Both the position numbers and the translations under genes were made by a program. A stretch of DNA of 64,000 bases from Strigamia acuminata (lineage: Eukaryota; Arthropoda; Chilopoda; Geophilomorpha; Linotaeniidae). This document shows positions 1 to 64,000 of this stretch, in pieces (positions within the stretch are counted from its first letter, which is position 1; the number at the start of each line of letters is the position of its first letter). The stretch covers positions 59,591,369 through 59,655,368 of the forward strand of contig OX442314.1 of the NCBI GenBank assembly GCA_949358305.1, written 5' to 3'. The notes beneath the pieces were generated by a model, which made no database searches, was not told where the DNA came from, and worked only from the letters and a program-made list of their open reading frames with translations.

Positions 1-489
1 CGGTGCAGCATCGAGCGCACGCAGTGCTGGAACTTGGACGAAAAGGTGGGAAGAAAAATAGTTCGTGATGCGGAGTGTAATTGCGAGGTTGGTTTTGAGT
101 GAAAACGTGTTGGTTTTTGACAGATGCTGTTGTCCTCTGTGACTGTTAAGACGGGACGATCGAGCTTGACTCTGCATTCTGGAGAAGCGGCCGAAGTGGC
201 GATCGCGGAGCAGTTGCAGCAGATGGAGGAGGACGGCCCTTTGGTGCCTTACGAAGGGAATCAACTTGTGCCGCTCAGTTCGCGCGCGCACAACTTGTTT
301 CTTAGCAAAGGTGGGCAGAGGTGGTTGGTAGGGTTGTTCGCGAGTGCGATGTATTGCGGGGCTGTTTTTTTATTTGGAAAATCGCACTGCAGAAAACCGC
401 AGAAAACCGCAAAAGCGGAGACAACCGAAAATCTGCAAATTTTGTTTTATTTTAAAAAGAAAATTAATTTTTTATTTTTTTCATCTTGA
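1..489 (+). other. Window-edge region with two weak reading frames
   Basis: The frame starting at base 1 is open for 33 codons up to a TGA at 100-102 and contains four cysteines, so it could be the 3' end of a gene entering from the left. A second frame opens at an ATG at 124, directly after a CAG preceded by a T-rich stretch that resembles a splice acceptor. It encodes 121 residues with one possible membrane segment near residues 69-87, then runs into AT-rich low-complexity sequence. I recognise neither product. Both may be chance frames. Confidence 0.15.
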
Positions 490-539
490 ATTTTGGAGTT
501 TCTAGGGTTTATTTTCATGAATTTTGGAGTTTTTAGGGT

Positions 540-905
540 TTATTTTCCTGAAATTTTGGGTTTTTGCGCTTTTTTGTGTGAGATTTTAGGTTTTTTCGGT
601 TTTTTTGCGGTTTTAAGCAATTTTTGCAGTTTTTTTGCGGTATTTTGCAATTTTTTGAGGTTTTATGCAATTTTTTTTGCGGTTTTGCGGTTTTAAGCAC
701 TTTTTGCTGTTTTTGGCAGTTTTATGCAATTTTATGCGGTTTTTATGCAATTTTATGCGGTTTTTATGCAATTTTTGCGGTATTATACACTTTTATGCGG
801 TTTTATGCAATTTTTTGCAGTGTTATGCAATTTTATGCAGTTTTATGCAATTTTTTGCGGTTTAATGCAATTATTTTGCGGTTTTATGCAATTATTTTCG
901 GTATT
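540..905. repeat. Degenerate T-rich minisatellite
   Basis: Short units alternating TTTTATGCAAT and TTTTTGCGGT types repeat for about 350 bases, most regular from 720 to 890. The array gives several overlapping open frames rich in Phe, Cys and Gln, which are artefacts of the repeat and not genes. Confidence 0.8.
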
Positions 906-1592
906 ATGCGTGTTTAGCTGAGAAAATGTTTAACTGTATTTGAATTGAATTGACAGTGAAAAAGCAAGACAGCGAAATCGAAGGCTCGTTTATCAGAAGG
1001 GGTTTGATGAGGGCAGTTTTGGAGGTGAGCAGCAAAGCCCGACGTCTCTGGTCCATGTACACTCGTATGTATCCTGCTTTATGATCAGAAGACATCGGAC
1101 ACGCAATTCGAGAAAAAATTTTCTGTTTGTCATTTTTTTTTACCGGCGAGGAAAAAAAAGAGTATTTAAAATTTTGTTTCGTGATATTTCCTCAAATGGG
1201 ATAATTTTGTAAAAATTGCATTTGTTTCCTCACTCAATAAATTTCTACCGACCTTACACGAATAAATGTTTAGAGTTCACACAACAGTCGCTGCCAGTGC
1301 TGCCCCAAACCTCAGTGGTAAAATATCCAACTAGAATTAAATATTAACGCATAAAGCCAGCTTTTGCTTACATTTTTTTAACCAATTTTTGCATAATTTA
1401 TTCATTTTCGCATTTCTTGAGTGAAATTTTCTTCTTGTCTTGCTGAATTTCAGAATTTTTGAATTTCTTTTCCAATTTCTGACTTCACTGCACAGCATGT
1501 GACTTCCCTGCGCAGCTTCTGTTTAGCAAAAAACGTCGTCGAACGTTCTCGACGTGCACGTCTCCCAAACGTTACCAATAAAATGTATACAG
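906..1592. other. No gene seen
   Basis: AT-rich sequence between the minisatellite and the promoter of the 396-codon gene. I see no convincing coding frame, RNA gene or repeat here. Confidence 0.4.
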
Positions 1593-1600
1593 TATATAAA
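1593..1600 (+). promoter_or_regulatory. TATA box of the 396-codon gene
   Basis: TATATAAA lies 33 bases before the ATG at 1633. A start site about 30 bases downstream of the box would fall near 1623, giving a 5' untranslated leader of only about 10 bases. The spacing is plausible but no transcript evidence is available. Confidence 0.45.
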
Positions 1601-1632
1601 GCAACGTTGCAGTTCAATTAAACCATTCAATC

Positions 1633-2823
1633 ATGAAGTTCGCCTTGGACGTGCCGAGTTTCCAACACATTTTACTCGCCGAGACCGCAGTTTCACTTTG
1701 GAAAAATCACTTCCGTTTTCATCTTGATTGGGAGTTTAATGGCAGCTGGACGAGACGCTGGATCAAACTCGAAGACGATGTTCGTGAACAAGTGGATTCC
1801 TTGCCCATTCAACACCACTTAAAACCCATGCTACGCATATTTGTCAGACGAGTTGGAAAACAATTATACGAATGGATCCAATCCATATTTATCCGCGTGC
1901 TTCTGCTTGAACAAATGCAGATAGAATTCGTGCAAGACATCATCCACGCGTCCCGATGGACGGTACACGGCAAATTAGATGCGACCGAATCAGCCCGAGC
2001 TCTGGTACATTTAACACATTTGAACGTCTGTGTTTTCTGTATAGAAGACGCAGTCGAGGATCTTTGGAACGAATTCACCGCCGATTTAAAGCGACAGGTT
2101 TTCGAGACGGATCTTAACCAGGTTTATTTAAGCGTCATGTTTAATTTTTGGAAAGAGAATCGGTTTAAAGCAGATTTAAGCCGAATAAGCGACAGGAAAG
2201 TCGAGATGTTGCTGAGGAGCGTGCAATTCCAAAACCAAAGCGCGGTGCAATATTTCTGGTCGATAATGAGCGCGGACGAACGACAAGAAGTCTTCGTCGA
2301 TTGCATCCAAAGAGACGGCAAAATTAATCGTTTGGTTAAAGTAATATTCGACGATCACATAGGATCTACTCGTCGTGGTCGCCGTTTCGGTTTAGACGTC
2401 GTGTATTTTCTGCTTTCGCAGTTGAACGAGCAGCAAGTGGACGCCATTTTCGATTCGGGAATCGAATTACACTTTTTTTTGGTTGTTTTATTTGATTTTG
2501 TGTACGTGGAAGTTTTTACGGCTGTTTTAGGTCGGATTTACAACGGGCTTTCGGAGGATGGTTTTTACTTAACACTCACTTATATCGTGTTGGTTCAATT
2601 GAGATGTTTGGAAGACGCCGATCATCTGGCGAAGGTCAGGGATTGTTTGACGGATTTTTGGGTTCAGGCTCCGGCCGAGATGAGGCGTGTATCCGTTGTG
2701 GATGATAGTTTTTCAGCCATTTTTCGTGGCTTGTTCTCTTGCAAAGATTGTGCCAATATCGACTTGTTCTTGCGTGGTTTGAGCGCGGAGACCAAAAGAA
2801 GAATCGTTTCAAAATACGTTTGA
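1633..2823 (+). CDS. Uncharacterised intronless 396-aa protein
   Basis: A single uninterrupted frame of 396 codons opens at an ATG just downstream of a TATA box and ends in TGA. An AATAAA signal follows 84 bases after the stop. The protein is rich in Trp, Phe, Leu, Val and charged residues and looks like an all-helical repeat protein, with recurring blocks of a hydrophobic helix followed by acidic-aromatic residues (for example residues 130-180 and 290-340). It has no signal peptide, membrane segment or catalytic motif that I recognise. From memory it resembles a large family of uncharacterised spider proteins; this is recollection, not a search. Codon use is ordinary and there are no introns, which could mean retrocopying or a rapidly duplicating family. 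It is the only host-like gene in the window. Function unknown. Confidence 0.75.
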   Translation: MKFALDVPSFQHILLAETAVSLWKNHFRFHLDWEFNGSWTRRWIKLEDDVREQVDSLPIQHHLKPMLRIFVRRVGKQLYEWIQSIFIRVLLLEQMQIEFVQDIIHASRWTVHGKLDATESARALVHLTHLNVCVFCIEDAVEDLWNEFTADLKRQVFETDLNQVYLSVMFNFWKENRFKADLSRISDRKVEMLLRSVQFQNQSAVQYFWSIMSADERQEVFVDCIQRDGKINRLVKVIFDDHIGSTRRGRRFGLDVVYFLLSQLNEQQVDAIFDSGIELHFFLVVLFDFVYVEVFTAVLGRIYNGLSEDGFYLTLTYIVLVQLRCLEDADHLAKVRDCLTDFWVQAPAEMRRVSVVDDSFSAIFRGLFSCKDCANIDLFLRGLSAETKRRIVSKYV

Positions 2824-2906
2824 TAGGCATCACCTTTAAACTTATTCTTATAGCTTAATCTGGTTAAAAGTAATTATTAGGTCGAGTTACAAATTTAGAA
2901 AACAAA

Positions 2907-2912
2907 AATAAA
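2907..2912 (+). terminator. Polyadenylation signal
   Basis: AATAAA 84 bases downstream of the stop codon of the 396-codon gene, in AT-rich sequence. It fits a short 3' untranslated region. Confidence 0.45.
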
Positions 2913-3329
2913 CCAATTAAAATATTTAAAATATGTTTCCCGCGCATAATTTGCTGCTGAATCCACTGGTAATAACAACTTTTTGATAGCACTAATTTCT
3001 TATTTACTTACCGGTATGTTGCAAACCTGCTTGGTTTAAGATCCTTTGCAGCTCCTAAGGTGCTCACAAAAATATTATCACGGTGTTAAAATTTACCCAA
3101 TTGTTGTGTTGGCAATGATAATGACGAGGAATTACCATGAAATCATGTTTATTATTAAATAATATTTCTATTTACACTGCTACGCAGTAATATTTTACTG
3201 AAATATTAAAATTTCTGGCATTTGTAGATTTTTACTTGCACAAAATTATTATCACGCATTGTGAAAATTGCAGATTTATACATTTTCAATACCCTGTGAT
3301 ACCTCTCTTATGTTCAATTAGTCTATACA
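2913..3329. other. No gene seen
   Basis: AT-rich intergenic sequence. No coding frame, RNA gene or repeat that I can support. Confidence 0.4.
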
Positions 3330-3594
3330 TTCAATCTTTCATCCCATCAATTAGTTTTGGAAGAACCATTTGATCAATTTCACCCCACCAATGTTGCCTT
3401 GAATACATGGATGGGAGCATTAACTGTTGAAAGATAGCCTTTTGTCCAGGAATTCTTATCATCCAGGACTTTAAATTGGAATTAAACGCATCTTAATACG
3501 TATCAGAATACATCCTACCAGAAATAAAGGCAAGGGTGGTCTTTCTTTTACAGCGAAATGCACCCCAAAACTTAACATTTTCACCACCTCCAAA
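3330..3594 (-). pseudogene. Tc1/mariner transposase relic, C-terminal half, inverted
   Basis: Read on the minus strand this stretch gives a Tc1-like transposase tail: GGGENVKFWGAFR, then TLAFISGRMYSDTY, then a degenerate IFQQ block where the third catalytic region should follow. The frame carries stops. The first 41 bases (3554-3594) are a near-perfect reverse complement of 3730-3770 in the neighbouring plus-strand relic, so the two halves of the gene now face each other. Tc1/mariner transposases cut and paste DNA; this copy is dead. Confidence 0.65.
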
Positions 3595-3601
3595 GATTAC
3601 C

Positions 3602-3862
3602 AAACATGGGATGCTGAATGGCACCAAATTATATTTTCTGATGAAAACAAGTTCAAAATGGACAGATCTGATGGTTGTCAACATTACTGGCATGATTTGG
3701 TAAGGAACATGGAAGTGTTTTCAAAACGAGTTGGAGGTGGTGGAAATGTTAAGTTTTGGGGTGCATTCCGCCATTATGGTAGTATGTTAACTGAATTTGC
3801 TGTAAAACTGATGGAATTCCTAAATAAAGTCATTTATAAGGTTTCTGTAGCAAGTATGTTGG
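3602..3862 (+). pseudogene. Tc1/mariner transposase relic, central part
   Basis: The plus strand encodes a typical Tc1-like catalytic core: WHQIIFSDENKF with the second catalytic Asp, then DGCQHYWHDL, VFSKR and GGGGNVKFWGAF. The match decays after about 3790 and no third catalytic residue is found in this direction. The N-terminal DNA-binding part is missing. It shares an inverted 41-base segment with the minus-strand relic next to it, consistent with an internal inversion or with two copies inserted head to head. Confidence 0.7.
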
Positions 3863-4885
3863 ATGAATGAGTATTTATTGGTGTTTCTACGAAATACCGA
3901 AGTATCCCAACCAAAAGTACGTCTGCTAAAACCACATTTGTCAATGCGCAATGTCGCCACTAGATGGTGCAATTGCGAATCAGCAGTAAGTTTAAAATGC
4001 AGAATTATACGAATAACAGGGAATATATTAAATAATCATTTAATATATTCACCTGATGGTGCCAAAACAGTCTGTACGCAGTAGCCGTAAGTAGCACCAT
4101 GTGTTTGGCAAGCTGATTTCCATCGTATTTGGGGCCAACACAGTTGGATAGTACTGATTTGATGGTGCTATACAACTTTGTAATTGGAAATTTTGCTCTA
4201 TCTCGACCAGTTAACGGGTTAGCGAATGAAAAGTGCATTGTTGCATGTCTGGCATAAAATTTGATTACACTATTGGATTCATCATCTCTACTTTGGTATA
4301 GGCTAGTATGCTTGGTTTTTTGAAAAAGCATACTTGTATACTTATTCTGGAAATTGACTGTAACATTTTAAACAAAACTTCCTGTATAATTATAGAACCA
4401 CATGTAGAACTCAATCAAGGCGTTGTTTGGCACCACCCTACAGACCGATTAACTGAACGATCGGTTTCATGTAAATCATCAGAGAGAGGGAAGAATCTCG
4501 AAATTATTCCAGATCTTGCCTCATTCCATCCTGCGAGCAATCTTACGCCGACTGCTGGACCGCCCAGTCCTGTACCATTTGAAGCTAGTGCTCCACCAAT
4601 TCCACCATTGCCAGTTCTTGCTCCAGTACAAGTTCATACTCGGCCCGGCCTCAACGCATTCGGAATCCGACCCAGTTTTACGGCTTTTCGAACAATTAGT
4701 TTGGTGGTTGTATTATGTGTTTACTTCATTTTGTTTATTGATCATCTTGATTTTATTTGTTAGAATGTCACCTCACAATGAAGGAGATTATGCTCCATTT
4801 CCTATATTTGCCTTTTTACAATGCTTACTCTTGTATCACTTTTTGTGACGCAGCATCTGCAGTGCCACCTGCTTGTTTCGAATAT
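3863..4885. other. Left flank of Gyp1, no supported gene
   Basis: Apart from the palindrome at 4021-4050, I see only short frames without recognisable motifs. A Pro-rich frame around 4500-4760 ends in a hydrophobic segment but has no start context or homology I know. It ends at the ATAT target site of Gyp1. Confidence 0.3.
4021..4050. repeat. 30-base near-perfect AT palindrome
   Basis: GAATATATTAAAT and ATTTAATATATTC are inverted arms around a 4-base centre. It could form a cruciform or be the fused ends of a small transposon. No role is evident. Confidence 0.6.
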
Positions 4886-5390
4886 TGTTACGTGGCCAGA
4901 CTGACTACTGTTTGACCACGTAAATACTTTATATTAGACTGGGGGTTTGCAATTGCATTAAGTTAAACTAGCATTTAAACTGTGTTGCTAATAAGAAGGA
5001 AATGAAGAGGACTCATTGTATTATTATTAAAATATAACAGTATGTTTATTAAATCATAAATACAATCTGAAAACAAATATAATTTAACTTAAACTAAATT
5101 CTAAAACTATCTTAAAAATAACCTAAGACTAAATAAGCATGATTAACTATTGGGATGGGAAAACCTTGAGATGCCACTGCAATAACTGCCTGACAACCTC
5201 TGTGCCAATTTGGCTCTTGTCAAACATTAAATAGAGCTCGATCGTTCTATTATTCAGTGATAGGTAAAGTCATTACCTCATCCGCTTAAGGCGGACTCTA
5301 GTGAGAGTTTTAGGGGTTATTCTCTAATGATTAACTACGGAAGCGAGGTGGCGACAGCTGATTCACAGCGTGCTCGCCCACCGCGTAACA
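4886..5390 (-). repeat. Gyp1 3' LTR
   Basis: 505-base LTR, the downstream copy for this minus-strand element. It starts TGTTACG and ends CGTAACA, and is matched by the copy at 12484-12988 with two substitutions by eye. Confidence 0.93.
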
Positions 5391-5402
5391 GCCCCCTCCT
5401 TT
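5391..5402 (-). other. Gyp1 polypurine tract
   Basis: On the minus strand the sequence directly before the 3' LTR is AAAGGAGGGGGC, the expected plus-strand primer for a Gypsy element. This fixes the orientation of Gyp1. Confidence 0.8.
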
Positions 5403-6644
5403 AGCTTTTTCGGACTCTCGAAAACAAAATACCTAAATAATTAACCCAATTAGCTAACCATGTTATTCATGTTTATAAGTCTGTTTCCCATGTTATTCAT
5501 GCTTTTACATAATTCACACTCCAATTCAAAACAATAAAATAATCAAACACAATTTCAAACTATGAAATCAAATGATATGTCAATTTCAACACAATACACT
5601 TTTTTTAAAGATAACACTTTTTGATGTTTTTCTCACTTATATTAATTTTTTTGTTTACAGTTTTCCTATTTTCTATACAAACTAATAATTCAAAAAAAAA
5701 ACAATATACACTACATTCAATGTGAATGAAAATGAAAACAATGACAAAATTAAAAAAAACAATATCAACTTCAAATAATAAGAAAATAATAATGTCTCTG
5801 CTCGCTCCAGTACACCTGGGCTCACATCATTGACAAATAATACAAAATAAATAATACACAAAAAAAAATAATTTCACACAACACTTAATGTTCGATTAAG
5901 GCTGGTTTTCTTCCTTCTCGAATGGGATCAACTTCTCGTGTAGAATTTCGTACACTATACGCTGGCGCAATTCGATGGGATGGCCATGGCGCATGTTGTC
6001 CCTATCCTTGATATACGGTCCATTCAAGTTTAATATGTACAAAAATTAAATTAAATTCATTAATGACCAATATAATATACAATCAATTTGTCTAAATTTC
6101 ATTAAACTTCTAACTTTATACAATATTCAAATTATTCTAAGCAATTTTATTAAATATTCAAAGCTATTTCTATTGATTTTTTAAATTTAAATGTCAAGCT
6201 AACATTTCAAAATTTGTGCTAAGTCATTTTAATCGTCGGAAAAATAGCGATAGATTCGTTTCGTTTTAATCACTTTTGGCGTATGTTAAATATCCTACGT
6301 CTATCGTGCGAAGAAAACGTCTCAACTTCGCTCAGATAAATAGAATTAATCAAAGTTTAATCAGAATTAATCTCGGGTCACTGCAAATAACTTGCGTTCA
6401 CCTCAAAAAATCCGACCAAATAAATACCAATCATGTCGCCTTCACGTTCATTTCAATATATTTCAATTACAAAATACCTGTTGTCACCAAAAAAATGCTC
6501 TCTGTTCGTCAAAAACACAACGAAAAACAAGGTTTTTCCTTCGTTCACGGCAATCCACTTGCGTTCACGTCAGAATTTCGCTAGTAAAACGAAGTATAAT
6601 CCTGGCGTGGCTGCTGTCGAAGTCGGCGTGACCGGAAATCACTT
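5403..6644 (-). other. Gyp1 3' region between pol and LTR
   Basis: About 1.2 kb of AT-rich sequence with no long frame. Two small minus-strand frames stand out. A 32-codon ATG frame overlaps the pol stop near 6570-6665. A frame of about 43 codons at 5896-6030, rich in charged residues (HPIELRQRIVYEIL), has far better codon texture than its surroundings. They could be the remains of an extra gene, possibly spliced, or chance. No envelope protein is visible. Confidence 0.35.
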
Positions 6645-8918
6645 TCAGCAGGTAGTCGCGCATGCGACACCTGGTGATGGTTTCTGCAACCGATTCTTCT
6701 TGTTTTCGTCTGGTGACGGTTTCGGCAACTGATTTTGCTGTTCTAAATCAACCTCCTTTTTCGCCCGACGTTCCTCAATTTCTTTCGCCCCGTAAATTGC
6801 CTTCAGTCGCTCCTTCTCAGTTAGAACCGGTAAATCCGACGCTCTATCTTCGGATTCAAAGAAATTCCGCAACGAAATTTGATCGTCATCATCAATAAAC
6901 CTTTCCTTTGCTTCTAATTTAGGCCTATTTCGCGAATCTTCGTCTTTCTTCACAATTTCCGCATTTTGATCGTCTTTTTGCGAACTTTCTTGCACTTCAT
7001 CAGAAAATGTTACTTTCTTCGGTGGTAAATCCTGCAGAATAGTTTCTGGAATTTCCTCTCGTGGCTTATATGGTTTTAAACGCTCCACATTGACAATACT
7101 AGTTTTCTTTCCTGATGAATTCCTTACTTCATAATCGTTTGGCGCTGTGCGTCTAACTATTTCATATGGTCCAGAAAATGGCGGCAGGAGTTTTTCGCTT
7201 AACCCTACTTTCCTATTCGGGGTTTTCAAGTAAACTAATTCCCCTGGTTCGAATTCCACCACAATTCTGTCCAAATCAAATCTTCTCTTGCTCTTCTCAC
7301 TCTGCCATTCTAGTCTTTCGTTGGCAATTTTCCGCATCTCCCTCATAAATCTAGAAGTGCGAAGAGTGAATTCCTTTCGAGGGAGGTTCAAGTTCACGTC
7401 CACATTCAAATCAACCTCATAACCTTTCAACAAATAATATGGGGTATATCCAGTTGTTTCATGGACTCCGGAATTATAGGAGAAAATGACAAATGGTAAA
7501 AATTCATCCCAATCTGTATGATCTTTATTAGTATAACATGTCAACATTTTGGCAAACGTTGCATTGAATCTTTCCGTTAATCCGTTGGTCCTTGGATGGT
7601 ACCCGGAAGTAGATTTGTGCTGGGATTTAAACAGTGCTGATACTTCATTGATCATTTCGTTCCTGTACTCCGTCCCCTGATCGCTGAGTATCTCGCGTGG
7701 ACTTCCCTCTTTGAGCATTACCTCGAATACAAGAGTTTTTGCTGCTTCCAACGCTGTACATGCTGGAGCCGCTCTAGCGATGACTGCACGCGACAAATAA
7801 TCAGTTATGACAAATACAAATTTATTTCCACTATTTGAAACTGGAAAGCTTCCTAATGTGTCTATACCAATCCTCTCGAACGGTCTTGAAATCGTCGACC
7901 AAGGTTGTAATAAACCTTTTTGTGGAGTGGTCATTGACTTACTTCCTGCGCAATGTGGACAACTGAGAACGTAATTCCTTACGTCCCTGTATATCCTCGG
8001 CCAAAAGAATCTTACTCTAATTCTTTTCCACGTCTTATTTAGGCCGAGATGAGCACCTACGAGCCCGTCATGCATTTCTTCCAACACTTGCTTACGTAAA
8101 TGCTGCGGTACTACTAAAAAATTTCCTTCCATGTTTAGAGAATTGTAACTTTTCTTTCTAAACAACGTGTTATCCAGGAGAACAAACTGTTTTAAAGGAC
8201 GTTTCCTGTTTCTTGGAAGTTGCTCAATGTTCTCCATTGCGGTGATGATCTCCAAAATTTTCTCGTCCTTACGCTGTTCTACAGGTAAGTTGAGTTTTTC
8301 GAGAAGTAGTAAGGGAATAATTTCTTTTTCTTCCTCACCAATCTCTTCTTGGATTCGGCTAAGAGCATCTGCGTCCGTGTGCTTCTTGCCTGACTTATGC
8401 ATCACATCGTAGTCATAATCTACCAGTTGTAAACTCCACCTGGCCAACCTACTGTTGGGATTTTTCACCTTATTCAGCCATTGTAACGCAGAATGGTCTG
8501 TCACAATTGTAAATTTCCTACCGTAAAGATATGGTCTGTACTTGTTAATGCCGAATATTATGGCTAAACATTCTCTTTCCGTAGCTGTGTAATTCTGTTC
8601 CGCTGTACTTAATAATCGACTGGCGTAACAAATCACATGTTCTTGCTTGTTAATACGCTGCTTCAGAATTGCACCGAGTCCATAAGCACTTGCATCCGTA
8701 GACACAATGAATGGCTCTGCAAAATTTGGATGTGCTAAAACTGGTACCGTAACTAAAGCTGTTCGTAAGGCCTTAAAAGCTGTTTCCTGTGGTGGCCCCC
8801 AATCAAAAGCTTCATCTTTGCGAGTTAAGTTGGCTAAGGGCTTGGATACGTCCGCAAATCCTGGAATGAACTTTCGATAATACGAACATAAACCCAAAAA
8901 CCCTCTCAACTGCTTCAA
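6645..8918 (-). pseudogene. pol: Gyp1 pol, RNase H and integrase part
   Basis: A 757-codon open frame on the minus strand begins inside the reverse transcriptase thumb (KQLRGFLGLCSYYRKF), with no ATG of its own because the DNA element at 8919-10395 splits the gene here. Then come the RNase H domain (FIVSTDASAYGLGAIL, later FTIVTDHSAL), the integrase zinc finger (HLGLNKTW to CPHC), and the integrase core with its catalytic residues in IGIDTLGSFP, ILSDQGTEY and NGLTERFNATF, followed by a GPY/F-type segment (FSGPYEIV) and a long acidic tail. These enzymes normally copy the RNA genome, remove it and insert the cDNA. This half is intact in sequence but cannot be made as a full polyprotein. Confidence 0.93.
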
Positions 8919-9049
8919 CCCATATGAAAAATTCCTATAGTATACTATAGGGTGTTTTATAGGGTAGAATATCCTATAGGGTCAACATATAGCAAACTAT
9001 AGGTTTAACCTATGTGTAGGGTTACACTACACAGAATACTATAGGATTA

Positions 9050-9572
9050 CTATAGAATTAATAACTATAATATTACCCTATGTGAATTACCATACAATAC
9101 TATACGTGATTATTGGTACAGTATCACCCTGTATAGCATACTATAGGAATTATTACAGGGTCAATGACTATAATATTACCCTATATGAATTACTATACAA
9201 CACTATACGTGATTATTAGTACAGTATCACCCTGTATAGCATACTATAGGAATTAGTACAGGGTCATTGACTATAATATTACCCTATATGAATTACCATA
9301 CAATCCTATACGTGATTATTTGTACAGTATCACCCTGTACAGCATACTATAGGAGTTAGTACAGGGTCAAAGACTATAATATTACCTTATATGAATTACC
9401 ATACAATACTATATGTAATTATTGGTATAGTATCACCCTGTATAGCATGCTATAGGAATTAGTATAGGGAGAATAACTAATATTACCCTATATAAAATAT
9501 AATATAATACTATACATGATTATTGGTATAGTATCACCCTGTATAGCATACTATAGGAATTAGTATAGGGTA
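9050..9572. repeat. 103-base tandem array, five units
   Basis: The word TGATTATTGGTACAG and its variants recur at 9106, 9209, 9312, 9415 and 9516, so the period is 103, 103, 103 and 101 bases. Each unit also holds CACCCTGTATAGCATACTATAGGA and TATTACCCTATATGAATTAC type segments. The units are diverged from one another by several percent. Confidence 0.9.
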
Positions 9573-10080
9573 AACCTTTGTCAGCAAAAGCTGCCGATAG
9601 ATGGCGCTTTTTCCAAAATAGCTGCCGATGCTGTTTGGATGTTTGAAATATTGTTACTAAATGGTAATCATTTATTTTAAAGGCTGGCCTTTGGTTTTGG
9701 CCATTTTTACTTGACAATTAAATCAAATATCTGATTTGAAGCAACTTAAATAGAAGAGTTGCTAAAAATTCCTTTATTATTAATTTAATTTTGCTGTTCA
9801 AGACTTCACACACCATGGATATTGAGGTGTGTTTAGATATCCACTTCCATCTGAAATGGTGTGAATTTTTAAACCAAGGCATTAATCAGTGCTCTTCTAG
9901 AAATCATTAATGAATGCATAAAAATGCATTTGATTGTGACTTTAGATAAAAACTGAATACATTGTGATGTAATTACATCACAATTATTCAAAATGGCTAT
10001 CAATGGCTGCAATGCCATTATTGGCTGTTGTTATCTAATTTTAAAAAAAAGTGTCATTCATTTTCTGAACAGGATCAGAC

Positions 10081-10385
10081 CATAAACGTCATATGAGGTC
10101 ACATCATAAAATATTCTATAGGATACCATATAGGATTTTAGTATAGGGTATCATATAAAATTTTCATATAGGGTACCACATAGGTACATACTATAGGGTG
10201 TACTATAATCTTTTGTTCCAAAATATTATAGTACATCCTATAGGATATTACTATAGGGTACCACATAGGATTTTACTATAGGATACCATATAGGTACATA
10301 CTATAGGGTGTACTATAATCTTTTGTTCCAAAATATTATAGTACACCCTATAGGATATTACTATAAGAATACCCTATAATATTTT
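10081..10385. repeat. 110-base tandem repeat, two units plus partials
   Basis: The segment starting CTATAGGGTGTACTATAATC occurs at 10191 and again at 10301. Each unit contains an internal inverted pair, CTATAGGGTGTACTATAAT against ATTATAGTACAYCCTATAG, so single strands could fold strongly. The array forms the right arm of the DNA element inserted in Gyp1. Confidence 0.85.
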
Positions 10386-10395
10386 TTCATATGGG

Positions 10396-10787
10396 AAATT
10401 TGTTGGTTTTGGAAATTTAGCTACACTTTCCAAATTACGTGGATCAGGTGACACTCCATCAGAATCAACTATGTGGCCTAAATATTTGATGGTATTAGTA
10501 CCAAACGTACATTTGCTGAGTTTAACCTTTAAGTTTGCCAACCGCAGCTTGCTGAAGACAGCATCGAGATCCTAAAGATGCTGGTCAAATGTTTTCGAAA
10601 ATATAATAAGGTCGTCAATATAAGCTATACAGACCTTGCCAAGAAGATTACCAAGCACCTTGTTCATCAATTTTTGAAACGCAGCTGGGCTATTACATAA
10701 TCCCATTCCTAGGACGTTAAACTCAAAATGTCCGCTTGAAGTGGTAAACGCTCTTTTTTCACGATCTTGTTCATCTATTTCCTGTAG
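10396..10787 (-). pseudogene. pol: Gyp1 pol, reverse transcriptase fragment
   Basis: The minus strand encodes the palm of a Gypsy reverse transcriptase: REKRAFTTSSGHFEFNVLG, NSPAAFQKLMNKVLG, then the catalytic YIDD box, then KVKLSKCTFGTNTIKYLGH. It runs straight into the DNA-element insertion, after which the frame resumes at 8918. An in-frame TAG follows DQHL, probably from CAG. Everything upstream (gag C-terminus, protease, reverse transcriptase fingers) is deleted. The junction with gag is a GGTTAGGTTAGG tract at 10788-10800. Confidence 0.9.
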
Positions 10788-10800
10788 GGTTAGGTTAGGT
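10788..10800. other. TTAGG-like tract at a deletion junction
   Basis: GGTTAGGTTAGG joins gag directly to mid reverse transcriptase. TTAGG is the usual arthropod telomere unit. The gag stop codon (10795-10797) lies inside the tract. It may be filler added during double-strand break repair, or chance. Confidence 0.5.
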
Positions 10801-11823
10801 TTGTATCAGTATCGACTCTTCATCCAGCAAATCCACTGACTCCGCTTCTAATAATCGCTGCTTTAAATCAGCGACTTCAGCTATTAACTCAGCGTGGGTT
10901 GGTTGGGTCCCCACAGTTCCACTCAGTTTACCTGCTGTTACCGGGATCACCTTCTCATCCACGATTTTTTTAAACGCTGCAAGTAGAACATCTGCTGGGT
11001 CTTTTACTTTATGACTTTCGAATAACTTAATTCTCTCTTCCATATCCGCCAAAGTCTTCGGGAATACAGTAATCAACATCTTTTGCATTTCCGGCTTCAA
11101 TCCTTGAAAAATGTAATTAATCTTCAAATTCTCAGGTAATTCTGGTCGCGCATAAGCACATTCGGCCAAGACCTTCTTCATAAATGCATCGGCTTTACCC
11201 TCTGAATGCCTCATAAAATGAAGAGTGTTCAATACATTTTCCTGGCTTTTCCTGAACTTCTTTTCGATTTGTGGCTTCCATTCTTTCCAAGTTCAAGTTG
11301 GATTCGTTTTGTATTGTTCCACAAACCATGCCAGTCCGTCAGTCTTAAGGGCTAACGGCAATTGTTTCACTCGTTCATCATCTGATGCTATTGTAGCTTC
11401 ATAAGCCACAAGCCATTGGTCGATGTTACCTTTTTCCGTATCATAACAAACAACTTCGCGCTTTTGTACCAAAATACCCTTGAGAAGATCAGTCAAAACT
11501 GTTGTTGGGTCCGCCATCTTGGATACAGTTCCTTTTGATGTGGATTCCTTTAATTTTACTGGTGTTAATAATTCAAATACTGATTGAAAAGACTTTGATT
11601 GCGCAAATTTTAATGGGGTTGCAAAAACAGTTTTATCATTCACTGTGGAAGTATTTTGCTCAACCTCCTTTATTCCAGGCTCAGACTGTGAAAATGTTTT
11701 TCTTTTTCTAACCGCTACTTTGGACTCATCCACTGTGCTTACTAATTCTCTTTCTAATTCTTGATTCTTTAAGTCCAGCAGATTATCCACTTGCGCCTGT
11801 GATAACTTAACTGGCTGATCCAC
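10795..11823 (-). pseudogene. gag: Gyp1 gag, truncated with internal stop
   Basis: One continuous minus-strand frame of about 342 codons is interrupted only by a TGA at 11290-11292. The middle part (QWLVAYEATIASDDERVKQL, then WKEWKPQIEKKF) has the look of a Gypsy capsid domain, which assembles the particle around the RNA. No zinc knuckle is left because the 3' end is deleted at the TTAGG-like tract. The first in-frame ATG is at 11517 (MADPTTV), sitting in an AAGATGGCGG context. About 100 well-formed codons precede it back to a GTG at 11823, so the original ATG may have been lost. Confidence 0.75.
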
Positions 11824-12465
11824 TGTTAAGCCTTTAATTATACCTTCACTTTATTCACACAACGCTGTAGCAACTCACAACTTTCACTAACCCTGAAATA
11901 AACTTATGCACAATTAATTATCACAATTAGTCACTAATTCAAAATAAATTTCAATAACAAAAAAAATTATTATTATTTCCTGAAAAATAATCAAAATTAA
12001 TCATCAAAATCAACATAAACTTCTACATAAACCAAAAAGAAAACATTTCCTATAATTGAATCATTATTAATATAAGTTTTATCATTAAACAAGCATTCAA
12101 TATTCACTACTCTTAACCTCCAAAACAACCTCATTTTATTATATAAATTCAACTTGGGTAAATATCTTTAATAAATTCAAATATGTAATCTTTATTAGTG
12201 CACTATAATTAAATATTCAACCCCAATTGACTTTTCCAGGTCAATTTTCACAATGAGTCACCTTCCAATCTTATCACTCATGCAAATGAGTTTGCAACTT
12301 TTCAAAATTTTATATGACTTTTATTTGAATTTTACTGAATTTTAATGCAAATTTGTACGGATTTCAAATGGATCTTCTAATTTTAGCAAATAACTGGCCA
12401 ATTTCACTTTACTTTTACTACTTTTCACTACTTTTAGCCAATTAATGGGTCTCAAACAGAAAGAA
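11824..12465 (-). other. Gyp1 5' leader
   Basis: About 640 bases of AT-rich sequence between the primer site and gag of the minus-strand element. No coding frame is seen. It would be the untranslated leader holding any packaging signal. Confidence 0.5.
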
Positions 12466-12480
12466 CCGCAATCTCCACCA
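12466..12480 (-). other. Gyp1 primer-binding site (tentative)
   Basis: Three bases inside the 5' LTR the minus strand reads TGGTGGAGATTGCGG. The first ten bases complement an animal tRNA-Ala 3' end, then a one-base shift is needed. Another tRNA may fit better. Confidence 0.5.
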
Positions 12481-12483
12481 CTT

Positions 12484-12988
12484 TGTTACGTGGCCAGACT
12501 GACTACTGTTTGACCACGTAAATACTTTATATTAGACTGGGGGTTTGCAATTGCATTAAGTTAAACTAGCATTTAAACTGTGTTGCTAATAAGAAGGAAA
12601 TGAAGAGGACTCATTGTATTATTATTAAAATATAACGGTATGTTTATTAAATCATAAATACAATCTGAAAACAAATATAATTTAACTTAAACTAAATTCT
12701 AAAACTATCTTAAAAATAACCTAAGACTAAATAAGCATGATTAACTATTGGGATGGGAAAACCTTGAGATGCCACTGCAATAACTGCCTGACAACCTCTG
12801 TGCCAATTTGGCTCTTGTCAAACATTAAATAGAGCTCGATCGTTCTATTATTCAGTGATAGGTAAAGTCATTACCTCATCCGCTTAAGGCGGACTCTAGT
12901 GAGAGTTTTAGGGGTTATTCTCTAATGATTAACTACGGAAGCAAGGTGGCGACAGCTGATTCACAGCGTGCTCGCCCACCGCGTAACA
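12484..12988 (-). repeat. Gyp1 5' LTR
   Basis: 505-base upstream LTR of the minus-strand element, two substitutions from the copy at 4886-5390. It is followed on the right by the ATAT target duplication. Confidence 0.93.
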
Positions 12989-12992
12989 ATAT

Positions 12993-14829
12993 TAAACACT
13001 AGCGATTTTTGTCCCACATTTCATCAGTTTTTGCCCCTCATTTTATGGAATTTTTGCCCCACATTACATCATCGTCCCGATGCTCAACCCGTCATAGATT
13101 TCTTACAAAAGCATTAAAAGATTATTTCACAATTTATTTAGTGGCGAAAGAAGAAATCACGTTCATACACTTTCCTCCCGGACCAGATGCTGCCGCTGAA
13201 GCTGCCGCTTAAACACTGGAGATTTACATATCTTCGTAACGGCCGCTCATCATTGAATTTGCTTTATTACACATTTATTCAAACTTAATGAAAACACATC
13301 AATTATCCACAAGAGAAATACGCCTCTTTGTCTCGGACGTCACATCAATTCCCAATTTTATTGGCCGCCTCTCCTGCCACATCACCAAACCCACTAAAAA
13401 GCACCTCCAAAACTCGTTCATTCACATTCAAAACAACACAACTTAATGTCGTCTTCGCGCAGCGAATGTGTTAAGGCAGTAAACTGGAATGTATTGTGTG
13501 AAAACTAGAGTTTTAAGTTAGAGAGGGGTCGGATAGCGACAGGATAAAGTCAACATGTCAGGGTCCAGAACACCTCATGAGTATGACCCTTTGTGGTCTC
13601 CTCATTGCCGCATGTGTTAGAGACATCGCCCTCATACTCGGGAATTACATGACCGAGCCTTGATCTCCTTATTTCGCGATCCCGACGCATTCCAGCTATT
13701 CTGTTGTGAAATTTTAAGCTTGATTTAAAGATTTAAAACTTGCTTTTACTCGAAAAAGCGGCTAAAAACTCGCCCGCTTGAGCAAACATAAACTTGCGTT
13801 TTTATTCAAAGCTTTGCTTTGAAGCGAGCTTGTACTCACCCGCTCCGATCAAGTTCGATTTACCTGCTTCAACTTTTTTTTTCAATTTTTTTTCGTTCTT
13901 TGGAAAAATTATTTGGTTTTTTGTTCATTTCAAATTTTTTTTTCCATTCTTTTGTAACAATTTTGTTTTTTGTCAATACTTTAACCAATAAGAAAAAAAA
14001 TCCAACTCTCTACCTCCTCGTGGTTTTTCCCGGATAAAACGAAAAAAGAGCTCTGAGCTCTGGTCAATTTTATTCAATAATTCAATTTTAGTCAACGAGT
14101 GTTTTTTTTATACATTTAAAATTTCTTTTTCCATTCTTTTGGTACAATTATTTGGTTTTTTTTTGTTCATTTCAAATGTTTTTTTCATTCTTTTGGCACA
14201 ATTATTTGGTTTTTTGTTCAACGATAAACGAAAAAAGATGGAAAACGAGCTGCGTGCACAGATTGAACATCTAAGAGAGAAGAAAAAAGCATTAAACCGA
14301 GAAGTAACAAATTTAGTGCGAGTATTATTTTGTCTCCAACGCCTCTCTCCACATCCAATAGTTAATTTAGAAAGACACGTGGGAACTTTAGAAGGACAAC
14401 TGGTAGGATCAGTTTGGCAAGTGGTAACTTTAGAAGGCCAAGTGGGAACTTTAGAAGGACAACTCAGCTCGCAGCCCGCAGTCGTTCCTGCTGCCCGGCC
14501 CGTCAAAAAGAACGTTGCTTCGTTTCCTAGAGGTCGCTACAAGAGTGACCTTGTCCTACTCGTTTTCAGCTGTTTCGTTTCGTTGTTGTAGTTACAGTCT
14601 TTACAATCCTCCTGTGTGTGAGAGAGCAGAGTTGAGTCACTCTGCAGTAACTACATATTCCTTTTAGGAGTTTTTTGTTTACAATTTTGTTAGTTTTAAG
14701 TTTTTGTTTTTGTCTCGTGTTCAGGTTAATGTTCTTTTACGTTTTTCCTGTTTCTTTCCCTGTTTAGTTCATCTATGTTTTGTGGGGGGTCAGTTTCCCT
14801 CGCAAACTCGAGCCCTTTCAGATCTGTTT
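12993..14829. other. Flank between Gyp1 and BEL1
   Basis: Mostly non-coding. Around 13700-13830 there are AAGC/GCTT-rich inverted words. At 13860-14225 a T-rich segment (CATTCTTTTGG, ATTATTTGGTTTTTTGTTCATTTC) recurs three times, the last two copies at 14133 and 14187. A weak frame follows at 14238. The flank ends in the TGTTT target site of BEL1. Confidence 0.4.
14238..14591 (+). CDS. Possible small coiled-coil protein
   Basis: An ATG frame of 117 codons. Residues 1-30 look like a charged amphipathic helix (ENELRAQIEHLREKKKAL), and residues 48-77 hold three repeats of a TLEGQ motif. It then becomes basic and ends in a short hydrophobic tail. The start has a good context (AAAGATGG). I do not recognise the family, and with no neighbours or 5' signals it could be a fragment of a larger gene or a chance frame in a repeat-derived region. 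Confidence 0.25.
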   Translation: MENELRAQIEHLREKKKALNREVTNLVRVLFCLQRLSPHPIVNLERHVGTLEGQLVGSVWQVVTLEGQVGTLEGQLSSQPAVVPAARPVKKNVASFPRGRYKSDLVLLVFSCFVSLL

Positions 14830-15300
14830 TGTGAAAACCGACACGCTTTTACACGTGTATTATTATTAAAATTTATTCATTATTTGTTCATTGTTTGAAA
14901 TAGTCCGATATTTGATATATCATTGAATTTGACTGTGTTTTATTTAATTCTTTTAAAGTTGTATTTTATTTAATTTGAAGTGGCTATTTTTCAACTTGAC
15001 CTTTTTATCTTTTTCTGAGAATCAACTCGTCTTTCTATGTGTTAGCAATTATCTGGCGTTCCCCTTTGGAACTCGTCATATTTTCTCCGTGTGCTTCACC
15101 CTGTAGCATGGAGTATTTGTCATTGTTTCTTTGTATTTTTAATTACCACTGTTCTGAATAGAATAAAATTAGTCTTGAAGAAGTTTTGAACCAACAAGTC
15201 ATGCTCTTTATTTCTCACAATCTACACAACAATTTGAGATCGAATATTGTTATTCAGGGAATCTACAATTAATCCGCAAATATCATATTGCATTTCAAAT
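14830..15300 (+). repeat. BEL1 5' LTR
   Basis: Starts TGTGAAAACC. It contains an AATAAA at 15162-15167 as likely polyadenylation signal. It matches 20626-21096 base for base as far as I can see. Confidence 0.93.
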
Positions 15301-15301
15301 T

Positions 15302-15319
15302 TGGTGCCGAAACCCGGGA
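15302..15319 (+). other. BEL1 primer-binding site (tRNA-Phe)
   Basis: TGGTGCCGAAACCCGGGA is the exact complement of the 3' end of animal tRNA-Phe (CCCGGGTTTCGGCA plus CCA). It primes minus-strand DNA synthesis. Confidence 0.85.
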
Positions 15320-15362
15320 AAACATCTAAGTAATTCCCCACATCACACGCTGAATCACAAAT

Positions 15363-18300
15363 ATGGTACGCGTGTACGAGATAAAGAGGCGAGCGCTCAC
15401 GACGGCCATTGCTGCTGCCAACGCCCTGATGACCACTATCACCACGGGAGTCAACAACGCAGCCCTATTGTCGAAGGACGAACTCGCCCTTTGGTCGCAA
15501 CAACTCAACCAAAAATTACTCAGAGCACAAAAATCGTTTGAAGTCTGTTTGGAACAAGCCAAGTCGGAACACGAGATCGATGAAACAATGGGCGATATGG
15601 ATGCGACAGAAGACAGAGCAGCCGCTACAAAGGCAACGATAGACAGGTACATTCGAATAAATTACCCGCCTGTTCCACCTGTAGTCGACGCTCCGCTGCC
15701 CGCACCCACGCCGATTGACCACGACGCGCTCGTCGCAGCCGTGACCGCCGCTGTGACCGCCACCGCTCGAGCCACTCCGCCGCCCGTGATCCACCAAAAT
15801 GTAAGAAGAAAACCGCTGGAAATTCCGAGGTTCGACGGGAAACGACCCGAGGACTGGGGGGGTTTCTGGAAGACTTTTTGCGTACAGGTCGCGGACGACG
15901 CGACGCTCGACGAGGAACAAAAGCTGCTGCACTTACGTGCTCATCTGCTCGGCGACGCAATGGAGGAAATTAGAACACTCGAAATAAATGCCGCCAACTA
16001 CGCCGTGGCTGTGAATCGACTGACGAAAAAATACTGTGATCGGGCAGTGTTGGAAAACAGGTTTTTGTCTAACTTATTAAATTTGCCAATCATTAGCAGT
16101 GAACGAGACATTGTTGGACTACAAAAGCTGCACCGACACGTGGAAATAAACGTGGAAAACTTGTCGAATATCCAAGTTCCGCTCGTAGAAATCCAACGCA
16201 TGCTGTTCCCCGTCCTGGCCGCAGCCATTCCGAGAACTGTAATGCGCAAATATGATGACGACTGCGAGGGCGAACGATCGGTAATCAGATTAATGTCGTG
16301 GGTACGAGAATTTTTATTAAAGGAGAATCGATACGAAATGATGATAAACCAACAAAAAGCGATCAAAACACCCACGCCAACTGACCCGGCCAAAGGAAGT
16401 GGAGATTCGAAGGGAAAGTCACATCGACGCAGAGGAGGAGTCAAGGAGAGCTCCGTCAACTCACTCTCGGTGGTAACAAATAAATGTCAATTTTGCTCTT
16501 CTAATGAACACAGCCGAAAAACGTGCCCACTCACGGTGGAAGAGCGAAGGAGGAAAATTCAATCACAAGGAACCTGCATGAGATGTTTAGGCAGAACACC
16601 CCATAAAACTGAAGACTGCCGTACCACCATGAAATGCTTCCGATGTGACGGATTACACCACACTCAAATCTGCGATCAACCACGAGCCAACCCGATCGAC
16701 AACACTGCGCTAAAAGTACACGCCTCTGCCGTCGTGAGTAAAACCAAGAAATACGAATTTTTAATGGTGATGATGGTGAACGTGATTGGCGAAAAAATAA
16801 CGAAACCAGCCGTGTGCTACGTCGATGGCGGGGCACAACGGACATTTATAAGAGCTGATCTGTCGAGAAAACTAAATCTGAAAATTATAGGAACCGAGCA
16901 AATGACTTTATCCGTGTTTGGTCGCGAGCCGACGACTGGAGTCCACAACAAGGTGGAATTGACTCTCACTCCAACGCACGCCGAGACGCCTCGCATCACA
17001 ATAGAAGCCGTAGAAATCTCACACGTGACGTCAACACCCTGCGAAGTCCCGAATGAATACTTAAAAAAAAAATTGAAGGAGAAAGGAGTCCAAGCGGCAT
17101 GTAAACAGGTGGCCCTGCATTCCGACGAGGTGGATTTGTTGATAGGAGTCGACAACTACTGGAAAATTACGACCAAGAGAACTGAATTCATAGAAGACAA
17201 CTTAATAGCAGTCAACACAAACTTTGGGTGGACACTGCATGGACAAACAACCAATGGCACTCACATCCTTGCAACAACGGTGAGAACAAATAAAATCACC
17301 TTTGTACAATCCACAGATGACATTATGAAGAAACTCTGGGAATTGGAGGCCATTGGAATCCAGCATGAGTCGATGGAAGACACGGACGAAGTCGAAGTTC
17401 TGCGCAAATTCAACGAATCAATACGATGGACTGGAACCAACTACTCGGTTGCACTGCCGTGGGTCGTCGACAGCAACGAGCTAGAAGATAATTTTACCAT
17501 TGCAGAGCAGCGTTTCATGAATTTGCTTAGAAAATTCCGTCGACAGCCTAATTTGTATTTAGAATATAAAAAAGTCATCGAGGAACAATTGGAACAAGGC
17601 ATCGTTGAAGAAGTGACCGGAGACACGTCCAACCCAATTTATTACATGCCACACAGGCCAATAATAAAAGAAGAGCGAGTTACAACAAAACTGAGGATCG
17701 TGTTCGACGCGTCAGCCCATCAAAAGGGGCAGCTATCGCTAAACGATTGCCTGTCCAAAGGTATAAACTTTTTGCCGTCCCTAATCGTTGTATTGATGAA
17801 ATTTAGACTCCGAAAAATCGCTGAGACGTCGGATATTCGCAAGGCGTTCCACATGATCGAAATTGAAGTAAAGGATCGAGACGTAACACGTTTTCTGTGG
17901 GTTTGCGCAGACTGGGACGGAACGCGACGAGCCAAAATTCGAGTACTACGCCAAACACGCGTTCTCTTCGGCGCAGCGCCCAGCCCTTTCCTTTTAAATG
18001 CAACCATCAAACGCCACATCAAGATCTACCAAGACAAATATCCCGCCACATACGAATTACTTTGTCGATTCTTATACGTGGACGATTTGATCACGTCGGT
18101 GGACGACATTGACCAGGCAGTGAGGACATTCGAACAAGCTCGCGAAATGCTCTCATCAGCCGGCATGCAACTGGTAAAATGGCAGACTAATTCTCCTGAA
18201 CTACGCGAAATATTCAGAAAAGAAGATCCTGCAGATGCAAAGGTGACATCAAATGAAGAATCCAAAGTGCTGGGACTGAAATGGGATCCAACTTCAGACA

Positions 18301-20630
18301 AGCTGAGTCTACAAATCGAAAATATATCGAGCGTGGACAGCACAACAGTGACGAAAAGAGAAGTAGTCCAAATCTCCGCCCAGATATTTGACCCACTCGG
18401 ATTCGTCACGCCATTCACCGTCACTGCAAGAATCTTTTTCCAATCACTTTGGCTGAGAAAATTGGAATGGGATGAAAAATTGGATGATGTTCTTAGACTC
18501 AACTGGCTTAAATGGGCAGAACAAATTCCAAAATTGAGTGAATTCCAAATTCCAAGATGGCTGGGAGTGAAAAATGAAATGAACTGCGAGATCCATATTT
18601 TTTCCGATGCAAGCCCCAAGGCGTACGGTGCTGTCGCCTACATTCAAGACACCACGGAAGACTTAATCAATTCTTTTTTTATTTTTTCTAAATGTAGGGT
18701 GGCACCAGTCAAGCCATTAACATTGCCAAAATTGGAACTAATGGGAGCCTTGGTAGCAGTCCGCATGGCCGACCAAATTAAAGAAGTGACGAGCTGCCGT
18801 GAAATACACTACTGGACTGACTCCCAAATATGCATACATTGGATCCGCAACACAGCTAAAAGGCCGCCGACATTCATACAGAACAGAGTGTTAGAAATCC
18901 GCGAAAAGTCAAAAATTGACAATTGGAGACACGTGCCAGGCGTCGACAATCCTGCTGACCGCTTGACACGCGGTTTGACAGTCGACGAATTGATAAACGA
19001 CCAGCTGTGGTGGAACGGTCCAAACTGGATGCGGGACTCACGTGACAATTGGCCAAGCTTGGAGGTGGAAATAACAGACGATTCAGACGAGGACGACATC
19101 GAGACTCACGTCAAATCCCTCCAAATCATTAATACTGAATTTATTTTTTCCAAATTTAGTTCGTTCGGTCGATTACGACGAGTCACGGCCTGGATGCTGA
19201 GATTCGCAGCCAACACACGAGCTGCTGACACCTCAGAAAAAATCCAAGGACCACTAACCGTCACCGAACTCAAACGAGCCGAGACGACACTGATCCGAGC
19301 TGCACAGCGAGAGTGCTACGGAGCCGAGATGACACGACTACAAAATGAAAAGCCGTTGACCGATTCAAAACTACAAAACTTAAAAGTTTTTTTGGACGTT
19401 TCTGGCGTGCTCAAATTGGACACTCGACTCAGGAACTCCAAAGATGCCATCACTGCAAACTCCCCCGTGCTTCTCCCGTCCGATCATGCACTCACTAAAT
19501 TGATTTTATCGTTTTCACATTCTCAGGTTTTCCATTGCGGTTTGACAGCTACCTTGGCATATTTTCGTCAGAATTACTGGACGCCGGCCGCAAGGAGAAC
19601 TTTGAAAACGATTCTAAACAAGTGTGTGACTTGCAAGAGAATAAATGGACGATTGATGAGAGAAGTGCCCGGACAACTACCTTTTGATCGAGTATCACAG
19701 TGCAGCCCATTCGCCATCACTGGAGTCGATTTCGCAGGCCCAATCATCGTACGTGGAAGGAAGACCAAAGCATACATCGCCCTCTTCACTTGCGCCAATG
19801 TCCGAGCAGTACACTTGGAACTGATTCCGTCACTTACCACCTCAGATTTCGTAGGCGTGCTGGAACGCTTCATCAGCCGACGAGGGATGCCTAGGACCAT
19901 CTACAGTGACAACGGGACGACGTTCCATCGTACAAACCGTGAACTGTGCGCTCTGCTGCAAAATACAAAAGACGATTCCGTGCGCAATTTCTTAACCCAA
20001 AAAGGGATTGAGTGGAAATTCATCGTGGAAAATGCTCCTTGGTGGGGAGGATTTTGGGAGAGGATGATTCAAACTGTCAAATCTTGTTTAAAAAAAACGA
20101 TAGGATCAGCCTCTCTCAACTTCTTCCAACTTGAAACTTTGCTCACCCAGGTAGAGGCCATCATCAACAAAAGACCTATTACCTACATCTATGACGCGCC
20201 AAATGAACCCGAAGCGCTCACACCGGCCCATTTTTTGACGGGGACCAACCTGACAAGTTTGCCATCTGCTGAAGACGCTACCTCGAACGAACCGACTCAG
20301 CAGTCATTCATCCACCAATGGAAGAGACGCCAAAGCATCTTGATGGACTTTTGGCGACGATGGTCTCGTGAGTATTTGGTCGACTTAAAGAGACAAGTGG
20401 GAAAACCAAATACTTGTCAACTTCAAACGGGAGATGTAGTGTTAGTGGAGGATTTACTAAAATCAAGAGTTAACTGGAAAATGGCACGTGTTACCAGTGT
20501 TCATCCCGGCAAAGACGGTGTGACGCGCTCATGCGAATTGTTAATGCCTAACGGCAATAAATTTAGGCGACCTGTGCAACGCTTAATAAAAATGGAGATT
20601 CATTCCGGTCCCGTGCCGCCGGCAGTGTGA
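15363..20630 (+). CDS. gag-pol: BEL1 Gag-Pol polyprotein
   Basis: 1755 codons without interruption, starting at an ATG 44 bases after the primer site. In order: a BEL-type gag domain (about residues 140-330, IPRFDGKRPEDWGGFWKTF); zinc-knuckle cysteines (about 370-445, CQFCSSNEHSRKTC, CMRCLG, CFRCDGLHHTQIC); an aspartic protease with CYVDGGAQRTFI near residue 487; reverse transcriptase with YVDD near 905; RNase H (IFSDASPKAYGAVAY); integrase zinc finger (CVTCKRINGR); integrase core with GVDFAGP, IYSDNGTTF and WWGGFWERM; and a C-terminal DUF5641-like end. The protease triad reads D-G-G instead of the usual D-S/T-G. The stop codon is made by the first bases of the 3' LTR. Expected role: particle formation, reverse transcription and integration. 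Confidence 0.95.
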   Translation: MVRVYEIKRRALTTAIAAANALMTTITTGVNNAALLSKDELALWSQQLNQKLLRAQKSFEVCLEQAKSEHEIDETMGDMDATEDRAAATKATIDRYIRINYPPVPPVVDAPLPAPTPIDHDALVAAVTAAVTATARATPPPVIHQNVRRKPLEIPRFDGKRPEDWGGFWKTFCVQVADDATLDEEQKLLHLRAHLLGDAMEEIRTLEINAANYAVAVNRLTKKYCDRAVLENRFLSNLLNLPIISSERDIVGLQKLHRHVEINVENLSNIQVPLVEIQRMLFPVLAAAIPRTVMRKYDDDCEGERSVIRLMSWVREFLLKENRYEMMINQQKAIKTPTPTDPAKGSGDSKGKSHRRRGGVKESSVNSLSVVTNKCQFCSSNEHSRKTCPLTVEERRRKIQSQGTCMRCLGRTPHKTEDCRTTMKCFRCDGLHHTQICDQPRANPIDNTALKVHASAVVSKTKKYEFLMVMMVNVIGEKITKPAVCYVDGGAQRTFIRADLSRKLNLKIIGTEQMTLSVFGREPTTGVHNKVELTLTPTHAETPRITIEAVEISHVTSTPCEVPNEYLKKKLKEKGVQAACKQVALHSDEVDLLIGVDNYWKITTKRTEFIEDNLIAVNTNFGWTLHGQTTNGTHILATTVRTNKITFVQSTDDIMKKLWELEAIGIQHESMEDTDEVEVLRKFNESIRWTGTNYSVALPWVVDSNELEDNFTIAEQRFMNLLRKFRRQPNLYLEYKKVIEEQLEQGIVEEVTGDTSNPIYYMPHRPIIKEERVTTKLRIVFDASAHQKGQLSLNDCLSKGINFLPSLIVVLMKFRLRKIAETSDIRKAFHMIEIEVKDRDVTRFLWVCADWDGTRRAKIRVLRQTRVLFGAAPSPFLLNATIKRHIKIYQDKYPATYELLCRFLYVDDLITSVDDIDQAVRTFEQAREMLSSAGMQLVKWQTNSPELREIFRKEDPADAKVTSNEESKVLGLKWDPTSDKLSLQIENISSVDSTTVTKREVVQISAQIFDPLGFVTPFTVTARIFFQSLWLRKLEWDEKLDDVLRLNWLKWAEQIPKLSEFQIPRWLGVKNEMNCEIHIFSDASPKAYGAVAYIQDTTEDLINSFFIFSKCRVAPVKPLTLPKLELMGALVAVRMADQIKEVTSCREIHYWTDSQICIHWIRNTAKRPPTFIQNRVLEIREKSKIDNWRHVPGVDNPADRLTRGLTVDELINDQLWWNGPNWMRDSRDNWPSLEVEITDDSDEDDIETHVKSLQIINTEFIFSKFSSFGRLRRVTAWMLRFAANTRAADTSEKIQGPLTVTELKRAETTLIRAAQRECYGAEMTRLQNEKPLTDSKLQNLKVFLDVSGVLKLDTRLRNSKDAITANSPVLLPSDHALTKLILSFSHSQVFHCGLTATLAYFRQNYWTPAARRTLKTILNKCVTCKRINGRLMREVPGQLPFDRVSQCSPFAITGVDFAGPIIVRGRKTKAYIALFTCANVRAVHLELIPSLTTSDFVGVLERFISRRGMPRTIYSDNGTTFHRTNRELCALLQNTKDDSVRNFLTQKGIEWKFIVENAPWWGGFWERMIQTVKSCLKKTIGSASLNFFQLETLLTQVEAIINKRPITYIYDAPNEPEALTPAHFLTGTNLTSLPSAEDATSNEPTQQSFIHQWKRRQSILMDFWRRWSREYLVDLKRQVGKPNTCQLQTGDVVLVEDLLKSRVNWKMARVTSVHPGKDGVTRSCELLMPNGNKFRRPVQRLIKMEIHSGPVPPAV

Positions 20631-21096
20631 AAACCGACACGCTTTTACACGTGTATTATTATTAAAATTTATTCATTATTTGTTCATTGTTTGAAATAGT
20701 CCGATATTTGATATATCATTGAATTTGACTGTGTTTTATTTAATTCTTTTAAAGTTGTATTTTATTTAATTTGAAGTGGCTATTTTTCAACTTGACCTTT
20801 TTATCTTTTTCTGAGAATCAACTCGTCTTTCTATGTGTTAGCAATTATCTGGCGTTCCCCTTTGGAACTCGTCATATTTTCTCCGTGTGCTTCACCCTGT
20901 AGCATGGAGTATTTGTCATTGTTTCTTTGTATTTTTAATTACCACTGTTCTGAATAGAATAAAATTAGTCTTGAAGAAGTTTTGAACCAACAAGTCATGC
21001 TCTTTATTTCTCACAATCTACACAACAATTTGAGATCGAATATTGTTATTCAGGGAATCTACAATTAATCCGCAAATATCATATTGCATTTCAAAT
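20626..21096 (+). repeat. BEL1 3' LTR
   Basis: Downstream LTR, overlapping the last five bases of the gag-pol frame (its TGTGA supplies the TGA stop). No clear polypurine tract precedes it; the nearest purine run is AAAAATGGAGA about 28 bases upstream. Confidence 0.93.
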
Positions 21097-21221
21097 GTTT
21101 TTTGGCTAACGTGTTGTGTGTGTATCGCTTCAATGATGTGTGTCCTCTATTTTAGCACTCGTTGAGTTAGTCGAGGAGTCACATAGCCGTTTGCCAGACG
21201 CTCCTATGTCGAAATGCTGTT

Positions 21222-21430
21222 GCTGTCCTGCTGTATATCGATGACCTGATATTCTTTTCAAAATATTTGATCAGCACTTTTAAGATTTGGATGCTGTCTT
21301 CGACAAACTGCGACAAGCAGATTTGAAAGTGAAGTTAAGCAAGTGTACTTTTGGGACCAATACTATACAGGATTTATACGGGATTTTATTGACCAGATGT
21401 ACTGAAAAACCTCCTGCAATGATCACGGAT
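21222..21430 (+). pseudogene. Gypsy reverse transcriptase relic related to Gyp1
   Basis: The plus strand contains LLYIDDLIFFSK and, after a frameshift, DQHF, a TAA stop, DLDAVFDKLRQADLKVKLSK and CTFGTNT. This is the same palm segment as in Gyp1 (10396-10787) and clearly the same family, with the stop at the same codon. The match fades after about 21370. No LTR belongs to it here. Confidence 0.8.
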
Positions 21431-21512
21431 CAATGTGACTTTCCCCCACTCAACCGGTAGATGCAACCAGTTTACACACATCTAGAACCCTTTCCATGCA
21501 ATAAATCTATTC

Positions 21513-21550
21513 ATGTGATATCTGTCGTAAGTCCTATTATTCAGTACAAT
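21513..21550. repeat. 38-base direct repeat, copy 1
   Basis: Starts ATGTGATATCTGTCGTAAGT. It is identical to 22281-22318, 768 bases downstream. See the matching finding. Confidence 0.85.
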
Positions 21551-22280
21551 ACGCACAAGGCAAACTAAAAACCAATGACGTTTGACACAATCATAAAACA
21601 TTACCTTCTTGTACCGTGAGAAACGCCAAGGATATCATACATATGCGACTATTTCTCAAAAAATGTGTAACCGAATATCTGGATGACCCAATATTTCACA
21701 TCTTTCGGAGTTATAATTTCGCAGATTCGCACGAATATCGTCCAGCATTAAAAGCTGCAGATTATGCAGTAATGTCGCCATTTCTACCGGTAATAAATGT
21801 TGCTGCTGCAGCTGTTATTATTGTGTGTCACCAGGTCAAATGTGCCTGAAATCCCGAATGAGGGTCTCCTACCACTAGGGGGAGTTGGGTGTATTTTCCA
21901 CGCTTGTGACCAATGACGTAACGTGAACGTACTTCCGGTCACTCGTTTTTCATGAGACGGCGTGCGCTTTGTATCGTGTGCGAATAAAACCTCTCATATA
22001 TTTTCATCCACGAGAATCCAGTCATTTCCAAATACAACAGCAGCAACATTTGCTTCTGCCACAATTATGCGGCAACTACAAAGTCCAATAAATGATGTTG
22101 TACGGAGATTTTTAAAATACATAGCTTTAACACCAAAGGGGCATTCAAGCATAGCTGATACCTATTACAAAATTGCATTAGATTATTTAACCATACCGGT
22201 AACGAATCTTACCAAGGTTAACACTTATTCCATGTTTCAAACCCTTTTTCTCTAAAGAGAAACAAGAGATTGAAAAATTT

Positions 22281-22318
22281 ATGTGATATCTGTCGTAAGT
22301 CCTATTATTCAGTACAAT
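22281..22318. repeat. 38-base direct repeat, copy 2
   Basis: Identical to 21513-21550. Together the copies bracket 730 bases that include an LTR-like stretch (about 21830-22060, with AATAAAACCTC), so they could be edges of an old insertion. Confidence 0.85.
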
Positions 22319-24326
22319 TCAATTAGCGCACATGACTTTGCTTATCTCGCTTAGGTTATTGTTTTAACAGCAAAGTAATGTTTAGTCAGTATCTCTTTAA
22401 TAGCTAAATCTCTTGCCTCTAATCGCAAACAGTTTATTTTGCTCTTCTTTATCAATAGAGCTTTTTAATGTCGATGCAAGACGCAGTAGTATATTTGCAA
22501 AGTTTGCTGTTAACCACAGCCTTCAATGGTTTATTATGCACAATGCAAACATTCTAGTGTCCATAGTGAGGGATTATGCTGAGCCATTTGCAAGCTCGGA
22601 ATTTGTTACGTTTGTTAAGGTGATGCATCGTGCGTATCGTATCATTGCTGGCAATGATGGTGCACCATCATCTCCTATAGAGTGAACTGTTGGTGGTTCA
22701 ATTGTCAACCACCAGATGCCCTTCTTTGTAGCTAAAATGGCAGCCCACGGAAGGCGCAACGTTGGTTTACAAAGGAAAAAACTGTGGAAAACAACTTGCC
22801 ATCAATTGTGTTAGTTATTAAGCCAGTCAAAATAATCTGTTAATGGGTTAAGTTTTTGTATGGAGCCCCTATTAGCATCCTCGACCACCCTTCAACCAGT
22901 CGGTCAAGTGATTGTTGTGTTATTTGCAAGAATTGTGGTAATATTGAATGGCATCTCCTAATGCTGTTGGAAGGCGACCATTATTAAACCGATTGAACCT
23001 GGCCAAAACCAAGAAGAAGACAAACTGCAATTTGAAGGAGCTCAGCAGCCGATGGTGACTCTAGTGGTTTACCTGGAAATTGGTATACACCCCCATCCTA
23101 ATCAAAGACAATTCTATATTGGGGATTTTAGTAATTTTGGAGGCATTTTTGGATGTTTTCTGAGATTTGAGCTACTGCAGTAGTGTGGTGATGGGCCCAC
23201 TACAGCCTCCATGAGCGGTTACATGGATCGTTCAGGTAACTACGATAGAATGGGAATGTTTCACCGACCACGTCATACGTGGGTCTCTCACCCCGAATGT
23301 GCCGGGTCCGTTGCCGGCGTGGCATGCCTTCATGGCATCACCAACACGAGGGTGATGGGCGTCTCTTACCCCCACACTAACAATTAAAGACCATCAACCA
23401 ACCCAATCTGGAGTCTCTTGTCATTATTACTTGAGTATTCGTCCCAAACCATGGTAATCAGTCCCCCGGGCTGACATGCAAAGACCATACCAGTCACAAA
23501 TCTCAATTTTAATTATTTGTTTATAGACATATTACTTTAATTAAAACACCGTCAAGAACGATACAGCAGCACCAATTTCAGTAATTAGGTTGAATTAAAA
23601 GATTTGCTCTCAAAGTCAATTCACTCTCTGGACTGGACCAGAAATGTTCTAGCCTTAAATTTGATAGTGATCGATGTCGCCCAGATTAAGGAGCGGTCGA
23701 TATCCTTGTTCTCTGTTGTCATAAATCATGAGATTACATGGTCACACTGACATTGAATTTGATTTGTTAGATTTAAGTAAAATTGTGTGCACACATGCAC
23801 ACATCAAATGCATTTAGTTTCTGCAGTTAAACAAAGCTTGTAAATTCATTTGAAATAACTTTGTGAAATTATCTTTTACACACGTAAAAGATAATTAAAT
23901 CGATGCACCCATACAAAGTGTAAAACAAAAATAGAAAATTTCAACCCAAGCAGACAAGAGAGAGAACTATTATGAAACTTGGAAACCCTAGATGAAAGAT
24001 GCATAAATGTTTTTCGGTAAGCACAGCAAATGATAAACGAATGTGGTCTTAAAATAGCAAGACATGTAAATGCCACATTCATTTTGGAATGCGGTCTTAC
24101 AAAACATAATCGTGTAAATAGCACATTCATATGGAAAAGCCGGGCTTACAATACAAAAATTTCAAATTCAACAAATATGTAAAGTATACACGAAAGAAAT
24201 TTTCAAATGACCAGAGCTCTCTTCTGGTTCCACCAAGACAAGTCGTGCGCTCAGTTTATCCAGGGGTGACCACGTGGAGGTAGAGAGTTGGATTTTACAC
24301 CCCCTTGAAAAAAACACCACTCAACT
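22319..24326. other. Relic-rich spacer, no supported gene
   Basis: Short frames only. Noted structures: an 8-base-arm hairpin (TGGTGGTT and AACCACCA) near 22692-22715; the 12-base-arm palindrome at 23868-23895; a diverged two-unit repeat of about 50 bases at 24035-24135 (GCGGTCTTA, CACATTCAT). A stretch at 23260-23480 looks like an LTR tail but no partner is visible. Confidence 0.35.
23868..23895. repeat. Perfect 12-base-arm palindrome
   Basis: ATTATCTTTTAC and GTAAAAGATAAT around an ACAC loop. It is a strong potential hairpin in otherwise featureless sequence. Confidence 0.8.
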
Positions 24327-25146
24327 TGTGGTGACCCAGTTGGATAAGTGTCCCCCCAGGGCGGATACTTGTCCTCTGAGTCACTATGAATAAAGAGTCG
24401 TTCCCCCCCGAGTTGGCTCCACCTCCCCATGGCAGGTGTGCGCCCCGAGGGGGAGGAAGCGGCTGGTGGTCAGCCCCCATTGGTTGATCGCCGGCCCTTC
24501 ACCCCACTGCATAAAAGGCCGTGTTTCCCGCCTAAAGTCAGAACTTACACAAACGACACCAAGAACACAGCAACTACCTCACCGTCAGGCCAACTTCAAC
24601 TACAAGTTAGGATTGATCGAGGATCGCTGAGTAAAGTGCAAACTGTAACTCTCACGAAGTCACTTGCGAGCTATTCCTGCGAAAGCACGAGAATAGCCCT
24701 TGTGAAATCACCCAGAATAATCGCCCAGACGATTATTCGCCGAAGTAAGTGTCCGAGTGCTTTGTAGGGAACCCCAAAGTTCCTAGACGAGGCCTCCGCG
24801 ACGCTAAACAAACCCTAGACAACAGGCACGGATAGAAGACTCGAAAGAGCATTCCACCGCGTCCGTGAAGACGAATCCGTGACGAATTAACGACAACTCG
24901 AGACGCCGCCTTTGTTCCGCCGACCACGCGGAATCGACGACGCCATCTTGAGAAATCCTTTGTTCGACGCTGACCACGTCGACTCTAGAATTATTACTGA
25001 GTGTATTTTAAAGGCATAAAGCCTGGTGAATAAATTACCTGTTTATTTACATACATTTGGTATTCATTTGGGTATTTACATAATTGATCACAGGTAAAGT
25101 ATTACACGTTAGCGCTATTTAAACCTATACTAAGTAGGACGCGACA
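24327..25146 (+). repeat. Gyp2a 5' LTR
   Basis: 820 bases, TGTGGTGACC to GCGACA, with AATAAA at 25029-25034 and a CGCCATCTT motif at 24941-24949. It is clearly homologous to the reverse complement of 30243-31056 and shares both ends with the solo LTR at 61139-62136. Confidence 0.9.
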
Positions 25147-25148
25147 CG

Positions 25149-25166
25149 TGGGGGCCCGTCCGGGAT
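25149..25166 (+). other. Gyp2a primer-binding site (tRNA-Pro type)
   Basis: TGGGGGCCCGTCCGGGAT, two bases inside the LTR, complements a tRNA-Pro 3' end with at most one change from the common form. Confidence 0.8.
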
Positions 25167-25229
25167 TTAGAAATAAATCTCAAATCTGAACTTGTGATCT
25201 CTCAATAAGATAACCCAAATCGAAAGAAA

Positions 25230-27908
25230 ATGTCAGACAAAGACGAACAATCCACGTCTGAAACCGAGCAGAGAATGCCCGAAAAGGGAAAAAGGACCTC
25301 CGACTACCACCTAAGATCGGATGGTCCCGTCCCTGAAATGTCCGCAAAGGCGAAAGCCCGAGCGAATAAAAGGAGAGCGAAGGCGCAGAAAGAGGAGCAA
25401 GCTGCATCGCTCGCGGCCCTAGACGGGCCAGAGCGAGAGCGGGTTCCCTTGAATATGCAACCCTTCAAAGATACCGATCCGGAAGCCATAGAAAATCGAG
25501 AAGAAATTCGCGACGTATCGCCAGGACGAGTATCGATATTGATGACCGAGGAGACGAATGAAGCTCCGAAAAAAACGGTCACGGTCGGCACGAACCCATC
25601 GCCACCCACGGCTCAGACGTCCGTGGAGCAAACCCCACGAAAAAACAACGGCGGGACCCCGATAACCTCCCGAGTTACGGCGAGTCCTGCAGTTGTTTCC
25701 TTCGAGGTATCTCACCTAATTCGGTTGACACGGCAAGCTGCCCAACTGAAAGCGATGATAGACATTCCAGTAGGAACGTCAGTCTGGGAATCGATTACTC
25801 TACTCACTGACGCTATCTGCGCGGCACAAGCCCCGACGCCGGTCGCAAGACCAGCAGCGGAGACGCCCATGCCCCAGGTAACGCCCAGTGACACCGGAGG
25901 TTTCGCGCCAGACCCCAACCGGGCACTTCACCAATCCAGAGAGAAGGCCCGCGAAGAAGCCAGACAAGAAGCGACTAATCGCCAACGAAGACTGAGCGCA
26001 GAGCGGCGAGAACTCTGGAAGGAAGAGGAAGAAAGGGAGCAACGCGAAAGAAGAACCACCGAGAGAACAGAGAAACTGGTCCAAAAAATGAGGGAGGAAC
26101 GAGAAGCTAAAATTCGAAAAGAATGGAACGCCACGGTAGAAGGGCGACATCGAGAAGCTCAAGAGTACGAGGACCAATTTCAAGCGCTCGTAGCTCAAAG
26201 AAAAGCAGAAAAGCTACAAATGTTGCGAGAAGAAGCCATTTTACAACACCAAAAATGGGAAGACCAACATCGCGAGAGGTTGAGAGAAGAGGAAGCCAGA
26301 AAAGAAAAGGAACAGTTCCTGAAAGAGAAAGAGGAATGGGACCGAGTCAGATGGACCGAAGAGTACAAAGCAAAGAAACAAGCCATAATAGATGAGCAAA
26401 AAAGATGGGAAGCCGAAAACTGGGAGAAAGAAACAGAAAAGTTCCAAAAAGAGTACGAACAAGGTGTCTCGGGCAGGAAGAAAAGGGAAGAAAACCCGAA
26501 ACGGAAGTCAGAACCCCCAAGCGGCCCTGATACCGACACAGGAGAAGATGCAGCAAAGCCGGCAAAAACGGCAAAAAGGGGGAAATCTCAAAAGAGAGAC
26601 GGATCGGTCCCAAAAACAAAGGACCGTCACCCCTCAAAAAGATCCGAGACGGGAGCAGCCATCGACGCGTTACTCGAAAAGAAAAACGCAAATAAAAATC
26701 GGGAACGCCCCGAAAGCGAGGAAAACAGATGGCATTCTTTTTGCGAGAACAACGACGGAGGGGAGCCGCCGCCATCCGAAGACTCGAAACAGAAGAAGGC
26801 TGGCGGAGAGACCCCACCGAGAGGGCCGAGGTTTCACCCCCAAGGAGATCCCTCCGAGCCCTCCGATTCGTCGGACGACGACCATCCGAGTCGACCGTCT
26901 ACAGGGAGGAGTCAAGAAGGCAGCGATGGGCACCGGTCGAACCGGCCGAATGCTTCAGACCGCTCTTCCCGGAGCTCCAACCCTCGTTCAGAGGAAGGGA
27001 ACTTTCAGGACTCATCTGGCCGACATTACACGATGTCTGAGCTAGGCCGAGCCCTGCTGAACTCTTTCAGAAGAGAAGGAATCGATCTAGGCCATCCAGG
27101 CGACGAACATAATCGCGCTGGAGAGAGGGTTAAGCGCAAATATGGCGTACGAAACGAACCAAGCAGTGAAGCCACGGGTAACATCCGCTGGCAACACTAT
27201 ATTCAAACGCGATTTGACGGTTCGTGGAAGGCCGGAGACCGCTTCCTGGACGAAGTAATGCGTATCAAGAAAGCGACAAAAGCCACCGTCGCCGACATGC
27301 TAACCCACGGGCTAGTGGAGCTAACTACGGGGTCAGCTCGAGAATGGTACCAGGGACTAAAAAACCCAACCTGGGACGATTTTCTCGTCCGTTTCGATCT
27401 CCGATACGGCGAGACTCCAGACGAGATCAGTAACAAATTACGTGGTCTACGACAAGCCCCAGGAGAAACATTAGCCGACTACGACGCCCGAGCGAAACTC
27501 CTGTTTGCAAGAGCGCCGTACGAAATAAACCCCGCTGGTTTTACGATGATCTTTTACGGAGGATTATCGGCCCACTCGCAAAGAATTCTGCTAGACATGC
27601 GCGCACCCCGCACTGGCGATTACCAAGATGTCAGTAACTATCTTCTAACAAACACGTTAGAAATAGAACAGCGGTATTACGCCACTCTGCCCCCGGAAGA
27701 AGCTGACGCGCACGAGAAGCGGTTGCAGACGAGCGCCGAACGCCACAAGACCTCAGAAAAATTAATGAGGCCAAGTGAATATTTGAGCGGCATAATGAGT
27801 CTCACCGAAGCATCCTTCGGACGAATGCTGACGCCTAAAGCAGGCAGTATTCTTCCAGCCAACCCGATAGCTGCCCCAAAGAAAGCACCAGCAGCGACGG
27901 CGATGCAG
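25230..27908 (+). CDS. gag: Gyp2a Gag, incomplete at assembly gap
   Basis: 893 readable codons from the ATG 63 bases after the primer site. Residues 1-240 are polar and probably disordered. Residues about 250-410 are a long Arg/Glu/Lys-rich coiled coil (RREARE-type heptads). Residues 410-640 are again charged and disordered. From about 650 to 810 there is a retrotransposon capsid-like domain (RFDGSWKAGDRFLDEV, then LVELTTGSAREWYQGL, FDLRYGETPDEI, LRGLRQAPGETLADYDARA). The homologous Gyp2b protein continues to a CCHC zinc knuckle, lost here in the gap. A gag with a 160-residue charged coiled coil ahead of the capsid is unusually long. Codons after the Ns (28109-28124) should not be trusted. 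Confidence 0.9.
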
Positions 27909-28108
27909 NNNNNNNNNNNNNNNNNNNNNNNNNNNNNNNNNNNNNNNNNNNNNNNNNNNNNNNNNNNNNNNNNNNNNNNNNNNNNNNNNNNNNNNNNNNN
28001 NNNNNNNNNNNNNNNNNNNNNNNNNNNNNNNNNNNNNNNNNNNNNNNNNNNNNNNNNNNNNNNNNNNNNNNNNNNNNNNNNNNNNNNNNNNNNNNNNNNN
28101 NNNNNNNN
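27909..28108. other. Assembly gap, 200 Ns
   Basis: Exactly 200 undetermined bases inside Gyp2a gag; a round number usually means unknown true length. Homology to Gyp2b stops at the gap, so sequence to its right may not be truly adjacent. Confidence 0.98.
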
Positions 28109-30242
28109 CACAGAAGCGTTGTAGCATGTTCACACAATGTGGAATTTGCAAATTTGAGAAAGCGGCTTTCCCAAGGTTGATAAAACGCGCGCGATCGTGC
28201 GGAATATACAAATAAGTGAAATCCGCAAAATCAGCCATGAGACTGCGAACAGGGGGTCAAGGTATAGGCCGCCGTAATGTTAAAAATAGGGTCCCTTTCG
28301 CACTCCGAGAAATCCGCATGCGCGCCATAAGGATATTGTATCCCCGAGTGTTATTTATTATCTTTTAACCACAAAGTCGAATCACGACAACGTGTGGTTG
28401 AGAAAAATCGTCGTTTTTCCGTCTTACGTCTCGAAAAATTCAGTTCCTTCGAGAATTTTCTCGTTTTTGGCAATTCCCGTTCGTTTATTGCTCGTTCACA
28501 CTTCCCGTGTGGTTGTCGAGCGTCGTCGTCCTTGCGTATTTGTCGTCGAGTTGTTTTCTCGGCGAAAATTAACGCCACGTCGACGTTACGTATCGCATGC
28601 TGTATCCAACCTGGCTGGTTGGCACCAATAGCATCCACAAAATGGTGGAGATAAATCTTCACTTGATGGCTTGACTGGCTCAAGCACTGGCAAAAAACCC
28701 ACTCAGCTTGTTGCTGGCTGAGCAAGAAAAATATCTCATTGTCAACTGACTGTTAACAGCAAGACAGGACTCTGTTACTTTTGGCTGTAACAGCAAGAGG
28801 AAATAACCCACAACACAATGCAATTGTGTTGCAAGAAAATGAGCCCAAAATTGTCAACTTATCACAACCTACAGCAGTGAATTTTTAATGGTTTTCAGAG
28901 TCAGTTTCTAATGGTGTTTTCATGACAAAGTTGCAAATCAGACTGTAGATTTTTGGGTGTTTTTACAGGAAATGCATCCTGTTTCCTGTCTAGCTTGTAG
29001 GCTCGTTGCCCTGGCAACTGCCCCTATGTCTCCAACTTTGCTAATTTTTCCCAGACACATAAAAAATAAAAATAAAAATAAAATGAACCAAATAAAACAC
29101 CAACAGAAATAATTCTGGTATAAAAAATAAAATATAAATTCGGGTCGTGGTTTTGCCAGCGTTTTAAATTGCCAGCGTTTCTGGATTTAGCATTTTTTTA
29201 TTAATATTTTTATTTTTTTTTATATTTTTCCAGCGTTTTATGTTGCAGCGTTTATTGTTGCCAGCGTTATTTGTTTCCAGCATGTAATAAATGAAAATAA
29301 TTAAATAATAATAAATAAATTTGCCATTTTTTAGCATTTAGCGTTTTTCAGTAAATGCAATGTTTTGTGTAAATTTAATTTGCCAGCGTTTTTATTTTCA
29401 GCGTTTTTTTAATTTCTAAATTTAGGGTATGGTAAAAAGTAAGCTAAAACATTTTATGCATTAAGAGAAAAGTAAATATATTGTACAAGAGTCCCCATAT
29501 TTGTTTCCATGTCATCAAATTATTTCCCTAGGACGTTCAACAGAAATCCATTGGAAATTGGATCTCAACTTTGAAAATATGCATTTACCGGTATTCAACT
29601 TTTTTTATTGTCAAGGGTTGGCACCCAAATCTGATACCAGAAATGCTTCTTTTCAATTCAGTGCCAGACTTGTTTACTTCTGCCATTGTTATTCGTCTGT
29701 TTTGTCTAATTTAAACTAGTGCATATTTGATAACCGTTTGAATGGCAAAAGTTGATTGAAGACTGTTTTAACTGCAATAAACTTAGAAAGAACATCCCGT
29801 TAGCTTTCCCGAAAAAGAATAAAAACACTTTTCTAAGTCAAAATTGACCCTAGGTTTGGGCAGGGAAGATTAAGCACCAGGCGAACCTAGCAATTATGGT
29901 TATATAATTATGATTATTTATTCTGAACTTAACAGTAAAAATCTTTGCTGTCTAAACCTCGTGCGGATGCACATTGCGACCGAAAGCAGACTAAATCAGC
30001 CACCGTTTTAACTTAGATTTAAACAACCCTCAGTTAAGCTAATAAATTGGGTTACCTATCTCACTGTGTGGCAGTGGTGTAAAGGTGGGTTCACACTTGG
30101 AAGTAAAGTAAGGTAAAGTAAAGTAAGCTCAGATAAAGTAGAAGTAAGGTAACGCAAGTGTGTTCACACTTGTTTGAAGTTAAAATAAGGATTATCCAAT
30201 GTTGTGATTGCACTTTTTTGTAAAACTTTTAAATATAAGAAC
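28109..30242. other. Spacer with short repeats, no supported gene
   Basis: No coding frame I can defend. 28560-28800 is rich in short inverted words. 29150-29420 carries a dispersed GCCAGCGTTT motif. 30090-30150 is a GTAAA/AAGTA-rich simple repeat between two TTCACACTTG words. It ends at the left edge of the Gyp2b LTR, where AGAAC (30238-30242) would be the target duplication. Confidence 0.35.
29150..29420. repeat. Dispersed GCCAGCGTTT motif cluster
   Basis: Eight or so copies of TTGCCAGCGTTT or shortened forms (CAGCGTTT, GCAGCGTTT, TAGCGTTTTT) in 270 bases of AT-rich sequence. The spacing is irregular. Confidence 0.6.
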
Positions 30243-31056
30243 TGTCGCGTCCTACTTGGTGATAGGTTTAATGAGCTAACGTGTATTACTTTACCTGTGA
30301 TTCTACTAAATATGTAAATTACCCAAATGAATACTAAGTATATGTAAATGAACAAATAGGTTTATTCAATAGGCGTAAGCCTTAAAATACACTTAGTATA
30401 AAACTAGAGTCGACTTGGTCGAGTCGAACAAAGGATTTCCCAAGATGGCGTCGTCGGTTCCGCGTGGTCGGCGGAACAAAGGCGGCGTCTTGAGTTGTCG
30501 TAAATTCGTCACGGATTCGTCGTTCACGGACGCGGTGGAATGCTCTTTCGAGACTTCTATCCGTGCCTGTTGTCTAGGGATTGGTTTTAGCGTCGCAAGG
30601 CTCCGTCCAGAAACGTGGAGTTTCTTACAGGGCACTCGGACACTTCGCAATGGAATATCCGTGGGTCGGTTATTCAGTGTGAATCCACAAGGGTTATTTT
30701 CCTGCTTTCGCGGGGAAATAACACAGTGTAAATTCGTGAGAGTTACAGTTGCACTGGAATCAGCGGTCCTCGATCAATCCTAACTTTTGGTGGAGTTGGC
30801 CTGACGGTGAGGTAGTTGCTGTGTTCTTGGTGTCGTTTGTGTAAGTTCTGCTTGTAGGGCGCGAAACTCTACCTGATATAGGCCAGGGTGAGGGGCCTGG
30901 CTCGGCCAATGGGGGCCGGCCACACGCCACCTCACCCCCTCGGGGCACGCGCTTCCCAGGGGGGGAAGGCGGAGCCAACGCGAGGAAACTGACCTTTCCT
31001 AGTGACTCATGCGGATGGCGTCCACTGGAGGGACGACCACCCGCAGGGTCACCACA
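30243..31056 (-). repeat. Gyp2b 3' LTR
   Basis: 814 bases; on the minus strand it begins TGTGGTGACC and ends GCGACA like Gyp2a. It contains the CAAGATGGCG motif at 30441-30450. A polypurine tract next to it on the right proves it is the downstream LTR of a minus-strand element, not the partner of plus-strand Gyp2a. Confidence 0.9.
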
Positions 31057-31069
31057 CGTCCCTCCCTCA
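31057..31069 (-). other. Gyp2b polypurine tract
   Basis: On the minus strand TGAGGGAGGGACG abuts the LTR start. It is the expected plus-strand primer. Confidence 0.8.
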
Positions 31070-31092
31070 GCTTCGATCATCGATCGGGGCGA

Positions 31093-33897
31093 TCACCCTA
31101 TCTGGTCCCTCAGTGCAATAGCGGGCAACTTTCCCCCGCGGGGACGTAGGATTGGGAGATTAACGGCTGGCGGCGGCGGAGGAAGGCCATCGGGCAGCGA
31201 CGTGGTCAGATTGGACGGGTTCTCCGATTCATTGATAAAAAACTGGGCGTGGCCGGGAGGTCCGTCCGTGCTGTTTCTCCTTTCATGCACCCAAATTCGG
31301 GTTGAAGCTGGGAAGTGGTTGGGACATCGACGCATCCGCTGCGTTTCTGGCGGCGTGAGGGGCTCTCGGTGAGCCCGCTGGAGCCGTTGGTGGAGAATCG
31401 GGTCGTTGGTCAACCTTATCTCCTTCGCCATCCACTGTAGGAAGGATTCACCTTGGCGGTGGGTGGCCAGTAGCGCCTGACAGGTTGTTTCCGACATCTG
31501 TAAGTTCGGATACTCTACTTCTAGTCGTAAATAGAGCTGGGTTGGCGCAGGCGCCGGTGGAGGCAGAGGCGGTGGAGATGGTGGCAGCGGAATTTCCAGT
31601 GGTGGAGTGGTTTCCTCCAAGGACAGGGCGTCCATGCTCGTTGAAGGTGGCGAGGGCGATGGCAGAGGAGGAGTTTGGGGTCCTTTGCGCGGCCGCTTTG
31701 GGATTAGCTTCGGCCGTTTACTCGTTTTTCGCTCCTTCGGGAATGCCGGCTTGGGAGTCGGGGTATAACTCCGGACGGCGGTCTCGGGAGGAACCGTCTC
31801 GGCCACTACGGTAGGGCGGACGGTCTCTTCCGTAGCCATTGGCTCTCTGGCGACCTTCTGCAGCAGTGTCGGATGCGTTCCTGGATTTTGGTAGCGGAAC
31901 GCCATCGAGCGCATCTTCGCAAACTGGAAACTCGGGTTTTCCATTGAGCGTGCTAGCTCAAACCGAAGTTCGGCGGCTGCCGGCGTAAACTCGGCCCAAA
32001 GTTGATAAAGGGCCCTTCCTAGGAAGACGCCCTCTCGATCGATGATGGTCCAAGCGGCCATCGATTGCCGACCGTCCAAGAAAAGGGCGGGGGAGAGTAT
32101 CTCCGACATAACTCTCGTCACTTCGGCGTTCAGGCTACTTCGGTTGAACGGCAGAGCACTGTTAGGATCCGCGGCGAAGGTGGCGGACATGTTTCGCATT
32201 TGGACTATTGCCCAATTGATGTGTTCCGTTTGAGCGGCGTCGGCTTGTGTCAAGGCCCTTTCGGCGGTGGCGGGATGTTCGCACTCAGCCTGGTGGGCTT
32301 GCAGCTCTCCCAGGGTGGGGTTCGCCGCTTCTCTTCGATTTCGGGCGTCTCGCTCCCTTTCTTCATGCCACATGGCGTCTCGACACGGCCTCGGCGCCCT
32401 AGTTGGCGGCAGAACCGGCGGGGGACATAGTCCTGGTGGTTGGTGCGGGACGCGTTCTAGGAACGCCTCGCCTGGTCGCATGCTTCCAGGGGGCGCCCAT
32501 CTAGTTATGGCTGGTGGTGGAGCCTCAAGGAGAGGCGGCCAGCTCGGTTGGACAGGATGGAAGGTTGGGGCGGACGGCGCAGCAGCGGTTTGGCCCGTGG
32601 AGGGCGTTGGCCGGTTTGTGGAAAAACCGCAGAAGGCGCTGGTGAGCACCTCCGCCAGTTCTCTGCGGGACATGGGCTTTTCCGGTTCCATCTCCTCGTC
32701 CAGATCCATTTTTTCTTCGATGGTTTCGCACCATCCTTCGGGTCCCTTCTTCCGATTGGAGGACGACACGGCTGCGGGTTCGGCTCTCGGTGAATCCGAA
32801 GTATAGGCAGCGGTCGGCCTCTTCTCGGCGGCGGCGAGTTTCGCCAACAGGGTTTGCATTCTTTGCCTGCGGCGAGCTCTGCTCTTCCGGTTGCGCCTGG
32901 TGTTGGCGGTCTCGACGTGCGAAGGGGTTACCGAGTCTCTTCGGATTTTGTACGGAGGTTCCGCTTGATCAAACATGGTTGACTCTTCGTCCGACGGTCG
33001 AACGGTGCGCACTAGGAAAAGGGAGGGCGCGGCTGTGGCAGCCGTTTGCCTCTCCTGTTCGTCGACCTGGTCACTCCACGAGTTGAATGGTCCGGCTTCT
33101 GGATTTATCCGTAATTCGTGGGATGAGGCGGGTACTATTACAACTGAGCGCAGGCCTCCCGACTGGATGACTGTTTGAGTTCTTGAGCCGCAACTGTTCG
33201 AATGGCCGGGTTGCGTCCCACTCGTCGACGGGCCGCTCTCCTCGGTGGAGAGGGCCTGTCCAAGCTGAGCGGGGCCGCTGTTCGAGCTTGAGGCCTGTCT
33301 CTTCAGCCTCCTGACTCGTGTGCCGCTCTGAAGGATGCCGACTCGATGCAGCTGCCACATTTCGGCTTGAGTGGCGATAAAGCCGACGGGCGGCACCCAC
33401 AGTGTTGCTTGGCGGTCTTCGCGGGCCTCTCGCAACCATTCTTTGATTTCTCCCGTCGAGAAACCATTCCGCTCCAAAACTCGTATTACGGCACTGGTTG
33501 CCGTTCGCTCTAGGTGAGCGATCTCCTCGCGGACGATTCTTCTCCGCTCTTCTGGCGTTGCGGCGTTGCGCCACCGAAGGCCGGTGTGCTCATCCGCTTC
33601 GGTACCGCCATACCGAGCTCGAAGTAGCTCCGAAAAGATAGGGCTCGACGGATTAAAGGCGGGATTGATCCGTGGCCCTACTCTCTCTCGCATTTTCCTG
33701 GGTAAACATTCGACCAGCGTCCTCGATCGGTCAAAGTATTCTTCGATCGCTCGGGAGTAGCGTAATCTCAGGGCCCAGACATCGGTGTCCTCCTCTGGAT
33801 ACGCTAGCCGGATAAATTCTGGCATCGCTAGCCGGAAGATGTTGCCCTTGGTGGGCACTGTAGACGGCAGGGCGTCCCATGATTGTAGCGGGTCGAC
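31093..33897 (-). CDS. Gyp2b third ORF, exon 2 (unknown protein)
   Basis: 934 codons in the position where retroviruses and errantiviruses carry env, but with no signal peptide, no membrane segment and no furin-like site. The first 200 residues (MPEFIRLAYPEEDTDVWALR and on) look like a folded helical domain rich in Arg, Glu and Trp. Then come a Ser/Pro-rich polar stretch, a second helical block (about 550-720 of the spliced protein, with INWAIVQMRNMSATF), a basic patch, proline runs near residue 800, and a short C-terminal domain. I know no homologue. The frame stays open 69 codons upstream of 33897 but lacks an ATG until MFLMLQ; the CAG ending at 33898 reads as a splice acceptor in phase with exon 1. 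The unspliced alternative is a start at MFLMLQ. Confidence 0.75.
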   Translation of the reverse strand, partial: VDPLQSWDALPSTVPTKGNIFRLAMPEFIRLAYPEEDTDVWALRLRYSRAIEEYFDRSRTLVECLPRKMRERVGPRINPAFNPSSPIFSELLRARYGGTEADEHTGLRWRNAATPEERRRIVREEIAHLERTATSAVIRVLERNGFSTGEIKEWLREAREDRQATLWVPPVGFIATQAEMWQLHRVGILQSGTRVRRLKRQASSSNSGPAQLGQALSTEESGPSTSGTQPGHSNSCGSRTQTVIQSGGLRSVVIVPASSHELRINPEAGPFNSWSDQVDEQERQTAATAAPSLFLVRTVRPSDEESTMFDQAEPPYKIRRDSVTPSHVETANTRRNRKSRARRRQRMQTLLAKLAAAEKRPTAAYTSDSPRAEPAAVSSSNRKKGPEGWCETIEEKMDLDEEMEPEKPMSRRELAEVLTSAFCGFSTNRPTPSTGQTAAAPSAPTFHPVQPSWPPLLEAPPPAITRWAPPGSMRPGEAFLERVPHQPPGLCPPPVLPPTRAPRPCRDAMWHEERERDARNRREAANPTLGELQAHQAECEHPATAERALTQADAAQTEHINWAIVQMRNMSATFAADPNSALPFNRSSLNAEVTRVMSEILSPALFLDGRQSMAAWTIIDREGVFLGRALYQLWAEFTPAAAELRFELARSMENPSFQFAKMRSMAFRYQNPGTHPTLLQKVAREPMATEETVRPTVVAETVPPETAVRSYTPTPKPAFPKERKTSKRPKLIPKRPRKGPQTPPLPSPSPPSTSMDALSLEETTPPLEIPLPPSPPPLPPPAPAPTQLYLRLEVEYPNLQMSETTCQALLATHRQGESFLQWMAKEIRLTNDPILHQRLQRAHREPLTPPETQRMRRCPNHFPASTRIWVHERRNSTDGPPGHAQFFINESENPSNLTTSLPDGLPPPPPAVNLPILRPRGGKLPAIALRDQIG

Positions 33898-34377
33898 CTG
33901 AAGCATTAAAAACATTTTAATTTCGATGCCCTTTTTATAAATATTTGGAATAAAAAAATTGCGAGATTGGCGGTGGCACCAAAATTTCTTTCGGTTGTGG
34001 CCGCTCCTCTCCGTCCTGATTATTCGCTGGTCCGCGGTGGTTGGCCGCTGGTGTAGCTCAGTCTTTCTCTTGCTACCTTTTTTAGATTCAGGAGGTCCGC
34101 TCAAAACAACGTCGCGTAATATAAAAGAATCGGTTGTTTTTATTCAAGCTTTTCTACTCGTATTTAATTTATTACGAGATTTCAACGTTACTTTAAAGTT
34201 TTAGTTTTTTCTACGTTTTAGCGACGCCATCTTGGCAAACAATTTCTTTGTCCACGTTTGGAGATCAGAGATCTTCGAGCACGAAAAAGGTTTCCGCGCC
34301 CGAGCTCCGATTCTACCGAAATCAACAAATAAATACAAAAAAGAATTCATCAGTCAAGTTATCACGCGCCACAATCC

Positions 34378-34946
34378 TGTTGGTCTAAGGAACCAAATGA
34401 TGTGTGTGTCGATGTGATATAGAATCACATTATGATATTTTGTTTTATTATATTCGTTTATTTATTCCGACATTGATTATATTCAATTATGTATATCTTT
34501 TCCAAGTTTTTACATTATGTTATTGTGTTTCTGCATGAGGTATCATGCAGTTCTTAATGCTTTGTTAAGCTTTACAGAATTTTCAATTCCGTAACGCCAA
34601 TTCACGACACCAGGTGTCGTTCTTGTATCTTTCACACCTTTCAAGATGGCGGCGACCATCGTTTTGGCTCTCGACCATCGTTTTGGCTCTCGCCCATCCA
34701 TTTCAACTCTGTAAACTCTACATTAGTGAGTATTTTCGTTATATTAAATTTATTTTATGCTTTTAAGCATTCCTGCTTCATTTCCCACGGCATATAAGCG
34801 AATATCGCGGCCGTTTCGTTTGCTTTTCGTCCTTGACGTCGCCAACACGTTCGCACGAGTAGTGCGACGCATTTGCGAACATTTCGGCCACGTTTCGCCA
34901 GATATTTCGGCCCCTTTTGGTCGTTTTCCTCTGCTACCGTCCTACA
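34378..34946 (+). repeat. Cop1 5' LTR
   Basis: 569 bases. It contains a 17-base palindrome at 34604-34620, AAGATGGCGGC at 34644-34654, a duplicated 19-base segment (CCATCGTTTTGGCTCTCG type) directly after it, GTGAGT at 34726-34731, and ATTAAA shortly downstream as a likely polyadenylation signal. Confidence 0.93.
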
Positions 34947-34948
34947 AT

Positions 34949-34967
34949 TGGTAGCAGAGGATGGTTT
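34949..34967 (+). other. Cop1 primer-binding site (initiator tRNA-Met)
   Basis: TGGTAGCAGAGGATGGTTT is a 19-base exact complement of the 3' end of animal initiator tRNA-Met including CCA. Confidence 0.9.
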
Positions 34968-35353
34968 AATCCTCTGCACGCTTCATTTGCCACTAATTAT
35001 CGCCAAAAATTACGCGAATTTCGCGAATTTTGCGGCGAATTTATATTTTCAGGTTTTTTTCACCATTTTCAAGCTGGATTCCCGTGATCTGAACGTCGGT
35101 AACGTTCCACTAACGTTCACAAGCAACCTGTGCTACGCTTCACGTGATTCTCCGGCTAATTTCGTCCGAAATTGTGCAGTCTCGCAAATTTCGAGGCGAA
35201 TTTTCGTATTTTTCAGATTTTCGACGATTTTCCGTTTCGACAACGTCGATGAGACGTTCTCCATCGAGAAACGAGACGATTCTCGCTTCATGCACCCCGG
35301 AGTGCATGTAGTATCGCCGATTTTTGATTATTTCAACGCTTTAAGTGAAGAGC

Positions 35354-35709
35354 CTCGATTTGATCGAGAAGAATTCGGTTTTTCGAAGCCGAATTGCGCT
35401 TTTCTAGCAGGTTTTTCGAGAAAACCTGTCTCGTGCTTTGCCGCGAGCCCGTGTGACCTTCCACGGGGGATTCATCACCTTTCGCCTTCCCTGTCGATTT
35501 TATTTGTTAGTCATAAGATAATTTTAAGTTTTTGGTGTGGGCCAATATTAGAATCGCCGCAGCCCTTGGGACAGTCGTCTCAGCTGTGGTTGTATTCTTT
35601 GACAAGGCTGAGCCCTGCCTCACCTAACGTTTCCGTGGCCCCAGGTGGCTTGCAAAGGGCGTTAGGGGGACACTTGTCAAAGGTTATTTGGTCAATTTTA
35701 GCATTGACC
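35354..35709 (+). ncRNA. Cop1 structured 5' leader
   Basis: At least six hairpins precede the gag ATG: 35354-35368 (CTCGAT/ATCGAG), 35372-35395 (AATTCGG/CCGAATT), 35408-35428 (CAGGTTTT/AAAACCTG, loop TCGAG), 35567-35582 (TGGGAC/GTCTCA, loop AGTC), 35597-35682 (CTTTGACAAG/CTTGTCAAAG enclosing a conserved core), 35690-35709 (GGTCAAT/ATTGACC, loop TTTAGC). Each has a counterpart in Cop2 with compensatory base changes. Such leaders in LTR elements hold dimerisation, packaging or internal-initiation signals; which applies here is unknown. Confidence 0.7.
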
Positions 35710-35873
35710 GCCCCCTTGATTGATATCCGCCTTGAACCATGTTGGAAGTGCTGTGCTCCGATCTGTGTTTACAACGACATTTTTGTGCCACTGAGTAGTG
35801 AAGTGCTTCGAACGCCGTTATACCATTTCCCTGAGTCCGTGTATTTTGCGTGGTGCGCCGAGTCTTCGCAACG

Positions 35874-38800
35874 ATGCAAAAGACAACGGAAACGACGGTC
35901 AGCCGAATTCCCATTCTCTCTGTCGGGAATTACGAGCCCTGGCAGAGAGCGATGCGGATGCTTTTAAAATCCGAGGGCCTTTGGAGGCATGTAACGGAGG
36001 AGAAGGAGGCCGACCATCTCCTAACATTATCTGAAAAGGAAAAGGAACGTTACATGGTCAAAAAGGACAAAGCTCTCGGACATATCTATATGTATGTCAG
36101 CGAACCGAAACGTTCAGCCCTGGACAATTGTGATACTCCTAAACAGGCATGGGACGTTCTGGCAAAAGCGTACGCGCCCAGTTCGCGGGCACGACGGGCA
36201 GCATTACGATCGGAATTCTTGACGTTGCATCTTGAACCTAATGAGGAAATGCAGGATTTCATTAATCGAGTTGATCATTTTGTTCGTCAATTGGCTGACA
36301 TCAAAGAGGTCACGACAGATGATCATCACGCATATCAATACCTCAACCGATTACCGCCCGAATACGCACAAGCAACGTTCGCCATATATCACTGGCCTGA
36401 TCAAGACTTTACACCGACTAAAGTTGCCGAACAATTGATTTCAGAATACCTACGGTTGAAACCGATGGGATTGCACAATGTACACTCATCTTCTGTGCAT
36501 TCGTCTGTAAAAGGCCAACAATCCCGAAAGAATTCTCGTCCTCGTCGACCGTTATCGGAAATTAAATGTTTCAACTGCAATGAGATGGGGCATTATGCCA
36601 ACAAGTGCCCATTTCCTCCACGCGACAAGAGTAATCAGGCATCGGCTTCTTTCCAACGCTCTCGAAGCAAGAGCAAGAAGCGCAACAAAAACTCCGCGCC
36701 AAAGCCAGATGATACGCGTCCGCGAGGCTGTTCTCGTCCAACACGAGAAGGGACATTCTTCGCCAGTGCCCCACAAGCCCCAGCGCGCCCAGTCGCTCAT
36801 TTTATGCAATCCAACGAATGGATTGTCGACTGTGGCGCGACGGACCACGTTTCATACGTTCGGGCTTGGTTTACGGATTTTGTGGACATCGTACCTTTTG
36901 ACATCGAGCTCGGACAAGGCAAGTCCAAGGTGACTGGAAAAGGAAATGTCCAACTGCTCACAAGAATAGATGACTGCAATTGTATTGTGAATTTGACTAA
37001 TGTACTTTTTGCACCGAATTTCGAGGCCAATTTGATTTCGGTTTCCAAAATTGACAAAACACGTCATCACATACACTTTTACAACGGTGAAGTCAACATC
37101 TATCAATCGGACATTCGGAGCTCCATTCTACGAGCAAAGGAGAAGGCAGGATTGTATTATGTGGACGGTTTATGTTCGACTCCTTCTGTGTCTGCGGCGA
37201 TTTCGACCCCAGTGTCGACGATAATTCCGACACCCGTTCAGCAAACGCCGGCGCTGACTTATGTCACCACAGAAGTGGATTTTGAGAACATTTCGAAACA
37301 GAAAAAGGGGAAATCGAAACAAGGAGGCAATACGGATTTTCGAATAGAAATGCCGCCGATTCCGAAGCAAATTCAGAATCAAATTTCCAATCCGACCCAG
37401 TCTCTGCCTGTTCCCCAATCCACGCCTATCCAACCAGATCCTCCTATCCAATCCTATTCCAACGTTCTCCAATCCATTCCGACAACGCCATTACCTAGTA
37501 TTCTTCCTGCCATACCTCCTCCTTCGAGCAATCCTTCTACATCACAAAAGAAGGTAATTGCTAACCCTGCAAACGTAAAGGATGCTACGGGTCTATGGCA
37601 TAGCAGATTAGGGCATTTGCACACGAATGCAATGCGCCTGTTGGCAAACAACGAACAAGTATACGGAATGGAACCGGGAGAAGTAAAACAAGAACTCGCT
37701 TGCAATGACTGCCGTCTTGCAAAATCGATTAAGATTTCCCACAAACCGGACCTTCACCCGAGTACTACCAAAGTACTACGATCAAAGCCATTCGCACAGA
37801 CCGTGGCGGCGAATTCATGTCCAATGAATTCGAGCGCTATTTGAAGGACAAAGGGATCCAAGGGCAGCGAACGAACCCATCGAGCCCACAGATGAACGGA
37901 ACGGCCGAGCGCATTAATAGAACGATGGCTGACAATATCCGCGCGATTCATGAAGAAACCAAACTTCCGGCCGGTTTATGGGCAGAGCTCGCTGTAACTT
38001 TCGCTTACATCAAGAATAGAAGTCCTCATTCACGTTTAAAGAATCAAGTCCCCTATGTACTTTGGCGTGAACGAGCATTATCTTTACGACACTTACGAAA
38101 GATCGGATCTAAATGTTGGGTCCACTACACGGCGCCAGGCCGTAAAAAGCTTGAGCCACGCGCATGGGAAGGATACCTCGTTAGGTACGCGGTCGCGACA
38201 CGTGGCTACAGAATTTGGAATTTAATCGATAATAAAGTCACGGAATCAGCTCATGTTCGCATAGACGAGCATCAATCGTATCGCAAATTTCTTCGAAATA
38301 TACCAAATGGCAACAATGAATCCTTCTATGAACCCAACAACGAGCAACAAAGAGTATCATTCAATGACACTGTCGAATATGCAAACTGGTCGATCAAGCC
38401 AGCATCAGATGATGAGCATTCGATATCCGAAGAAAAATCTGTGTCCAAGTCGGCTTCTAAATCAAAGACGCCATCTATGCAGATCGTTCATATTCCCCCG
38501 CCAACTACACCGGAACGACAATTATTGGAACTTTGCGCATCGACATTGCCAACTCCAATTCGTCATTCCATATCACATCCGATCACTAACGAGGAAAACC
38601 AAGAGGCCGCTGCAGGACCAATTGGGGACGACACCGACGATGACGCTGAGCAGATCGAAGAATTTGCGGTTCAACCGGACGCGGAAGAATTGCAACCGAA
38701 TCAGTCTGCACATGTGTCACCGGAAACGTCCAATGTCAGCTCCCCCGGCCTTTCACCACCGACTTCCCCAAATCGTTTCATCACGTTACGTAGGAAAGCC

Positions 38801-40702
38801 GGTCCGAACATTTTACAGCACACAATGCCTATCTTTGATCAGGGGCAAATGTCTCCATTACCTCCTGGCGCAACACATGTTGCAGCTCCTTCTGCCGGCA
38901 AGACATCATTCTATTGGCGTTATGTTGGCGGAAACACAGTATTCCGTAAATGGATTCGCGAAGAACATCTACGCAAAGATCAACAGCCAGGTTCGATAGA
39001 CATCGATGTCTACTACTTCCCGGAACCCGGCCTCCGACTTCGATCTCGCAGAGACGTCGAAGAGTTCTGTGTTATGAACAATCTTCCTTACGACCCCGAG
39101 TTATTCTTTTTCGGCAATATGGAGCATACACTACCATTGATTCCTCCAGCTCGACATGCCGCTCATCTCTGTCGCACCGAACCGTCATCGTATGCGGAAA
39201 TTCCCAAATTCGACGACGCTCCAAAGTGGCGTGAAGCCATCGGTGAAGAGTTAGGAACCTTTAAAGAGCGGGAAATTTATGTCGAAGTGCCGAAACCGCC
39301 TAACACGACAATCTTGGGTTGTAAATGGATTTTTAAACTCAAATCAGATGCGACCGGCAAGATCACTCGATATCGTGCTCGACTTGTCGCCCAAGGCTTT
39401 CGCCAAACTTTCGGAATCGATTACGACGAAGTCTTTAGCCCAGTAGTGAATTTCGTCCTCATTCGTCTATTCTTTTGCCTTTTGGTAGTGCTACGAGGAT
39501 GGAAAGATGCACACCTCGACGTCAAATGTGCATACCTGTACGGGGACCTGGAGCACAAGGTCTATATGCGCATCCCGGCAGGTGCCACTTGTAATCACCC
39601 CGACAACGTTTGGTTACTCGTGAAATCTCTTTACGGACTCCACCAGTCTGGTCGACAATGGTATCTGAAACTGGACGAAACACTTTGAGCCCTCGGATTC
39701 CGGAAAATGCCTGCTTGCAACTGCGTTTACATCTACGGCAATTGCGCAGTCATGTTAGTCTACGTCGATGATATTGTACTTTTCTATGCAGCCGACAGTG
39801 TTTTGGACCGGATTATTCGACTTATCACTTCGAAATTCGACATAGTCAACCTCGGCCCAATTACTAGACTGTTAGGCGTCGAGTTTATCCGCGAGATGGG
39901 ACGCACTTACATCTCTCAACGTGCGTACATTGCTAAACTCGTTCAGAAATACGGGACATCGACCAATCGACTCGTTAAAGTGCCAGTAACACCCGGGACC
40001 ACATTAGTTCGAGCATCGACAGAGGACCTGATCGATTTTCCCTACCGCTCACTCATCGGGTCACTGCTCTTTCTGGCTTCACGGACGCGCCCCGACATCT
40101 TATTTTCCGTCATCTCGCTTTCGCAGTTCAACACATGCTACGATAACACCCACATTCGTGCCCTTCTACAAGTTCTCCAATATGTAGCCAATACTTCGGA
40201 CTATTGCATCGAACTTTCCAACTGTGTATCGAGTCAGTTATGGGCTTATGTGGATGCCTCGTGGGCTAGCGACCTGGCGACATCTTTAAGTTTCGGCGGC
40301 TTCATAACGTATATCGGGAATGTGCCAATTGGCTGGTCGTGTCGAAAACAATCGACTGTCGCGTGTTCAACTATGGAAGCCGAATTCCTCGCCCTAGTTG
40401 AATGCGTGAAGGAAACCTTTTGGCTCGACAACATCTTCACCGAATTCCCGATTCTTAACCGTCTGTCCCGTCCGATTATTTACTCCGATGCCCTAGCCAG
40501 CATACAATTCACATCCAACGACGTGGAAAACTCGAAGACGAAGCATATCCGCGTCAAGTATCACTGGCTTAGGGAATGGTATACGGCAAGCTGTTTTGAT
40601 CTCCGAAAAGTGTCCAGCGAGCACAACGTCGCGGACATATTCACTAAGTGGCTCAGTTCAGAGCGTCTTCAGTCGTTGATCTCTCGTGTGTTCCGACTTT
40701 AG
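35874..40702 (+). pseudogene. gag-pol: Cop1 Gag-Pol polyprotein, broken
   Basis: From the ATG at 35874 the frame gives a Copia gag (VSRIPILSVGNYEPW, UBN2-like), the zinc knuckle CFNCNEMGHYANKC, a protease with WIVDCGATDHVS, and the GAG-pre-integrase domain ending in HKPDLHP. There about 200 bases including the first catalytic integrase residue are missing compared with Cop2, at a junction with a direct repeat (AGTACTAC), and the frame shifts. It resumes at IRTDRGGEF (about 37790) through the rest of integrase and the N-terminal half of reverse transcriptase to a TGA at 39686-39688, where Cop2 has CGA-type Arg. It then continues in the same frame to 40702 with YVDD near 39765 and RNase H. It cannot encode a working enzyme set. 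Confidence 0.93.
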
Positions 40703-40788
40703 ACTTTATCGTGACATTCTTTGGTTATTTACCCGACTTCGAGGATCGCCAAGTTTCTGCGGGAATATTCGGGCCTACGTGGCGTTTT
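40703..40788 (+). other. Cop1 3' untranslated region, left part
   Basis: Short stretch after the Cop1 stop, interrupted by Cop2 at the GTTTT target site (40784-40788). It resumes at 48041. Confidence 0.85.
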
Positions 40789-41350
40789 TGTTGGCGTGTT
40801 CTGCGCCGTCTACTTCAATATGAGTTCTAACTTTATGTTTTAATTATGTTATTCGATATTTTATCCATTAATTGTTATATCTCGATGTATTATTTATATT
40901 CCGTAACGTAATTCTTATTTCCGATTGTATTTGTATGCATTGGCACAATGCATTTCATTATTTGTCGTTATGTATACGGCACATTGCTATGCCTAGCAAT
41001 TCGATTATAGTTTGATGTTAATTATTAACGCCAGATGGCGTTTATGTAGTCTTTACTCGTATTCAATATGGCGTCCCACACAGGCGTGTGTGAATTAGCT
41101 GCTTTCATCCTTTGTTTGGACATTTATGTAAGTTATTATCGTTCCATTAAATTTATTTTATCATTTTAAACATTAGTTGTTTGGTTTATTGCACCTTACG
41201 TGCATTTACGTGTGCACATAAGCGACATTACGTCGCGCACTATTGAAAACGACAGGCGAACGTTCGCGCGAGTCGCGCGACGCGGTTTTGCGCCTTTCAA
41301 AGCACGTTTCCTTCGGTAATATACCGAATATTGCGCACTCCTCTGCTACA
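40789..41350 (+). repeat. Cop2 5' LTR
   Basis: 562 bases. Palindrome AACGCCA/TGGCGTT at 41027-41042, CAATATGGCG near 41064, GTAAGT at 41128-41133 and ATTAAA just after, in the same order as in Cop1 and the LTR at 63553. Confidence 0.93.
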
Positions 41351-41352
41351 GT

Positions 41353-41370
41353 TGGTAGCAGAGGGTGGTT
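41353..41370 (+). other. Cop2 primer-binding site (initiator tRNA-Met)
   Basis: TGGTAGCAGAGGGTGGTT, one mismatch from the 3' end complement of animal initiator tRNA-Met. Confidence 0.88.
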
Positions 41371-41888
41371 GCTGCCTAATTCAACCATTTTTTGCCTAAT
41401 TTTCGACAACATTCTCGCGAAATTCGCGATTTTGCGTCGAAAGTTTCTATTTTCAGGTAGCAACGATCTTCGCCGCGATTTTCGTCTGCCATACGTTTCG
41501 GGGAGTGTCTGGGACGCATCACCGACGTTTTGGACCGTGCACGCTGCACATTTCGTCATTTTCGAGCCGAATTTTGCACGGAATATCGCCAAATTTGCGA
41601 ATTTCAGTGCAAATATTGTATTTTCTAGGTTTTTCGGTTTTTTCGACGTCTCGCAGCAGCCAAGGCTGTTGTTTCAACGATTCCTCGTTTAATGCCGTAC
41701 GGAATTACGCGGGATTCGCGATTTTCGATACGGATTTTCTTTATTTACAGATTTTCCAACAATTTGCGATTTCGACACTGCTTAGCGAAGAGCGGCAGTT
41801 GCAACGAGAAACGAACACTCGATTGTTCGCGGTGCAGTTCCCCGGAGAACGGCCGTTATACGCCGATCTTTACAAGAGGAAGAAGAGC

Positions 41889-42235
41889 CTCGAATTATTT
41901 CGAGAAGAATTCGGACATTAACGTCCGAATTGCGCTTTCTCCAGCTTTTCGAGAAAGCTGCGCCGTGCCCACATTTGCACGAGGATCGCAACCGCGATTG
42001 ATTCATCTATTTCGCCTTTTTCGAATTATTTTGTTAGTTTGTAAGATATTTTTAAGATTTTGGTTGGGTCAATTAGTATCGGTTTCGCCCTTGTGTCCAG
42101 TCGGGCACGCGAAGCTTGTATTCCCAGTTAAGGCTTTCTCAGGGCCACCTAACGTTTCCGTGACCCCAGGTGGTTTGCAAAGGGCGTTAGGGAGATACTT
42201 AACTGGGGTTATTTGTGCCAATTGTAGCATTGGCA
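41889..42235 (+). ncRNA. Cop2 structured 5' leader
   Basis: Hairpins in the same order as Cop1: 41889-41904 (CTCGAA/TTCGAG), 41908-41931 (AATTCGGAC/GTCCGAATT), 41942-41960 (CAGCTTT/AAAGCTG, loop TCGAG), 42093-42108 (GTGTCC/GGGCAC, loop AGTC), 42123-42207 (CCCAGTTAAG/CTTAACTGGG around the shared core CACCTAACGTTTCCGTG), 42216-42235 (TGCCAAT/ATTGGCA, loop TGTAGC). Stem sequences differ from Cop1 on both sides together, while two loops are identical and the core is nearly so. Confidence 0.72.
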
Positions 42236-42416
42236 TCCCCGTCTTGGTTTCCGCATTGACAGTGCTTCGGTTTAAGTGCGACGATAAGTGCTCCGTGATA
42301 AAAGTGCATCAAACTCTCGTGCATTTACGTTTGTGCTTCGTTTCACAACACCATTTTGCCAGTGCCATTCTCAATTTCACGATATTTTTCGCGTTTGTGT
42401 TTCAACGACCACAAAA

Positions 42417-45400
42417 ATGCAGAAATCCGAAAATACCGTGTCTCGAGTGCCAATCCTCGCAGTCGGCAACTACGAAATGTGGGCCCGTAGTATGAAAATG
42501 CTACTGAAGTCAGAAGGGCTGTGGACCCACGTTACCGAAGAGGACGAGGAGGATTTCAAGAAAACGGCAAATGACAAAGAACTTAAAAAGTATAAGCGCC
42601 GTAAGGACAAGGCGTTGGGCCTTATCTATGGTTTCGTGTCTGAGCCCAAAAAGTCAGCGTTGGACTCCGCCAATACGCCCAAAGAGGCATGGGACACTTT
42701 ATCCAAAATATATGCCCCAAGCTCTCGCGCTCGAAAGGCGGCCTTACGGCGAGAATTTCTTCACATGAAATTGGAACGGAACGAGGAAATGGCGGACTTT
42801 CTGGGAAGGGTCGATTACCACGCCAGGAAGCTAGAAGATATTGGGGAGAAAGTTTCACCTGATCACCTGGCGTACCAGTACCTAGACATGCTGCCAGCTG
42901 AATATTCCCAGGTGTCATTCGCCATTTACCATTGGGAAGATCCGATATTCACACCCCAGAAAGTGTCCGAACAACTCCTTTCGGAGTATATGCGTCAAAA
43001 ATCTTATTCGTCCCGGGATTCGACATCCGCATCATCTTCTCACGCGTACTCGACGGACCAGCGTTCCCGTTCTCGGGGTCAACGTCCATTGTCGTCCATC
43101 AGATGTTTCAACTGCGGAGAAATGGGGCACTACGCGAACAAGTGTCCCCAGCCTCGAAAAGGCCAGTCACCGGCCCCATCCGCGGCTTTCCAACGTCCGT
43201 CCAGGAGTAAAAGCCGAAAACGAGGCAAGAATAATCCCAACAAATCGAATGACGGGCGCCCAAGAGGAAGTTCACAAGCAAAGAGAGAATCGAACTTTTT
43301 CGTGCATGCGCCACCACAGATCATCGAAATGCCCGCAGCCCACTTCATGCAGTCGCACGAATGGATCGTGGACTGCGGGGCAACAGATCATGTGTCCCAC
43401 GTCGCATCGTGGTTTACCAGTTTTGTCAAAGTCGTGCCCTTTGACATCGAATTGGGCCAAGGCACTTCTCAGGTGACTGGTAAAGGAACGGTGCGAATTG
43501 AAACTTTAATCGATGGATGCGAGTGTGCAGTCAATTTGCACGACGTGTTATATGCACCGAACTTTGAAGCAAATTTAATCTCGGTGTCGAAAATCGATAA
43601 ACACGAGCATCACATCCATATTTACAAAGGACGAGTGGACATCTACAAGGCAGATTTTCGTTATCCTGTTCTCCGAGCTAAAGAAAAGGGCGGTCTATAC
43701 TACGTGGATGGCTTGTGCCCACCGGTGTCTTCGACAGCAAATACGACGACAAGTGCGATTTCTGTTTCGAATCCTCTGCCTCCGATAAAGACTTTAGTCA
43801 CGGTTGAGGAAGACTTCATCAAAGTCCCGAAATCCAGAAAGAAACCGAAGGAACGCGAGTTGACAGATTTTGGATTTGAGTTTCCTCCATTACCACAGAA
43901 AGCCCAAACACTTCCTGTTCCAAAATCTCCTCCCATTCCCGCACCTGTCCCGACATCGCACCAAGCCAATCCAGAGCCTCCCTCACTCCAATCCTATACT
44001 GACATATTAAAATCGATCCCTTTTGCACATGTTCCTCCTCCTCCTCCTGAACTCAAACAGAAGAAGGTGGCTGCACCAACTGCAAAGAAGGACGCGACGG
44101 GTATTTGGCACAGTCGACTTGGCCATCTCCACACGAATGCGATGAAATTACTCGCGGCCAACGACCAAGTCTACGGCATCGAACCAAGCGAGGTTGCGAA
44201 GGAATTGACCTGCAACCATTGCAGGGTAGCCAAGTCAACTAGGGCATCTCACAAGCCCGATGATCATCCGATAATGTCAAAAGCGTTAGATCTCCTCCAC
44301 ATGGATCTGTGGGGCCCACATCAAACCACTTCGTTCGGCGGCGCTCGATACATTTTCACCATTATTGACGACGCAACCCGATATACGTGGATGTTTCCCC
44401 TGGCTCAAAAATCCCAGACTTTCGAATGCTTCAAGGATTTTGTTTCCCGTATCGAGCGAGTGGCAGACACTCGAGTTAAAGCAATTCGAACGGACCGGGG
44501 CGGCGAATTCCTATCAAACGAATTCGTCGATTATCTACGTAAGAGTGGCATTCAGGGTCAACGTACGAACCCATCGAGCCCCCAGATGAACGGCACGGCC
44601 GAAAGAATAAACCGAACAATGGCCGACTTCATGAGAGCAACTCTGGACGAAACTCGTTTACCCGAGGAACTTTGGGCAGAAATGTCGGTTTCGTTTGCGT
44701 ACATCAAAAATCGTTGCCCCCATTCACGTTTGAAGAACGAAGTCCCGTATGTTCTGTGGAGACAACGTGCATTATCGGTTCGGCATCTACGTAAACTCGG
44801 ATCGAAATGCTGGGTCCACTTTACAGCGCCTGGACGTAACAAGTTGGCACCCCGCGCCTGGGAGGGTTATCTCGTCGGTTATGCGACATCAACACGCGGC
44901 TATCGGGTGTGGAACCCGGTTGATAACAAAGTGATTGAGTCGATACATGTGCAAATCGACGAACGACAATCTTTCCGACGCACGCAACGTGCCCCTAATC
45001 CGAATCGTGAATCTACTGTTGAACTCGAACCCGAAACGTCAATTACGCCGTCGTCACATGTCAAGTTCGACGACAAAGTACAATACGCGGAATGGACGCC
45101 TCTTTCTGATTCTGAGGATGAGGGATCTTCAACGGAATATGATTCGGATGATAGCGACGCAGACAGCCAAAAGGGTGCTGCTGCACCACGTCAAGTGTCC
45201 CCGCCGCCTGGCTTTGCTGCTCTGCCACCTCCTTCGACGGGTGCGACACCGTCAGCTACTCCAATTACTACGCCAGCACCGTCTACGGGTACGACACCGA
45301 CAGCTACTCCTACTGCTTCACCTCCGGGATCCCCAACAAGATTTGTAGCCGTTAGAAGAGGCTCTGGGGCAACACATCCAATAGCTGCTGCTCCGATAAT

Positions 45401-47228
45401 CGTCCCTACGGCTCATACCACGTACAAGTCACGTGTTGTGGGTGGAAATAACCCCTTCAGCAATTGGGTTAGAGAGGAGCATCTCCGCAAAGACCAGGTT
45501 CCGGGACAGATCAAGATCGATGTTTACTACTTCCCGAAACCCGGAGTCCGCTTGCGTTCGAAACCCGATATTCAGAAATATTGCGACGCTGAAGGGATCC
45601 TATACGATGAAGATCTTTTCTTCTTTGGAAATATGGAGCATCAACTCCCACCGATGCCGAATCTTCCACCACCGCAACGACATGTTGCGCATTTTTGCCG
45701 CCGAGAACCGGGTTCCTATGCAGAGGCTGTTAAATTCCCGGATGCCCCCCAATGGCAGGATGCCATAAGTGAAGAACTGGGGACATTCGAGAAGAGAGGA
45801 GTCTACGAGGAAGTCCCGAAACCCGCAAATACGACCATACTCGGCTGCAAGTAGATTTTCAAATTAAAATCGGACGCATCGGGACAGATTATGAGATACC
45901 GCGCTAGATTAGTCGCGCAAGGTTTCAGACAGACTCTCGGCGTTGACTACGACGAGGTCTTTAGCCCGGTGGTGAACTTCGTACTAATCCGATTTTTCTT
46001 CTGTCTCCTCGTGATTCTCCAAGGTTGGAAAGACGCACACCTTGATGTGAAGTGCGCTTACCTTTACGGGGAGCTCGAACACCGTGTATATATGCGAATT
46101 CCCGCCGGTGCCTATTGTTCGAACCCGGATAACGTCTGGCTTCTCGTTAAATCACTGTACGGTCTCCACCAATCTGGCCGTCAGTGGTACGAAAAGTTAG
46201 ACGAAACGCTACGAGGACTCGGATTTCGTAAACTTCCCGCGTGCAATTGCGTGTATGTTTTTGGAACGTCGGCAGTGATGCTTGTCTACGTGGACGACAT
46301 CGTTTTGTTCTACTCGACTGACAACATCCTTGATCGCATCATCCGACTGATTTCATCGAAATTCGAGATCGTTAACCTCGGGCCAATTTCGAGATTACTT
46401 GGCGTCGACTTCATCAGATCCGCGGGAAGGGTGTTTATCATCCAACGTTCTTACATCGAAAAATTGTTGAAGAAATTCGAGATTACAGCGGATAAGATGA
46501 TTAAAGTCCCCGTCACACCAGGAACGACCCTGAAGAAGGGCTCCACCGAGAACTTACCCGATTTTCCATATCGATCGTTAATCGGTTCTCTGCTATTCCT
46601 GGCTTCTCGAACTCGACCCGACATCCAGTACTCCGTCATCGCGTTATCGCAATATAACAATTGCTACGACAAAACCCATATTCGCGCCCTTCTCCAGGTT
46701 CTCCGTTATGTCGCGAATACGGCCGATTACGCGATCGAATTATCCGGATGTACGACTAGCCAGTTGTGGGCATACACCGACGCTTCTTGGGCCTCCGAAG
46801 TCGAAACATCTCTTAGCTTCGGGGGATTCATAACTTACATCGGCAACGTCCCCATCGGGTGGGCGGCCAAGAAGCAGTCTTCCGTCGCGTGCTCGACGAT
46901 GGAAGCGGAGTTCATCGCCCTCGTCGAGTGCGTGAAGGAACTCTACTGGCTTGATCACGTCTTTTCTCAACTCCCGTTTCTAAACCGCATGTCTCGACCT
47001 CTCGTCTATTCGGATGCTTTAGCATCCATCCAGTTTACATCGAATGACGTAGAGAACGCGAAAACCAAACACATTCGCGTTAAGTATCACTGGTTGCGGG
47101 AGTGGTATCTGGCAAAGTGCTTCGATTTACGGAAGGTCCCCGGTGAAACGAACGTAGCAGATATTTTCACCAAATGGCTCGGATCAGAGCGACTCCGAAC
47201 ACTCACCGCGGGAATCTTCTGCCAGTAA
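42417..47228 (+). pseudogene. gag-pol: Cop2 Gag-Pol polyprotein with one nonsense codon
   Basis: One reading frame of about 1600 codons from the ATG at 42417, broken only by TAG at 45852-45854, where Cop1 has TGG (GCKWIFKLK). Order: gag, zinc knuckle CFNCGEMGHYANKC (about residue 230), protease WIVDCGATDHVS (about 315), GAG-pre-integrase with LWHSRLGHLH-like segment, integrase core (LHMDLWGPH, AIRTDRGGEF, MNGTAERINRT), a long Pro/Thr-rich linker, reverse transcriptase with LVYVDDIVLFY, and RNase H ending in VADIFTKWL. The ATG is chosen because it matches the Cop1 start. Longer upstream readings lie in the leader. A single mutation away from integrity, it was probably active recently. Confidence 0.95.
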
Positions 47229-47462
47229 CCGATGAAGACATCTTTATTTTCCCCATCGTTTTTCGGACAATCCTTAGTTATTCTTCCCGGATTTGAGGTT
47301 TTATCGTGTAGTTAGATTGGGAATTCTGAGCTTAGTAAGTGATGTTAACAATAGTACCCGACACGATAATTCCGAATTTTATTGTTTTCTTTTTCTGATT
47401 TGACACCGAAAGATCCCGTGTTCTATTTAAGTTCTTAATTCTACTTCAACTCATTTTGAAGT

Positions 47463-47473
47463 ATGGAGGGGTT
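47463..47473 (+). other. Cop2 polypurine tract
   Basis: ATGGAGGGGTT immediately before the 3' LTR. Confidence 0.75.
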
Positions 47474-48035
47474 TGTTGGCGTGTTCTGCGCCGTCTACTT
47501 CAATATGAGTTCTAACTTTATGTTTTAATTATGTTATTCGATATTTTATCCATTAATTGTTATATCTCGATGTATTATTTATATTCCGTAACGTAATTCT
47601 TATTTCCGATTGTATTTGTATGCATTGGCACAATGCATTTCATTATTTGTCGTTATGTATACGGCACATTGCTATGCCTAGCAATTCGATTATAGTTTGA
47701 TGTTAATTATTAACGCCAGATGGCGTTTATGTAGTCTTTACTCGTATTCAATATGGCGTCCCACACAGGCGTGTGTGAATTAGCTGCTTTCATCCTTTGT
47801 TTGGACATTTATGTAAGTTATTATCGTTCCATTAAATTTATTTTATCATTTTAAACATTAGTTGTTTGGTTTATTGCACCTTACGTGCATTTACGTGTGC
47901 ACATAAGCGACATTACGTCGCGCACTATTGAAAACGACAGGCAAACGTTCGCGCGAGTCGCGCGACGCGGTTTTGCGCCTTTCAAAGCACGTTTCCTTCG
48001 GTAATATACCGAATATTGCGCACTCCTCTGCTACA
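47474..48035 (+). repeat. Cop2 3' LTR
   Basis: 562 bases, one difference from the 5' LTR. Followed by the GTTTT target duplication and then the remainder of Cop1. Confidence 0.93.
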
Positions 48036-48155
48036 GTTTTCAATAACAGTACCCGGCTCGGCGATTCGACCTTATTGTTTATTTTCGATTATCTACTGTA
48101 ATTCCAGTAACCGTATTTCTTTTCCCCTGATTCTATTTCCATCGAAAGGGGGAAT
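48036..48155 (+). other. Cop1 3' untranslated remainder and polypurine tract
   Basis: Cop1 resumes after Cop2 and ends in a purine run CGAAAGGGGGAA (48143-48154) directly before the Cop1 3' LTR. This short orphan segment is what proves the nesting. Confidence 0.85.
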
Positions 48156-48705
48156 TGTTGGTCTAAGGAACCAAATGATGTGTGTGTCGATGTGATATAG
48201 AATCACATTATGATATTTTGTTTTATTATATTCGTTTATTTATTCCGACATTGATTATATTCAATTATGTATATCTTTTCCAAGTTTTTACATTATGTTA
48301 TTGTGTTTCTGCATGAGGTATCATGCAGTTCTTAATGCTTTGTTAAGCTTTACGGAATTTTCAATTCCGTAACGCCAATTCACGACACCAGGTGTCGTTC
48401 TTGTATCTTTCACACCTTTCAAGATGGCGGCGACCATCGTTTTGGCTCTCGCCCATCCATTTCAACTCTGTAAACTCTACATTAGTGAGTATTTTCGTTA
48501 TATTAAATTTATTTTATGCTTTTAAGCATTCCTGCTTTATTTCCCACGGCATATAAGCGAATATCGCGGCCGTTTCGTTTGCTTTTCGTCCTCAACGTCG
48601 CCAACACGTTCGCACGAGTAGTGCGACGCATTTGCGAACATTTCGGCCACAATTCGCCAGATATTTCGGCCCCTTTTGGTCGTTTTCCTCTGCTACCGTC
48701 CTACA
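48156..48705 (+). repeat. Cop1 3' LTR
   Basis: 550 bases; lacks the 19-base duplication of the 5' copy. AAGATGGCGGC at 48421-48431. Followed by AATCC and then Gyp2b intron sequence. Confidence 0.93.
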
Positions 48706-48770
48706 AATCCGACATGGTGTCGGATGTCGGCGGATTACATTTTCGATCTTACGGGAAGATCTTATGTTAC

Positions 48771-48893
48771 CTGTAGTTGTTGTTGCTCCGGCTCATCCCA
48801 ATCTTCTTCCTCCGCCTCGATGACCAATCCTTCGCTCTCGTCTCTGGAGGACGAGGCGTCGGGGTCAATTCTCGGGTTGCGTCGATCGGCCAT
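48771..48893 (-). CDS. Gyp2b third ORF, exon 1
   Basis: Exactly 41 codons from an ATG (TTGAATGG context) to a consensus donor CAG/GTAACA. The product is polar and acidic (EAEEEDWDEPEQQQLQ), starting MADRRNPRIDPD. Past the donor the frame stops within three codons, so it makes sense only if spliced. The donor falls after a complete codon and the acceptor of exon 2 begins a complete codon, giving a 975-residue protein. It lies about 400 bases downstream of the pol stop once Cop3 is removed. The alternative is a chance ORF beside a chance donor. Confidence 0.6.
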
Positions 48894-48955
48894 TCAAGAA
48901 AACTAAAGATTATTCGTGAGAAAAAGAGGTTTTGGGTCACTTTCAGGGAGAAAGG

Positions 48956-49235
48956 TGTTGGCTTTTGTTCTCCGAGATTTGTGATATGCAATTGATTATT
49001 GATGTTACACATGTTTGATTTGTAATTATTTATGATTTTATAGTTTATTATCATGTAAACATTGATGTATCAATTGGGTTACCGTAGTTGGAGTTGTTTT
49101 TTAACTGCTTAGCAACTGTTGTTATTACTTGTTCTCTTGTTGTTGATTTTTCTCCATGCTTGCATGAGATGATTAAATCTTGTTCTTTTACTCACTTTTG
49201 GCCTGGAATTTGTTCATCAATCCATACTTTCAACA
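48956..49235 (+). repeat. Cop3 5' LTR
   Basis: 280 bases, unusually short beside the 550-570-base LTRs of Cop1 and Cop2. It lacks the palindrome and ATGGCG motifs of those. Confidence 0.93.
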
Positions 49236-49249
49236 TGGTAGCAGAGGAT
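49236..49249 (+). other. Cop3 primer-binding site (initiator tRNA-Met)
   Basis: TGGTAGCAGAGGAT abuts the LTR and complements the last 14 bases of initiator tRNA-Met with CCA. Confidence 0.88.
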
Positions 49250-50271
49250 TAGAGTTCATTCCATCACTGTGAGTTGTTCATGTTGAATTTTGGCCAAGTT
49301 TTTGTCAAAATTCCATGAATTTTCGTTCATCTTATCCTGCTGATCGATTACTCGCTCCTGGCAAAATGGCCGACCTCGTTTCTTCATGCCTGCTCACCCG
49401 ACGATTTTGATGCTTTTTCTGCAATTTGCAACGGATTTGAACGCTGCAAATTTTCGTGGGTACTGTCCTGAGCTTGTAGAAGGATCGTGGGTACTTTTCC
49501 TGATGGATTTTTGTGAATTTTCGCCGATGATCGCCGCAGATTCGCCCGATCGCGATGCACCAAATTCCGAGTGATTTTCGCCGACGATTTTCGCGTATTT
49601 CATCGAGTTTTTGACTGTGCCATCCAGTATCTGCTTGTGTTTAGCAGTGTACGTGTTATACACACGATTGTGAGTACTTTTCATCATGTTTTCCACGTTT
49701 TTCGGGCCGATTTTCGTTGTTTTTGCGCCATATACCCGTGCGCTTCACGAGGATCTTCTCGCCGAATTTTAACGTGCTTTTCATCGAATTTAGTGCTTTT
49801 TCGTCGATACTGTGTTGTGCCAGGGATTACTGGATTATTCCACTTGTTTCTACAAGTGTTGTGAGTACTTTGGGATTTGTTTCAAATTTTTTTTGTGTCC
49901 GTTACGTCGATTACGAACACGAGAGCAGCAGACGCATTTTGTGACTGTTTTTTCAAGATTTTCGTCGATTTTCGAAGATCTTTGAAGATTTTAAACATTG
50001 AATTGAATTCTCATGTACTTTTTCGTGTTTATTTTTGCAGATTTCGTCAGGTTACGTCGATTTTTGCGTGGATTTCCGTGTGAAATCAGACACGAAGTGG
50101 CAGAAGTTTGCCAACCAATTTGCAGAGATTTTCAAGAAGTTTTGATCGAGTTTTCCAAGAGATTCTACCAGATTCTCCTCATTTTTTTTCATGAAACTTT
50201 GTTAAATATTAAGTTTCGTGAAACTTTGTATAAGATTAAGGTTTTTGGTAGGGACCTGGTGTAGGATCCTG

Positions 50272-50344
50272 GATTTGTATTTGTTAGTGGATTTAATTGC
50301 CCTAACAGATACAAATCTTTGCCTCGGTCATTGCACTTTGACCG
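50272..50344 (+). ncRNA. Cop3 leader hairpins
   Basis: A 16-base-pair stem, GATTTGTATTTGTTAG (50272-50287) with CTAACAGATACAAATC (50302-50317), one G-T pair, followed by CGGTCA/TGACCG (50325-50344). They lie 205 bases before the gag ATG, about where Cop1 and Cop2 carry theirs. Probably a packaging or translation element of the leader; inferred from structure only. Confidence 0.6.
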
Positions 50345-50549
50345 TTGTATTAATTTGCCGTGCCCGACAGTGGAGTATCCGGGGGCCATAGGGCCATTAT
50401 TTCCCGACAACTCCTAAACGGCCACTGTTTAGTTGGGTTGGCTAGCAACCTGAATAGTCCAATTCTGGTTTTCCGCCTCGAACAACGATACCGCGCGTTC
50501 TCCTGTCACCTCGACCAAACTTTTCGCAGAACCGCTCACTTATATCGTC

Positions 50550-53500
50550 ATGGCGGATTCCGGCAAATCTCACCAATTTTCAATTCCACGACTGAACTCT
50601 GATAACTACGAATCTTGGTCCCGAAATATCCAATTTTTGCTCTTGGAAAAAGGAGTAGATGATTTCATCTCAGAGAATCCTCCGGTCAGAGACGAAGCCT
50701 GGGATCAGCCTCGAAAACAGCTTCACGACGACCGTTCAAAGCGTGCAAAAGCCTTGCTTGGCTTGTTTGTCGAGTCCCAATATCAGGACATTGTTCTTGC
50801 TGCGGACTCCGCACGTGACGCCTGGGTAGCCTTGAAAGCGACATTTCAGCCGACTTCTCTTGCCCGAATTGCTAAACTCCGCCGAGATTTCCTGATGATG
50901 CGTTTACTTCCGAATGAAGACATGTCAGTTTTCATTAGCCGTGTCACCAAAGCCCGTGCCGTTTTGAAGGACTTGGAAGTTACATTTTCGGATTCGGATG
51001 TCGCTTATCAACTTTTGGATTTGTTACCGGATTCATACGAGGCGACCGTGCAAACGATTTACCATTGGTCCAAAGCGGATTTCACATTAAAGGGAGTCTC
51101 CGACCATCTTCTCTCCGAATTTAATCGTTTGAAGATGAAGAATGCAGATTCGGGGTCATCGACTAGTTTACAGTCAGCGAGTTCGTCTTCGAGTGCACCG
51201 ACGAGAGTTTTCAAGCCCTTGTCACAAATTCAGTGCTTTAATTGCAAGGAAATGGGACACTATGCGAACAAGTGCCCCAAACCTCGAGTCCAGGGCGTTG
51301 CCTCTTCCAACTCGTCTACCAATCGTGGTCGCCGATCTTCGTCTCGGAACCGCAAAAGTGGACGCGGTAATGCAACACCACCTGCCCCGAGTGCTCAAAG
51401 TGTTTCAAGTGCAAGGTCCGGTTTAGGTTTCTTTGCACGGTCAGAATCCAACGTCGCATCGACTTCGTCTTTGGAATGGCTAATTGATTCGGGTTCATCT
51501 GATCACGTGTGTTGCCGTCGTGATTCTTTTTCGACGTACAAGCCCGTTTCGAATTATTTCATCATTTTGGGTGAAGGCCGTTCACGAGTTGATGGTATAG
51601 GTGACGTGGTTTTGCGGATTGGTCGTGGTGGCGCGAAAGGAGAATTTCCCGTCACAATGCATAATGTTCTTCATGCCCCCGCTTTTTCGCGTAATTTAGT
51701 CAGTTTGTCAAAAATTGATCGCGCCGGACTACATTTTGTGGCTTCAAATGGTTTAATGACCATTTTTGATCCGTCCGACAAAGCCAAACAATTTCTTTTG
51801 CATGCCAAACTGAAGGATGATTTATATTCCCTTCAGCATGTCTTGCCCGCAGATCCTACATCTGCGCCGCTTCCTGCGCTTACGGCCACCTCAGTGGTCA
51901 AGCCGGTCCTCTCTGCGCAGACTATAAAGCCTGCTCGGCATGTCACTTTTGCCGAGGGACCTGCTTTATCCCCTCCTTGTAAGCCCCCGAAGGGGAAGTT
52001 ATCCGATTTAGAGCTTTGGCACCGGAGATTTGGGCATTTTAATACCGAAGGTTTACACTTTTTAGCGAAATCTCCGAATGCTTCCGGAATCGATATTTCG
52101 ACTTCCGCATTTCCGGCATGTGCCGTGTGTGCTCGTTCTAAATCCACCCGAGCCTCGTTTCCGAGTGCAAAGAATAGAATTTCCAGTAAGAAGCCTTTGG
52201 ATTTAATCCATATGGACGTTTGGGGAAATTCCCCAACTACTTCCGTGGGTGGCGCTCGTTATTTATTAACGATCGTGGATGACTTTTCTCGCTATTCCTT
52301 TGTTGTCCCTATGAAAACGAAGGGGGAAGTTTTTGAAGTTTTTAAACTTTTCCATGCTCGGATGGAAACATTATGGGGGGCTGGCTGCATTAAAGCAGTC
52401 AGAACCGATAACGGGATGGAATTTTGCTCTAAAAATTTCGAAAATTTCTTGCTCCAGCGTGGCATCAAGGCACAGCGCACGAATGTTTATACACCTGAGC
52501 AGAATGGCGTTGCGGAACGCCTTAACCGCACCTTATTTGAAGGCGTGCGTTCCTTGTTTTTGATGACGTCTTTGCCTCGAGAATTGTGGGCTGAGCTCGC
52601 GGTTTCAATGATTTATCTCAAGAATCGCTTTCCACATAAATCTCTGAACAACCTTATCCCCTATTGTCTGTGGTACAATAAGGCTGTTCCACTCAAGCAC
52701 TTAAAAGTGATTGGGTCAAGGTGTTTCGTGCACATACCACAACAGGTCCGTGGTTCAAAATTCGAGTCTCGAGCCTGGACGGGTGTAGTTGTTGGCTATG
52801 CTTTGCGCACGCGAGGTTATCGCGTGTGGTGCCCGAAGCGCCGTGCAGTGTTTGAGTCAAAGCATGTTCGTTTTGATGAAAACTGCATGTGGGGACATCC
52901 TCGTTTTTATGAGGGTACTGAGGTAACTGATGAGGGAGCTATATCGGTGACATTAGATTCGGATTTCGATTCCGATCCACCTCTTCCTCCACCTCCTCCT
53001 CAACGTCCCCCCAATCTTCCTCCGCTTTCTTATCCTCCTCCACCTTCTTATCCTCCTCCTCCACCGCCTGTGGTTACTCGACCTTCGGCGCAAGCGCATC
53101 CGTTGCCTACACCACCTACTATTGCCTCGCCACTAAATCAGCCTCAGCCTTCTACTTCGGCTGTGGGGGGCAAGTGGACTCGCTCCGAGGTGATTCGGCA
53201 GTCTGGTGCGACTATGGGAAACACTGATGTGTATTTTTATCCCCCGGATCATACCAGATTACGGAGTCATGTTGACGTTGCGCAATATTGCGCAGATCAT
53301 CGATTAGCATATGACCGGGATAATTTTGACTTTTGCACCCGGAACGTGCCTGTTTGCACGGTTGATCCCCCTCCGGCAGATCCAACTGCTTTTCCTCTTC
53401 CTAGTCCTACGGCTTCAGAAGATGAAGCATTAGGGGATTGCTATTCTGCTACACCACGGTACGCGCACTCCTTATTTGCCCAGGTTCCTCGCACCTATAA

Positions 53501-55031
53501 GGAAGCTATTGCAAGTCCCGACCGTGTCCATTGGCAGAAAGCCATGGAGGAAGAGCTTTCACTCTTCCGTGAGCGAGGTGTTTACGAAGAGGTTGAGAAA
53601 CCTCCTTCTAATGTGAACATTGTGGGGAATAAATGGGTTTACTACATCAAGCGCGATGCAGAAGGCGTCGTGCGCCGTTTTAGAGCGATGTTGGTTGCCC
53701 AGGGCTTTAGCCAAAAGTTCGGAGTCGACTATTCCGAGGTTTTCAGTCCCGTGGTTAACTATGTGCTTATACGCCTGTTTTTCGTGCTTCTAGTAGTCGT
53801 TTTAGGCTGGCTAGATGCACATCTCGATGTCAAGGGTGCTTATTTATATGGCAACTTAGATGAAGCTATCTTCATGAGAATTCCTAAGGGCTGGGAAACT
53901 CCTCAGAATGCCGGTAAGGTATGGAGGCTTCATAAGGCCCTTTATGGCCTTCATCAGAGCGGACGGCAATGGAATTTCCGCCTAGTTGAGGCTTTGCTAG
54001 GGATTAATTTCCACAAGCTTCTTGGGATTAATGGCGTATTTATTTCCAACACTTATGATGCTGTCATCCTTGTTTATGTTGATGACATGGTACTTTTCAC
54101 CAAAGGACAAGATCCGCGTGATCGAACTGTTAAGGCCCTTCGTGCAATTTTCACGATAACAGATTTGGGTCCGGTATCGAAGTTGTTGGGCGTCCAATTT
54201 GATCGCGATGGTGGTAAAATCTGCATCCATCAGCGCGATTACATTGATAAGATTGCTGAAGACTACGGAATTTCCTCCGAGCATTTGTGCAAAGTCCCGA
54301 TTACCGTTGGCACGATGGTCAATTGTGCTAGAGATGGTGAACGTGTTTTGAGGGATGATGAATTCCCATATCGGTCTCTCATTGGGTCTCTGCTCTTTCT
54401 AGCTTCTCGAACGCGTCCCGATATCCTCTTTCCAGTTATCCTTATGTCACAATATAACACGTGCTTTACTGGAAGGCACGTGGCCCTTTTGCTACAGATC
54501 CTCCAGTATGTGAAGAATACGCGGGAATATTCAATTCAGCTTTCCGCGGTCACTGGAGATATTCTATCAGGGCACTCCGATGCTTCTTGGATCTCAGATC
54601 GAGATACAAGAAAGAGCTTCGGAGGTTATACGATTTCGGTGTTCGGGGTTCCCATTTCCTGGGGTTGCTGTAAGCAACGCTATTGCGCCTTGTCCATTAT
54701 GGAAGCGGAATTCCTAGCGCTTTTGGACGGTGCAAAGGAAATTGTCTGGCTTCATGGTGCGATTGAGCGGACCCGGATTTTTCAACTTCCGGCCCCAACC
54801 ATGTTCTCTGATTCTCTGTCGACGATTTTTTTCACCCGCAACGATATAGAGAATCGGAGGACAAAGCACATTGACGTGAAATTCTTTTTCCTGCGGGATT
54901 GGCTAAATGAGGGTGTTTTTGTTTTGAGGAAAGTTTCAGGTGAATTAAACCCTGCGGACATCTTCACAAAATTTTTCTCGCCCGCCCGCATTCGATATTT
55001 ATGTCAACATTTTTACAGTAGTTTGCGATAG
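50550..55031 (+). CDS. gag-pol: Cop3 Gag-Pol polyprotein
   Basis: 1493 uninterrupted codons. Gag (residues about 1-225, FSIPRLNSDNYESWSRNIQF); zinc knuckle CFNCKEMGHYANKC at about 229-242; aspartic protease LIDSGSSDHVC near 313; GAG-pre-integrase (LWHRRFGHFN); integrase core with IHMDVWGN near 555, AVRTDNGMEF and NGVAERLNRT; a proline-rich linker around 810-870; reverse transcriptase with LVYVDDMVLF near 1175; RNase H with SDASWISDRDTRKSFGG and ending PADIFTKFF. All catalytic residues I can check are present. Gag and Pol share one frame with no stop or shift, as in Drosophila copia, so the Gag to Pol ratio must be set by another route such as splicing or processing. Confidence 0.96.
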   Translation: MADSGKSHQFSIPRLNSDNYESWSRNIQFLLLEKGVDDFISENPPVRDEAWDQPRKQLHDDRSKRAKALLGLFVESQYQDIVLAADSARDAWVALKATFQPTSLARIAKLRRDFLMMRLLPNEDMSVFISRVTKARAVLKDLEVTFSDSDVAYQLLDLLPDSYEATVQTIYHWSKADFTLKGVSDHLLSEFNRLKMKNADSGSSTSLQSASSSSSAPTRVFKPLSQIQCFNCKEMGHYANKCPKPRVQGVASSNSSTNRGRRSSSRNRKSGRGNATPPAPSAQSVSSARSGLGFFARSESNVASTSSLEWLIDSGSSDHVCCRRDSFSTYKPVSNYFIILGEGRSRVDGIGDVVLRIGRGGAKGEFPVTMHNVLHAPAFSRNLVSLSKIDRAGLHFVASNGLMTIFDPSDKAKQFLLHAKLKDDLYSLQHVLPADPTSAPLPALTATSVVKPVLSAQTIKPARHVTFAEGPALSPPCKPPKGKLSDLELWHRRFGHFNTEGLHFLAKSPNASGIDISTSAFPACAVCARSKSTRASFPSAKNRISSKKPLDLIHMDVWGNSPTTSVGGARYLLTIVDDFSRYSFVVPMKTKGEVFEVFKLFHARMETLWGAGCIKAVRTDNGMEFCSKNFENFLLQRGIKAQRTNVYTPEQNGVAERLNRTLFEGVRSLFLMTSLPRELWAELAVSMIYLKNRFPHKSLNNLIPYCLWYNKAVPLKHLKVIGSRCFVHIPQQVRGSKFESRAWTGVVVGYALRTRGYRVWCPKRRAVFESKHVRFDENCMWGHPRFYEGTEVTDEGAISVTLDSDFDSDPPLPPPPPQRPPNLPPLSYPPPPSYPPPPPPVVTRPSAQAHPLPTPPTIASPLNQPQPSTSAVGGKWTRSEVIRQSGATMGNTDVYFYPPDHTRLRSHVDVAQYCADHRLAYDRDNFDFCTRNVPVCTVDPPPADPTAFPLPSPTASEDEALGDCYSATPRYAHSLFAQVPRTYKEAIASPDRVHWQKAMEEELSLFRERGVYEEVEKPPSNVNIVGNKWVYYIKRDAEGVVRRFRAMLVAQGFSQKFGVDYSEVFSPVVNYVLIRLFFVLLVVVLGWLDAHLDVKGAYLYGNLDEAIFMRIPKGWETPQNAGKVWRLHKALYGLHQSGRQWNFRLVEALLGINFHKLLGINGVFISNTYDAVILVYVDDMVLFTKGQDPRDRTVKALRAIFTITDLGPVSKLLGVQFDRDGGKICIHQRDYIDKIAEDYGISSEHLCKVPITVGTMVNCARDGERVLRDDEFPYRSLIGSLLFLASRTRPDILFPVILMSQYNTCFTGRHVALLLQILQYVKNTREYSIQLSAVTGDILSGHSDASWISDRDTRKSFGGYTISVFGVPISWGCCKQRYCALSIMEAEFLALLDGAKEIVWLHGAIERTRIFQLPAPTMFSDSLSTIFFTRNDIENRRTKHIDVKFFFLRDWLNEGVFVLRKVSGELNPADIFTKFFSPARIRYLCQHFYSSLR

Positions 55032-55083
55032 GTTTTCGCATTTACTTTTGTTATATCTTGTTATATGATTGAGTCATGTCTCG

Positions 55084-55098
55084 GAGAATGGGGGGCTC
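55084..55098 (+). other. Cop3 polypurine tract
   Basis: GAGAATGGGGGGCTC directly before the 3' LTR. Confidence 0.8.
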
Positions 55099-55378
55099 TG
55101 TTGGCTTTTGTTCTCCGAGATTTGTGATATGCAATTGATTATTGATGTTACACATGTTTGATTTGTAATTATTTATGATTTTATAGTTTATTATCATGTA
55201 AACATTGATGTATCAATTGGGTTACCGTAGTTGGAGTTGTTTTTTAACTGCTTAGCAACTGTTGTTATTACTTGTTCTCTTGTTGTTGATTTTTCTCCAT
55301 GCTTGCATGAGATGATTAAATCTTGTTCTTTTACTCACTTTTGGCCTGGAATTTGTTCATCAATCCATACTTTCAACA
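55099..55378 (+). repeat. Cop3 3' LTR
   Basis: 280 bases, no difference from the 5' copy that I can see. Followed by AAAGG and Gyp2b sequence. Confidence 0.93.
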
Positions 55379-55454
55379 AAAGGTTACAAAACGCGTGCTT
55401 TCGTCTCAGCGAACAATCGGAAACGGAAACCGACCGGCGCAGAGGATTCTGGGT

Positions 55455-55491
55455 CACGGACGCATCTCGTACGGTACGAGACTTGTCCGTG
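55455..55491 (-). promoter_or_regulatory. Strong stem-loop in the Gyp2b pol-ORF3 spacer
   Basis: Two nested perfect inverted pairs: CACGGAC (55455-55461) with GTCCGTG (55485-55491), and inside them TCTCGTAC (55465-55472) with GTACGAGA (55474-55481), separated by a 3-by-3 internal loop. With Cop3 removed it lies about 140 bases before the ATG of ORF3 exon 1. It could act in transcription, splicing or RNA export. Role unknown. Confidence 0.6.
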
Positions 55492-55502
55492 TGAGCGTGG
55501 AG

Positions 55503-55694
55503 CTACGGGGACGACGTATGCGATCGAGCCGTGCGCATGTTACGCTGCGGGGTTTCGACCGATACATCATGCAATCTCGCTTTTCGATATTGACGGTGAT
55601 AACTGATGACGAAGTTCAGACGTAGCCGAATTTTGTGTCTCGACATGCGTTGCAGCTCTCGTAAGTTAATTTCTTCAACTTTACGACGCCGCAA
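55503..55694 (-). CDS. Possible small basic protein between pol and ORF3
   Basis: A minus-strand frame of about 63 codons just after the pol stop, very rich in Arg (LRELQRM, then RHKIRLRLNF, RQYRKARLH). The first true ATG gives 47 residues starting MSRHKIRL. Its position in the spacer and its basic character are suggestive of an RNA-binding accessory protein, but length and lack of homology make chance equally likely. Confidence 0.2.
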   Translation of the reverse strand: MRRRKVEEINLRELQRMSRHKIRLRLNFVISYHRQYRKARLHDVSVETPQRNMRTARSHTSSP

Positions 55695-55722
55695 TCACAT
55701 GTTTTGACCATTTTCTTTCTTT

Positions 55723-56364
55723 TTAGTTTCTCCCGGTGATTTTTCCGTCTTTGATGAACGGATTCTTCGATTTTCGCGGTTGAAGGTTGCGTTTTTGCTC
55801 GCGAGTGGTATCGGCTCCCACTTGGTCGCTCATCTCCGATGTTGCGGTATTGTTTACTTCTTCTAATTTTGTTTTTTCTTTTTCAGAAGTATTTTCTTCT
55901 GCTTCCTCCCTCTCCGAGACTGTTTGCCCCGCTTGATCGGGAGCGTCGGCGGGTTGGGATTCGGCGTCGAAAAATTCGTCATCGCCGTCTGCTTCTTCGC
56001 TAATTTCGTTGTTATTTCGGAATGTGTCGACCACTGTGCCACCCTGGCCGCTGTGTGTCTGACCTTCCACCCATATTTCCTGGCGAAATTCTGGTAAATA
56101 TGGTTTTAATTCCCGGCCGTTGATCGACTGGAAATTTTTATTATCTGCTAATCTGCGCAACTGGTAGGCGTTGCCGCCGTGTTCTGCCACAATTACATAG
56201 GGTCCGTCCCTTTTGTCGGCCAGACCCGCGGCGATGCCCCTTGCAGCATTTGATAATATGTGTGTTTCCTTCCACACTAGGTCGTTGACCTTAAAATTTG
56301 TGAACTCCAATTCTCCTTCTTTTTCTGCTGATATGTGTCGGAAATTGTCTGTTCCAAACGACAT
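55723..56364 (-). pseudogene. pol: Gyp2b pol, integrase C-terminal tail (shifted frame)
   Basis: Continues the integrase after a one-base frame change somewhere between about 56290 and 56345: NFKVNDLVWKETHILSN, then DGPYVIVAEHGGNAYQLR (the GPY/F-type domain), followed by a long acidic tail (EEADGDDEFFDAES and on) and a basic end. In an intact copy this is contiguous with the main pol frame. The domain binds DNA or chromatin during integration. Confidence 0.85.
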
Positions 56365-59300
56365 ACGTACTCGTGTGGGTTAGCGGGGTCCAGTACATTC
56401 ACTGCCTCCGCAACTCGTGGGTCCCACGGCATTCTTAGTTCGCGGGCGAAATTAAGAAACGCCGGTGAGAAGTCGCGTGTTCTTGATACGGTGGAGCGAA
56501 TGCTGAACGCTATCTCACGTAGATACTCATCCCACCGATTGTGTACGTCGGTGAACACCGTCAAAGCGTATTTTACGTCTTTGTTTAGCCTTTCTACGGG
56601 GTTCGTTTGAGGATTATAAGTGGAGGTGTTTGAAATCTCCATCTTAAATTTCTTGCAGAACTCCTTGTATATTTTGGACCTGAATTGGGGCCCGTTATCG
56701 GAAATGAGCTTCCGAGGAAACCGAAATCGCAACGCCACGTCGTAAAGACACTCGGCGATATTTTCCGCTGAGAGCTTCGCGACGGCGTACAACTCGAGCC
56801 AACGGGTCGCTACGTCCATAATTACAAGTATATACATGTTGCGGTTGCTTGTTGTGGGCTTGGGGCCCATCAAATCAACACTCCAGCAATCGAAGGGAGC
56901 GTAGGGGCCGAGAGACATTGTGTTTCTGGCCACCTTGTCGCGAGGTTGACATGCTTGGCACCGGGAGCAGTGACGAATAAATTTCGTTATTTTCTGGCGG
57001 GCTCCGGGCCAAAAAAATATCTGCTTCACTCGGTACAATGTTCTTGCTATGCCGGCATGGCTGGCGAGTGGGTGCCCGTGCATCAGCCACAACAGCCGGG
57101 TGTGTAGCGAGACAGGCACCACTACTTTTATCGCGTTTCCCGCTCCGCTAAGGTCATCCTGAAACGTCGGATGGTATTTTAGTAACAGCCCGTCGTCTAT
57201 CAGGTAGCTGGTGGCTTCCTTAGCGAATTGCTTTCTGCGGTGGGGATTCGTCATGTTGACCGGATATTCCCCTTTTTCTAGGAATCGAGTCATTATCTGA
57301 CATTTAGCGTCGGTCGCCTGATGTTCGATGAACTCGAGCCTTGTTGGTGGCGCGTATTGCGTTTTCTTTTCTATTGTGGCCGTGAAGACTCGCAGCAGAG
57401 TTTTTGGGGCCTCATGGGCGACCGGAGGTTTCGTCTCCGTGGTTGCGTCGGTCGTTCCAGCCCGCTGGTACGTTCGGGTCCAGAAACCACAAAAAGTTCT
57501 ATCAGCGGGCTCCATCACGGGCAATTCGTTCGCTTTACGGAGGCGCCAAATTCGTCTGGGCGTCGGACAATAAAGGAGACGCGAGTCATCTTCACCGTCG
57601 TCGTCCGGACCATGGGGGTCGGACGCCGGGGCTCGTGATAAAGCATCGGCTACCTGGTTGAATTTTCCGGGGCGATATGTTATTGTTATGTCGCACGCCA
57701 TGAGTTCAAGTTGCCATCTGGCGAGTCTGCCGGACGGCTCTTTTAACTTCATCAGCCAGCTCAATGCTTGATGATCGGTCTGTACTTCGAAATTCGTATA
57801 CTCTAGGTAGTCACGAAATTTTCGAACGGCCCATATTACGGCTAAGCATTCTAGTTCTGTTGCCGTGTAATTTTTCTCGGCTCCCTGTATTTTTTGACTA
57901 ATGAACATACAGGGGACTTCTTGCTCCACTCCGTCATACGTGTGGTTTTGCAAGAGGGCGGCTCCCAAGCCAATCCGGCTGGCGTCGGTATGCAGCACGA
58001 ATGGTCGGTTTAGATCGGGTAGCGGCATTTTGTCGACGTCGGCTAACATCTGTTTTATGGCGTTGAAGGCGGCCTCGCATGCGGCTGTCCATGCGAACTC
58101 GCGGTCGGTTCGCAGGAGGTCCGTTACGGGCGCGGCTACTTCTGCCAAATTTGGGAGCAGTCTGCCGAAAAAATTAATCATCCCCATGAATCTTTGGACA
58201 CCCTTGATATCTTCGGGTGCTGGGAATCCGTTTATTGCTCGTACTTTTTCAGGATCAATGGCGATCCCTTCAACTCCGATGCGATAGCCTAGGAAGGCAA
58301 GTTCCTTTCTACAGAACTTGCTCTTTCCGGGGTGGACGTGGAGTCCAGCTTTGGCCAAACGGGAGACCACTCGGTCAATGTGCGCTATGTGTTCCTCAAA
58401 AGTATCTGACGCAATAATAATATCGTCGAGATAAGCCCATACGAAATCATGTAACATGTCTCCGAGGACGCTCTCGATTAACTTTTGAAACGTGCTTGGT
58501 GCGTTCACTAGACCGAATGGCATCACGTTGAACATTAATCGCCCTATTGGCGAGTAAAACGCTGTCTTTAGTTTATCTTCTGGTCGGAGTTCGACCTGCC
58601 AGTACCCTTTTGACAGGTCCATGGTGGTTACCCAATTAAATAGCGCCAGCTCACGGAGAATCGCTTCGATGGAGGGCATCTGTATCGGATCGATCACCGT
58701 TATCGCATTGAGCGGGCGGTAGTCGATACACAAGCGAGGCTCGGAGCCGGGTCGCATTACTAGGACGATCCGCATCGCGTATTCGCCCAATGCTTCTGTG
58801 ACGATGCCTTTATCGAGCATGTCTTGACACATCTGGGTTACTATGTCCCGTTTTTGGGGATTCATCCCTTTGTATGGCACGCGAATCGGTTTGTCCGTCG
58901 TCAGTACGATCTCGTGTACGGCTTCGGTCGTTCTTCCGGGCGTTTTGGTGAGGATCCTTTCGTGCTTGCGAAGCACTCGTCTTAATAACGATGCCTCGTT
59001 GACTTGTAGAGCGACTTCCTCGACCAACGTGTCCACCATGTTGGTTCTTTGCAACTCGAGAGCGAATGCTACGAAATCGTAGTCCTGTACGAATTTCCGC
59101 AATCCTCTCTCGTATTCCTCCTTATCTTGGGCCTCGTCCAGTAATTTTTGGGGTATCACCGGAGCGGGCCTTTCACCTTCGGGGCTTATCCAATTCCACG
59201 ATCTCGTTATCGGATTTGGCTGTATTTTTAGTTTGGCCATGATGTCCATTCCGAGGAGGAACACTTTGTCGTGGGATGGTAGCACCAGAAAGGGGTGGGA

Positions 59301-59825
59301 TAGGTTCCCTCCCTTCCAATCGATGGTGATTTTTATTACGTCTCTGGGCTTTACATAGCCATTAGCCGTTAGTAATTCCACATTCTCATTTACTTTCATC
59401 ATTTTATCTTCGATGTCTAGGCTTTCGACTAGATCTTCGGATATGAAAGAACAATCCGCTCCGGAATCTAATAGTCCCAGTTTCTTTTGGTTTTCGATCG
59501 TCACTGGCAACATGCAGAGCGTCTCGCAATGCGACTTCGAGACGTTGCAGTGAAATACTCGCAATTTCTGCGGTACGACGTCCAGGTCAAACGGGAGTTC
59601 GGCCCAATTGTCGTCTGCCTTGGTCTTAGTTCTCACTTGCATGCCTCTCAGTGTCACTTTTTCTTCCTTCTCTGGTGCGGATTGGGCTCGGTCCTTGATC
59701 TGAGCATCAAGTATGGCGTGACCGGCGGGTCCAGTATGAAATTTCTTTTTCTTTGTTATTTCCTCGGCTTTCGCAGACGAAGTCGATTCTATTTCTTCGA
59801 CGACGCCTGCGCTTGGCAGTTTTTT
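56277..59825 (-). pseudogene. pol: Gyp2b Pol (protease, reverse transcriptase, RNase H, integrase)
   Basis: Entered by -1 frameshift at 59819-59825, the frame runs to 56277. Protease GLLDSGADCSF about 64 residues after 59657; reverse transcriptase with LCIDYRPLN, MPFGLVNAPSTFQ and the catalytic YLDD (about residue 410 on that count); RNase H with FVLHTDASRIGLGAAL; integrase zinc finger HPLASHAGIART to CSRCQAC; integrase core with SVDLMGP, LISDNGPQF and TNPVERLNKD. All core catalytic residues look present. The frame is lost at about 56300 and the C-terminus continues in another phase, so this copy is disabled by a single indel. Family: Ty3/Gypsy. Confidence 0.93.
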
Positions 59826-61134
59826 GCCAGGGCAATATTTAATTCGGCCATCATCTTCATCATGCTCTGTGCCTCGCTATTTATTTTGGCCGTTTTCTCG
59901 CATTTGTCAGAGTAATGGCCATATTCTCCGCAGCTGTAACACTTGACGTTACTTTTGTCGCCCGTGGGTGTAAAACCCGGTTTCTTGCGGACGAATGCTG
60001 TCGGGAATCGTCTTTTTGGGCCTTGCGCTCCTTTCTCTTTTGTTGCGCGGGCATGAGCTCTGAATTGGGCGATGGCCAGCGCTCGGTGCGCGTGATGAAA
60101 GTACGGGCCTTGGTCGTCGCACCCCGTCGATAAGTTCTCGAGGTGCTCGTGCAGGTCTTCTTCATCGGTTGATTCCTCTGCCGGCTCGGCGACCGCCGCG
60201 GGAGGTGACGCTTCTTCTGCTTTTGCCGGGGTGGCTAATTCAGTCGAGGTCACCTGCATCGCCGTGGTCGTCGGGGCTTTCTTTGGGGCAGCAATCGGGT
60301 TGCTTGGGAGCGTTATACCGGTTTTTGGTGTTAACGTCCGTCCCGAGGACGCCTCAGTGAGGCTCATTATGCCGCTGAGGTATTCGCTCGGTCTCATTAA
60401 TTTCTCGGAAGCCTTGTGGCGTTCGGCGCTGGTTATCAATCGCTTTTCGTGGGCTTCCGCCTCTTCGGGAAGCAGTGAGGCGTAGTACCTTTGTTCTATC
60501 TCCAGCATATTGGTCAGGAGATAATTACTGACATCCCGATAGTCTCCAGTGCGGGGGGCACGCATGTCCAGCAATATTCTTTGTGAGTGTGCTGATAAAC
60601 CCCCGTAAAAAATCATCGTAAACCCGGCAGGGTTGATTTCGTACGGTGCTCGGGCGAAGAGTAATTTCGCCCGGGCGTCATAATCGGCGAGTGTTTCACC
60701 TGGGGCTTGACGTAGGCCGCGCAATTTGTTGCTGATCTCGTCTGGTGTCTCGCCGTATCGAAGGTCGAAACGGACGAGGAAGTCGTCCCAGGTCGGATTT
60801 TTCAGTCCTTGGTACCACTCGCGGGCTGATCCAGTGGTTAGTTCCACTAGGCCGTGCGTAAGCATATCGGCGACGGTCGCCTTTGTAGCTTTCTTGATTC
60901 TCATGACTTCGTCGAGGAAGCGGTCTCCCGCCTTCCACGAACCGTCGAATCGTGTCTGTACGTAGTGTTGCCAGCGGATGTTGCCCGTGGCTTCGGCAGC
61001 GGGTTCATTACGTACGCTATATTTGCGTTTGACTCTTTCACCGGCACGATTATGTTCGTCGCCTGGGTGGCCTAAGTCGATTCCTTCCCTTCGGAAAAAG
61101 TTCAGTAAGGCACGTCCCAGTTCAGCCATTGTAT
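59789..61134 (-). pseudogene. gag: Gyp2b Gag, capsid and nucleocapsid part
   Basis: 446 codons from the ATG of MAELGRALLNFFRREG to a TAG. It carries the capsid-like domain (TRFDGSWKAGDRFLDEV to LADYDARAKLLFARAP), an acidic linker (EESTDEEDLHEHLE) and a CCHC zinc knuckle CYSCGEYGHYSDKC near the end. The ATG is not a true start: removal of the solo LTR at 61139-62136 with one TACT joins it in frame to the upstream gag. Close to identical to Gyp2a gag over the shared part. Confidence 0.92.
59819..59825 (-). other. -1 ribosomal frameshift site of Gyp2b
   Basis: On the minus strand the heptamer A AAA AAC sits in the gag frame (GCA AAA AAC TGC), 27 bases before the gag stop. Slipping by -1 leads exactly into the pol frame. 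After a 7-base spacer, CGCAG pairs with CTGCG and inside it CGAAG with CTTCG, so a downstream stem-loop is available. Confidence 0.8.
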
Positions 61135-61138
61135 ACTT

Positions 61139-62136
61139 GTGGTGACCCGACTGGGGTGGGGCACGAAGAGTTTCTCTCGTGGCCTACATACGGGTAAAGA
61201 AGGGGAGTCGCACGCGCGCCTCCCTTCCCTCAGAGCATTGACATCCAGTCAATGGACAGGCGTCTGCCCTGGGGGAGTGGGGGAGATTCGTCTTCTCCGC
61301 TATTGGGTGGCTTTAGTCACCTGTCACCCCCGCTTTGTGCAAAGGAATTCGCCTTGCACTGAGCGGGCAGAACCAACACAAAAATCAACCAAGATACACG
61401 TAAAAGCCAAACGTCCTAAAACGATCAAGCCTAAGTACAAAGACTTCAGGAGTGACCTAGGACAAGGGACTTCCAACGTGAGTACGATTGATTTGTGTTA
61501 ACCTCCGCAGAGTAACCTGCGAAATAAGATTACCACACTATTTTAGCAAGCCAGCTAGAAATAGTAAACCTACTCCAATTTAGCGAGTTGTGCAGACAAA
61601 CGGTCGCACAAGCCTAAATTGCAGTAACCACGACGAGCGTTCCCGCCGCCGTGTGTATCGCCGGGAACCACCAAGCGTCCGCCGCTGTGTGATCGCCGGA
61701 CACCTAAACAAAACCCTAAACCTAGACAACAGACCAGAAGTAAGACCTTTCAGGCATTCACTCGCGCCCGACCAGCGTGAGCCCGAAGGACCGAACGAGA
61801 AACGTGAGACGAGGACGCCATTCATTGCCACGCCGGCCCAAGACGACACCACGTTGCCACGCGGACGCCATCTTGGATCCAGAGCGCCAACAAAGGACGA
61901 CCTCGACCAGTTTCCCGCCAACTTCACACACCTCAACCTTTTACCTTTTTATTCCCTTACATATTTTATTCCCTTTTAACTGTACATTCCCGTATAATAA
62001 ATACATTTATTATATTTACCTTTTACATTGTCTTGCCGTGTTACATTATTTGGGTAACCGCTTGAGTAAAGCGGTATTGCGAGATTAGAGAGTGACTCAT
62101 ACCACGTATTAGCGATAGACCGAGTTGAGCGCGACA
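61139..62136 (+). mobile_element. Solo LTR of a Gyp2-related element inside Gyp2b gag
   Basis: 998 bases, TGTGGTGACC to GCGACA, opposite in direction to Gyp2b, with TACT on both sides (61135-61138 and 62137-62140). No internal sequence is attached, so it was left by recombination between two LTRs. It shares ends and a CGCCATCTT motif (61866-61874) with Gyp2 LTRs but is longer and diverged, so it is a sister family. Confidence 0.9.
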
Positions 62137-63552
62137 TACTGTCGGCCGGCAGAGTCCTGGAAATTCCCCTCCTGTATGGAAGGGCAAGAGCTGTGTGAAG
62201 ATCGGTTGGAGGCATTCGGTCGGTCCGAGTGGTGCTGGTCGCTGTCGTGGCTTTCTCGGTGCGATCTGGATGACGGCCGACTTTGGTCGTCGTCGTCCGA
62301 CGAATCAGAGGGGTCGGAAGGGTCGCCTTGTGGGCGGTCTCTCGGTCCCTTCGGGGGAACCTCTTCGCCACCCCGTGATTTCTTCGAGCCTCCGGAGGGC
62401 AGCGGCTCCTTTTCGTCGCTGTTCCCGTAAAAAGAATGCCACTTATTTTCTTCGCTTTCTGGGCGCTCGCGGTCCTTATTCGCGTTCTTTTTGTTAAGTA
62501 ATGCGTTAATGGCGGCGCTTCTCTCGGATCGTTTTGAGGGGTTTCGTTCTCTGGATTTTCTGTTCGGTTGGTCGTCTGCTTGCGACTTCCTCTTTTTTGT
62601 TTCGATATCGGAACCACCAGCGGGTTCTTTCTCCGCTTTTGCGTTCTTTTCTTTTTTATTCTTATCCGAAACATCTTGTTCGTATTCTTTTTGGAATTTC
62701 TCTGTTTCTTTTTCCCAGTTCTCAGCTTCCCATCGTTTTTTTTCTTAGCCTGATATTCGTCGGTCCATCTGTCTCGCTCCCATTCTTCCTGTTCTCTTAG
62801 GAATTGTTCTTTTTCTCTTCTTGCTTTTTCGGCTTTCATTCTTTCGTGGTGCTGCTCTTCCCATTTTTGGTGTTGCAGTTGAGCTTCCTCTCTGAGTTTC
62901 TGCAGCTTTTCGGCCTTTCTCTGGGCCAGGAGAGCTCGAAATTGGTCTTCGTAGTCTTGAGCCTCTTTATGTCTTCCCTCGACGGTGGCGTTCCATTCTT
63001 GCCGTATCTTGGCTTCCTGCTCTTCTCTCATCTTCTGAGCCATTTTTTCGGTCTTCTGTGTAGCTTCTTTTTCACGCCGTAATCTTTCTTCTTCTTCCTT
63101 CCAGAGTTCCCTCCTTTCGGAGCTCACTCTGCGTTGGCGATTTATTGTTTCTTGCCTCGCTTCTTCGCGGGCCTTTTCTCGAGATTCGTGAAGAGCCTTG
63201 TGAGGGTCGGGCTCGTAGCTGCCTAGGTCACTTGGCGTTTCCTGTACCATGGGTGTCTCCGCTGCCGGCCTCGCGACTGGTGTCGGGGCCTGCGCTGCGC
63301 AGATGGCCTTGGTGAGCAGCGTAATCGAATCCCAGACTGACGTTCCCGGTGGAATATCGGTTTCCGCTTTCAGTCGGGCTGCTTGTTGAGATAGGAGTAT
63401 TAGGTGTGCTTCTTCGGGAGAAACAGGGGCAGGTCTCGCCGTGCCTCTGGAGGCCATCGGGGTCCCGCTCGTGCTTCGTACCGGAGTTTCATTTAGGGGG
63501 GCGGATTGGTGACTTTTTGCCGGTGATGGGTTGCTGTCGATTGTGGTAGTTC
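62137..63552 (-). pseudogene. gag: Gyp2b Gag, N-terminal and coiled-coil part
   Basis: Matches Gyp2a gag from about its residue 120 (NPSPAKSHQ) through the Arg/Glu/Lys-rich coiled coil. Then an 8-T homopolymer (62736-62743) shifts the frame relative to Gyp2a, with a small deletion (the AIIDEQ region). The correct frame continues on another phase down to EGNFQDSAGRQY at the solo LTR. The true start is absent because the Copia-like LTR at 63553 has replaced it; residues read to the right of 63552 are antisense to that LTR. Confidence 0.88.
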
Positions 63553-64000
63553 TGTTGTTTATCGATGCCAAACAGTTCTCCGTACTTGTTTTGCGCATTT
63601 CTTAATGTATTACTGCATTATGCAGCCTAGTGTATTTATTTAGACTTCTTTTCATTCTTTAACATTGGGCATAATGCTGCCTGTATCATGTTAGTATTAG
63701 TTTACTTTTTCCAACACCAGATGGTGTCAATTGTATTATTTTCACAATCACAATGGCCGCTTGCATGCCAGCAAGCACTCATGTATTTTCTCCACCTAAA
63801 TGGACCAAAATATGTAAGCATTTTCGTTTTTATTAAACATTTAGTTTATTTTTACATTGTGTTTGTCACATATGAGCACTTTAGAGTGCAGTGACTTTAT
63901 TTTCCACCATTTTCAAGCGCTGGAGGTGCGCGCACGTCATTGCGCTCATATTAGCCGTGTTTCGGCATTTAAACTCGCTTCCACACACAGTATTTCATAC
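63553..64000 (+). mobile_element. Cop4: start of a Copia-like LTR, cut by window end
   Basis: Homology of Gyp2b gag to Gyp2a stops exactly where TGTTGTTTATCG begins. Further in are ACACCA/TGGTGT around GA (63714-63727), CACAATGGCCGC, GTAAGC at 63814-63819 and ATTAAA, the same order and spacing as in the Cop2 LTR. No primer site is reached before the window ends. Confidence 0.7.

What the first reader, a model, noticed from the sequence alone, without database searches (positions are those of the whole stretch)
35567..42235. Covarying hairpin core in the 5' leaders of Cop1 and Cop2
Three helices near the gag start differ between the families by paired changes. Long stem: CTTTGACAAG/CTTGTCAAAG in Cop1 (35597-35606, 35673-35682) against CCCAGTTAAG/CTTAACTGGG in Cop2 (42123-42132, 42198-42207); five of ten pairs changed on both sides. 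Upstream hairpin: TGGGAC/GTCTCA against GTGTCC/GGGCAC, both with loop AGTC. Downstream hairpin: GGTCAAT/ATTGACC against TGCCAAT/ATTGGCA with loops TTTAGC and TGTAGC. The long stem encloses a nearly invariant 45-base core starting CACCTAACGTTTCCGTG. Compensatory change with conserved loops is the hallmark of selected RNA structure. Likely roles are genome dimerisation, packaging or internal initiation; I know of no described motif of this kind.
Basis: seen in the sequence. Interest (0 to 1): 0.86.

Follow-up and report, generated by a model that had tools for sequence, protein, structure and literature searches.

The report
Shared folded leader in copia elements
In one genome, copia-type mobile elements of many families share an RNA segment just ahead of their first gene that is predicted to fold, with paired mutations that keep its stems matching, and it likely marks their RNA for packaging into particles.

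Summary
Both leaders carry the three hairpins at the stated places. In the same 237.5-Mb genome, all 40 leaders that I read after choosing them by gag homology alone (40 of 150 scored gag hits) carry the domain. In 69 distinct sequences 95.0% of pair cells pair, and 32 of 37 pairs change on both sides. Every helix beats a tree-aware null; an all-against-all test finds significant pairs only in the long stem.

The "invariant core" is two more covarying helices, and the upstream hairpin has an unseen 8-bp outer stem. Leaders avoid upstream AUGs more than eightfold, which argues against an IRES as sole function. A recently amplified family without the capsid part of Gag keeps the domain. I read it as a cis-acting signal of the genomic RNA, most likely for Gag recognition and packaging (inferred, untested). 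Between domain and gag lies an AUG-poor linker with AGUGC repeats, a possible second part, although folding predicts those repeats mostly paired. Rfam has no match, and seven paper searches found no description.

The parts
34948..34967 (+). Cop1 primer-binding site, complementary to the 3' end of initiator tRNA-Met (tRNA identity recalled), at the 5' end of the leader
   Evidence: a copy with an extended tRNA complement
35556..35590 (+). Cop1 upstream hairpin P0: outer stem 35556-35563/35583-35590, inner stem 35567-35572/35577-35582, loop AGTC 35573-35576
   Evidence: fold of each distinct copy; tree-aware null
35597..35606 (+). Cop1 long stem P1, 5' arm
35673..35682 (+). Cop1 long stem P1, 3' arm
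35613..35615 (+). Cop1 helix P2, 5' arm (pairs with 35667-35669)
35623..35666 (+). Cop1 helices P3 (35623-35632/35657-35666) and P4 (35637-35640/35647-35650) with hexaloop CCAGGT 35641-35646: the 'invariant core'
   Evidence: covariation in other families; loops
35690..35709 (+). Cop1 downstream hairpin P5, loop TTTAGC
35710..35873 (+). Cop1 linker to gag: one ATG, two AGTGC repeats
35874..36473 (+). Cop1 gag start, copia-type gag (PF14223)
42081..42116 (+). Cop2 upstream hairpin P0: outer stem 42081-42088/42109-42116, inner stem 42093-42098/42103-42108, loop AGTC 42099-42102
42123..42132 (+). Cop2 long stem P1, 5' arm
42198..42207 (+). Cop2 long stem P1, 3' arm
42137..42140 (+). Cop2 helix P2, 5' arm (pairs with 42192-42195)
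42148..42191 (+). Cop2 helices P3 (42148-42157/42182-42191) and P4 (42162-42165/42172-42175) with hexaloop CCAGGT 42166-42171
42216..42235 (+). Cop2 downstream hairpin P5, loop TGTAGC
42236..42416 (+). Cop2 linker to gag: no ATG, five AGTGC repeats
42417..43016 (+). Cop2 gag start, copia-type gag (PF14223)

Best explanation
The leaders of these copia elements carry a predicted RNA fold of seven covarying helices, followed by an AUG-poor linker with AGUGC repeats, that likely acts as the cis signal by which Gag recognises the genomic RNA and packages it. Shown: the covariation, the excess of G-U over A-C cells that points to the sense strand, the presence of the domain in every leader read that was chosen by gag homology, its position between primer-binding site and gag, the AUG avoidance, the repeats, and its presence in a recently amplified family that lacks the capsid part of Gag. 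Inferred: that the RNA folds so in the cell, that Gag (through its zinc knuckle) is the partner, that packaging is the step served, and that relatives' Gag supplies the capsid for the capsid-less family. Not settled: whether the apical C(C/T)AGG loop also starts dimerisation.
For: Structure: 95.0% of 2547 cells paired in 69 distinct sequences, 32 of 37 pairs with changes on both sides (24.3 shuffled), 514 double-change cells against 133 shuffled and at most 79 when slid. Tree-aware null per helix: reached in 0 of 500 simulations for six helices and 1 of 500 for P0 inner. All-pairs test without given structure: 4 pairs (stringent null) or 3 (R-scape-like null) of 16471 significant, all in P1. 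G-U cells 135 against A-C 54, and 134 against 20 outside P2. Generality: 40 of 40 leaders read among 150 scored gag hits (2419 candidates) match the model. Position: the windows over Cop1 35528-35727 have 0.69-0.95 mean identity among 8 representatives, the rest of the leader 0.11-0.67. Against translation as sole role: 17 ATG observed, 147.7 expected, in 14 leaders without the primer-binding site; nine other trinucleotides 0.48-1.12 of expectation. Capsid-less family: L147 lacks PF14223 and any capsid match at E<1, but matches Cop2 Gag residues 210-400; RT 76% identical to Cop2; identical LTR stretches of 300 nt; 37 of 40 matches at 99-100% over the region of the missing part. All 15 of these copies that fall in the listed part have the core 128 bases away. 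Precedents seen as passages: MoMuLV NC with one zinc knuckle binds UCUG linkers beside hairpins (PMC7599994); BARE2, without own Gag, keeps packaging and dimerisation signals (PMC3735527).
Against: No binding, packaging or probing data exist here. The capsid-less family is young and near-identical, so the domain may simply not have decayed, and it still has a long ORF to translate. Predicted folds put the AGTGC repeats mostly in pairs (mean unpaired probability 0.20 against 0.43 for the rest of the linker, 9 leaders), which does not support an open Gag site. Folding energy does not single out the domain: its windows have mean z of -1.35 to -1.56, while windows near -600 and -550 reach -2.72 and -2.09 (8 leaders). 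Only P1 pairs reach all-pairs significance. One measure does not exceed shuffles clearly: further pair types 76 against 71.2, reached in 32 of 500, and in A1 43 against 44.2. Several families have one upstream ATG whose ORF overlaps the gag start, which plain scanning does not explain well.
Confidence: 0.5

Rival explanations
1. The domain controls translation of gag: an internal ribosome entry site or shunt landing site that delivers ribosomes to the AUG-poor linker, from which they scan to the gag AUG.
For: Domain followed by a linker with 1 ATG observed against 62.9 expected in 43 distinct linkers; gag AUG 231-273 nt from the core in 14 representatives; windows starting 0 to +150 from the core show no excess structure (mean z -0.33 to 0.41); several families carry an upstream ORF that overlaps the gag start.
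Against: ATG is depleted upstream of the domain too, which an IRES would make needless; the capsid-less family keeps the domain. No Rfam IRES family matches.
Confidence: 0.2
2. The domain is a nuclear-export or RNA-stability element of the unspliced RNA, like a constitutive transport element: a long rod with conserved internal loops bound by a host protein.
For: Rod of P1-P4 with near-constant unpaired letters: AAAGG on the 3' side of the P3/P4 internal loop in 63 of 69, apical loop C(C/T)AGG in 67 of 69. It would also serve the capsid-less family.
Against: No test was made here; splicing of these RNAs was not examined.
Confidence: 0.12
3. The domain serves reverse transcription (primer annealing, circularisation or strand transfer), as long-range pairings do in Ty1.
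For: Lies in the same leader as the primer-binding site; Ty1 leader pairings are needed for reverse transcription (PMC4974528 passages).
Against: The core lies 587-840 nt from the primer-binding site in the leaders measured. No pairing partner was found; complementarity was looked at by eye only.
Confidence: 0.1
4. The domain is a dimerisation signal through the AACGTT palindrome in the core.
For: AACGTT is in both window copies.
Against: In other families these letters are AGCACT, AGCATT, GACACT or AGTATT, and their first part pairs within P3. A weaker version through the C(C/T)AGG loop remains open.
Confidence: 0.02
5. No current function: shared ancestry plus gene conversion keeps the arms alike.
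For: Many copies are near-identical and related; recombinant-looking copies occur (L060).
Against: Paired changes beat tree-aware nulls in every helix, while the linker and most of the leader have diverged.
Confidence: 0.03

Closest known systems
Moloney MuLV packaging signal (psi: DIS-2, SL-C, SL-D and UCUG linkers)
   Same: Hairpin cluster in the leader, conserved loops, short repeated linker motif, NC with a single zinc knuckle (passages of PMC7599994; one CCHC hit in each Cop gag)
   Different: No sequence relation; LTR retrotransposon of the copia type; repeat is AGUGC; binding and packaging untested here; repeats predicted mostly paired
Ty1 leader structure of yeast (pseudoknot, kissing loops, packaging region)
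   Same: Same superfamily (recalled), initiator tRNA primer, structured leader (passages of PMC4974528)
   Different: Ty1's region is at the 5' end with a long-range pseudoknot; here the core lies 587-840 nt downstream of the primer-binding site and needs no pseudoknot
BARE1/BARE2 of barley
   Same: Family that cannot make Gag yet keeps packaging and dimerisation signals and is abundant (passages of PMC3735527)
   Different: Here the capsid part alone is missing; the zinc-knuckle part and pol are kept. Packaging in trans is inferred
Conserved non-coding motifs of Sireviruses (plant copia)
   Different: Those are PPT, PBS-junction and LTR repeat motifs; the passages I saw describe no covarying leader domain

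Membership tests
Any described RNA family (Rfam 15) | Covariance-model match at gathering score | tested here: not met
   only sub-threshold hits, none recurring on the domain; one search covered 10 loci
Retroviral-type packaging signal (psi) | Conserved structure between primer-binding site and gag | tested here: met
Retroviral-type packaging signal (psi) | Binds cognate Gag/NC and is needed for packaging | not testable with these tools
   needs binding and packaging assays
Retroviral-type packaging signal (psi) | Retained by elements that depend on Gag in trans | tested here: inconclusive
   kept in the capsid-less family, but that family is young
Dimer initiation site (kissing loop) | Palindromic loop kept across families | tested here: inconclusive
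   AACGTT not kept; apical loop C(C/T)AGG in 67 of 69, self-complementary as CTAG or around a central mismatch (read by eye)
IRES | Cap-independent initiation | not testable with these tools
   needs reporter assays
IRES | Upstream leader free to hold AUGs (circumstantial) | tested here: not met
   AUGs avoided upstream as well
Self-cleaving ribozymes (hammerhead, HDV-like, twister) | Catalytic core recognised by Rfam models | tested here: not met
   no cleavage assay
BARE2-like Gag-dependent copia element (L147 family) | Multi-copy, capsid part of gag absent, LTRs and leader kept | tested here: met

The most novel reading that the evidence does not exclude
This is a packaging signal shared across a whole animal copia clade: a seven-helix domain plus AGUGC repeats that any family's Gag can read, so that families package each other's RNA, recombine, and are parasitised by a family that has thrown away its capsid gene but kept the ticket.
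Probability: 0.33. Interest if true: 0.78.

Novelty: new variant of a known kind. Interest (0 to 1): 0.62.

Why it matters
How copia-type elements choose their RNA for particles is, as far as I know, mapped well only in yeast Ty1. Here is a compact leader domain with covariation support in every helix, a linker with a repeated word, and a natural capsid-less user. That makes RNA choice in animal copia elements testable with short RNAs.

Tried and rejected
Pseudoknot CACC/GGTG + TAACG/CGTTA in the core: rejected, GGTG varies to GGCG/GGAG without change in CACC, and P3+P4 explain the letters with covariation. AACGTT kissing loop: rejected. Leader as coding sequence: long open frames cross both leaders, but the linker has indels not divisible by three and the frame differs relative to gag between families; rejected. 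Complementarity of AGTGC repeats to initiator tRNA: considered by eye only, dropped because the NN of AGTGCNNCG varies. Relatives elsewhere: IMG/VR gave none for two exact patterns nor for the gag profile (104 pattern stretches, none confirmed). Protein relatives: gag one hit only, Strigamia maritima 52%; named RT hits include Strigamia, Araneus and Cordylochernes (best 120 of 2433 listed). Host left unnamed: the search for its COI did not complete. L033, L043, L066 as non-autonomous copies: truncated or rearranged copies.

The outer P2 pairs (columns 59/121, 60/120 of A3) fail in the Cop1-like group (46 and 31 of 69 unpaired); I keep only the inner three. P3 was counted with 6 pairs and with 10. 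In one search the printed ATG distances are 130 too small by a slip in the script; I do not use them. In one search the primer-binding site of L147 was not found by exact match, so its leader figures there are not used.
Full report
What is there. The window holds two copia-type LTR retrotransposons, Cop2 (repeats at 40787 and 47472) lying inside Cop1 (repeats at 34378 and 48156). Both encode a copia gag (PF14223), a zinc knuckle and RVT_2 reverse transcriptase; Cop1's coding region is split over several frames and interrupted by Cop2. Between primer-binding site and gag ATG lies a leader of 926 nt (Cop1, locus L008) and 1065 nt (Cop2, locus L009). The hairpins lie 165-336 nt before the gag ATG, at the coordinates given.

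Copies. The window's genome has 237.5 Mb in 157 contigs. The first 17 bases of the core have 67 exact, 11 one-mismatch and 21 two-mismatch hits; the reversed pattern has 27 in all. I read 90 of the 99: 81 carry the domain region, 9 two-mismatch hits do not. The 81 reduce to 49 distinct sequences; one cut by an insertion (L066) was dropped, leaving 48 in alignment A1. In 67 of 70 loci of the first set gag follows; the other three are truncated or rearranged copies. To avoid choosing copies by the motif, I searched the genome with the first 200 residues of Cop1 gag: 150 hits were scored out of 2419 candidates. I read the leaders of 40 of these 150, picked by hand across families; all 40 match the covariance model built from A1, E at most 2.9e-14. 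A second core variant has 275 exact hits against none for its reversed control; 16 read, 16 match.

Structure. In A3 (77 rows, 69 distinct, from 76 of the loci held) 95.0% of 2547 cells pair, against 74.3% after shuffling and 32.0-49.4% after sliding; 32 of 37 pairs have changes on both sides (24.3 shuffled), and 514 cells hold double changes against 133 shuffled; further pair types, 76, do not clearly exceed shuffles (71.2; 32 of 500 reach it). This alignment was fitted to the model, so I repeated the test on structure-blind MAFFT alignments with a FastTree tree and simulated nulls. Among all 16471 column pairs of 70 sequences, 4 (stringent null) or 3 (R-scape-like null) are significant at E<0.05, all in P1 and at least 99% canonical; no other pair is. 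With 50 sequences there are 4, all in P1. This is my own script, not R-scape. At helix level, observed pairing against null mean is 0.80/0.33 (P0 outer), 0.83/0.56 (P0 inner), 0.99/0.56 (P1), 0.91/0.55 (P2, inner three), 0.93/0.61 (P3), 0.95/0.53 (P4), 0.97/0.35 (P5); only P0 inner is reached, in 1 of 500 simulations. The helices were named from one sequence (L009), which favours them somewhat. G-U cells outnumber A-C cells 134 to 20 outside P2, as expected if the sense RNA folds; part of the G-U count comes from one nearly constant pair in P4. Folding energy alone does not single the domain out: mean z -1.35 to -1.56 in its windows, lower near -600 and -550 from the core.

Architecture. P0: an 8-bp outer stem, an asymmetric bulge and a 5-6-bp inner stem, loop AGTC in 42 of 69 as aligned. 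Linker GTATT in 63 of 69. P1: ten pairs, 99.4% of cells paired. Then P2, P3 (CCTAAC/GTTAGG, CCTAGC/GCTAGG, CCTGAC/GTCAGG, CCTAGT/ACTAGG in different families) and P4 (GGCC/GGCT, GATC/GATC, AACC/GGTT and others) with loop C(C/T)AGGN in 67 of 69. After P1 comes P5 with loop TGTAGC in 49 of 69. A family with about 77% gag identity (L097 and kin) has a very different rod sequence with the same outline, with a mismatch each in P3 and P4 as aligned.

Around it. In a global alignment of 8 representatives the windows over Cop1 35528-35727 have 0.69-0.95 mean identity, the rest of the leader 0.11-0.67. The linker to gag is short on ATG: 1 observed, 62.9 expected, in 43 distinct linkers. An unbiased 5-mer scan of 18 linkers less than 0.85 alike puts AGTGC first: 50 observed, 4.0 expected, in 18 of 18; in gag it is 3 against 3.3 and in the upstream leader 5 against 1.4 (8 sequences each). 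The linkers are related, so these counts are not independent. Folding predicts the repeats mostly paired (0.20 unpaired against 0.43, 9 leaders), against a simple open-site reading. Over whole leaders without the primer-binding site, ATG occurs 17 times against 147.7 expected in 14 related representatives: the leader looks as if scanned from its 5' end. Yet several families hold one ATG whose ORF runs into gag.

Capsid-less family. L131, L134, L135 and L137, four of the 16 loci of the second variant, have the domain but no gag match within 651 bp. The 8-kb stretch around one (L147) shows identical repeats of 300 nt, an open frame with Pol_BBD, integrase, RT and a sub-threshold zinc-knuckle hit but no PF14223, no match to Cop1 gag, no capsid match at E<1 while Cop2 Gag residues 210-400 match at 60%, and RT 76% identical to Cop2. 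A 201-bp probe over the region of the missing part has 40 scored matches of 46 candidates: 37 at 99-100%, 3 partial ones of which the 2 I read are gag-bearing relatives. Of the 37, 15 lie where one search listed its places, and all 15 have the core 128 bases away. So a family without a capsid gene has multiplied recently with the domain in place. Its linker holds three AGTGC.

Reading. The domain is kept by elements whose Gag N-termini differ by up to about 40% and by one that lacks capsid; it sits where packaging signals of retroviruses sit; ATG avoidance speaks for ordinary scanning. I therefore favour Gag recognition and packaging, at 0.5. Precedents were seen as passages only: MoMuLV (PMC7599994), BARE2 (PMC3735527), Ty1 (PMC4974528), Sireviruses (PMC2829016).

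Limits. No relatives in other species were reached. Searches for a printed description: listings and abstract beginnings only; two further searches had other aims, and of PMC4244043 I saw passages.

Noticed in passing
L147 (G000:C1:37933800-37941800) and 36 further places: Recently amplified copia family that lacks the capsid part of gag but keeps the zinc-knuckle part, integrase, RT and the leader domain; its ORF also has an MBD domain hit (E 4.4e-5).
   Followed up: partly
window 35710-35873 and 42236-42416: Linkers before gag hold repeated AGTGC words, often AGTGCNNCG; AGTGC is the most enriched 5-mer (50 against 4.0 in 18 linkers).
   Followed up: partly
L040:2608-2674 (minus strand): One copy has a primer-binding site that runs on as a complement of initiator tRNA through the anticodon arm to the D arm (tRNA layout recalled), as if reverse transcriptase had copied on into the tRNA.
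   Followed up: no
window 34954-34977: The Cop1 primer-binding site can fold on itself: GCAGAGGAT is followed by ATCCTCTGC.
   Followed up: no
window 35289-35306 and 35448-35467; L103, L109: Further hairpins upstream in the leader look covarying between families by eye (for example before GATTCATC); windows near -600 and -550 from the core fold below shuffles (mean z -2.72 and -2.09).
   Followed up: no
window 9046-9560 and 10110-10329: Tandem repeats of 103 and 110 bases.
   Followed up: no
window 14830-20925, 4885-12782, 48956-55378: Other LTR-like direct repeat pairs; model R1 finds no domain there.
   Followed up: no
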